A stretch of 40,931 nt of DNA, from positions 15,725-56,655 of the IMG/VR virus record IMGVR_UViG_3300030202_002808. One strand, given 5' to 3'. Within the stretch, counting starts at the first letter, position 1, and each line of letters starts with the position of its first letter. The notes under the pieces are model-generated. The model did no database searches. It had not been told where the DNA came from and saw only the letters and a list, made by a program, of their open reading frames with translations. The position numbers and the translations under genes were made by a program. Source of the stretch: a virus. Below, in pieces: positions 1-40,931 of this stretch.

Positions 1-174
1 GGCACGACTGGGAGGATCCCCGCGCGGTGTGAGTTCAACAATAGATTGACCCGGCATATAAATCAATGTATCACCAGAACGGCGACCCATTAGTTTATCA
101 AGAAAACCCTCATCTATTGTGGCTTCGAGTTCTTCTTTGATGAGTTGTTTAAGTTGTGATTTTGTAATTTTCAT
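1..174 (-). CDS. Hypothetical protein with MKI..S.L...I.EE N-terminal tag (partial, runs off left edge)
   Basis: An ATG on the minus strand at 174-172 opens a frame of 58 residues that is still open at base 1, so the C-terminus is missing. The protein begins MKITKSQLKQLIKEELEA and continues with a charged stretch and a GRRSGDTLIYMPGQ segment. The ATG shares its A with the TAA stop of the upstream sbcCD-like gene (TAATG), which suggests translational coupling. The first 16 residues match the pattern at the start of the 3546-4442 protein (M-K-I-x-x-S-x-L-x-x-x-I-x-E-E) although the rest does not. This looks like a transferable N-terminal tag and contains an I-x-E tripeptide at residues 12-14, the kind of site cut by T4-type prohead protease. 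No family is recognised for the visible remainder. Confidence 0.75.
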   Translation of the reverse strand, partial: MKITKSQLKQLIKEELEATIDEGFLDKLMGRRSGDTLIYMPGQSIVELTPRGDPPSRA

Positions 175-3100
175 TATTGGTTAACCTTTGCAAATCCTGC
201 TTTCTTGTCAATTACGATTTGCATGTCAACACAATCTTTGAGTGAATCAAGGTGGGAGATCAACAAAACGTTCTTAAAATACACTTTAATTAGTTCCAAG
301 ATCTGAATAAAACCCGACATATTATCTTCGTCCAATGCGGTTCCAGGTTCATCAAGAATGAATAAGTCTGATTTTGGTAATGACGAAACTCCCAACAATG
401 CCAGACGGATAGCCATTGCAGACAGTGACTTCTCGGCACCAGAGGCCATTTCAATTGGTCGTTCTTCATACTTTGGATGCTTAATATTAATATCAAATTT
501 ATTGCCTGATGCTTCGAAGAAAACTTCGAAGTCAACAATGTTAGCAAGCACCTTAGCAATTTCTTCGTTAATGACTGGAATCTTCTTCTTGATTACGTCA
601 TAGGCAATGCCATTTGGGTGCATGCAACGCATAAACAAATCATATGCAGCAAACTCAGTTTGTAAGTCTCTATACTCTTGCTTTTGTTCTTTGATTGTCT
701 CAATCTTTTGTTCGTATGAACCAACAGACTTAACAAGCTCCAGTGTTGCAGTATCACAATTGGTAATCTTACTTTCGGTTTGTTGAATCTTATAATGACA
801 CTTATTAAGCTGTGTTACAAGAAGCTCAAGGTTTTCGATTGCTTCCTTGTTTTCTTCGTATTCGTCGCGTTTAGCACACAAGTCAGACAGTTCTGATTCC
901 ACTGAGTGCAGTGTGTTCTTGTTTCTTTCTATTTCTAGATTGAGGTCAGCGATTTCTGAAGACACAGTGTGTTTGTTAGATTCCATCTTTCCGTAGCGTT
1001 CAAGTTGAATCTCTACGTCAAGTGGGTTCAGGTCGTTGATTACCTCAGTAATGATATTTATGTTCTCTAATACTTCTACCTGTTGGGTTTCAATAATACT
1101 CTTCTGAGACACGGCTGTATGTGCTTCTTTGACAAACTCATTTTCACAGCAGTATTGGCAATCAGGGTCGTATTCATGACCGTCAAGCAACTTCTCCTTC
1201 TTCAACACTTCATTGTGGCTTTCGAGAAGTTTGTCAAGTTCTTCTTCTTGTAATGATAACTTGCTTCTGTTTTGTTGAATCTGGCTCTGCAGGCCCTCAA
1301 ACTTTTGTAAGTCAAACTCACCTAAGAAGTTGGTAATCTTTTTATACACACCTTGTTTGAGTTTTAGATCCTCTTCGTTCTTGCTATTTTTTAGATTCAA
1401 AGCAGTAATTTTATTCTCTTCTGCTCGAATACTACTGTTGATTGCGGAGATATCGATTATCTCAGCAGGGATTGAATCAATCTTGCTTTCGATTTCGTCT
1501 TTAACTTCCACCAAACCTGCGTGTGCTTCTCGCAAAACAGTGCAAGTATTCTTGTGTTCTGCCATCTGCGTCTTTGATTCTTCAAGAGAGGCTGTGGCTT
1601 TCTCCAAATCTTCGTCGTAATTTTTAGATTCAAGGCGCTTTAGAGCACCTTTGAGATCAACTGAATCTTCTTTAGACAGTTTGAATTTACGGTCAAACAA
1701 CTCAAGGTCTAAGAATTTTGCAATGATTTCTTTACGACGTGTCGAACCTTCATCAATAAATGCCAGAGCGCCGTGCTGTGATGACAGTGAGGAGACTGCA
1801 AAGTCGTCAAGGGTACCAAACTTCTTTCGAATATTAGCGTCTGTTAGTGTTCTTGTGAGGCCATTCAGTGAAGTTGTTTCATCCATAACTGGGTCATACA
1901 CTTCAAAATTGAGTTCTGTTTTAGCCTCGTTTGTTTCCTCGCCTTTTAGTCTTTTGATATACTTCTTTGCTGCTCTCTCGACTGTATACGTCAAGTCATC
2001 GATTTGAATTGTTACTTTGCCGCGGCATTCATTCTTGTTCTGATTGATGACATTGAGATTCTTTCTTTCATTTTTAGAAGTTGTGTTAAACAGCGTCCAC
2101 AGAATACCATCAACGATACTACTTTTACCAGAAAAGTTTTTACCAAAGATGCCAATAATACCGCTTAGCTCATTAAAATTAACGTCGTTGTCTTCGCCAT
2201 AATTAAAGAGATTATCAAATTCAAAGTCAATCAGTCTCCAGTTAATGTTTCTAGATACGTCTTCATTGTCTTCTACAATCTGGTTATACTTCTTGTTTAA
2301 CTCATAAACCTTTTCGATTGTTTCCTGTGATGCTTCATAATCTACCAAGTATTCATCGATAAGTTCTTCTTGAACTTTGATGTCTCTCAAGTTCTCAGTC
2401 TGTAAGCCATCGGTAAGCCCGTCAACCGAGCCGCGTTCACCAGATGCCCTGTTAAGGAATGAAATGCTTTCAGGCTTGAACCGGTGCTTGGCGATGTCTA
2501 CTGCCCTCTTCATCGTATCTAACGGAAGATTATTGTTGCTAACGAGACGCACACGAGCACCAAGCGGAACAGAAATATTCTTTGGCATTCGTCCTTTGCG
2601 AGTAAGCTCAATAGTAATGAACGGCTTTGGGTTAACAAGCGATACATGACGAGTGCTCCAGTTATGCTTATCTTCAATATTCCAAATAAGATAACCTTTA
2701 TCGTTTGATTCGCCGTGGTTCTGTTGTACCAGGGAGCCAGGGTATCTCGCCCTGCCATCCTTATCTACCTTTTGATCTGTCTTGTGGATGTCACCGAGTA
2801 AAGCGTAATCGTATTTCTCAAGCTCATCAAGAGAGATATCACCGTGCGTCATCATCCAGCCACTGTCAGTTACCGAGCCGACAACTGAGCCATGGTATAG
2901 TGCAACATTGACACGATCTTCTGGAAGTTCTTTCTTCCAATTCTCTGGATCTACAATAGATAAGACATGCAAGTCGATACCATCTGCTACTTCTACTACT
3001 GATGCGTGTTTGTGAAAGTGAATGTTTGGGTGGTTAAGGTAATCAACAATGGGCGAAATAGCATCGAGCCGACCACTATTCTTTAGATTCATGTCATGAT

Positions 3101-3338
3101 TACCCAGAATCATGTGATATGGTGCTATGTCTGCTAGACCAACAAACAATTCACTCATCATCTTGATCGCCTCGGGGCTTAAATCAAGTTTGGTGTGAAA
3201 TGTGTCACCGGTATTAACGATAATATCAGGCTTTTCTTCTCGAAGCTTCTCGTATAATTGCTCGAAAACTGCTCGATATTCTTTATGGTACTTCAATTTT
3301 CGGACGTGGATGTCCGATACGTGTGCTATTTTAATCAC
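174..3338 (-). CDS. sbcCD: Fused SbcD-SbcC (gp47-gp46-like) recombination nuclease/ATPase
   Basis: One chain of 1054 residues carries both halves of an Mre11/Rad50-type complex, which processes DNA ends for recombination-dependent replication. The N-terminal 250 residues are a calcineurin-like phosphoesterase: D9-x-H11 (VSDIH), GDTFH near 44-48, GNHD near 79-82, a YHGS motif and GDIH. From about residue 380 comes an SbcC/Rad50 ATPase: Walker A GKNFSGKS near 396-404, a long coiled coil split by a CxxC zinc hook (CQYC near 727), signature SGAEKS near 964, Walker B LFILDEPGTAL near 993 and a LISH switch. In T4 and most bacteria the two parts are separate genes. The start is GTG at 3338, because AAGGAG lies five bases upstream; the longer TTG-initiated frame (3377) has no such site and would overlap the small gene at 3350-3478. 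Function is confident; activity of the fusion is inferred. Confidence 0.93.
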   Translation of the reverse strand: MIKIAHVSDIHVRKLKYHKEYRAVFEQLYEKLREEKPDIIVNTGDTFHTKLDLSPEAIKMMSELFVGLADIAPYHMILGNHDMNLKNSGRLDAISPIVDYLNHPNIHFHKHASVVEVADGIDLHVLSIVDPENWKKELPEDRVNVALYHGSVVGSVTDSGWMMTHGDISLDELEKYDYALLGDIHKTDQKVDKDGRARYPGSLVQQNHGESNDKGYLIWNIEDKHNWSTRHVSLVNPKPFITIELTRKGRMPKNISVPLGARVRLVSNNNLPLDTMKRAVDIAKHRFKPESISFLNRASGERGSVDGLTDGLQTENLRDIKVQEELIDEYLVDYEASQETIEKVYELNKKYNQIVEDNEDVSRNINWRLIDFEFDNLFNYGEDNDVNFNELSGIIGIFGKNFSGKSSIVDGILWTLFNTTSKNERKNLNVINQNKNECRGKVTIQIDDLTYTVERAAKKYIKRLKGEETNEAKTELNFEVYDPVMDETTSLNGLTRTLTDANIRKKFGTLDDFAVSSLSSQHGALAFIDEGSTRRKEIIAKFLDLELFDRKFKLSKEDSVDLKGALKRLESKNYDEDLEKATASLEESKTQMAEHKNTCTVLREAHAGLVEVKDEIESKIDSIPAEIIDISAINSSIRAEENKITALNLKNSKNEEDLKLKQGVYKKITNFLGEFDLQKFEGLQSQIQQNRSKLSLQEEELDKLLESHNEVLKKEKLLDGHEYDPDCQYCCENEFVKEAHTAVSQKSIIETQQVEVLENINIITEVINDLNPLDVEIQLERYGKMESNKHTVSSEIADLNLEIERNKNTLHSVESELSDLCAKRDEYEENKEAIENLELLVTQLNKCHYKIQQTESKITNCDTATLELVKSVGSYEQKIETIKEQKQEYRDLQTEFAAYDLFMRCMHPNGIAYDVIKKKIPVINEEIAKVLANIVDFEVFFEASGNKFDINIKHPKYEERPIEMASGAEKSLSAMAIRLALLGVSSLPKSDLFILDEPGTALDEDNMSGFIQILELIKVYFKNVLLISHLDSLKDCVDMQIVIDKKAGFAKVNQ

Positions 3339-3343
3339 ACATT

Positions 3344-3348
3344 CTCCT
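3344..3348 (-). promoter_or_regulatory. Shine-Dalgarno site AGGAG that fixes the sbcCD start
   Basis: AGGAG lies five bases before the GTG at 3338 and just after the TAA of the 42-aa gene. It is the reason for preferring the 1054-residue form over a longer TTG-initiated form. Confidence 0.7.
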
Positions 3349-3349
3349 T

Positions 3350-3478
3350 TTAGTTGATGTAAGACACACCCAAGCAAGCGTGTAACATTATTGGTACAAC
3401 AAAAAGTCCAAAACAGTAACCAACTTCGAAGATAACAACTTTAAGAATAACGTTTAAAGCTATAGCGAATGTCTTCAT
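3350..3478 (-). CDS. 42-residue hydrophobic miniprotein, probable membrane protein
   Basis: This short frame begins ATG AAG ACA TTC and encodes MKTFAIALNVILKVVIFEV followed by a second hydrophobic run (YCFGLFVVPIMLHACLGV) and ends YIN. A GAGGG ribosome-binding site lies five bases upstream and a plausible sigma-70-like promoter lies just before that. The TAA is followed at once by the AAGGAG of sbcCD, so the two genes look like a transcription unit. The composition, almost entirely hydrophobic with few charges, suggests one long or two short membrane segments. No family is recognised; small early phage membrane proteins often act on host envelope functions, but nothing here shows that. Good signals and clean spacing make it a likely real gene, but it is short and unsupported by homology. 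Confidence 0.6.
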   Translation of the reverse strand: MKTFAIALNVILKVVIFEVGYCFGLFVVPIMLHACLGVSYIN

Positions 3479-3496
3479 ATGTGCCCTCATTTAAAT

Positions 3497-3525
3497 ACTA
3501 TAACATAGACAAACGGAACACGCAA
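3497..3525 (-). promoter_or_regulatory. Candidate sigma-70-like promoter for the 42-aa gene and sbcCD
   Basis: Read on the minus strand, TTGCGT (3525-3520) is followed after exactly 17 bases by TATAGT (3502-3497, five of six matches to TATAAT). The expected transcription start is near 3490, about 12 bases before the ATG at 3478. It lies in one of the few non-coding gaps in the window, which supports it. The -35 is weak (three of six). Confidence 0.45.
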
Positions 3526-3545
3526 GCACTTTCTTGCAGTTTTTT
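3522..3545 (+). terminator. Possible plus-strand (antisense) intrinsic terminator
   Basis: On the plus strand GCAAG (3522-3526) and CTTGC (3533-3537) can form a five-base stem with a six-base loop, followed by A-G and six T residues at 3540-3545. The T-run is on the plus strand only, so it would stop transcripts running against all annotated genes. In the gene direction the same hairpin overlaps the -35 of the candidate promoter. The short stem makes this a weak call. Confidence 0.3.
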
Positions 3546-4442
3546 CTATTTGGTTCCCTGACCGGTCACTTTATTCCAAATTTGCATGTAATATTGTGAT
3601 GGTGACAATTTTGAATTTGGTAACTCGGGATTAATGGCGTCAAGCAATTCATAGGTTTCATACCCAAATGATTCGCCGCCTTTCTTAACAAAATCAAATC
3701 CCTTGGGGTGAATTTGCTGGGCGGCTTGCTGCATCTTTTCCTGATTGCCACCGATGTCTTCCTTATCTACTTTGGCTGGATTGAAGTCGGGTAAGTTGTA
3801 CCGGTCTTTGTAAGTCTTCACATAATCTTCTGCTGACACATCAGCGCTGCGTACATCAGTAATGCTGGGTTGTAAATCTGACTTGTATATAACACCTTTA
3901 GCAATTTGGTTGTTGATATCCTTGAATACCTTTTGAACGACGCCTCTTTCACCAGAAAGCATTTGTGTACGTCCTCCCATATAATCTTGGAAGATGGGAA
4001 AGTTTTGTCTTTTTGTTACGGTTTGTTGAAAGTCTTCTCCTTCCTCACCACCCACAGATTGTTGATCGGCAGCAGAATCTAGGCTCCACATATATTGAGC
4101 CGTTGCTCTTAATAGATTTTCCGTATCCTCAAGAGCATATGCTGATAGTTCTCTTTGAATCTCAACACTTTGTTCTGCCGCGGCAACTCTAGCTGCAGCA
4201 ACATCAGCCCTCTTGGAAGTTTTGTTTTGTAAAACACCCAATAAAGGAGCGGCAATAGCCATTGTTAAGAGCCCCTTCTTAACCATTCTTTTTATGTTAT
4301 TCGCATCAGCAGCCTTGACCGCTTCCAGGTCTTTATTTTCCGATAAGAATTTATTTAATTCTTCTTCAATAATTTGGTCTATTATGCGATGAGCGACTTC
4401 TTCGTAAATAATCGTTCTTAATCTTGATTCTATTATTTTCAT
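3546..4442 (-). CDS. Hypothetical protein with shared MKI..S.L...I.EE tag and one hydrophobic segment
   Basis: The 298-residue protein starts MKIIESRLRTIIYEEV, the same pattern as the gene at the left edge. A helical charged stretch (IIEEELNKFLSE) follows, then a hydrophobic segment at about residues 57-71 (LLTMAIAAPLLGVL), flanked by lysines and possibly membrane-spanning. An alanine-rich helix with VAAARVAAAE follows. The C-terminal third is soluble-looking, with a KTYKDRYNLPDF motif and an NPELPNSKLSPSQYYMQIW ending. It begins ten bases after the primase stop, with only a weak AGAAG site, so it is probably translated with the primase. I recognise no family. The tag with its I-Y-E tripeptide at residues 12-14 suggests a protein targeted to and processed in the prohead; a membrane role is the alternative. 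Confidence 0.8.
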   Translation of the reverse strand: MKIIESRLRTIIYEEVAHRIIDQIIEEELNKFLSENKDLEAVKAADANNIKRMVKKGLLTMAIAAPLLGVLQNKTSKRADVAAARVAAAEQSVEIQRELSAYALEDTENLLRATAQYMWSLDSAADQQSVGGEEGEDFQQTVTKRQNFPIFQDYMGGRTQMLSGERGVVQKVFKDINNQIAKGVIYKSDLQPSITDVRSADVSAEDYVKTYKDRYNLPDFNPAKVDKEDIGGNQEKMQQAAQQIHPKGFDFVKKGGESFGYETYELLDAINPELPNSKLSPSQYYMQIWNKVTGQGTK

Positions 4443-4452
4443 TTTTTAACTT

Positions 4453-5391
4453 CTATATTTCAGATAACAAATCTAGCAATAAATAGTTGTCAGCGTCAAT
4501 AAAGGTAGCATTCTTTTTTCTGTCTTCAAAGATACTCTTTGGCATTGAACCCACATCCTCATAACCAGACACATCTATTTTATAAAGTTCGATATCATAT
4601 TGGAGAAGCATTTTAATAATCCGCCTCTCTTTGGCTGCGGCGTCTGGGTCGAGGGCGATGTGGACTGCGGCGTCATTCCGTACAATCTCTCGTAATAAGT
4701 CGGACCCGCGCCGTAGGGTTGAACCCAATATAGGAACAGCATTTCCGGCGACAAGTGCATCAAAGACTCCTTCGACTAATACTAAGTCTTTATTCCAGTC
4801 AATATATAGTTCATTGAAAACAACATCCTTGGATGCTCTTGGGTTTTTATATTTATAGGAGTCTCCACTATAGGATCTGGCTATAAAATAGCTTACGTCT
4901 CCGTCCTTGTCAAAGGAGGGTATAATAACTCTATTACGGTATTCACCACTGAAACAATATCCAATCTTCCACTTAAGTATATCGGTCTTGGTGACACCCC
5001 TTTTACACAAGTAATTGTAAGCATACAATGCAGTAGCTGGAAGATTATCAGTTGCAAGGCTAGTGAATTCTTCTGGGAGTTCTATCTTTTGCCTGATCTC
5101 GATATGCTCTGGTTCCATAAAGAGGTCAGCGAATCTTTCCAGATCTTGACGCCCGAATAGCTGGTCCCACGTAGCAAGTTGGTTGTGGTTGCCAAACCGA
5201 CGCACAACACGCCTAATATTACGACCCCGATAATCACAAATCCAACATTTATAGACATTCTTATCAACATTAACAGAAAACTTCCGCTTGTGGTGACCGC
5301 ATACCGGGCACGTAAAAAGAAGCTCATGACCTTTGTCGAAATAGCCACCAAGAACTCCTTGCAATATTTTTTTAACTTCTTCATTTTTCAT
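4453..5391 (-). CDS. dnaG: DNA primase (zinc finger plus Toprim), DnaG/gp61-like
   Basis: The 312-residue protein probably makes RNA primers for lagging-strand synthesis. Its N-terminus is a zinc-binding domain with C28-x2-C31 and C49-x2-C52 (CPVCGHHKRKFS ... YKCWIC), the T4 gp61 and CHC2 layout. The middle has the YLCKRGVT and IGYCFSGEYRNRVIIP segments typical of the primase core before Toprim. The Toprim domain shows the glutamate motif VEGVFDAL near residue 200 and the metal-binding D-x-D in IALDPDA near 242. At about 310 residues it has no helicase domain, so it would work with a separate helicase not found in this window. Its ATG overlaps the TGA of the small upstream gene by four bases (ATGA), a classic coupled junction. 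Confidence 0.9.
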   Translation of the reverse strand: MKNEEVKKILQGVLGGYFDKGHELLFTCPVCGHHKRKFSVNVDKNVYKCWICDYRGRNIRRVVRRFGNHNQLATWDQLFGRQDLERFADLFMEPEHIEIRQKIELPEEFTSLATDNLPATALYAYNYLCKRGVTKTDILKWKIGYCFSGEYRNRVIIPSFDKDGDVSYFIARSYSGDSYKYKNPRASKDVVFNELYIDWNKDLVLVEGVFDALVAGNAVPILGSTLRRGSDLLREIVRNDAAVHIALDPDAAAKERRIIKMLLQYDIELYKIDVSGYEDVGSMPKSIFEDRKKNATFIDADNYLLLDLLSEI

Positions 5392-5615
5392 TCTTCACCA
5401 ATTATATCAAAAAAGCCTTCTCTAAGTGGTATCGGACCAGCATGAGCTTGTTGAAAAAAGTATGCTTTAACCATACCGTTTATCGGATCAACCCCTATGA
5501 CAATACCATAATCTTTCAATGGCTTAAAATCAAAGTATATCTGGTGTTCCAAGAGAGAACTATTATACCATTTTCTCTTTATTAAGTCTCCTACCTTTAC
5601 TTTGCGGCTAGGCAC
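5388..5615 (-). CDS. Small SH3/KOW-like protein A
   Basis: This 75-residue protein starts at a GTG inside the end of the uvdE gene (19-base overlap) and ends in an ATGA overlap with the primase. The sequence has the shape of small SH3-like beta-barrel proteins common in marine phages: VKVGDLIK near the start, DYGIVIGVDP in the middle and a short C-terminal strand (FFDIIGEE). It resembles the other small protein at 6574-6828, with the shared order K-V-G-D-(L/I), G-I-V and V-x-P. A role in binding nucleic acid or a partner protein is possible but not shown. The GTG is the only reasonable initiation codon before the VGD motif. Confidence 0.7.
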   Translation of the reverse strand: MPSRKVKVGDLIKRKWYNSSLLEHQIYFDFKPLKDYGIVIGVDPINGMVKAYFFQQAHAGPIPLREGFFDIIGEE

Positions 5616-6529
5616 TTCACATTCTCACGGTACCGGAGCAGTGCCAGTTCTTTGTGCTTAGCCTCAATCATGATGTCAAACTCATTGCCGTAATCATCGA
5701 GCGTGTTGTATACAAGATCGGAGTGCGCTTGTGGCTTAATCTTTGGGTTGTTGTGTTCGAGAGAACGAGACTCTGCGTAGTGAACTACTGGCTTGATGTC
5801 ACCCCATGTGGAGAGTGCAAGCTCAAGGGCTTCTTGCTCTGTCTGGCCGCCGGGGTGCAGCATGTGGTGGTGGTAGTCGAACACAATTGGAATACCAATG
5901 CGCTTGTATACACCCTCATACAACTCCAGTGTAGAATACAATGACTCTTTGTCATCGTTCTCGACAGTCAAGCGAGAGCGAACATTGTCAGGCAGACGCT
6001 CGAAGTTGCGACAGAAGTTGTCGAGAGCAAATGGCTTGTCACCATAGGCTGCACCAACATGAATATTAAGTTTGGCATACGGAGTGCGCGGTAAACCAAT
6101 AAGGTCAAATAAATCACCGTGAACCGACAAGTCAGTCTTGGTGAGTTGATATACACGCTCCTTGGGTGATGCTAGCTTGTTAAACGGCCCAGGATGCGAT
6201 GTGAGCCGCATTCCGTGCTTACGGGCAAAGTTGCCTGCCTTGAGTGCCGCGGCGTGTATAGCACCGAAATTAGGCATGTCTACGAGGTCATACTCGGAAG
6301 CCCACGGAATAATATTGGAGGAAAGCCGATAAAAGTAAATATCGTGCTGTAGATTCCATTCTAGAATCGTGTATAAGTCGCGCAAGTTCTGCAATGCAAG
6401 TTCTGCAGCATACTCGATTCCGCGGTCGTGAAACGTGCGCTTAATCATAGTGCGGTTAGTGGTGATGCGCTGCGACTTTGGCAGCGTAGAAAAGCCTTGA
6501 TTGATACAGGCGTAGCCCAAGTAGTTCAT
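5597..6529 (-). CDS. uvdE: UV-damage endonuclease, UvdE/UvsE family
   Basis: The 310-residue protein matches the UvdE family, TIM-barrel enzymes that nick DNA 5' to pyrimidine dimers and other lesions in a metal-dependent way. Visible family motifs run in order: LGYACIN (4-10), YRLSSNIIPW (67-76), SHPGPFN (111-117), NIHVGAAYGDK (145-155), LTVEND (187-192), FDYHHH (217-222), HYAESR (250-255), AHSD (268-271) and DIMIEAKHKE (285-294). The conserved His, Glu and Asp residues that bind metals are present, so it should be active. The start is ATG 6529, because a GGAGG site lies eight bases upstream; the longer frame to 6577 begins at TTG without such a site. T4 uses the unrelated DenV for the same purpose. 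Its stop lies inside the next gene. Confidence 0.95.
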   Translation of the reverse strand: MNYLGYACINQGFSTLPKSQRITTNRTMIKRTFHDRGIEYAAELALQNLRDLYTILEWNLQHDIYFYRLSSNIIPWASEYDLVDMPNFGAIHAAALKAGNFARKHGMRLTSHPGPFNKLASPKERVYQLTKTDLSVHGDLFDLIGLPRTPYAKLNIHVGAAYGDKPFALDNFCRNFERLPDNVRSRLTVENDDKESLYSTLELYEGVYKRIGIPIVFDYHHHMLHPGGQTEQEALELALSTWGDIKPVVHYAESRSLEHNNPKIKPQAHSDLVYNTLDDYGNEFDIMIEAKHKELALLRYRENVKCLAAK

Positions 6530-6537
6530 AATATTAA

Positions 6538-6542
6538 CCTCC
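6538..6542 (-). promoter_or_regulatory. Strong Shine-Dalgarno GGAGG that fixes the uvdE start
   Basis: GGAGG is eight bases before the ATG at 6529 and is the best ribosome-binding site in the left block. It excludes the longer TTG-initiated frame and suggests that uvdE is translated efficiently on its own rather than by coupling. Confidence 0.7.
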
Positions 6543-6573
6543 ACATAAAGCATAACCCATGCGATCGTGGTTG

Positions 6574-6828
6574 TCAATCAGTTTCTTCGTCTTCTGCACG
6601 ATGGAGCAAAATTAAAACCGATGCGGGTAACTCTTCGGTCAAAGCATTGTCTAACCAAAGAACTATAATTCTGTCTTGCGGTTCTTGACCGAAATAAGTG
6701 CTGAGAACAAAAGCGTCCGGTTTGACGTTTAGAACTATGCCATTCCATCGCTCTCGGTCATCTGGAACAATTAATTCCACTTCTGTTACAATGTCACCGA
6801 CTTTAAGTTCTGTTTTTTCTTCAAGCAC
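6574..6828 (-). CDS. Small SH3/KOW-like protein B
   Basis: The 84-residue protein has the same layout as the one at 5388-5615: LKVGDIV near residues 8-14, WNGIVLNVKP, a strand ending IIVLWLD and an acidic tail (AEDEETD). The VGD ... G-x-V ... W-x-D pattern is typical of small SH3-like phage proteins of unknown function. It starts with GTG seven bases after the ruvC stop and has no clear ribosome-binding site, so translation probably depends on coupling. A nearby ATG (two bases upstream) is in another frame. The two small proteins bracket uvdE. Confidence 0.72.
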   Translation of the reverse strand: MLEEKTELKVGDIVTEVELIVPDDRERWNGIVLNVKPDAFVLSTYFGQEPQDRIIVLWLDNALTEELPASVLILLHRAEDEETD

Positions 6829-6835
6829 ATATTAA

Positions 6836-7399
6836 CTAGGTATCAATTTCTGTTTGATAACCAGCTTTAGCAATGATAATCGCATCAGCACGATCATACG
6901 ATTCTGGTTTTGGATTGCCATGTTTCGTATATTCTATTTTGAATGCAGGCTCTGTGTCAAGCAGATGCTGTAAAACAACTTGCTTTGCTTTTTGGCCTCT
7001 TGGTACTTTAATGCCAGCGACTTTGCGGGCAGATGTGGCACCAATAAACTTAGGCTCTATTTCAAAAATTTCATATAGTAACCATGAAACAACACCGTTA
7101 AATCTCTGTAGTGTAGCCATAGTTTTGGCGGACGAACCACCTGAGTTGAAGAACGTAAAGGGTTGTTCTATATATATGTGCTCGATTGGATAATCGGCGC
7201 CGCCTAGGCTTGTCGATTCATCATCATTATTTAATTGATATACTTCATATAAATCAAGTATTTTTTCTTTGATAGCAATTGTTTTATTAAAAAAACCTTT
7301 ATGTTTTCTCAAGTCAATCGAATCATAAAATAGTAAATTACCATCTGCAATTATAGCGAAACCAGTTATGCTGGTTGATACATCTACACCTAAAATCAT
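6836..7399 (-). CDS. ruvC: RuvC-like Holliday junction resolvase
   Basis: The 187-residue protein has the RNase H-like fold pattern of RuvC resolvases: an N-terminal GVDVSTSITGFA with catalytic D6, the second acid in IYIEQP (E78) and the C-terminal pair in SYDRADAIIIA (D169 and D172). A basic KVPRGQKAKQ stretch (about 131-140) probably contacts DNA. In phages such enzymes resolve branched DNA formed by recombination-dependent replication before packaging, the task of T4 endonuclease VII. It is the first gene of the nucleic-acid block after the structural block. The MILGVD start is the family's natural N-terminus, yet there is no ribosome-binding site upstream; a consensus -10 ends six bases before the ATG instead. 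Confidence 0.9.
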   Translation of the reverse strand: MILGVDVSTSITGFAIIADGNLLFYDSIDLRKHKGFFNKTIAIKEKILDLYEVYQLNNDDESTSLGGADYPIEHIYIEQPFTFFNSGGSSAKTMATLQRFNGVVSWLLYEIFEIEPKFIGATSARKVAGIKVPRGQKAKQVVLQHLLDTEPAFKIEYTKHGNPKPESYDRADAIIIAKAGYQTEIDT

Positions 7400-7405
7400 G
7401 ACTAA

Positions 7406-7435
7406 ATTATACTATATATCCAGCTTTAATTTAAA
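7406..7435 (-). promoter_or_regulatory. Candidate promoter giving a leaderless ruvC transcript
   Basis: In the 12-base gap between the structural block and ruvC the minus strand reads a perfect TATAAT (7411-7406). TTTAAA (7435-7430, four of six to TTGACA) lies 18 bases upstream inside the end of the 418-aa gene. Six bases separate the TATAAT from the ATG, so transcription would start at or next to the initiation codon. That agrees with the absence of a ribosome-binding site. AT-rich sequence makes chance matches likely. Confidence 0.4.
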
Positions 7436-8668
7436 CGTTATATCTTTGTCTTCTTCTTTCAACACTGGATCTGCTAAAGTGGCAATCCCTATTAGGTTTT
7501 TGTTGTTATCGTAAATAGCGACTCTGGATACATAGACTTGACGTTTAAAGTCTTCATCAAAGGTTGCAAAACTAGAGGAGGTAATATTTTTGATTCTCCT
7601 GTTAGGGTTTTCTTCGAAGACATTTGAGCCAGATCTTAAGAGATACTCTTGCCCTTTTTCCAAATATGTTGGATTATTGGAGTAATTTGCTTCGCCGCGG
7701 CGTGCGTTGGCAAACATGGTATATGTCTGGGTCTCGGTGACTCCTTCAAATTCCATATTGAAAGATGCGGACTCAAAAGATGGAGCAGCCGTGGCATTGT
7801 TTACACCATCCAGCGCTCCGGCGCCAAAGTAAATCCATTTTGGGTGATCTATTGTGCCATTATCCAATAAGCCCATTGCTGTATCATTGAGTCTCCATGA
7901 ACCAGTCAACATTATTATGCCTTCATTATACAGTACAACACCCGCAACCTTGTTATTATTTGCAGATGACGTTCCAAAGGTCTGTATCAGCTCACCGTTT
8001 TCCTTGTTGTCCTTCAGTTCACCAATTAAGGAGCCGGTGAAGTACCATTTCAGAGACACTGAGCCAGGATTGATCTTGGAGCCGTAAAAGATAGATGGTA
8101 CGTGAACTGTGTTAATTTTTTGTTTGTCTTTGTTCCAGCCACCGTCTAAAGACGAACTTACAATATAATGTTCGCTCATGTAGCGATAGTTATTTAAACG
8201 AGTCTTAAGAGCATAGTAGTGAGGATATATTGGTCCGCCGGCGTCGGCGGTCACGGAACCCTCCGCTGTATCCACCATGTCGTATCTGGCGCCGGCTTGT
8301 GGACTCATAAATTCTCGTGTGATCGAAGCAGTCAAGGGGTAACTTTTGCTTACAGTGTCACCGTATATAAACTCATTTTCGTAATCAACATCGCCTACGG
8401 TTTTGAAAGATGCCCGGGCACTGTCTTTCGTAACAAAAGCAGTTATAAAACTGTTTGTTTCAGCGTTGCGGTCAATGTTGTATTCAAACAAACTAATACC
8501 ACCACTAGCACTGCTGGTGATATTTAAAATGTTGTTAGAGAATGAACCGGATTGATGAGGCAGATTGTTATAATATATCTTTGACTCATTTATCGTAATG
8601 TTGACATTGGGATATGCCCGCATTGTATTCAGCACAACATCGTTTGGGCTAAACTTGCGGAAAGACAT
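7412..8668 (-). CDS. Virion structural protein, paralogue 2 of a tandem pair
   Basis: The 418-residue protein is rich in Ser, Thr, Asn and Gly with beta-strand-like segments and no signal peptide, as in phage tail or baseplate proteins. It is homologous to its upstream neighbour (8671-9741). Matching blocks are INPGSVSLKW against IKPGTVNLQL, VAGVVLYNEGIIMLTGS against SHGVVFYQSGIAVISSS, NYSNNPTY against NYSSNPTY, and the C-terminal SRVAIYDNNKNLIGIA against TTIGLYNARNELLATA. Both end in a short strand of basic and hydrophobic residues (KLKLDI, RVRLDY). It starts two bases after its partner's stop and is the last gene of the structural block. The exact position in the virion is unknown; I recognise the family only as recurrent in marine myoviruses. 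Confidence 0.8.
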   Translation of the reverse strand: MSFRKFSPNDVVLNTMRAYPNVNITINESKIYYNNLPHQSGSFSNNILNITSSASGGISLFEYNIDRNAETNSFITAFVTKDSARASFKTVGDVDYENEFIYGDTVSKSYPLTASITREFMSPQAGARYDMVDTAEGSVTADAGGPIYPHYYALKTRLNNYRYMSEHYIVSSSLDGGWNKDKQKINTVHVPSIFYGSKINPGSVSLKWYFTGSLIGELKDNKENGELIQTFGTSSANNNKVAGVVLYNEGIIMLTGSWRLNDTAMGLLDNGTIDHPKWIYFGAGALDGVNNATAAPSFESASFNMEFEGVTETQTYTMFANARRGEANYSNNPTYLEKGQEYLLRSGSNVFEENPNRRIKNITSSSFATFDEDFKRQVYVSRVAIYDNNKNLIGIATLADPVLKEEDKDITFKLKLDI

Positions 8669-8670
8669 TA

Positions 8671-9741
8671 CTAGTAATCCAATCGAACTCTGATAGTCAA
8701 TTCATTTGATGGAGTTTTCTTCAGTGGTTCAGACAGTTTAGCGGTGGCTAACAATTCATTTCTTGCATTGTAGAGGCCAATTGTGGTTACGTACGCTACT
8801 GGATTTTCGCTAGCGTTGTTCTTAACTCTAATTTTGCTGCCTGATGTGTATGTAGGATTCGAACTGTAGTTGTACTTATTGACTGGCATTCTACAGAAGT
8901 AGATTGTAGAGTTAATTTCTGTAGAGTTGTTGAACGTAAGGTTAGTCATTCTGTGTCTAACAGCGTCACATGTTCCTGAAATTGATGCAGAGACCAAGGA
9001 CTGATCGAATGTCAGTGCGTCTGGAGTACTACTGCTAACCGCAGAGCCACTGTTGAAATCTGCAATTCCAGAAAATACCGAGGAAGAAATAACTGCAATG
9101 CCTGATTGGTAGAACACTACGCCGTGGCTCGAAGATGGAGTTTCAATAGCCAAACTTGCGGTTGAGTCGAATAAGACTCCGTAATCGCCACCAATAGTGT
9201 TAGTCGTGCCGTCTCCAGTAGAAGAAGCGGCTGTATCTTGGAGTGATATAGTTGTGAGGTGAGGGTTAGCCCATGCGCCGCGGCCAAGTTGTAAGTTAAC
9301 TGTACCTGGCTTAATTTGGTCTTTTGTTAATAATCTAGACATAGACACAACAAATACTTCCTTCATGGAACCTGTTGTATCAAGCCTCAAATCACTTTCA
9401 AACAATCTTACTGTATTGGTGCTACCTGTATAACCCAGAAGAACCTGCGAAAACTGGTTGTAGATATTAATCTTTTTATTGTTAATTGTCGCAGTTGAAG
9501 CAGACAACGGAGAGGATTCATCGTAACCACAAGTAAGATCAAAGATATGGTTAGCAGACGAACTAAGAAATGGGTAGTCGTATACTGATTGGAACATACC
9601 GTGGGTAAAGTTTTTAATGTTCTCATCACTGTAAGTTCCACTAACGATGGAGCCGGTGAGAGGGATTACCTCGTGTAATAAAGTTTTTGTTGTTGTAACG
9701 TCCGTATTAACATTTAACGGCTCATAAGAAAGGGGCATCAA
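8671..9741 (-). CDS. Virion structural protein, paralogue 1 of a tandem pair
   Basis: The 356-residue protein shares its layout with the downstream 418-residue protein: a variable N-terminal half, a central block with PGTVNLQLG and GVVFYQSGIAVIS, then NYSSNPTY and a conserved C-terminal domain (YVTTIGLYNARNELLATA, LSEPLKK, RVRLDY). The last 45 residues look like a compact beta domain used for assembly. The two genes are separated by a few bases and are probably an old duplication. Two subunits of a ring or fibre attachment layer, or alternative tips, are both possible. No catalytic motif is visible. Confidence 0.8.
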   Translation of the reverse strand: MMPLSYEPLNVNTDVTTTKTLLHEVIPLTGSIVSGTYSDENIKNFTHGMFQSVYDYPFLSSSANHIFDLTCGYDESSPLSASTATINNKKINIYNQFSQVLLGYTGSTNTVRLFESDLRLDTTGSMKEVFVVSMSRLLTKDQIKPGTVNLQLGRGAWANPHLTTISLQDTAASSTGDGTTNTIGGDYGVLFDSTASLAIETPSSSHGVVFYQSGIAVISSSVFSGIADFNSGSAVSSSTPDALTFDQSLVSASISGTCDAVRHRMTNLTFNNSTEINSTIYFCRMPVNKYNYSSNPTYTSGSKIRVKNNASENPVAYVTTIGLYNARNELLATAKLSEPLKKTPSNELTIRVRLDY

Positions 9742-9751
9742 TAATCTCCAA

Positions 9752-10768
9752 TTATGTTTGTGCTATTTTAATAATTCTTACTGGTACTTGTAAGTTTACG
9801 TTGGATGCGGCGCCTTCGACGTAGATAGTTGTATCAATAAAATCGTAAAGGGTGCCGGCTCCAAATAAGTCAGAAGAAGTGGTTCCGAACTTGGTGTAGT
9901 CGGATTGTGGGATATTCGGGTTAATCAAGAGGTTGAGAGCTGTAAAACTAGCTCGGGGACCCTTAATGGCCGAATATTGTGTGCTGGTATCAGATGTACC
10001 AGCGGTTGCTGTATTAGAGTATACTTTGTTGAGTACTCCACCAACGACAACCTCACTGTTGTTTTTAAGCTTTTGTGAGGGCCTGACCGAGGAGTTACCT
10101 TTTAAAGTAACGTTCAGAGAAGCGCCTTGGGATGAGTTGTTGCTGAGGCTAGAGCGGTTATCAGCACCCATAACAGCAGAGATAAAACGATTGTCAAAGC
10201 TTACAACGAAGTTGTTATCGGTAAGTCCAGTGGAAGCTAAGAGAGCGTTTTGGTTAGTAGAAGAACCTAACAAATCAGTCGAGTCGATACCGGTCTCGAT
10301 AAGCATGAGCTTACCAGATCCATCACCGGATTTAAGAATTGTGTCAGCGCTGCCACCATCGAGAGTAATTTGCTTAGATGTAATCACTCCAGCGGCTGTC
10401 ACTTTGCTATCGTCAGCAAGTAATATCATACCGTTAGCGTCCTTTTGGACGATGCGTGGGCTGAAAGTCTTCTGGTTCAGTGCTACTTGGGGCAAGTAAA
10501 GCAGATCTTGTCGGGCTCTGGAAACGAGACCGTAATTGATATTAGCGTTCTTAGAAGTAAATGCTTCCAAGATGGGGGTTTGTAAAATTTCCAGATCGTA
10601 ATAAGCAGATCCAGATGCATGGTCCTTGTTGTATAAGGAATAATCTATCTCATCATCACCGGGTGAAAACTTAGTAATTCTAAAGTCACCTTGAGCCATT
10701 CTTTTTCGGCCGATATCGGTCAGAACTGCATCAAGTATGATGTCGCCGGAGTTGTCTATAAATGCCAT
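9752..10768 (-). CDS. Virion structural protein with LT..G....G.F...DD.I.Y N-terminal domain
   Basis: The 338-residue protein begins MAFIDNSGDIILDAVLTDIG, then RKRMAQGDFRITKFSPGDDEIDY. This N-terminal domain matches that of the 395-residue protein at 19234-20421: both have D-x-x-L-T-x-x-G, G-x-F, D-D-x-I-x-Y and a later T-P-x-x-E. The remainder is Ser, Asn and Thr rich with many short strands (ADDSKVTAAGVITSKQITL) and ends VNLQVPVRIIKIAQT, as expected of an exposed beta-structured virion protein. A GAGG ribosome-binding site precedes the ATG in a 37-base gap. The exact function is unknown; a baseplate periphery or fibre-anchoring subunit is the simplest reading. Confidence 0.78.
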   Translation of the reverse strand: MAFIDNSGDIILDAVLTDIGRKRMAQGDFRITKFSPGDDEIDYSLYNKDHASGSAYYDLEILQTPILEAFTSKNANINYGLVSRARQDLLYLPQVALNQKTFSPRIVQKDANGMILLADDSKVTAAGVITSKQITLDGGSADTILKSGDGSGKLMLIETGIDSTDLLGSSTNQNALLASTGLTDNNFVVSFDNRFISAVMGADNRSSLSNNSSQGASLNVTLKGNSSVRPSQKLKNNSEVVVGGVLNKVYSNTATAGTSDTSTQYSAIKGPRASFTALNLLINPNIPQSDYTKFGTTSSDLFGAGTLYDFIDTTIYVEGAASNVNLQVPVRIIKIAQT

Positions 10769-10805
10769 TTTGTTACCTCTTTATATAAATAGTATTGGTT
10801 TTTTG

Positions 10806-13736
10806 TTATTCTTCCAATTTTACGCTGGGGTCATTATAAGTAATGTTTAAATCGATTTTTTTACCAGTTTTCTTGGATGTCAATCTGATTTTGAACGTTT
10901 CACTCCAAATTAACTCTTGATTTGATGAATTTCCAATTACAAGTTTATTATACTGTGATTCTGCAGATTGTGTATAGTCCACCTCTGAGTCATCAAAAAT
11001 AGTCTGTGACAAGTTGGGTACTAATTGAAATATGTTTTTGAACTTTTCGTTCTTGTTTTTGTAAATATCAACCGATAGATCTTCCTCAAACAATACTTCA
11101 AATTGCGCGTATTTGTAGCCGCCGTCATTTACAAGCTCAGCCTCAATTACGGTGTCGGTATTGCCAGCGATACCCAACTCATTAACAGCCCTAAAAAGAT
11201 AGTAATACTTAACATTAGATTTTACTATGTCCGAGAACAGTCCGGTTGTATATGTGTATTCTGAGCCATCTATTTCCAGCGAAACATTAGAAAACTCGTT
11301 ACCTTCGAAGTCTTGAAAACTTTTTGGCCTTTGTGTTAATCTAAAAATTTGAATTGTGTTTGCAGGGGATACTGTTGGTTTCTCTACGTTAGTAGAGCTA
11401 ATGTAATCTTTTGCATTTAAGTATTGTGATTTTACAGTTTTGTCGGCTTCCGTAACTTCTCTTGGAAAAGGCTGGCTTCTAAAGGTCTCATAGAATATGT
11501 CAAATAAAATCCTATTTGAATTATCAAGTGCATAGTTTGGCACCACATTCAAATCGTTTGGTGGGTTGTCTAGCACTCTAAAGGCTTTTTGTGTGATTGG
11601 CACTTCAATTAGTTTAAGAGAAGGCTGAACGGTTGTAATAAAGTTAGCAAGATAAGGTGGTAGAACACCGGTGCTTGAAGTGGAGGCTGCGGATTTTGCG
11701 ATTCTTTGCGCTTCCGTTACAAACGAAGACATTACTTCATCTGGTGTATCTCCATAAATTGAACTCTCAAGCATATCAGTGGTAATATCACCGGTTTCAG
11801 GGTCGTAGAACTCTACACAATATCCAGTAATTGGAGATTCGGGATCTGTGGCATCTTCCCTTACTGAGCCAATAATCCTTGAAATCTGTAGGTTTGCAAA
11901 TTTATACTTGAATCCCTTTACTGCATAATATGCATATACTTTATATGTATACGCAGTGTCGTATTTGACTTGGGTATCAAACAGGTTGAATTCTTTTAAA
12001 TGTAAACTATTGAATACCCAAAAGTTTTGTATCGTGCTCTGTGTATTGGAGTCTCCAGTAGCTAAACCACCAATTTTTTCTACTCGATAAGCGAGTATTT
12101 CGTGGTCTTTCACGTCTGGGGTTAAATTATTAAACTTGTCTACTTCAAAAGAATGAACGGTGTCGTTTTGAGAGTTAAGTAGCAGATTTATGTTTTTGAC
12201 TGAAAATGCTTTTGTATTGGTGGAAAATGTTTTGGATATGTCGTTAATACAACGAAGCGCGTTTCGCGCATTAAGGGCACGGTAGACACCTTTGGTATCG
12301 TACGCAGTGTCTGTTTCTAAATTTTTGTAATCAACAACAAAGAAATCTTCGTTTTCTTCTTTGATTTTATTATGAGAATAAAGCATTAATTCGACTAAAT
12401 CAACAGAGCGCAGCACTGTATTGTCCGATGAGGTGTATACTTGATCGAAGTTAGTTCCGTCTCCAGGTACCGCTAATTTTTGATTTTGTAAAAACTCTAC
12501 TGGTTCCGGCACTAATTCATCAGGAGATTGTCCTAAGAAAACTTCTTTAAGAGATTTTAAAAATCCTGTGCTAAATTGATTTTTTGCAATAACTGCGGCG
12601 TAATAGTCGCTCTGCTTTGTGCTGAAGGTTATTTTGTTGTAGAACGGCATAGTGCTGACAAGTTGTTTGGAGGCATCTCCTTCAAGGGTTCGTGTTGCAA
12701 AATCATTAAATAATACGTTGGAAAATCTTGAATCGATGTAATTTAAAGATTCTTGTGATATGTTCGAGGCAGACACTGGCAATGAGAAATCTAAGTATTT
12801 TATCATTGGGCTGATACCAACAGATCGAATTACTCCGTCTTCTATGTCATCTTCAAATCGATTGTTATAAATATTGTATAGATTATCAACTGTTATTGAA
12901 TTGTTGAGAGAGTAGTAATTTGTTATGTTGGCGTCTAACACCAGAGAGTCAGTCTGATAAGCTGCCAAACCAAAGGCATAAAAGTTTGGAATGGTTCTTT
13001 CGGTTTCTTGCGAATCGGTAAAACTCTGGTATCTTCTTAAGATGTGATTATACTCGCAACTTAATTGAATGTAATTACTAATTTCGGCCCCATTAACTAG
13101 CAATTGTTCTTGAATTTTAGCGTATGGCATCGTGGTGGTTATATAATGATCGTCGTAAGTCCCATCAGAATATATTGGAGTGATTGTGTTGTTTCCGAAT
13201 GGCTTACCGGTAAACAGACAATCCCAATATTTAGAACCCTTAACTACATCCGAAAGCATTGGATTTAGTGGATCACCTTCAATGTGGGTGATAAATTTCA
13301 TATATGGTAAGACTGTTTTTTGTCTTATTCCTAAATCAGATGCTACTTCACCTCTTTCCTCTCTATTACCTATTTCACTTTGCACCTCAACACCTGTAAA
13401 GGAAGTAATCGAGTGAACGAATTCGTTTGGATTGTCAACTGGTAAGAATTTGTAAAATGGAGGAGGGACCATGTATTCGCCATCATCGCTGGTCAAATTA
13501 AAGAAATACCCTCCGACTGCGTTTCTTAAAAGATCAGAAGAACCTGATAACAAATTTAAATCTACGAAAGATATCTGTTTTTGTCTTAAATGATATTCTC
13601 CACTGGGTCTTGCAACAAGCCTATATTCATATACCTCTGATGCCTCTGTTACATCAGCAGGGGGCTCGGGGAGAAGGGGTCCAACTTCGGCTGGGCGTTC
13701 CGCCATATCAGGGACAAACGCTTCAGTTGTAGCCAT
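10806..13736 (-). CDS. Large virion structural protein with fibronectin-III-like segments
   Basis: The 976-residue protein has a Pro/Glu-rich N-terminus (VGPLLPEPPADVTEASEVYEY), a long middle region with no family I recognise, and two segments resembling fibronectin type III strands: DTAYTYKVYAYYAVKGF near 589-606 and YYYLFRAVNELGIAGNTD near 845-863. The C-terminus has KIRLTSKKTGKKIDLNITY. Fn3-like domains are common spacers in phage tail proteins that reach the cell surface. The stop shares its last base with nothing downstream, but its start is coupled to the upstream 344-aa gene by TAATG. Assignment to the baseplate or fibre region is from position only. Confidence 0.78.
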   Translation of the reverse strand: MATTEAFVPDMAERPAEVGPLLPEPPADVTEASEVYEYRLVARPSGEYHLRQKQISFVDLNLLSGSSDLLRNAVGGYFFNLTSDDGEYMVPPPFYKFLPVDNPNEFVHSITSFTGVEVQSEIGNREERGEVASDLGIRQKTVLPYMKFITHIEGDPLNPMLSDVVKGSKYWDCLFTGKPFGNNTITPIYSDGTYDDHYITTTMPYAKIQEQLLVNGAEISNYIQLSCEYNHILRRYQSFTDSQETERTIPNFYAFGLAAYQTDSLVLDANITNYYSLNNSITVDNLYNIYNNRFEDDIEDGVIRSVGISPMIKYLDFSLPVSASNISQESLNYIDSRFSNVLFNDFATRTLEGDASKQLVSTMPFYNKITFSTKQSDYYAAVIAKNQFSTGFLKSLKEVFLGQSPDELVPEPVEFLQNQKLAVPGDGTNFDQVYTSSDNTVLRSVDLVELMLYSHNKIKEENEDFFVVDYKNLETDTAYDTKGVYRALNARNALRCINDISKTFSTNTKAFSVKNINLLLNSQNDTVHSFEVDKFNNLTPDVKDHEILAYRVEKIGGLATGDSNTQSTIQNFWVFNSLHLKEFNLFDTQVKYDTAYTYKVYAYYAVKGFKYKFANLQISRIIGSVREDATDPESPITGYCVEFYDPETGDITTDMLESSIYGDTPDEVMSSFVTEAQRIAKSAASTSSTGVLPPYLANFITTVQPSLKLIEVPITQKAFRVLDNPPNDLNVVPNYALDNSNRILFDIFYETFRSQPFPREVTEADKTVKSQYLNAKDYISSTNVEKPTVSPANTIQIFRLTQRPKSFQDFEGNEFSNVSLEIDGSEYTYTTGLFSDIVKSNVKYYYLFRAVNELGIAGNTDTVIEAELVNDGGYKYAQFEVLFEEDLSVDIYKNKNEKFKNIFQLVPNLSQTIFDDSEVDYTQSAESQYNKLVIGNSSNQELIWSETFKIRLTSKKTGKKIDLNITYNDPSVKLEE

Positions 13737-14770
13737 TAGTATGTTCCTCCGGGTGATGCTGGTGTTGTGGAGACGGTAGATACCACAGTTGTTGTTGTAG
13801 GAGCGCTTGTGGTCGGCGTAAATCCTTCTATAGCTTCGTCATCTATAATATTTTCGAACAATTCTTTAGTAAAATCTAATTTCTTGGTGGTCTTAGAGAG
13901 ATCTAATCTTTGCATTACTCCGGTCGCCAAATCATCAATAATATTTGTCATTGCTAGATCAAGTCTTTCCAATGTGCCATTATATGGGTGTGCGTCAAAA
14001 GTGACCGCATCATATCCAAATTTGGCTATTATAGCTGTTCTTTCGGGCGAAAACCACACACCGGGTGGATATGGATTGTAGGGCAGCGAGTAATGCCAAT
14101 ATTCGGATTCCTCTGGTAGACTTAGTGCTGGGCTAGGGGCGGAAGCGCCAGCAGTGTAAAAGATGTCAACAAATCTGGTATCCCAAACACCAGTGGACGG
14201 ATCATTGTATACACTGTATAAGGCTAATGCGTTAATAGATACACTTTTTGTTAATGCTGCAGCATCGTCAAGGAGCAATACAAACTCGGACGGATCGAGT
14301 GTTTCTGTTCTTTCAAACCCGTATACGCCTGATGGGCCTAGCATAGCCGACTTGGGTATAACGCCGTTGTTTGCCCTCGTGTAATCAGATATTTTTCGAC
14401 CGGTTAGTACAGTCAAAGCGGGGTTGCTAGATGCCAAAGAGGGTATTAAAGCGAGCCTTTCATCTAAAATCATTTCTCCTGAAAAAGTTGGGATTGCTGA
14501 GTCACCTGTAGGTATATCAAAACCAGTGCCCGGGCCTGTTCCAGGGCTTATGGGTGTAGCTTCCGGGGCCGTCATGACTTCGCCCATGGTTTCGAATTCG
14601 TCGGGGAATGAGTATGATGGTGCAGGCGCGCCGTCTCTTGGCGCGGTGTCTGGTGCTGCGCCTCCAAAGGTCGCTTCAGGAAGTGTGGAACTAGAGTCAG
14701 TGGAAGGGGCATATGCAGAATCGCTGTAGATTCCATAATCCGAATAGAGGCCGGGTGAAACTGATGGCAT
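13736..14770 (-). CDS. Virion-associated protein with low-complexity Pro/Ser/Thr ends
   Basis: The 344-residue protein has a disordered N-terminal third rich in Pro, Ala, Ser and Gly (DTAPRDGAPAPSYSF, ISPGTGPGTGFDIP). A compact central region follows with SEFVLLLDDAAALTKSVSIN and PYNPYPPGVWFSPERTAII. An acidic helix (FENIIDDEAIEGF) and a Thr-rich tail (TTTTVVSTVSTTPASPGG) end the protein. Both ends look like flexible linkers, so the central region may bridge partners. TAATG junctions couple it to both neighbours (13736 and 14770), which suggests fixed relative amounts with the 976- and 183-residue proteins. No family is recognised. Confidence 0.75.
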   Translation of the reverse strand: MPSVSPGLYSDYGIYSDSAYAPSTDSSSTLPEATFGGAAPDTAPRDGAPAPSYSFPDEFETMGEVMTAPEATPISPGTGPGTGFDIPTGDSAIPTFSGEMILDERLALIPSLASSNPALTVLTGRKISDYTRANNGVIPKSAMLGPSGVYGFERTETLDPSEFVLLLDDAAALTKSVSINALALYSVYNDPSTGVWDTRFVDIFYTAGASAPSPALSLPEESEYWHYSLPYNPYPPGVWFSPERTAIIAKFGYDAVTFDAHPYNGTLERLDLAMTNIIDDLATGVMQRLDLSKTTKKLDFTKELFENIIDDEAIEGFTPTTSAPTTTTVVSTVSTTPASPGGTY

Positions 14771-15321
14771 TACTGAGTTCCTTTAAAGTATTTGTTTTTT
14801 CCGTAATAAACGGGACTTTGATTTAAGACTGTAAAGCTGGCTGCTATGAAGGAAGGGTCAGATTTTTTAACTTCTTCTTTTTCTCTTGAGCTGTTGTCTT
14901 CATCAAGTTGATAGAACGGATCGTTGTCATCTTTGAACTTATCACCTGTTCCAGTTTTTGAATTTACTGTATTTGCAAAATCTTTTGTATCAATAATATT
15001 TGGGTTTTTTTCTTCTTCCTTGTTGGAGTCGCTTTCAAGAAGAGAGAAATCTCTTGGCAAGTCATCAATCGTAACATTCATAAGCATAAGCATTTCTTCT
15101 GCTAACTGTGGTCTATCTTTGTTGACAGCAGTTGTTCTTGTCTTTCTGGTCGATAATCCTGTTTTTGATTTTAAAGATGTCAGTCCAGATTGTACGTTAT
15201 ACAATGTGGGATCTGTTGATTTACTAACAATTTTATCACCCAGTATTGTTTTATCATAATTTGTACGAGCAGTCTTGGCTGTGCTGATTTTGGTTATTAA
15301 TGGTGCGGGTATATTAAACAT
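14770..15321 (-). CDS. Hypothetical charged protein in the structural block
   Basis: The 183-residue protein has a basic N-terminal half (STRKTRTTAVNKDRPQ) and an acidic, Lys/Glu/Asp-rich second half (LLESDSNKEEEKNP, DEDNSSREKEEVKKSD), ending in a short ordered-looking tail (FTVLNQSPVYYGKNKYF). The composition suggests mostly disordered sequence with short binding segments, as in scaffolding, chaperone or linker proteins. It lies after the 61-base gap that follows the 1287-residue gene, so it may start its own transcript. The TAATG junction couples it to the 344-residue protein. No family is recognised. Confidence 0.7.
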   Translation of the reverse strand: MFNIPAPLITKISTAKTARTNYDKTILGDKIVSKSTDPTLYNVQSGLTSLKSKTGLSTRKTRTTAVNKDRPQLAEEMLMLMNVTIDDLPRDFSLLESDSNKEEEKNPNIIDTKDFANTVNSKTGTGDKFKDDNDPFYQLDEDNSSREKEEVKKSDPSFIAASFTVLNQSPVYYGKNKYFKGTQ

Positions 15322-15382
15322 GTTTTATTCTCTTATAGTAAATATGATGGCAATAAAAATATTATCTGTTTGATTTGTTTTA
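15322..15382 (-). promoter_or_regulatory. 61-base AT-rich gap, possible internal promoter
   Basis: This is the largest gap inside the structural block and is nearly all A and T in the gene direction. It contains TTGATA soon after the preceding stop and TATAAG at 15337-15332, eleven bases before the ATG. Neither pairs with a convincing partner at 16-18 bases, and the T4 late box TATAAATA is absent. A phage-specific late promoter is possible. No hairpin is seen. Confidence 0.25.
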
Positions 15383-18300
15383 TCAAGAACCATCTGGTGT
15401 TCCAGTGGTATCAGTAAAATCACCAACAAAGTCGACTACTGGTGATTTTACATCAAAAGCACCAGACTGATGGAATTCCACAATCACCCCACTTGGGTTA
15501 CAAATTTCATTTGCTAAAATTCTAGAAGACTCATTGATTACCAGCAAGAACTCGTAGAATTTTTCTGCTTGTTCTCTGAAGTTTAGTAGAGCCTCAAGTG
15601 TGCCAGTTTCTGGTTTTATTTGATCTAATACAGAATTGGCAGAATCCAACATTAAGCTATTCGAACCATTAAATAAGTCTGTAAACATATTTACATACAA
15701 TACATGTAGGGAAACCATCTTATACCACGGCTGGTTTCTGGCGTCTGGGAATTTACTTAAAATTCCTTCCACAAAAAAACTGTTAAATTGCATATTAAAT
15801 TCATCGTAAGCACAACTCTCTGAGGCGGGTTCAACATATTCTTTAATAAACTCTTCATATATTATTATGTATTTCTGAATAATTGCATTTAAGACATGAT
15901 AAGAAGAGTCATGAATTTCGTATCTAAGCATAACCTTGTTATTGGAATATTCTGTATCTGTCGGATCTCCAAGAAAAATCTTGTCATCGTCTAAAAACAT
16001 TTGATAATAATACATTAATAGGCGATAGTTTTCTCGCCATGTCTGCTCTCCATACAGGGCAGAATCGGCAAAATCGGTAAAGTTGTAATTCCTCATCACC
16101 AAGTGAGACGCTGTTCTTTGAACGCCATATGTCGACGCGGCCATTTCGATGTTATAGTCACCAAGCTCAGTAGTGGAGTCATCTAAAAAATTAGTACTAA
16201 AGAAGTCACTGTATCTAAAGCCTCCTTCGATTGCACCGACTTGTTTATAAACCTGTCCGTCAGCTCCAAGCTGACATTCAAAAGACATACTATCAAAGTC
16301 TGTAGGATCTGATGCTTTTTCATAATCTGCTGAGGCGGGTGAATTTAAAATCATATTGGTCTTATGTGTGAGGTTGAAGGAGTGTACTTGGGCCACCTGC
16401 ACTGCGTTATTTAACATTTCATGCGATAAGTCCATCGTCCTAAGCATTCTATCAACGTTTACAAACCTTGATATAAATGAGCCGCGGCGCATGTACTTTT
16501 CCATATCGTAAAAGAAGAAGCCAGATTTTTTAACCACAATATCTATATTGCTTAAAACAGAAAGACCACCAGTATCGTATTCGGTGTCTCTAAAATATTC
16601 AGATGCTTCGGCCATAAAATCTGTCAGCCTTTCTTCAATCGAATCAGCTAATTGAGAAAATGTTGATAAAATGGCGTCTGATAAGTTTGCTTGTTCGGAT
16701 ACGGTCAAAGTACCATCAGAAATACGGCTTTGCAAGGATGACCAATCACCGCCTATAATCCCTAAAGTAGAACTAGTCATGGGCCCTCTTTTATAATTTA
16801 TAAAACGGGGCTGGCATAATACAGTGGTGCCTTCGTAAGCTTCTCTGAATGTCTGTGCGAGATAAAACTGAAGACTTTGTATTGTGCCTATGCCGGCAGA
16901 GACTGACTCTTCTAATTCAATACGCATTGTTTTGGCCCATTCTTCGGACCATGCTGTTCTTTCATCTCTTGTCATACCAACAAAAGGAGATGTAGATGGA
17001 TGTTCGAACATATCCATCATAGCAGATCTGGAATTTTCAATTAAAGTCTCGACTGAATCAATTACTGTGTCGTGTATAATATTATCAAGAACAGTAGTAC
17101 CCAAATCATCATCTATATCAACTGTAGCTGAAATCGCTCCCGTCACTAGTTCAATAATTATGCGAAAGATTTCTTCGTAACTCTTTTTTACAAGAAAGAC
17201 ACCTTCTGTTCTTCCGGACTCTGAAACTGTGCGAGTGTGAAATAAATCAATTACTGCGAGGTTCTCTTGCATGTGATCCGTCAGCACTTCGACACCGGTG
17301 CCGAAGCCAAGAGTAATATCACTTACTATTAATTCATAGTCATCAACTCCAGTTTCATCGATGGCGAATGTTTCTGACAATGTGGCAGTGCCGGCAACGC
17401 CATCACCTCTCTTTGGAACTGATAAAGTGAGGGGGCCGGTAATTAAATTTTGTACCAAAGATTGAACTTGTTGTAATGTGGTGCAGTGTCTTAAACCCTT
17501 TCCTTCTGAATAGAAATCTTCGGAGTATAGACCAGTTGTGGTACGACCGTAACTGAAAAGTTCGTCGTCCTCATAGGTCAGATCACCAATGCCGTGCCAG
17601 TCCTGTTCGCCCGGGCCAGCGCCAAGGTCGCGGGTGTAATCATCAAGGACGTATCTCAGTTCTGAGTTAACTTTTTCTATTGCTTCTTCTTTATCGTCAG
17701 CGAATAGATAAAAACGCCAGCCGTTGTAGTCATCAACAAAACTTAATGCATATGCGTCTGCAAAGTCTGTTAATTTTATCATTGCATCGCGTACAGGAGG
17801 TGAATTCCTTAGTGTTCCGCGGCCAAATGGGTTTACTCCGGTAAAGAAGTATGACCCTTCGTCTCTAATCACTCTTAGATTTCTTTCTAAGAGATTTGTA
17901 AACTCGCCGCGGAGCCTATCAATTTCTCCAGAATCAATCTCGGTAGAACCTGGGAACAATGCTTTTGAGGACGACTCTGGAACATATTTAGCTACGTTTG
18001 ATTCAATCGCTAACGGATATGCAAAATCGGAGTCAGTCAAAGTCTCATCAAACGATACAGAGGAGATATCTTCAAAGTTTGTTGCTCTAGCGTCAATCAG
18101 TTTGAAATTTCTAAGTATTCTCTTAACCACTTCTTCTTGGCCTAGAAGGGTTGTGTTTGAGTTTGTCACTACAATACGAAATCTTTCGTAAAGACGACCT
18201 GTTGTCGTTGCGCCACTCTTGGACGGAAATAATTCTTTGTATCTATTGAGACGAGGTAAGAATTCACTTGTATTGGAATACATTGCGATTACGTAATCAA

Positions 18301-19246
18301 TTCCGTCAATAGCGTCTGAGAGCATACTGTCACCTAATGCTCTTTCGCGATACTCAGATGTTAGACTGTTAAGAGAATTTATTATTTCGGTTGGACCAAA
18401 ATTCTCAACTTTGAAATACTTTGTATTAAGAGCTTGTAAAGGAATATTTGGGTAAAATTGATTATTGACATCAATAAACAACGGGTCACTAAAAATAGAT
18501 AAGTTGTTGTTATCTACAACGTTTTCGTAGGACACATCACTAAAGTTTAAAGCGAAGATCGCATCCGAATACCTCATCAAGTCTGCTACTGACTCTGTGG
18601 AGACACAAGCAAAAATAGTCATGTTCTCGATACTTGTGAAAGCTTTAGTATACCCTGTTATTGTGACGTACGAGGATTTTATAATAGGATTACCATCCTC
18701 ATCATAGTCAGGTGAGAAAGTAATTTTATCTTCAAAATCACTAAATGGTATTGATATAACTTGATTCGAGATTCCTTCTAACCCACTATAAATATCAAAG
18801 TCAGTATTACTCAAGGGCAAGCCCGAATCTTCAAATTCAGACTGAAGCATGGACCCGTACAGCATTGGCGATGCTAAAATCTTCAGAGCAAATTTGTTTT
18901 CTTTAAGCTCGTCAATAGCAATTTGATTTTTAAGAATATACAAGTTTATGTAAAGGCTTTCGTTGTTGCCAGATGAATCTGTTGAGTAGTTAAATAACTC
19001 TTCAATAAGTGGATCAATACTAAAGTTATCATCTGAGTTAAAAAATACAGACATATTGGCGCTGTATTTAGTTAAATTTGCAGTATCTATAGCGGGTTGT
19101 CCGAGTACAGTAGCAATCCGTTGCAACGAAGAGGCAACCGGGTCATCAGGCTCCACATTTTCAATTATAATTGAATCAATAATAGGGGTAGGGAGAAATT
19201 TACCAAACGTTTCGTTTGTATCTCCTTTAAAAATTAATCTTGGCAT
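15383..19246 (-). CDS. Very large virion protein, family unknown (1287 aa)
   Basis: The 1287-residue protein starts MPRLIFKGDTNETFGKFLP, overlapping the preceding gene by 13 bases. It is acidic and mixes helical stretches (DSVETLIENSRSAMMDMFEH, LNAIIQKYIIIYEEFIKEYV) with ordered alpha/beta regions, unlike the strand-rich fibre proteins around it. There is a tandem stop (TGA TAA). Cysteines are few, and no catalytic motif, signal peptide or internal repeat is obvious. Position in the baseplate/fibre block implies a structural role. A long helical protein in this place could be a hub or scaffold for fibre attachment, but I recognise no family. Confidence 0.75.
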   Translation of the reverse strand: MPRLIFKGDTNETFGKFLPTPIIDSIIIENVEPDDPVASSLQRIATVLGQPAIDTANLTKYSANMSVFFNSDDNFSIDPLIEELFNYSTDSSGNNESLYINLYILKNQIAIDELKENKFALKILASPMLYGSMLQSEFEDSGLPLSNTDFDIYSGLEGISNQVISIPFSDFEDKITFSPDYDEDGNPIIKSSYVTITGYTKAFTSIENMTIFACVSTESVADLMRYSDAIFALNFSDVSYENVVDNNNLSIFSDPLFIDVNNQFYPNIPLQALNTKYFKVENFGPTEIINSLNSLTSEYRERALGDSMLSDAIDGIDYVIAMYSNTSEFLPRLNRYKELFPSKSGATTTGRLYERFRIVVTNSNTTLLGQEEVVKRILRNFKLIDARATNFEDISSVSFDETLTDSDFAYPLAIESNVAKYVPESSSKALFPGSTEIDSGEIDRLRGEFTNLLERNLRVIRDEGSYFFTGVNPFGRGTLRNSPPVRDAMIKLTDFADAYALSFVDDYNGWRFYLFADDKEEAIEKVNSELRYVLDDYTRDLGAGPGEQDWHGIGDLTYEDDELFSYGRTTTGLYSEDFYSEGKGLRHCTTLQQVQSLVQNLITGPLTLSVPKRGDGVAGTATLSETFAIDETGVDDYELIVSDITLGFGTGVEVLTDHMQENLAVIDLFHTRTVSESGRTEGVFLVKKSYEEIFRIIIELVTGAISATVDIDDDLGTTVLDNIIHDTVIDSVETLIENSRSAMMDMFEHPSTSPFVGMTRDERTAWSEEWAKTMRIELEESVSAGIGTIQSLQFYLAQTFREAYEGTTVLCQPRFINYKRGPMTSSTLGIIGGDWSSLQSRISDGTLTVSEQANLSDAILSTFSQLADSIEERLTDFMAEASEYFRDTEYDTGGLSVLSNIDIVVKKSGFFFYDMEKYMRRGSFISRFVNVDRMLRTMDLSHEMLNNAVQVAQVHSFNLTHKTNMILNSPASADYEKASDPTDFDSMSFECQLGADGQVYKQVGAIEGGFRYSDFFSTNFLDDSTTELGDYNIEMAASTYGVQRTASHLVMRNYNFTDFADSALYGEQTWRENYRLLMYYYQMFLDDDKIFLGDPTDTEYSNNKVMLRYEIHDSSYHVLNAIIQKYIIIYEEFIKEYVEPASESCAYDEFNMQFNSFFVEGILSKFPDARNQPWYKMVSLHVLYVNMFTDLFNGSNSLMLDSANSVLDQIKPETGTLEALLNFREQAEKFYEFLLVINESSRILANEICNPSGVIVEFHQSGAFDVKSPVVDFVGDFTDTTGTPDGS

Positions 19247-20421
19247 ATTTCTGGTACAACCTCACTTCCATAAATATCATTGTAAACATTTTCAACACCT
19301 ACTTCATCACAATCAATATCCAAGTCAATATAATACGACGATTTGTTGAATATTTGTAATTGTTTACAAACAGTGTCTTTATCTACATTTTTGTCTTTGA
19401 CAAAATCAAAATAATATTCTACAGCTTTTTTAGTTAACTCTGTGTTGTCATTAAACAATTGGTTTGGACTAACCATGAGGCCGTTGACAACTTGGTCTAT
19501 TTTAGTTTCAAAAAACTTTCTTTCTAGATCGTTTAGAACCTTGGTGTCCCCAGTATCAGTGTTGACTTTAAATACCTCAACATCAAAATTGTCAGTCAAC
19601 AACTCCGTGTTAACTTCATCTACATAAATCATTGGAGTGTCTGGTGTAAGTTGGATATATCTATCATCCACGAATACATCACTTTGAATAGAAAATTGAG
19701 AAGAATCTAAATTAGAATTTATGTTTTTAATCTCTTTTTTGTAGTTTGAGCTTATATTGATTTGGGGAATGTTTAAGGACGAAGAGTTATTAGTTTTGTA
19801 TTTCTGTGTGGAACTGTCTATTTTTCCGTTCAAAACAACCACTTTCCATGCCGGTGCAACATTTGTGTTCCTACCATCCAAGAAAGCATCACCGATAGCT
19901 GCATCAAATTTAAATATGTCTATTCTTGGCTGCAGCATGGTGGGTGTCTGGTCTACAGCAAAGTAAGAGGGTGGCCGAGGGCTATTCACGAAAGCACGGG
20001 AAGCTATTTCAGAAGCTAAGGCTGTATCTGTTACGGGCGTAGCAGTCAGTGTAGGAGACTCCAGGTCGCCTTCAGGTGATATCACCGGCGTGCCTAGGCC
20101 TAAGCCGTCTACAATGACATCACGGGGTGCTAGCGACAGTTCTATATTCAATGCTGGAGGCTCGGTGGGGTTGGTCTGTAACCTTCCATCTACATTATCA
20201 AACAGCACCAAACTTTCAATATAGGGTGTTTCCTCTTTGATCCTTGTGTGAGTTTGATTTTGAGATTCACTTATGTTTATATAAGCACTGTCATAGATGA
20301 TATTGTCATCGTAAAAAGAGTAATATGTAGGTTTGAATTTGCCGACTGATAATAAGTAATGTCCGTAGTTTGTCAACTTAAGATCATATACTCTTTCTTT
20401 TTTATCTAAAAGCTTAGCCAT
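19234..20421 (-). CDS. Virion structural protein with LT..G....G.F...DD.I.Y N-terminal domain (395 aa)
   Basis: The 395-residue protein begins MAKLLDKKERVYDLKLTNYG and continues HYLLSVGKFKPTYYSFYDDNIIYD. This is the same N-terminal domain as in the 338-residue protein at 9752-10768, in a form I associate with marine phage structural proteins. A Pro/Thr-rich linker with SPEGDLESPTLTATPVTD follows, then a domain with AWKVVVLNGKID (about 190-201) and a C-terminal acidic helix region ending DCDEVGVENVYNDIYG. It starts four bases after the stop of the 3181-residue gene and overlaps the next gene, so it is translated with its giant neighbours. A connector role between fibre and baseplate is a guess. 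Confidence 0.8.
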   Translation of the reverse strand: MAKLLDKKERVYDLKLTNYGHYLLSVGKFKPTYYSFYDDNIIYDSAYINISESQNQTHTRIKEETPYIESLVLFDNVDGRLQTNPTEPPALNIELSLAPRDVIVDGLGLGTPVISPEGDLESPTLTATPVTDTALASEIASRAFVNSPRPPSYFAVDQTPTMLQPRIDIFKFDAAIGDAFLDGRNTNVAPAWKVVVLNGKIDSSTQKYKTNNSSSLNIPQINISSNYKKEIKNINSNLDSSQFSIQSDVFVDDRYIQLTPDTPMIYVDEVNTELLTDNFDVEVFKVNTDTGDTKVLNDLERKFFETKIDQVVNGLMVSPNQLFNDNTELTKKAVEYYFDFVKDKNVDKDTVCKQLQIFNKSSYYIDLDIDCDEVGVENVYNDIYGSEVVPEICQD

Positions 20422-20425
20422 TTAA

Positions 20426-23400
20426 TTAATTACCCCTTCTATTCTTTTTCTCTTTCAAGGAGACTTTCTTCTTTCTGCGACTTTTCTTACTGAGAGTCGT
20501 GTTTTGTTTACCAGTAGTTGGTTTTGGTTCAATAACATTACTTCTTCCAGCTTCTCTCTTGTAGACAACATCGACATCTGTTTTGATTGATTCAACAATG
20601 GATACGTAGTCATAAGGCCAATTGTAACTCAAGTTGTAGCCATCCATTTCAACAGTATCACCCAGTTTTTGTTTTGTTGTTTGGCCGACTTGTGCTACTG
20701 TCATATCACTATAGGATGCTTGGGAACGCTGTTTTACTTTGAAAATCATCCATCTTAAGTTTGGATTACTTAAGAGATTCTTCTCTGTGAGTAATTCGGT
20801 GTTTATAAGTTCGTGAGCGACTGAATCTTGTTGGAATTCCATCTTAGTATATTCTCTAGGAGCCAAGTTTTGCCACACGTAAGATAAATCATTCTTGTCT
20901 AATTCGTATTTGAACTCGAATACATACATAACCATCGGATCAATATCGTTGTTTACAAAGTCAAACTGAGGAGGCAATATATAATCATTCATTTTCTGAA
21001 CTAATTTTCTAATTGAGTTTCCGGCTGCGTCCAATGAATCTCCAGATTTTGAGCCGATCTTGGACTGCTTGGCAGCATCGAAACGCTTCCTGGGGATGTT
21101 GATGAATTGTTTTCTGGTCTTGGCGTTCGAATTGGAAGGCTGTGTACCGTTTGCTGGTATGCCTTCGACAATGTATGGAACTGCCACGATTGCTTCTTTG
21201 ATTGTTTGTTTTTCGGCCAGTTGTCCTAATCGAACCTTCGAGTTGTCATCACTAAAACCCATTAAACTAGAGAATGATTTCATCTGTTGGGATACTTTAG
21301 GACCATCTGCGGCAGTGTAATCGTTATATATAGACGAACCAGTGACGACTTCGTAGTGGTTTGTAAGCCATTGGGCTGGGATATCATCGATTTCCAAGAA
21401 AATCCCTTCGGAAGTAGTGCTAGGTAAGCGTCCAAATTGATGCCACATACCCTTTGGTGTTGCTTCATCGCCGAAGCCAGCGGTAGCCTTACTTGCATCA
21501 TAGAAGTTCATCATTGGGGTTTCAAACTTGGGCTGGATAACCCAGCGTTGTCCGACAACAGAGTTTTCAGATAAAATCTCATTTCCAAATTTGTCAAGTT
21601 GTCTCTTAGTAATATTTTCAACACCAAACAAGTTGACTGCAGAATCAATTTGCATTGCGTTATGATTGATGTTTTCACTGGCATAGGGAGTGAAGTTTTG
21701 TGAAGCTATAAGAGCACCAGATACTGATGAGCTAAGATCATTATCTCTAATTAGAGTTCGCCTGTATACTCCTGGTTGTGCCTTATGTCCTGGTAAATCT
21801 GGGCCTGGATCAAAGCGCCGTTTGACGATTTGTGTTTCTGCCAGGATTCTTTGAAGGTCATACTCAACAGATGCAGACGGTCTGAAAATAAAGTCTACCC
21901 ATGCCTCGCCATCGTAATATGGTGGAGTGAAAGACCAGTTGTGGCCGTTCATGGAATCTTTGACACCGAAGGCGGATGCGGAAAGGGCAAAAAGATCACT
22001 AGTACCGTTGTTGTTCGCCTTAGATACGCTTCCAAACTCGCGGCCGGCAACGGGAGGTCCGAAACCACTGGCTCTGTCATACATTGTAAAGTTTTTAACA
22101 AACTGTGGATTCATAGCAGGATCCTGTGGGATCTCGAACGTACCGGAACGAATCAAGTCGGCAGAAGATATGGAGGTATCAGAATTTTTAAATACTGCAC
22201 GGGCACCATCTGGTGCAAAAAAGTCGAAGGCGCCATCGGAACCAGACTCAAAATTGTATGTTCTGGAGCCGCTGAAGGAGGTTCTCATTTTAAGACGGGC
22301 GCCATATACCTCATTTTTACTAAATTTAAATGTTGATAAACTAACACCATTGGATTGTAGTCTTGTGTACCCACCTTTTTTGAGGAAGAACTTCCCAACT
22401 TCTGCAAAATAGTTTGATGCCATCATACTGTAGAGTTTGTCTGCTGGGCCAGATGCAATCGAAGAAGATGGTGCCAATATAGCGCCAAAGCTTTGTGATG
22501 GGTGTGGTTCTTGTTCTGGTATCACTAGTCCACGCATAGTTTTACTAGGATCAATGATGGTTTCAAATGGCAGCCTGACATCCCAGAAGGCGCCAGAAAT
22601 ATATTCTTGAGAGCCGGTTGCATCGGATGTTGTAAGCATGTGGTTTTCGGTTGGATTGAATAGTAAGGCACCGGTTACATTTACTGAAATAAACTTATAG
22701 CCATTTGTGGATATTGGGTAATCAACGGCCATTCCTGATTTAATAGAATTATAAAGAATTCCTGGTGCAAAGAGAGGCTTAATTACCGATCTTGCCATGG
22801 CATTGTGTAGTGGTTGTTTACTATCTTGGGTACCATCCGCAAATTCCCTAAAAGAAGCAATTGGATTAACGGCCTTGCTACTATCAAATATGATCTCAAC
22901 TGACTCACCGTATGATTTGCTGAATTGAGAAACCAAGTCTAAACTTCTTTGTGCTGGATAGAATCCCTTGTAAGGGTTAAATTTGATTGCAGCATGACAG
23001 GTCAATTTAATTTCTTTTGCGGACAAATCAGACATTTTCTTAATATCTGCAAAGTTTCTTAAGAAGTCAGAGTTGGAGAAGTCTTTATAGAACGTGTCCT
23101 GAGAAGAGCTAAGGTTAGTACCTGGAATCTCGAAAGTGTCGAAGTTCTCTCCATCTTGAATTCCAAACTTGGTGTAATTTTCAATTTGCTCTGACACCCT
23201 GAATTCTGGCACTACGGCGTATCCTTTAGCCAACGATTTGATGTCTTGTTTGAAAGAATCATAGTTGTTGTAGAAAGGCTTTGATTCGGAAGATACAAAG
23301 GAAGTTACACCATTGGAAGTTGTTAGATAGCCGGCTTGAGTGGCAGCCTCCCATTTAGCTTCACCAGAACCTGTCGGAATTTCATAACTAATTAAAGTCT

Positions 23401-26400
23401 CTACATTAATTCCCCTAATATTTCGAATAGAGGCATCCGGTCTAACTGAAAGTGGGGAGTTCATCATGTGTTTTCTTGCGTATAAAGCGGAGTTCCTGAC
23501 TGTTCCCGCCAGTGAGTAATTTTGGGCGTGGCTAAAGCTATGAACGCTAGCAGAATTTGCAAATGTGTATGTGCTATATGTGTTTTGTAATTCGCCGGCA
23601 GAATTGGAAACCACCAAACTGGCTAATTCTATATCGTCGGAGGTGGGAAGTCCTGTGTTGCCCCTTTCGATCGTAACAACTGGTGGGGCAGTTCTGGTTT
23701 CAAAGTCACTTGGTGCATCAAGAGGCCACACACTTTGTGACAGTAGACTTTCTGTGAAGTTACCTGCATTAGTTTTTACATCTGTAGAACCAGTGATACC
23801 AAGAGAGTTGGCGCGGCCAACACCAAGAGCAATTCTATCAGCCTGTGTATCTCTCCAGAAAAGATTGTCGTAATTTGTTCTTTCAGAAGTTTGCGTTCTA
23901 AACTCGTTTCTTGTAGACGGGAATACATTCTCAGAATAAAGAATCCAGTTGAGTTGGATATTGTTGCGATCTTTCATCGCCACCAACTGCTCGAAGGCTG
24001 TGACTTCTGAATCAAAATTCACTTCAACGAAATCATTTAATTTTTGTTCTTGGAATAAAACCATCTCATTGTTGTATGAGGTTTTAAAAGTTATGTTCTC
24101 TGGTGTTCTCTGGATTCCACCTGCAGACGTGGATACCATGTTTATGTAATCGAGATTGACACGAACGGGGCGACCTTTCGCAGAAACTGGGAATAAATCA
24201 AACTTTTGAAGATCTCCATTTCTGTATTGCACTGAGAGTTTGTTATTTCTTCTCTCGTGCATTAATAATTGATGATCTTGCCGGCGCGCTTGTTGCCAAC
24301 CGGCATTTCCATAGTAGCCATTACGCTTAATCATAAGCATATTGAACGCATCAGGGATTGCAGATTCTGCAACTTCCTTGACTAATTCGGGTGCGTTAAC
24401 ATATTGTGTATCAGTTTCTGTTGTTGAGCCGAGGGGGATAGTTATTGCGTGACCCATGGTGTTGGTGGAAGAAGAAAGCGGATCGACAATATTTAAATTA
24501 AGTCTTGATACTTGTGGCAAGAACCCCTCATCCCCGATGCCAGGGAATTTTCTTTGTCCATTTTCAATTTTAGTTCCTGTCTGACTTGCACTAACAAAAT
24601 CGTAAGAATCTTCGTAAGTTATACCAGTAGATGAGGATATTCTTCGTGTGAAGTCTGGCATTGTAAAGCCAATTACATCATTGGTGTTTACAACTGACTT
24701 GGTAATCCACGAGTATTGCTTTGTCGATCTTGGGATTTGATGTGAAACAAAGAAATTATCGTATTGTGATTGAGTTGCATGAGTGAAATTCGGGCCATCG
24801 TAGCCCGTAATTTCAACTCTGTCAAGATTATTTCTGTGTGTTTTATGGAACCCGGGTGATTGAATATATGACGAACCAGCCTCAGCGTCTGTTACAAGGT
24901 TGGAATCTCTACCAAATTTTGCGGTGTGCCGCGCGTAATGAGAAGTTAAGCCGAAATCACGGCCGTGGATGTCGAATACTCGAATACCAGGGGTACCTAT
25001 CCCAGTTGGCTCAGAAGTGGCGCCAGAGGGCGTCTGTTGGCGTCTAATCACCGTAGAGTTGCGGTGGTTCAAACTGTTGTATACAGAAAACTCGCTGGCT
25101 CTAAAATCTCTGTAGCCATGAGTACTGACTTCTATGCCGCCGGGGGCAGCGAATCTTGTTGTAATAATAGATTTGTTTATTGTTCCACTGAGATATCCTA
25201 CATTATAATCACTAACAAACTGAAAGTGTCCGTCAGCATTTCGTCGTAGATCAAGGAATGTGCGTGTCTGTGTAGAAGCAGTTGTTTTGTTGGAAAATAT
25301 TACTGTTGGTAAGACAGGTTGGTTTTCGATAAAGTTTCGTGGGTTAGCATATGCATCAAACGAGTGTACTACTTCATAATTTCTTTCAAAGTTTCCAAGA
25401 ATTGTGGAGCCTGTTCTCATTCGAATGTTTCGAATATTGACAGGGCGCTTAGCGATATGATCTCTGTATAAATATGCTTTTTGAGAAGCCGTCAGTGGGT
25501 ATGCAGGAACGCCGCGATCATTGGCTTCAGGCCATGGATAATCAGGTGCCACCATACCGATGGCGCCAGATCCCATTTCAATACCCGAACATTTTCCGAT
25601 AAGTATTTTCCAAGCTTCGGGACGTGTAGTATAGTCATCAAGGCCATTGTAGTATGGAAGTTGAAGAGCACTTTTTCCAGTAGCACTTTTGTTAAGTGGG
25701 ACGTGCCTTGACTGGTGGCCGCCAACAGCATAATTAGTAAATGGGCCCTGCATTGGGTGTTCCATTTCTGGGCCGTATACATCATTGTGTAAGTTAGTGA
25801 TGGTTAAGTTGTCTTCGGTTCTTGCTCTAATTAATTTATCGACACCACCAGGAATCGAGGCGCTCATAACATTGAACGGGAAGGAGAAAGAGTTCTTATT
25901 TACAGCGTATCCTTGTCCGTCAACATAGTCGCGGCCTTGTATAACCTTGAGATGTCTCTTTCTCTTCTTACCAACATTACCTTCTTGATTCCATTGAGCC
26001 AATGTATCAATTGGTTCTAAATCAATTGTTTCTGCAAACAAAACGTTTTGAGGGACAAATACACCGTTATTGGTGTTGATTGGACCGGCTGGTCTCAGTG
26101 AGGAGTATGTGTAATCTATACTCTTGTTATGTTCGAAGTTGACTCCACCTTTAATTGTTTTGTCGATATCAACTTTTTTCAAATCTACAGTGCCGGCATC
26201 AAGGGACACAATGGCTATATTTTTTTGATATTTGACCCCAGCAACCGTTGATAAAGTTGGCATTGTGCCGCTAAGAACAGGCTTCTTCCACATTACATCG
26301 CGAAGTTTTGTGCGAGCTGCATCAACAGCGGCATCCCCAGAGGATATCTCAAAGTCTCCAACGCCGGCTGCGCCAGGTCGAGCCTTCTTCTTCCAGAAAT

Positions 26401-29400
26401 TTTTGTGTAAGTTTGTTGGTCGAGGAGAACTTTCAACGCCACCAAACGCATCAAGTTCATAGCGGCCAGTTTTCGCGGCGATACCGGTGGCAGAGTTGAC
26501 AAAAATACCTCCGGGTGACGCCCCGCCGGGCGTAGATTCTCCCGGTAACGTGTCTTTAAATTCTATGGTTGGGAACGGGGTCTGATATTTATTTCTTTCT
26601 AATACATGACTCTCGATAGTATTGTATACATCAGGTACCATGTCCGCTGAAGCTGGTACTAACTGTTCTATTATGTTAGCCAATGCATCATCAAACCACT
26701 TGAAGTACTCAGTGAACTTTTCAACAGTATTAATGTTGGAGAATCTTTGAAAAAAGATATTTCTCAAGTGATTAATTGGTTTGTATTCCATTCTGTATCG
26801 ATGAACTGGGTCTCCAATCACATTGTTGAAATCAATGACACCAGCAAAGAAATCTAAAATTTCTTCCGATATAGCTTTGTATATGCTTTTCTCAATTGTA
26901 AAGACGTAGTTAGGTACTTCGTCAAACAATCCAAAGAGTTCGTCGTCTTCAGATAAGATCTTAACCATGTCGGAAGACACTACTTGTTCGGGATCTACAA
27001 ACTTGAACTCTGATACTATCTTTTGTGGGGCTACGGCAGTACTATCAGCTAAGAAGCCGGCGCCTTTACCTGTATACATGTAGCCCGCAATCTTACCGGA
27101 CCAACCAAAGTTGTCACGGATGTTAGCAGAACCAGAACTTAAATCAGTTACAAAGAAATTACCGCTACCATCAGATGAAGTTACATTGTTAAAATACCAA
27201 TTCATCGCAAGAGTGTTGAAGTTATAAGAATTCTGGTTACTTGTCAGGGAATCAAGAGCATTAATATTTCTGTAAGATCCTGAAATACCATGGTTTTCTC
27301 TATCTAATGCATGCTGCTTGAGCGTATAGCTGTCAATGAACTTAGTCCAGTACTTAGCAGAGTTAAATAACACATCAGATTTAGTGAGGTTCGAGCCTGT
27401 TATGTTGGTGTTTCTGGCACCTACATACACTCTCTTACCAGCACGGAGCATAGCTTGACCGACAGCCTTGGATACAGATGACGATACCTCAAATTGGTTA
27501 TTGATTGTACCCAGCTTGTTATTGTAGCCGCGGAACACAACATCATATGTGTAGTTGCTAGAACCACTAACTACGTCAGCGTACGGGAAATTAGATGGCT
27601 TAACTGCGACTGAGAAATTCCAGTTCTCATTATCGTAAACATCGTAGAATAAACTTGATGTTAATGCGTCAAATGGGTGAGGGTCGATCGAGGAAGTTAA
27701 TTTAAAGTATACATTTTTTGATTGAACGGCATCACGAACAGCAAATACTTGAAAGTTAGCAGTATCTTGTGCTCCACTTAAGAATGCTGTATTTTCGGTA
27801 GAACTTGAATTAACAGTCTGCATACCGAACAGGGATATTTCTGTAAAGCTTCTGTCTACTTTGTCAATCGAACGAAAGAACTTAGGAAACATAGTGCTAG
27901 CTTCTAATGTGAAACCGTATTTATCTTCTAGACCTTCGGTGCCTGAGCCGTAGATGTACCCGAGAGTCTCACCAGAAAAGGCAGGATCATTTGCTTGGAA
28001 CACAACCGCTGAAGTTGAGGTACTTTCGTTGAAATTGAGTTGTCTCTTTCTTTTTTGCGTTTGCACCAAGTTGTTTTGCAATTCATATGTTTGGTTATTT
28101 GCATAAGCATTCAAGTAAATTAAGTTATCATCGATGTTGAAACATCTGAGTACGTTTCTAATTGATCTTTCTGTACCCTTTGACTTGTAAATTGAAGCTA
28201 TGTTATTGTATATGTTTTGATATATAAGATTTTTAGTTTCTTGTAAATCTTGTTCGAAAATTGTTGTGTCTGTTCGATTAGCGAATTTTTCAGTAACTGT
28301 AGAATCAATAAAGATTTCTGGTGTCAGCAAACCCAATGATGCCGGAAGGTGTTCCGAGAAAGGCAGTGGGGTGTGTGACGAACTTGGGTAATTTAAATGC
28401 TTGAACTTTGGAAGTGCAGATATTTGCAAGTATATTTTATCGAAGTAAGCACCGATTATGTGTGATAATTTCTCTAAGTCACTGTTATCATCTTCCGCGG
28501 TCTCTTCAATAACCCATGAAGGAATCAGATTGAGGAAGCGGCTTGTGTTTTGTCCGTCATGATACGTACCAAGATTCAATAGTTCTGTTCTCAGAGATGC
28601 TACATCTGTATGGTTTGAATATATGATCGGGTCAAGATACTCTGATGCGGCGGCTGAAGCAGATACTATAGCCGAACCTGTGTTTCTGGAATTGCTTCCA
28701 TAACCAGTCCATGTACCGTTGCAAATTCTACCACCATAGTCCAGCACCACACTATCGATGGAACTAGTGGCTGTAATTCCTTCATTAAATTTGTAATATA
28801 ATCCAAGTGTAGTGTTTGCTATATCGGTGTTGGCTCCGCCGCGGACTTGAGTGAACCAATTTTTACCAATGTCTTTGGCTGTTCTTCTTACTTTCCAGAA
28901 CCTAAATTCGTCCATTGAGCCACTTAGCTTACCACCACCAATGTAGTTATCAACTAATGTAGCGTCTGCGGAACCAGACGGGGCTGTAAGTAAGCCGCCG
29001 ATACGGCCGACCATATTTCTTGGATTAAGTTCGTTGATCGTTGTGGAAGATATTGTCTCTGTATCGTCCAGCTCGCCATCAACGTATAGTTCAATTTGGA
29101 AGTCAGAGCCAGTGTTAGATAAAGTAAATGCGTAGTGCTTCCAATCCTCAAGAGAGTTCAGTGTTACATTTGTACCAACTGTTTGTTGGAAGACGCTGGT
29201 TGCTCCTGATTGAACTGTGATAAGCCATGGGCTGTTAGAGGCCGTAGCATTAAGTTCGATAGTTATACGACCATAATCAGCACTGGAGCTGAGGGCATTG
29301 TTCCATGCATCAAAGACAACTTGTTTCTCAGAGATACTTGTAGCAAGGGAACCAGTCTTACTCCAGAATTCTACAGTAACCCCTGTATCAAAATCTGATT

Positions 29401-29971
29401 TGAGGTTAGATGTTCGAGTGCCTTTACCATAATCAGAGGGGAGGCCATCATTTGTATACAAGTTTTCATCGTACACATTGTTATATTGAAATTTGCTGTT
29501 ACTGGGATCTGGAATAATATCTTTAAGATTTCCAGTTTGAGACTTTACGTTTGGGCCGCCTTTAAATGTAATGTATTCTGCTGCTGCAGGCAAACCATAG
29601 TTGTCATTGGATTTGGTACCCGTTCCCCAACCATCGACAGAAAGAACAACATAACCATTTGTTCTGGGGTATCTGCTATTGAATATATATTTTTCTATAT
29701 CAAGAGACTTATTGTAGAAATTGTTAATCTCTGCAGCAGAACCATCATATGGATAAAAATCCATAATTCTCTGTAAGGCACTCTCATAGTATAGATATGC
29801 AGAACCGTATTTAGCAAACGATTGAGGATCGGTGTAATCAACCTGTGGTACAAATGCCTTTTGTTTTCCACTAAGGGCTTTGAGGTTGTCTGCCGATTCT
29901 ATTTCGGAGTATGCTGTTTTTTCGGTTTTGTCGGGAAGATAATTTCTTTCAAATAAATCTTTAGTACTCAT
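20426..29971 (-). CDS. Giant virion adhesin/baseplate protein (3181 aa) with LamG-like domain and tail-protein-I-like motif
   Basis: This is the largest gene of the window, about 350 kDa. Residues about 133-395 form a LamG/concanavalin-like beta-sandwich: GVTVEFWSKTGS (197-208), WKHYAFTLSNTGSDFQIELY (277-296), LYVDGE and a closing SGSMDEFRFWKVRRTAKDIG, then LGLYYKFNEG. Near 590-615 the motif IYKSKGTERSIRNVLRCF resembles the P2 gpI (tail protein I) region that links baseplate to fibre. A conserved block near 1060-1137 includes FTEYFKWFDDALANIIEQLV and ESHVLERNKY, which recurs in marine phage structural proteins. The rest is long, Ser/Asn/Gly-rich and beta-like. It ends in a strongly basic tail (KKSRRKKKVSLKEKKNRR). 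It follows gp25, gp6 and the DNRLRE-like protein, mirroring the P2 W-J-I order. Likely roles are host contact and fibre attachment. Confidence 0.82.
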   Translation of the reverse strand: MSTKDLFERNYLPDKTEKTAYSEIESADNLKALSGKQKAFVPQVDYTDPQSFAKYGSAYLYYESALQRIMDFYPYDGSAAEINNFYNKSLDIEKYIFNSRYPRTNGYVVLSVDGWGTGTKSNDNYGLPAAAEYITFKGGPNVKSQTGNLKDIIPDPSNSKFQYNNVYDENLYTNDGLPSDYGKGTRTSNLKSDFDTGVTVEFWSKTGSLATSISEKQVVFDAWNNALSSSADYGRITIELNATASNSPWLITVQSGATSVFQQTVGTNVTLNSLEDWKHYAFTLSNTGSDFQIELYVDGELDDTETISSTTINELNPRNMVGRIGGLLTAPSGSADATLVDNYIGGGKLSGSMDEFRFWKVRRTAKDIGKNWFTQVRGGANTDIANTTLGLYYKFNEGITATSSIDSVVLDYGGRICNGTWTGYGSNSRNTGSAIVSASAAASEYLDPIIYSNHTDVASLRTELLNLGTYHDGQNTSRFLNLIPSWVIEETAEDDNSDLEKLSHIIGAYFDKIYLQISALPKFKHLNYPSSSHTPLPFSEHLPASLGLLTPEIFIDSTVTEKFANRTDTTIFEQDLQETKNLIYQNIYNNIASIYKSKGTERSIRNVLRCFNIDDNLIYLNAYANNQTYELQNNLVQTQKRKRQLNFNESTSTSAVVFQANDPAFSGETLGYIYGSGTEGLEDKYGFTLEASTMFPKFFRSIDKVDRSFTEISLFGMQTVNSSSTENTAFLSGAQDTANFQVFAVRDAVQSKNVYFKLTSSIDPHPFDALTSSLFYDVYDNENWNFSVAVKPSNFPYADVVSGSSNYTYDVVFRGYNNKLGTINNQFEVSSSVSKAVGQAMLRAGKRVYVGARNTNITGSNLTKSDVLFNSAKYWTKFIDSYTLKQHALDRENHGISGSYRNINALDSLTSNQNSYNFNTLAMNWYFNNVTSSDGSGNFFVTDLSSGSANIRDNFGWSGKIAGYMYTGKGAGFLADSTAVAPQKIVSEFKFVDPEQVVSSDMVKILSEDDELFGLFDEVPNYVFTIEKSIYKAISEEILDFFAGVIDFNNVIGDPVHRYRMEYKPINHLRNIFFQRFSNINTVEKFTEYFKWFDDALANIIEQLVPASADMVPDVYNTIESHVLERNKYQTPFPTIEFKDTLPGESTPGGASPGGIFVNSATGIAAKTGRYELDAFGGVESSPRPTNLHKNFWKKKARPGAAGVGDFEISSGDAAVDAARTKLRDVMWKKPVLSGTMPTLSTVAGVKYQKNIAIVSLDAGTVDLKKVDIDKTIKGGVNFEHNKSIDYTYSSLRPAGPINTNNGVFVPQNVLFAETIDLEPIDTLAQWNQEGNVGKKRKRHLKVIQGRDYVDGQGYAVNKNSFSFPFNVMSASIPGGVDKLIRARTEDNLTITNLHNDVYGPEMEHPMQGPFTNYAVGGHQSRHVPLNKSATGKSALQLPYYNGLDDYTTRPEAWKILIGKCSGIEMGSGAIGMVAPDYPWPEANDRGVPAYPLTASQKAYLYRDHIAKRPVNIRNIRMRTGSTILGNFERNYEVVHSFDAYANPRNFIENQPVLPTVIFSNKTTASTQTRTFLDLRRNADGHFQFVSDYNVGYLSGTINKSIITTRFAAPGGIEVSTHGYRDFRASEFSVYNSLNHRNSTVIRRQQTPSGATSEPTGIGTPGIRVFDIHGRDFGLTSHYARHTAKFGRDSNLVTDAEAGSSYIQSPGFHKTHRNNLDRVEITGYDGPNFTHATQSQYDNFFVSHQIPRSTKQYSWITKSVVNTNDVIGFTMPDFTRRISSSTGITYEDSYDFVSASQTGTKIENGQRKFPGIGDEGFLPQVSRLNLNIVDPLSSSTNTMGHAITIPLGSTTETDTQYVNAPELVKEVAESAIPDAFNMLMIKRNGYYGNAGWQQARRQDHQLLMHERRNNKLSVQYRNGDLQKFDLFPVSAKGRPVRVNLDYINMVSTSAGGIQRTPENITFKTSYNNEMVLFQEQKLNDFVEVNFDSEVTAFEQLVAMKDRNNIQLNWILYSENVFPSTRNEFRTQTSERTNYDNLFWRDTQADRIALGVGRANSLGITGSTDVKTNAGNFTESLLSQSVWPLDAPSDFETRTAPPVVTIERGNTGLPTSDDIELASLVVSNSAGELQNTYSTYTFANSASVHSFSHAQNYSLAGTVRNSALYARKHMMNSPLSVRPDASIRNIRGINVETLISYEIPTGSGEAKWEAATQAGYLTTSNGVTSFVSSESKPFYNNYDSFKQDIKSLAKGYAVVPEFRVSEQIENYTKFGIQDGENFDTFEIPGTNLSSSQDTFYKDFSNSDFLRNFADIKKMSDLSAKEIKLTCHAAIKFNPYKGFYPAQRSLDLVSQFSKSYGESVEIIFDSSKAVNPIASFREFADGTQDSKQPLHNAMARSVIKPLFAPGILYNSIKSGMAVDYPISTNGYKFISVNVTGALLFNPTENHMLTTSDATGSQEYISGAFWDVRLPFETIIDPSKTMRGLVIPEQEPHPSQSFGAILAPSSSIASGPADKLYSMMASNYFAEVGKFFLKKGGYTRLQSNGVSLSTFKFSKNEVYGARLKMRTSFSGSRTYNFESGSDGAFDFFAPDGARAVFKNSDTSISSADLIRSGTFEIPQDPAMNPQFVKNFTMYDRASGFGPPVAGREFGSVSKANNNGTSDLFALSASAFGVKDSMNGHNWSFTPPYYDGEAWVDFIFRPSASVEYDLQRILAETQIVKRRFDPGPDLPGHKAQPGVYRRTLIRDNDLSSSVSGALIASQNFTPYASENINHNAMQIDSAVNLFGVENITKRQLDKFGNEILSENSVVGQRWVIQPKFETPMMNFYDASKATAGFGDEATPKGMWHQFGRLPSTTSEGIFLEIDDIPAQWLTNHYEVVTGSSIYNDYTAADGPKVSQQMKSFSSLMGFSDDNSKVRLGQLAEKQTIKEAIVAVPYIVEGIPANGTQPSNSNAKTRKQFINIPRKRFDAAKQSKIGSKSGDSLDAAGNSIRKLVQKMNDYILPPQFDFVNNDIDPMVMYVFEFKYELDKNDLSYVWQNLAPREYTKMEFQQDSVAHELINTELLTEKNLLSNPNLRWMIFKVKQRSQASYSDMTVAQVGQTTKQKLGDTVEMDGYNLSYNWPYDYVSIVESIKTDVDVVYKREAGRSNVIEPKPTTGKQNTTLSKKSRRKKKVSLKEKKNRRGN

Positions 29972-31532
29972 AATCTAACACTCTGAACTTGAAAACCTTA
30001 TTTTGTTCTTTCCAAGTTTTGTTTTCATCATCATAAAAAGCAAACTTGAACCCATATTCATATCCAGGCTCAAGGTTCTTCATATCAAATTCAAAATAGC
30101 TACCAGAAACATCGTAGGACAAGCCAGTTGCAAAGTCTGAGCCGGTGTTGTATGGTACAGCCTCTAATGCATCAAGTGTCCTAAACACCCGATAAGAAGC
30201 ACTAACAACAGGGCTGTGTTCTGGATCTTGTTTTGCTTTGGTATAAATTGATGGGGACCAAAATTTGTTCCTCATGAAGACATTGAATCTCGCGTTTTCA
30301 TCTTTGCGATATTCATTTTGTAAATTGGTAATGTTTATAAAGTACACTGGTTTTTCAACAGATAAGTTACCAGTCAGCAACTTGGGTTTAATTGAGCCTG
30401 TAACAAACTCTGTAGTAACAGCATGTTCGTCTGAGTGAGAGCCACTGTGCCATACATCATAAAGTGTCTTTATCGGTGTAGAAGAGGCAGTTAATGCCAC
30501 GGAACAACTGTATATTCCTGTTGAAACATAACCGCCTGTCAGGCTGGTTGCACCGTTGTGAAGTATTAATCTAGAACCTGATGGTTCTGAATTATCCGAC
30601 GAGCCGCTGTAGAGGCTAACCATAACAGAGCCGGTAATACCAACTGCAGGTATGTTTGTCAAGCGACCTCTGACATAGTTGTATATATAAAGGGTATTTA
30701 AGTTGTCTTCTGCCGGCGCCAAAGAGCTACTGTAATAGAAGTCTGCTCTGTCGTCTCTTTTAATATCGCTCCAGCGCGCTTCGATTACTGGTTTTTTAAA
30801 GTAGTATTGAGTGCCGCGGGCAAACATTCTTTTGGTGTAATATGAAACGGTAGCACCGCCAGTGTTATGGATGATGCTGCCTGTGTTTATACCAGTGGAA
30901 CTAGAATAGTACGCCTCGAATGATGAAGATAATTTAACCCCAACCCCGTAGTTTCCTAAATCTCCAGCCATCCAATTTTCTACTAAGCTTGTAATATCAA
31001 TTTCAAGATCTTCTAAGCCAGTGCTGAAGTCTTGAGAATACTGTGGAGGCTCTGAAGCCAAATCCCACTGGGCGGAAGAGGTTAAGTAATCTCCTCCAAC
31101 TTTGTTCCAAGTCTGTGTTTTGGATGCATAGATCCAGTTTGAGCCTATGTTTCCTCTGGTTAGATCTTTATAGCTTATAAGGTCGAGACCATCACCTTCT
31201 TGCCAAGATTGTGATAAAGCTTCAACAGTCAGGGAGAAATCTTTAGGTACAGTTCTTGAGGTTTCTGCATTGTGTAGTTTGAGATAAAAACTTACAGAAC
31301 CAGACGCTGGAACAATACCGGAAGTTCTGTCCGTGCTGATTGAATCAACAGGAAACTTCACCAAAATTCTAGATAACTCTTGTGAGCCGGATGCTTGTCT
31401 TCCATAGATAGAATAAACTTCTACAATATCGGCTTGGCCGGCATTTGAACCAGTACCCCGGGTTTGAAGATTTGGTTGAAAGGCATTTACGATTGTGTTG
31501 TCGGCATCCGCCACATACTTTTTAATAGGCAT
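29961..31532 (-). CDS. Virion protein with DNRLRE/CBM96-like carbohydrate-binding N-terminus
   Basis: The first 215 of 523 residues follow the DNRLRE/CBM96 pattern: an N-terminal strand (KKYVADADNTIVNAF), SRILVKFPVDSI at 54-65, strand SVSFYLKLHNAET near 79-91, LTVEALSQSWQEGDGLD near 101-117 and the closing signature DITSLVENWMAG with NYGVGVKL (about 178-200). Such domains bind polysaccharides in secreted enzymes. A second domain with GVKLSSSFEAYYSSSTGIN and GSVMVSLYSGSSDNSEPSG follows, then a C-terminal Fn3-like end (EPGYEYGFKFAFYDDENKTW). It sits between the gp6-like and the giant protein, with a TAATG junction to gp6 and an 11-base overlap with the giant. Glycan binding on the host surface is inferred, not shown. 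Confidence 0.82.
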   Translation of the reverse strand: MPIKKYVADADNTIVNAFQPNLQTRGTGSNAGQADIVEVYSIYGRQASGSQELSRILVKFPVDSISTDRTSGIVPASGSVSFYLKLHNAETSRTVPKDFSLTVEALSQSWQEGDGLDLISYKDLTRGNIGSNWIYASKTQTWNKVGGDYLTSSAQWDLASEPPQYSQDFSTGLEDLEIDITSLVENWMAGDLGNYGVGVKLSSSFEAYYSSSTGINTGSIIHNTGGATVSYYTKRMFARGTQYYFKKPVIEARWSDIKRDDRADFYYSSSLAPAEDNLNTLYIYNYVRGRLTNIPAVGITGSVMVSLYSGSSDNSEPSGSRLILHNGATSLTGGYVSTGIYSCSVALTASSTPIKTLYDVWHSGSHSDEHAVTTEFVTGSIKPKLLTGNLSVEKPVYFINITNLQNEYRKDENARFNVFMRNKFWSPSIYTKAKQDPEHSPVVSASYRVFRTLDALEAVPYNTGSDFATGLSYDVSGSYFEFDMKNLEPGYEYGFKFAFYDDENKTWKEQNKVFKFRVLDYEY

Positions 31533-33328
31533 TATTTAAGTTTTCCTACGATATCTATTTCAGGGAATTTTAATTCTAATATTGCGTTGTTTGGTACAGC
31601 CAAGTAAGAACCGTCACTCGATATATTCTCATCAAAATCAAGAGATGATGTTGAGTACTGACCGCCACTATTAGAAAACACTTTTACTTTCAAAACGTCT
31701 AACACGCCGACAACATCTTTCAATACTTTGTAAATGTCACTGATATACAATGGTTCTCCGATAAAGAATGGTTGTTTGTAATGTTCTTGGAGAGCTTCGA
31801 TGCAGTTATCAAGAACAATGAACTTGTCTGACGATGTTTGTGGCCTCACTACAAACTCAATTCCAAAATTAAGGATGAAGGGATCTAATATATCAACAGT
31901 ATCATTAATCATTCTATATTGATTAACCCAAGTTTTTAAATTATTTTTAATTGTTGAGTTTGTTCCTGTTAATTTACCCGCTGTATCTTCGGACACAACA
32001 TACATGTTTAGGTTTCTTTTTTGTGAGTCGGCATCTTTTTGGACCGATACTCTTTTAATGGAACCAAATTTTGCTGGCATTCTGTAGCAAATGTTTTCGT
32101 AGTCCGCTTGGGTCACTGCTCTGTTCTGTGTTGGGAACGTGTCGTAAATTCTTTGTTTAATTTCGTTTGTAGTTGGGAGGCTTACGTCACCAGAAATGAC
32201 TTCTTCATTGGATACTTCCAGAGAAGAACGAATCGAAGCGACCTTTGAGCCAACTAGATCTTGCTGGTTAACAAATTCAAACAAGCCGGTGGTGACTGAA
32301 TTCAAAGAGCCAATGGATACATTAGAATTGATTCCGTTTGTAGTTCGGAACGTTACTGTAAGTGTGGTATTGGTTGGTACGATACCAAAACTTTCGTTTT
32401 CTGATAAACGACTTGGATCGAAGGTTGGTAAATTAACATAGTTTTTTCCAAAAACGTTTACTGCTACACTTTGTGGGTTTGCCACAACATCACTTTCATT
32501 AAACTTACCGCTTCCAAATTGTAGAATTACTTGGTTTCTTTCAAACTGAGTAATGTATTTTCTTGATACAAGAAGCGGTTTGATTATTGATGGTACATTA
32601 TCAAGTTTAAAGTTTGGATTGGTGATTTCTTTAAAGATAACATCTTGAGCTAAGTAATCGACTTCAAAATATTCGGTACCGTCAGCATCTACAACTGAGA
32701 TAATTTCGGAAATGTTTTCAGTTTGCAGTGCAATTCTTTTAAATCTTTCGTAAGAGCCAACTTCAATTTGTTCTTGGCCGAATTGTCCCGATACAACATT
32801 GCCATAAGCTTTTACAGCATAAAATGTGGGGGCGCCTGTTGTTGAATCATTTCGGGCGGCAACAAACAGGTTTCTAGGATTTGAGAAGTCGATGTTCTCA
32901 GTCAGAACAAAACTTAGCCCATTAGCAGAGCCAAATGAAGAGCCTCTTTTAAGGATTGGCAGATAGTCTGTGTCGGGCCCAATACCGGTGGTACTGGCAG
33001 GTGCAAGAATAAACATTGCCAAAGTGCCGTAGGTTGATGGCCGGCCTTCAAATTTATACCCAAGGGCTCGCCCATGGCGAACAACATTAGAATATTGGTA
33101 TGCAGTGTCTAAGAATGACTCGTTGACATTGTAATCAAGGTAAAATGAAAGTTGATCTCCAACATATGCCACCGCATCGATCATCAAAGAACCAAAGGAC
33201 GCCTCACTAAAATCTTGGAAACTGTCAGGGTAAAATCTCTCTGCAATCTCCAGTAAATCTTCTTGAATAGAAGAAAATTCTCTATGTGTATAATCAATCG
33301 GTAAAAGGTTCTTTTGTTTCTTTGACAT
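31532..33328 (-). CDS. 6: Baseplate wedge protein, gp6 / baseplate J-like
   Basis: The 598-residue protein belongs to the baseplate wedge family (T4 gp6, P2 J). Near the N-terminus it shows IDYTHREFSSIQEDL, then FQDFSEASFGSLMIDAVAYV and LDYNVNESFLDTAYQYSNV, a sequence order typical of gp6-like proteins. The C-terminal half holds QNRAVTQADYENICYRMPAK, the J-family core signature, then a wing and tail strand region (ILNFGIEFVVRPQTSSD, VLKDVVGVLDVLKVKVF). T4 gp6 has about 660 residues, so this is a near full-length version. It forms the iris that opens when the tail contracts. The gene follows gp25 after 14 bases with a GAGG site and ends in TAATG with the next gene. Confidence 0.94.
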   Translation of the reverse strand: MSKKQKNLLPIDYTHREFSSIQEDLLEIAERFYPDSFQDFSEASFGSLMIDAVAYVGDQLSFYLDYNVNESFLDTAYQYSNVVRHGRALGYKFEGRPSTYGTLAMFILAPASTTGIGPDTDYLPILKRGSSFGSANGLSFVLTENIDFSNPRNLFVAARNDSTTGAPTFYAVKAYGNVVSGQFGQEQIEVGSYERFKRIALQTENISEIISVVDADGTEYFEVDYLAQDVIFKEITNPNFKLDNVPSIIKPLLVSRKYITQFERNQVILQFGSGKFNESDVVANPQSVAVNVFGKNYVNLPTFDPSRLSENESFGIVPTNTTLTVTFRTTNGINSNVSIGSLNSVTTGLFEFVNQQDLVGSKVASIRSSLEVSNEEVISGDVSLPTTNEIKQRIYDTFPTQNRAVTQADYENICYRMPAKFGSIKRVSVQKDADSQKRNLNMYVVSEDTAGKLTGTNSTIKNNLKTWVNQYRMINDTVDILDPFILNFGIEFVVRPQTSSDKFIVLDNCIEALQEHYKQPFFIGEPLYISDIYKVLKDVVGVLDVLKVKVFSNSGGQYSTSSLDFDENISSDGSYLAVPNNAILELKFPEIDIVGKLK

Positions 33329-33342
33329 TCTAAATCCTCAAT

Positions 33343-33711
33343 TTAAATAGTAAATTCAAGCAAATCTGCGGTGTTTAAGTTTGGTATTGAGTAAGCAATT
33401 TTTATTGATAGTGCATTTTGGTTGTCAGGCACACTATTGAAAACAATCTCTTCAATATCTAAGATTGGTAAGTAAATCGCAGACTGGTCTAATATTGCTC
33501 TTTCCATTTTACTAAAAGTACTGTTAGTGAAGTTTTCAAACAAGAAGCGTTTAAGACCCACACCAAATTCTGGGTCCATTACTCTCTCACCTTTTTCAGT
33601 TAATAGGAGCATTTTAAAATTTTGCTTAATCATGCTTTTAAAACTTTTTATCATTTCAAAACCATCTCCAGAATCTCGTGCTAATGGTAATTTAACTGAT
33701 AATGATGACAT
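33343..33711 (-). CDS. 25: Baseplate wedge protein gp25-like (GPW/gp25 family)
   Basis: The 122-residue protein carries the GPW/gp25 core LLLTEKGERVMDPEFGVG at 36-53, followed by LKRFLFEN, and ends with an (I/L)-rich strand pair (ALSIKIAYSIP). T4 gp25 has 132 residues and forms, with gp6 and gp53, the core bundle of each baseplate wedge, where it starts sheath assembly. An AAGGAA site lies seven bases before the ATG in a 25-base gap after the 2166-residue gene. The order gp25 then gp6 is shared with many contractile injection systems. No unusual feature is seen. Confidence 0.95.
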   Translation of the reverse strand: MSSLSVKLPLARDSGDGFEMIKSFKSMIKQNFKMLLLTEKGERVMDPEFGVGLKRFLFENFTNSTFSKMERAILDQSAIYLPILDIEEIVFNSVPDNQNALSIKIAYSIPNLNTADLLEFTI

Positions 33712-33736
33712 GTTCTATTCCTTTTCTATAAGTATG

Positions 33737-36700
33737 CTAATCTTCTTTTTTACAGAGTTGGCCGTCAGCATTAAATGGACTTGTTCTTAATCTATTCCTC
33801 TTCCACCATGGCAAGAAGTTTGCTCCGGGTTGAGTTCTAAATCTCTCCTTAAGGCCTTTCATGAATATGTCGGAAGCACCTGGACCACCATCATCTTCCA
33901 CATCAAATTTCCTCTTTCGATAGTAGGGCCTAAAAATTCTTTTTGCTGAACGAACTGTATTTCTTAACAATTCTTGGTCCCATTCATCCCACTTAAGGAA
34001 AAATGGGCTTGCAAAAAATCCGTTTCTATCATCTTCTGAAGCCCAGCCTTCAGTATAAACTATTTCTATAGCTTGTTCCCCAGTTACAGGATCTGCGGGA
34101 TCAATGGATAGACGGCCTCCCGGTTTATCACCAATGGAGGTCGGTAGTAAGTAACCATGGCTTTTACCTTTTGCCACAGTGTATTCACCAATTGATGGTG
34201 TAAACGCCATATCACAATAAATAGCGTAGTTAGAAAGACTCTTATTAACGCCTGCAATGTAATCAACTGTTAACCTAAACTTGGGCTCATCGCGTAGATT
34301 ATTGATGAGACACAATAATATTTTACTGCTTGGTTGAATTCCGTCGAATTTACTTACTGGTAAGTCCAGTGCATCCACTGTTGTAGTTACAATCTCTCTT
34401 GGAGAGCCACCGATTATGGCGCCAAATTCAAGTGCATATTGTACTCCGATGTTGCCTCTGATGCCGACTGGGTTGGGCCCACCGGGCCTAGAAACAATCT
34501 GTAATGTGCCTGGGAAAGAATCGGATATATTCCCTACACCGGCCGAACTATTTCTGACAATATCAATTGCTCGGCCATTTGTATGTTCGGAACCATTTAT
34601 CAGTATTTTCTTTTTGACATAAAAGCTATTTGAGCTGTCAATTGTTTCAGTAATGTCGCCCATTTCTACAAAGCCATCAGACTTTTCTACTCCGACCACT
34701 ACATTTTTTGCAAACGGAGTTATAAGGTCATGTAACGAATTGACATGTTCCGGCCCAACCATGTAGACTGGAACATTATCATCACCTACATGTACGTGAT
34801 ATTCACCGACATAGGCAGTGCCATCAGGTAAGGCGAATAAATCTCCCGTGGTATAGTGGTTGTCACCTTCTTGGGGGATAGAATCGACAGTTTTTTCAAC
34901 AAATTTGCCGTCTAACGTAAGTTCACCGGCACCACCAACAAAATTAGTCATAAAGTAATAATCTGTATTGTTGTACTTCGGTGCAAAGCCAACTTTTCTT
35001 AACTTGTCTTCGAATCGAGCGCCCATTGCTTCAAGTTGTTCGACGACCATTTCTTGAAGAATTAATTTACAGTCCTCATCAACTTCTTGAACCGCTTCGA
35101 GGTTTTTGCTTTCTCGATAACTTTTAAGCGTTTCAAACAAACCGGCATCGCCAGACGCTTTAGCATTCATAAGTTCGTCACCATATGGATAATTGTATGC
35201 ATCTTGCAAGTTATTGAGACGATTTAGCGCATCTTGAATATGGAGTGGTACATCTTCTGGCTTGAGACTGTCGTCTAATTCATCGTCTACTCGGCGAGCA
35301 TATGTTTGTACGGCTTGCTCTAAGAACGCATACCAGAATTCATCATCTTTAAATGGGCTCAGGAAATTGTTTCCGGCGCCTCTCAAGGATTCTTCCATCC
35401 TTTCAACAATATAAGCGGCATATATTTTGCTGTAACTTTCTGGGAATCTTGGGGCGAATGTTGAAAACACAGGAAGCGCTTTCATAAAATGAGTCGATGC
35501 AAAGATTCTTGTTAAGGACATGATAATACCCTGAATACCTGCTCTGGATGGACGACTTAAAATTCTGTTGAATGGAACTTCCAAAATGCAATCAGGATCA
35601 TCTTTTAATCTTTTGTCTTCTGGGATTCTTGGGTAAGTTTTGTCTATCATCGCGTTGATATCATCAAAGCCAACTAAATTGGTGCTCCTTGGCTTACAAG
35701 GCGTGTAATCAGGGAACATTAACTCAGTCATACCCAGCCAGCCAGAAGCCTTTAGAGGGGCAATATAGAGCGGAGGATTCATATAACTCCCACCATGCTG
35801 TGTTGGATTTAAGTAATTCACTCTATTTGGGCCCGGTCTAAGTCCTTTGTCAACTTCATACTGGTATCTACTAATTCCAAGAACGCCATCATCGTTTTGT
35901 ACTGATCTGGTGCCATCTCGTTCACCTTCGGGCCCATAATTTGCTACTTCTAACTCATCATAGTAATCACCATAACCTGCTGAACCTTGAGGGTTGGAAC
36001 CTTTTGGAATTAAATAATCTAAATCTGTCGGTTTTAAATCGTCAAATACCGCACCGAAAAGCCAAGATTTCTCATTCGCGCCAACTTCTCTTTTAATACT
36101 ACTGTATATTTTGTTTTGAAGAGAGTTATAGAAAGCTGTTGTAAAGTCACCATCCACAACATCGACATTAACCAAATCTCCAAGAGCTTTTATCTGTGGA
36201 GGGACGCTATTTAGAATCTCGAATGAACTGTATAACTGCGGGTAGTCTCCCAAATCTACATTCTTCAGACCATCATCAATAGCAAGAAACTCGAACCTTC
36301 TGTATCTTAACTCATGGTCGGAGCCGCCGCGGTTTCGGTCTCGTTCTTCTGAGTCCTTCTCTAACGTCTTAGCCAACTGGGTGTTTGCACCCTGATTAAT
36401 AATGTCAGTTAAAACCACCCTAACGTTGTCGGACGGACGGTTAGTTATGTTGTCATTAAATGTAGATTTCCAAATGTCAGAATAGAATGCAGATAAGTTA
36501 AATCCGTATGCAAATGTGGCACCTTCAGAATTATCACCATCTCGATAACCCTTGTTGTTATCTCTAAATTTTAATTTAATGTCTGGCGTATCTTTTCTTG
36601 CTTCTCTTGTAAACAACACTCTATCTTCTTCAAAGTTTACTTTTTGCGTTACATTAAATCCAAAATCAGGAGTGCGTGCAAGCTCAACATTTTGTCCGAA

Positions 36701-39700
36701 CAATCCGGTAAAACCTAAATCTTTAAACGACATGGAAAAAGTTTTCTTGGCACGCTTGTCATTCGTAGCAGAAAAGTTGATAGAACTGGCTAAGTCTTGA
36801 GCGGTTCCAAACTTCTCACTGCTGAACTGGTACTTGAGGTACCCTGCTACATATTTGGGATAGGCGCCTCGTTGTCGAGAAGTTTTAGAAAAATCACCGT
36901 AACTGTCCGCGGTGGATTCGATGGACCCGGGCGTGTTTTCTACATAATAATCAACGAAAGTGTCTTTTGCAAATGTTTTTCTTTGGTGAACTGTATATGG
37001 ATTTCCTTGGGTATCCGAAAGGACCATGTTAATAAAACCCCAATCATCTTTACCTGCTAATATACCACCATTCCCAAGCATGTCTTGAGTAAAGGCTACT
37101 TGCAGCTTCTCCATATCTCCCTTAAGTGCCATTGTATTGACGGTTTGTAATTCTTTCGGTTCTAAAGGAAGTAAACCATTGTCACAGCCAGGATCTGAAA
37201 ACACTGGTGGTATGGCAGATTCAACCATAGGTCCAATGCCTTGGTTTAATACATTCCCAAGATCTCCAAGATCTTCTAATAACTGGTCTCTAAGTGCCTG
37301 ATTCTGGCCTTCACATTGGCCCTTAGACATTCTGCCTTCTAGTATATCGCAACGTGCTTCGTTAAACTGCTGAAGGGTTTCAGGACTGGCACAGAGGGAT
37401 GGGTTAGCTGGTAATCCAAGCTCATCGCCGGCCAATTCGAGTGCTTGTTTTATTTCGTCTAAGGTTTGTGCTGGAACTACATTACCAACATTCTTAAAGA
37501 ATCTAGTGAGAGAGGCAGGATTAGGGAAAGCATCGCGATATTGTGGGTATTGAAATTCAATCAAATTATCCATAATGTCAAGTGCAGTCTCGTTGGGCCC
37601 ATCTATAAGCGATGTCAGCGCTTCTTCTCGTGTCATCGAGTTCATCGCATCAGCAAAGAAGTCTTTCGCAGTCTCAGGGTCAGCTAATGCCGTTCCACCC
37701 ATACCGAACTGCTCTAACAAATCAAGTGCTGTCTGTTCTACTTGTTCGTCAGATACTTCGGGACCACAAAGGGTTTCTCTAATCACATTCTTTAAATTGT
37801 CTCGGCCTGACAATATAGCCGGCAGTGATGCAGCAATATTCCCAACTGTTTCCAAAGCTTTACATATAGCATCACCAATCATTTCGCATATTCTTACAAG
37901 AATAAGAGTGATGACTCGTATAACAAGTTTTATTATCTCTTGTTTCATTGTCTCAAAAAGAATTTTAATAATATCTGATAAAGAGGGCAAGTAAGCGAAA
38001 GGGTTCTCAAATCGAGGAATTACAATTTCTTGAGTGTTTCTGCAGAACGGCAATTCCAGACTCTTTACAAAGTCCATGACACCGGGATTAAACACAGGGG
38101 GTCTCGGACAGTCTAGCACAGCAATAATGGTAGAGATCAATTGTGCGCCAGGAAACTTGTCGAGTTCATCTACAAGCGCAAAAAGATTATCTTGATATAC
38201 TTCTAATAGTGCAGCAGCATATGCTTGCATTACAATGTTTGGGTTTGGTTGATTAGCACCTGCGGGGGGTGAAGTCACTTGTTTTGCAAGAGTTCTTCTC
38301 TCGAACAAATCTACATCGTCTCTAAAGGTGGCAGACTTGGAAGGCACAGAGTTACCATAGTTATCTTGTCTAAGGTTTCTGTTTTGTCTTTCAACAAACT
38401 TTTCATTTTGCCATGGTTTTTGTAACTTTATTTTACCAAAAAATGGAGTATCTCCAGTATTTTGACGCTGTGCGATGTTATCTGATGCAGATTGACCCGG
38501 TGAGCCGGGTGGGAAGATATCGCCTTTTTCCAGTTTTCTCTTAACAAGGGCATCAAGTTCGGCTTGTTTCTCCCTTGATAGACCAACAAAGAGTACACCA
38601 AAGTCCTCAACATTCATAGATTGTAAAGCAGACTTAATCATAGAGGATAAAGCATCCTCAAGCGAAAGGCCCTTAAACAAACATTGGATTGCGTCGGTTA
38701 ATAAGTCCATAAGACCACAGACCTTCAATCTTCCGAAGCCTTGCGCCCACATTTGATCTAACATCTGTATTGGTGAGCCGCTGCCGCGCATGGTAAGCAT
38801 CTTTACACAGTATGAGGCGAAGACAGCATCTTTTTCGTCTACCTCTTTAAAGGCTTGCATTTGAGCCATGGCAAGAATATTATCATCGACGCCCCCAACA
38901 GGGTTGTCATGACTTGTACCAGAGCCGTATTTGTCCTCGATTACTTGTGATGTTTCTTCTCTGCAGAGATTTTTGTGAAAAGCGTAGGCAATTGCGTCAC
39001 TCAAGCTGAAAACTTCGTCGAATATGTCTTGACCCAATTGCTTAAAGTCGTTTGCAAGAGCATCTTTAATACAGGTGCTTATTTTTCTATCTCTCAACTC
39101 GTCGTCGATCTCTGGGGTAGTAGAAAAGACTTTTGGGTATGTGTGTTCTGTGATAAATTCTAACCAAGGCTTTGGTCTTCTTGCCGAGAGATCTCTCTCC
39201 ATTGCATTCAGTTTAGCCAAGTAAGCCACAGCAGTCCTGTCTTTCCAAGCACCCGTAGACGTTAATGATTTGAGCTTTTGTTTGTTGAAAGACTTCTTAG
39301 GTCTGTCTGGACCACAGCCATCAGTGTATACTCTAATTCTCTTTAAAGTGTAATCAGATTCAAACAAGAACTCTACATCGGTAACTTTTTGATTAAAGAA
39401 AGAAAGTCTTCCGGTCCCAGGTAAGTTGAATTCCCTAGCGTTCAACCATGAATCCAATTCCTGTATCAGATCTCCGATTGCTGAGTTAGCTACGAATATT
39501 CCAGAGTCACCGTAATCTTCAAGATTGAAAAGTTTTTTGCTTTCTTCGAACTTAAGCAAGCCACCATCGACTGCCTTGTATACTTTATAAAACCTAGAAT
39601 GTAAATTGAGGCCCTTGCGGACTCTTAAACTTTTTACTAATATGTCTTCAGCAGAGTATTTTACTCTAATGTCTCCTGATTCTTCAGCCTCTTCGCTTGA

Positions 39701-40237
39701 ATTGCCATCATCAGTTTCTGCTGGAATTGCGAATATGGTATCGAAGTCTACTCTGTAAAGCAACTTCAATCTGGAATTAGCTCTTGGCTCCAGATGGTAA
39801 GAAGCAAATTGTATGGCGTCCACCACTTTTCGAACCATGGAGGGGTTATTCTCTTTATTAAGCTCTTCTAATATTGTAGCCGCGGCATCTTCTACATATT
39901 CTTTATAAATGTCATCCAGCGCAACATCAGCCTGCTCCTCGGTCATGTCAGAGTTATAACCGGTGGTAGTTTCTTTGGTAACGTATGTTATTTCATATTT
40001 GCAAATCTTTTCGTTTAATAATACTTCGTTGTTATTTCTTTTCTTCCAGTCTCTGACAATAGCCAAAGGATTTGGCTTACAATTTACACATACTTGTGAT
40101 GGTGGTTCAATATTAACTTCACACACATCAGGCAACTCATCACCATTTTTATCTTGATATTTCAAGTATGGCGAAGAATCATTACGCTGTTCTACTTCTG
40201 GGACTAGTGTTGTTGTTGTTTCATCAAATTCTGACAT
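33737..40237 (-). CDS. Giant virion protein (2166 aa) next to the baseplate genes
   Basis: The 2166-residue protein precedes the gp25-like gene by 25 bases. Its N-terminus holds DKNGDELPDVCE (29-40), which matches the thrombospondin type 3 calcium-binding pattern, then C50-x2-C53 and C79. A hydrophobic helical region near 763-797 (IIKLVIRVITLILVRICEMI) is unusual for a soluble baseplate protein. A His-rich segment near 1800-1840 (LPDGTAYVGEYHVHVGDD ending in PEHVNSLHD) follows a pattern I know from marine phage structural proteins (Y-x-G-x-Y-H-V-H) and could bind a metal. The remainder alternates acidic helical and beta regions. Position suggests a baseplate hub, spike or wedge extension (a gp7-like role), but I recognise no family. 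It may be processed: the length exceeds any T4 baseplate subunit. Confidence 0.8.
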   Translation of the reverse strand: MSEFDETTTTLVPEVEQRNDSSPYLKYQDKNGDELPDVCEVNIEPPSQVCVNCKPNPLAIVRDWKKRNNNEVLLNEKICKYEITYVTKETTTGYNSDMTEEQADVALDDIYKEYVEDAAATILEELNKENNPSMVRKVVDAIQFASYHLEPRANSRLKLLYRVDFDTIFAIPAETDDGNSSEEAEESGDIRVKYSAEDILVKSLRVRKGLNLHSRFYKVYKAVDGGLLKFEESKKLFNLEDYGDSGIFVANSAIGDLIQELDSWLNAREFNLPGTGRLSFFNQKVTDVEFLFESDYTLKRIRVYTDGCGPDRPKKSFNKQKLKSLTSTGAWKDRTAVAYLAKLNAMERDLSARRPKPWLEFITEHTYPKVFSTTPEIDDELRDRKISTCIKDALANDFKQLGQDIFDEVFSLSDAIAYAFHKNLCREETSQVIEDKYGSGTSHDNPVGGVDDNILAMAQMQAFKEVDEKDAVFASYCVKMLTMRGSGSPIQMLDQMWAQGFGRLKVCGLMDLLTDAIQCLFKGLSLEDALSSMIKSALQSMNVEDFGVLFVGLSREKQAELDALVKRKLEKGDIFPPGSPGQSASDNIAQRQNTGDTPFFGKIKLQKPWQNEKFVERQNRNLRQDNYGNSVPSKSATFRDDVDLFERRTLAKQVTSPPAGANQPNPNIVMQAYAAALLEVYQDNLFALVDELDKFPGAQLISTIIAVLDCPRPPVFNPGVMDFVKSLELPFCRNTQEIVIPRFENPFAYLPSLSDIIKILFETMKQEIIKLVIRVITLILVRICEMIGDAICKALETVGNIAASLPAILSGRDNLKNVIRETLCGPEVSDEQVEQTALDLLEQFGMGGTALADPETAKDFFADAMNSMTREEALTSLIDGPNETALDIMDNLIEFQYPQYRDAFPNPASLTRFFKNVGNVVPAQTLDEIKQALELAGDELGLPANPSLCASPETLQQFNEARCDILEGRMSKGQCEGQNQALRDQLLEDLGDLGNVLNQGIGPMVESAIPPVFSDPGCDNGLLPLEPKELQTVNTMALKGDMEKLQVAFTQDMLGNGGILAGKDDWGFINMVLSDTQGNPYTVHQRKTFAKDTFVDYYVENTPGSIESTADSYGDFSKTSRQRGAYPKYVAGYLKYQFSSEKFGTAQDLASSINFSATNDKRAKKTFSMSFKDLGFTGLFGQNVELARTPDFGFNVTQKVNFEEDRVLFTREARKDTPDIKLKFRDNNKGYRDGDNSEGATFAYGFNLSAFYSDIWKSTFNDNITNRPSDNVRVVLTDIINQGANTQLAKTLEKDSEERDRNRGGSDHELRYRRFEFLAIDDGLKNVDLGDYPQLYSSFEILNSVPPQIKALGDLVNVDVVDGDFTTAFYNSLQNKIYSSIKREVGANEKSWLFGAVFDDLKPTDLDYLIPKGSNPQGSAGYGDYYDELEVANYGPEGERDGTRSVQNDDGVLGISRYQYEVDKGLRPGPNRVNYLNPTQHGGSYMNPPLYIAPLKASGWLGMTELMFPDYTPCKPRSTNLVGFDDINAMIDKTYPRIPEDKRLKDDPDCILEVPFNRILSRPSRAGIQGIIMSLTRIFASTHFMKALPVFSTFAPRFPESYSKIYAAYIVERMEESLRGAGNNFLSPFKDDEFWYAFLEQAVQTYARRVDDELDDSLKPEDVPLHIQDALNRLNNLQDAYNYPYGDELMNAKASGDAGLFETLKSYRESKNLEAVQEVDEDCKLILQEMVVEQLEAMGARFEDKLRKVGFAPKYNNTDYYFMTNFVGGAGELTLDGKFVEKTVDSIPQEGDNHYTTGDLFALPDGTAYVGEYHVHVGDDNVPVYMVGPEHVNSLHDLITPFAKNVVVGVEKSDGFVEMGDITETIDSSNSFYVKKKILINGSEHTNGRAIDIVRNSSAGVGNISDSFPGTLQIVSRPGGPNPVGIRGNIGVQYALEFGAIIGGSPREIVTTTVDALDLPVSKFDGIQPSSKILLCLINNLRDEPKFRLTVDYIAGVNKSLSNYAIYCDMAFTPSIGEYTVAKGKSHGYLLPTSIGDKPGGRLSIDPADPVTGEQAIEIVYTEGWASEDDRNGFFASPFFLKWDEWDQELLRNTVRSAKRIFRPYYRKRKFDVEDDGGPGASDIFMKGLKERFRTQPGANFLPWWKRNRLRTSPFNADGQLCKKED

Positions 40238-40245
40238 TTTATTAC

Positions 40246-40931
40246 CTATGTGATATTAACATTTCTACTACAAATGTATTTGTAACCGAATGGGTATAAG
40301 TAGTTGAATTCCCAAACAGCTTTAGTTACTCTGCTCTGATAAACATTATTAGCAACAAAGACCAATTCTTCAAACGTAGATTTAACTGCGGCTGGTGCAA
40401 CCCATGGGCGTAATGGATCAATACCAAGTACGCTGTTGAATTGAACCTGAGAAAGTGTCAATGTCATAATTGCTGACAAGATGTCATCTAAAATGGTGCT
40501 TATTTCCAATAAGGAATCTCTTGCGATGTATCCTTTGATTGCAGGCTGGAGATTATCGATCTCTTCTACGGGACGGAACAATCCACCCCAAACTTTAATC
40601 TTGCCGGTATTGTTTCCAGCAATCAAATCAATAGAAGGTGCAGGTTGATTAATCTTGCCGCCGCGGGAGTTTGGTTCACCAGACATACCTGTGCCTGTTG
40701 GGCCATCACCTCGGCCGGTTACAATTTTAATACCTTCTCTACCGATAATTCTAATGGCGTCTGCTTTGACACCAATGGCAGAACGAGCGATGGATTGTGG
40801 CGCATTAGTTTCCGAGAGACCAAAGTTGGCGTCTACATCGGTTAATTGGCTGATATGTATCCTAGCAGCGTCTGCAAAGAACGAGTTGTCTACTATGGCG
40901 CCATCTTCTCCTGACTGGCCTGGAGGGCCTT
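40246..40931 (-). CDS. Virion protein with collagen-like Gly-X-Y start, open at right edge
   Basis: The frame is open to the window edge, so the N-terminus is missing and 228 codons or fewer are visible. An internal ATG at 40686 gives a 146-residue frame, but upstream codons continue without a stop to the edge and read GPPGQSGEDGAI, three Gly-X-Y triplets as at the end of a collagen-like stalk. After that come ISQLTDVDANFGLSETN and the conserved-looking GREGIKIVTGRGDGPTG, then EPNSRGGKINQPAPSIDLIA, and a helical C-terminus. It is followed after eight bases by the 2166-residue gene. Collagen-like repeats in phages form trimeric fibre shafts, so a fibre or tail-tip role is plausible. The exact function is unknown. 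Confidence 0.78.
   Translation of the reverse strand, partial: GPPGQSGEDGAIVDNSFFADAARIHISQLTDVDANFGLSETNAPQSIARSAIGVKADAIRIIGREGIKIVTGRGDGPTGTGMSGEPNSRGGKINQPAPSIDLIAGNNTGKIKVWGGLFRPVEEIDNLQPAIKGYIARDSLLEISTILDDILSAIMTLTLSQVQFNSVLGIDPLRPWVAPAAVKSTFEELVFVANNVYQSRVTKAVWEFNYLYPFGYKYICSRNVNIT

Follow-up and report, generated by a model that had tools for sequence, protein, structure and literature searches.

The two minus-strand ORFs at the left end of the window carry a conserved N-terminal tag (class A) that is probably a capsid-targeting propeptide, comparable to the CTS of T4 internal proteins but with a sequence of its own. The window is the whole stretch of 40,931 nucleotides that was analyzed, bases 15725–56655 of the 56,655-base IMG/VR record IMGVR_UViG_3300030202_002808 (labelled L004). 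The tag was portable among unrelated bodies, its conservation ended at protease-type sites, homologous bodies exchanged it for another tag class, and the tags shared a genomic context with a prohead protease and its gp23-type substrate. The proteins that a phage injects along with its DNA are the first to act in host takeover and against host defences, and in uncultured phages they cannot otherwise be distinguished from the remaining small ORFans. Should the tag indeed be a capsid-targeting signal, matching N-termini to a simple pattern would flag hundreds of candidates for injection in uncultured T4-like phages.

The tagged ORFs of the window and the class-A tags of the record are located as follows.

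Window 1..174, minus strand: class-A tagged ORF, body function unassigned, start codon at 174, 58 residues in the window.
Window 109..174, minus strand: tag of this ORF, residues 1–22, MKITKSQLKQLIKEELEATIDE, which fits the consensus of 220 tagged proteins.
Window 3546..4442, minus strand: class-A tagged ORF of 298 aa, from the ORF listing.
Window 4338..4442, minus strand: residues 1–35 of the 298-aa protein, which contain its tag, from the sequence.
Record 8739–8783, 9302–9346, 13200–13244, 15854–15898, and 20122–20166, minus strand: class-A tags matched by a loose pattern.

The ORF starting at 174 (N-terminus MKITKSQLKQLIKEELEATIDEG in the ORF listing) runs off the left edge of the window, immediately beyond which an assembly gap of 10 Ns (record 15715–15724) interrupts it. 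The 298-aa protein, which starts at 4442, begins with MKIIESRLRTIIYEEVAH. The initial annotation had described two unrelated bodies with a common N-terminus, and both minus-strand ORFs were confirmed. Convincing whole-protein BLAST alignments among the tagged proteins of the record were limited to the first ~20–40 residues, and the bodies beyond residue 24 showed no significant similarity to each other in BLAST. The five tags in the whole record were all on the minus strand, and the reversed pattern gave none; the tags at 15854–15898 and 20122–20166 are those of the window ORFs starting at 174 and 4442.

The tag of the ORF starting at 174 has two (L/I)xE ends, IKE14 followed by E and IDE22 followed by G, and its predicted cleavage would therefore fall after E14 and/or after E22. 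In the 298-aa protein, the core is present twice in tandem, 13 residues apart (L8RTIIYEEV and I21DQIIEEELNKFLSE), with [LIMV]xE ends at residues 5, 14, 26, 27, and 35; cleavage after E14, E26/E27, or E35 (LSE followed by N) is possible. A relative of this protein on another contig (91% identity) retained the tag. The 298-aa protein had no Pfam match and no convincing PHROG match, and the Smoothelin, YqbF HeH, and RII-binding assignments considered for the two window proteins were discarded as sub-threshold noise in Pfam/PHROG. The 159-aa tagged protein at record 8304–8783 (minus strand) ends at its C-terminus in LEELKKLIKKAMSESV, which resembles the class-A core. C-terminal processing is also known for T4 Alt (PMC9026906).

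Compared directly, the two window tags are identical at just 8 of 15 residues, as might be expected if lysine/glutamate-rich N-termini had become alike by chance. The distribution of the pattern refutes this reading. A strict DNA pattern matched once within the window and in none of 100 shuffles. When back-translated strictly, the class-A pattern matched at least 120 stretches of IMG/VR, often with two to four matches in each, against 0 matches for a scrambled-order pattern of the same kind. Each of 25 records contained one to nine class-A matches, whereas the reversed controls contained 0, and the tag was found in 0 of 50 random IMG/VR contigs. With these three controls, chance resemblance has become extremely improbable. 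The check proposed in the initial annotation, a search of this phage and its relatives for other tagged proteins, was strongly positive.

Among 84,980 GTDB genomes, the class-A pattern occurred in 13 stretches, mostly MAG contigs; one of these contigs also encodes a prohead protease, and another match sits in a WOR-3 chromosome. A tblastn search of 50,697 cultured phages with the 22-aa tag and both proteins gave no convincing match, but tblastn is insensitive with short queries and absence from cultured phages is thus not proven. The phages that carry the tag appear to form a large T4-like group, uncultured and mostly marine, their marine origin being judged from MAG names and from general knowledge of the IMG/VR collection rather than from sample records.

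To define the tag, 248 distinct class-A proteins were reduced to 220 body clusters, which gave a body-nonredundant set with the consensus MKITKxQLKxIIKEELxxxLxE. Information content dropped abruptly to background past residue ~22 in these 220 proteins. Accordingly, the 15-residue pattern of the initial annotation is real, but the conserved block is longer, reaching about residue 22. The less biased set comprised 196 ORFs picked by MKI[TSN]KxxL alone, each dispensable for retrieving its locus. In this set, where the search did not impose the motif, the I-x-E at residues 12–14 pointed out earlier proved about 95% invariant (I12 95%, E14 96%), and residue 15 was E in 81%, A in 10%, T in 3%, and S in 2% (together 96%). 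A cut at residue ~22 alone had been considered and was dropped on account of the same set.

A second (L/I/M)-x-E, imposed by no search, was strongly enriched at residues 19–22 of class A. The motif occurred within residues 16–30 in 157 of the 220 proteins, compared to 68 ± 6 in shuffles. Where residue 20 was L/I/M, residue 22 was E in 78% (9% in bodies), and the second site was followed by A/G/S in 63 proteins against 17 ± 4 expected. The effect was weaker in a separate set of 42 proteins with new bodies, of which 23 had the second site, compared to 454 of 1839 untagged genes (p = 4e-5). Both I12-x-E14 and the second site fit the (L/I)-x-E rule of T4 gp21. The class-A tag may thus be cut after residue 14, at about residue 22, or at both, and the proteins without the second site (about 28%; 45% in the separate 42-protein set) would rely on I12-x-E14.

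An alternative reading of the tag is an uncleaved docking helix for small accessory proteins of the head, neck, tail, or scaffold, in which (L/I)-x-E reflects amphipathicity only. An amphipathic helix would agree with the class-A consensus (computed moment 0.35), and the second (L/I)xE is missing from some tagged proteins. However, the polar positions 9, 10, and 13 of the 196-ORF set varied beside the 96% invariant E14, which argues that E14 is not mere helix chemistry. Moreover, conservation ended near E22 in class A and right past the glutamate in another tag class (class B), three unrelated tag classes converge on one ending, and a gp21-type protease is encoded. We consider an uncleaved helix unlikely.

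Class-A matches start at the ATG of ORFs no shorter than 40 aa, which places the tags at the extreme N-terminus, and an SD-like element was present upstream in 300 of 330 class-A candidates; gene starts were taken from a simple caller, and many records are fragments. In six records (L036, L042, L055, L071, L117, and L124), TATGAATGGATTAGCAAC or close variants stood directly 5′ of tagged start codons, possibly as a common expression signal or a cassette copied recently.

Two further tag classes were obtained by unsupervised N-terminal comparison of the same genomes and a directed search: class B, MK(L/I)(L/I)xE(N/S)WRx(Y/F)(L/I)xE (short form MKLLxENWRxYLxE), and class C, RKNxxxIDPRYF(L/M)xE. 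Both finish in (L/I/M)-x-E. Class B occurred in at least 120 IMG/VR stretches with 144 class-B bodies; its conservation stops at E14, with values close to background from residue 16 onward. Among 19 class-B ORFs in loci fetched for other reasons, 17 had hydrophobic-x-E at residues 12–14. In its spacing, aromatic-x-x-(F/Y)-(L/I)-x-E, and in this only, class B resembles the T4 CTS MKTYQEFIAEA cited in the initial annotation. Three adjacent genes of the record carry one tag class each.

Record 13627–14208: class-B tagged gene, first of the three.
Record 13247–13627: class-C tagged gene, middle of the three.
Record 12372–13244: class-A tagged gene, third of the three.

Tags were also exchanged between homologous bodies. 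The GNAT-like body that bears a class-A tag in L028 recurs in L019 and L121 with a class-B tag (E 4e-19 and 2e-19). In one case, a class-B protein of L113 reads MKLIMENWRKYLQE followed by GGNIF, and the called start of its L074 homologue is MGGNIF, so that the tag of the L113 type is absent exactly at the predicted cut. Such exchange bears on the idea that the tag is a relic or non-targeting N-terminal module (a translation leader, or a dimerisation or regulator-binding helix) spread by duplication and recombination. Duplication and shuffling were indeed seen in tandem tagged genes and recurrent body domains, and the tag codons are A-rich relative to body codons. Nevertheless, different tag classes on homologous bodies are predicted by neither a leader nor a relic, and protease-type sites are enriched. 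The peptide rather than the DNA is conserved, since synonymous codons in class-A tags vary; this indicates selection on the peptide and rules out a conserved DNA cassette. A non-targeting module is therefore quite unlikely.

A maturation protease is encoded near the left end of the record.

Record 1816–2436: gp21-family head maturation (prohead) protease, phrog_207, E 8.1e-57.

In an alignment with T4 gp21, this protein keeps GELxHP and G(I/V)SSRGxGSL, and the record also encodes a T4-type portal and terminase. Across tag-bearing records, phrog_207 was found in 25 of 38, including 12 of the 13 that are 100 kb or longer. At 50 kb or more, it was present in 19 of 23 tag-bearing records compared to 5 of 14 random contigs; given that the tag-bearing phages are related, this co-occurrence is partly phylogenetic, and some associations reflect descent. 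The gp23 capsid gene was also absent from all four class-A records (of 23) of at least 50 kb without phrog_207, and one of these four (G014) has a portal match. Among class-B records, 6 of 22 had phrog_207, all six ~140 kb or more, while in the other 16 the capsid gene was missing or near the contig end. Protease-less records that lack the capsid gene or have it at a contig end thus look like fragments.

A gp23-type capsid protein was identified in 19 of 21 related records; it was not seen in the window's own record and may lie past the contig ends. In their N-terminal region, the capsid proteins of relatives contain LLE↓G (17 of 17), LTE↓G (14 of 17), and LL(R/K)E↓(A/S) (11 of 17), where the arrow marks the predicted cleavage point. 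The T4 gp23 sites for comparison are LLE18↓G and LTE65↓A.

Many genomes have tagged ORFs inserted between the protease and the portal/core genes or immediately past the protease, and in several genomes such ORFs flank the protease gene; T4 holds genes 67, 68, 21, and 22 at the corresponding place of its head module. The tags were on the protease strand in 21 of 21 genomes, some of which may have few opposite-strand genes, so that the support from strand is weak. Counting against the capsid-targeting reading, several tagged genes, including both in the window, are among replication and repair genes instead of head genes; T4 ipI is likewise remote from the head genes. In most of these genomes, the protease is followed by a small ORF (record 1414–1812, minus strand) that starts with MKK(S/T)ELKxxIKPLVKECIxEVLxEEG; its N-terminus is like a long class-A tag, and it may be a core protein. 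Shortly past the protease, the head module also contains a ribosomal protein S21 homologue (record 1168–1410, minus strand; PF01165, E 3.4e-9), and S21 homologues are present in most head modules of relatives.

In T4, a CTS of 10–19 residues brings the internal proteins IPI, IPII, and IPIII and Alt into the scaffold core and is removed by gp21, after which these proteins are ejected along with the DNA (PMC9026906; PMC3012670). The tags described here are likewise short, putative N-terminal propeptides (14–22 residues) common to unrelated bodies and end in (L/I)-x-E, in many cases with a small residue next to it, in phages that encode a gp21-family protease and a gp23-type capsid protein. The T4 internal-protein CTS reportedly goes back to Mullaney and Black. 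The 19-residue propeptide of T4 IPI (NC_000866), MKTFKEFTSTTTPVSTITE followed by A, is dissimilar to class A apart from the terminal I-x-E. Class A is also longer, with a KITK start, paired isoleucines, and often two possible cleavage sites. Up to nine class-A copies occur per genome by a conservative pattern, in addition to classes B and C.

A related arrangement was reported for the giant phages phiKZ and SPN3US, in which a diverged gp21-like protease cleaves the propeptides of head and ejection proteins after x-x-E, and in this type of phage the diverged paralogues gp53 and gp54 have identical 15-residue N-termini (PMC5694885). The gp21-like protease is shared with the tagged phages, as the N-terminal propeptide and the x-x-E type of cut would be. 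However, several of the giant-phage propeptides exceed 100 residues and are cut after A/S-x-E, compared to 14–22 residues and (L/I/M)-x-E here (PMC5694885). The open-licence PMC papers searched contained no description of the tag; for CTS in marine phages only T4, P1, and giant-phage work was found, and four typical tag strings occurred in none of these papers.

The best cultured match of the record's protease was that of Flavobacterium phage immuto (MW353176). Like the tagged phages, immuto has a T4-type head module and neighbouring ORFs with common N-termini, FDLKKFLVENKLTTNSKILKE and FNLRSFLTENKLTKNAQLLKEG, which end in (I/L)-x-x-E or L-x-E; their sequence differs from class A, and no class-A tag was seen in the immuto head region examined.

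L310 4930–6230: two adjacent immuto ORFs with the common N-terminus FxLxxFLxENKLTxNxxxLKE.

This N-terminus is probably the tag of the immuto lineage.

The gp21 homologue, the I-x-E, the genomic context, and the cargo support the capsid-targeting reading of the initial annotation, and from them we infer core docking, cleavage, encapsidation, presence in the virion, and ejection into the host. Internal and prohead-core proteins would be made with an amphipathic N-terminal helix of ~14–22 residues, of class A, B, or C, which would dock the protein on the prohead scaffold core. The activated gp21-type protease would then cut after (L/I/M)-x-E, removing the tag and releasing the body within the head, where it would remain with the DNA and presumably be ejected into the next host. 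If so, the T4 delivery principle is conserved with its signal sequence replaced, and the classes offer new tags for loading proteins into phage capsids. More tentatively, at least three coexisting and interchangeable tag classes might form a lineage-wide addressing system that fills the heads of abundant uncultured marine phages with a large and rapidly changing set of kinases, acetyltransferases, zeta-toxin-like and nucleotide-modifying enzymes, and many ORFans, each class perhaps serving its own layer or stage of the prohead core. Were this true, the proteins that thousands of uncultured phages eject could be read from sequence alone.

Most tagged bodies are ORFans of no recognised family, and Pfam analysis of ten long tagged proteins gave no match. 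Domains in the mixed class A/B/C set were a TseH-like domain, GNAT, and DUF6321, and those of class-B bodies were zeta toxin/AAA, protein kinase, NUDIX, PolyA_pol, M23 peptidase, GNAT, and nucleotidyltransferase. The recognised domains suit proteins of the host-takeover type that act early in the host.

Several other genes were observed beside the tagged ORFs. Window 174–3377 (minus strand) is a 1067-aa ORF that fuses an SbcD-like nuclease (phrog_100 over residues 2–388) to an SbcC-like ATPase (phrog_77 over 333–1049); ORFs of like length and N-terminus are present in L044, L195, and L206. The T4 counterparts of SbcD and SbcC are the separate genes 47 and 46. Window 5600–6577 (minus strand) encodes a UvdE-type UV damage endonuclease (PF03851, E 2.4e-57), and window 20426–29971 (minus strand) is one 3181-aa ORF between baseplate-like genes. 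To the left of the window, a Tubulin/FtsZ-like GTPase (record 14218–15357, minus strand; PF00091, E 1.6e-7, which falls slightly short of the Pfam cut-off) adjoins the class A/B/C tagged cluster, and L202 has a similar ORF close to tagged genes.
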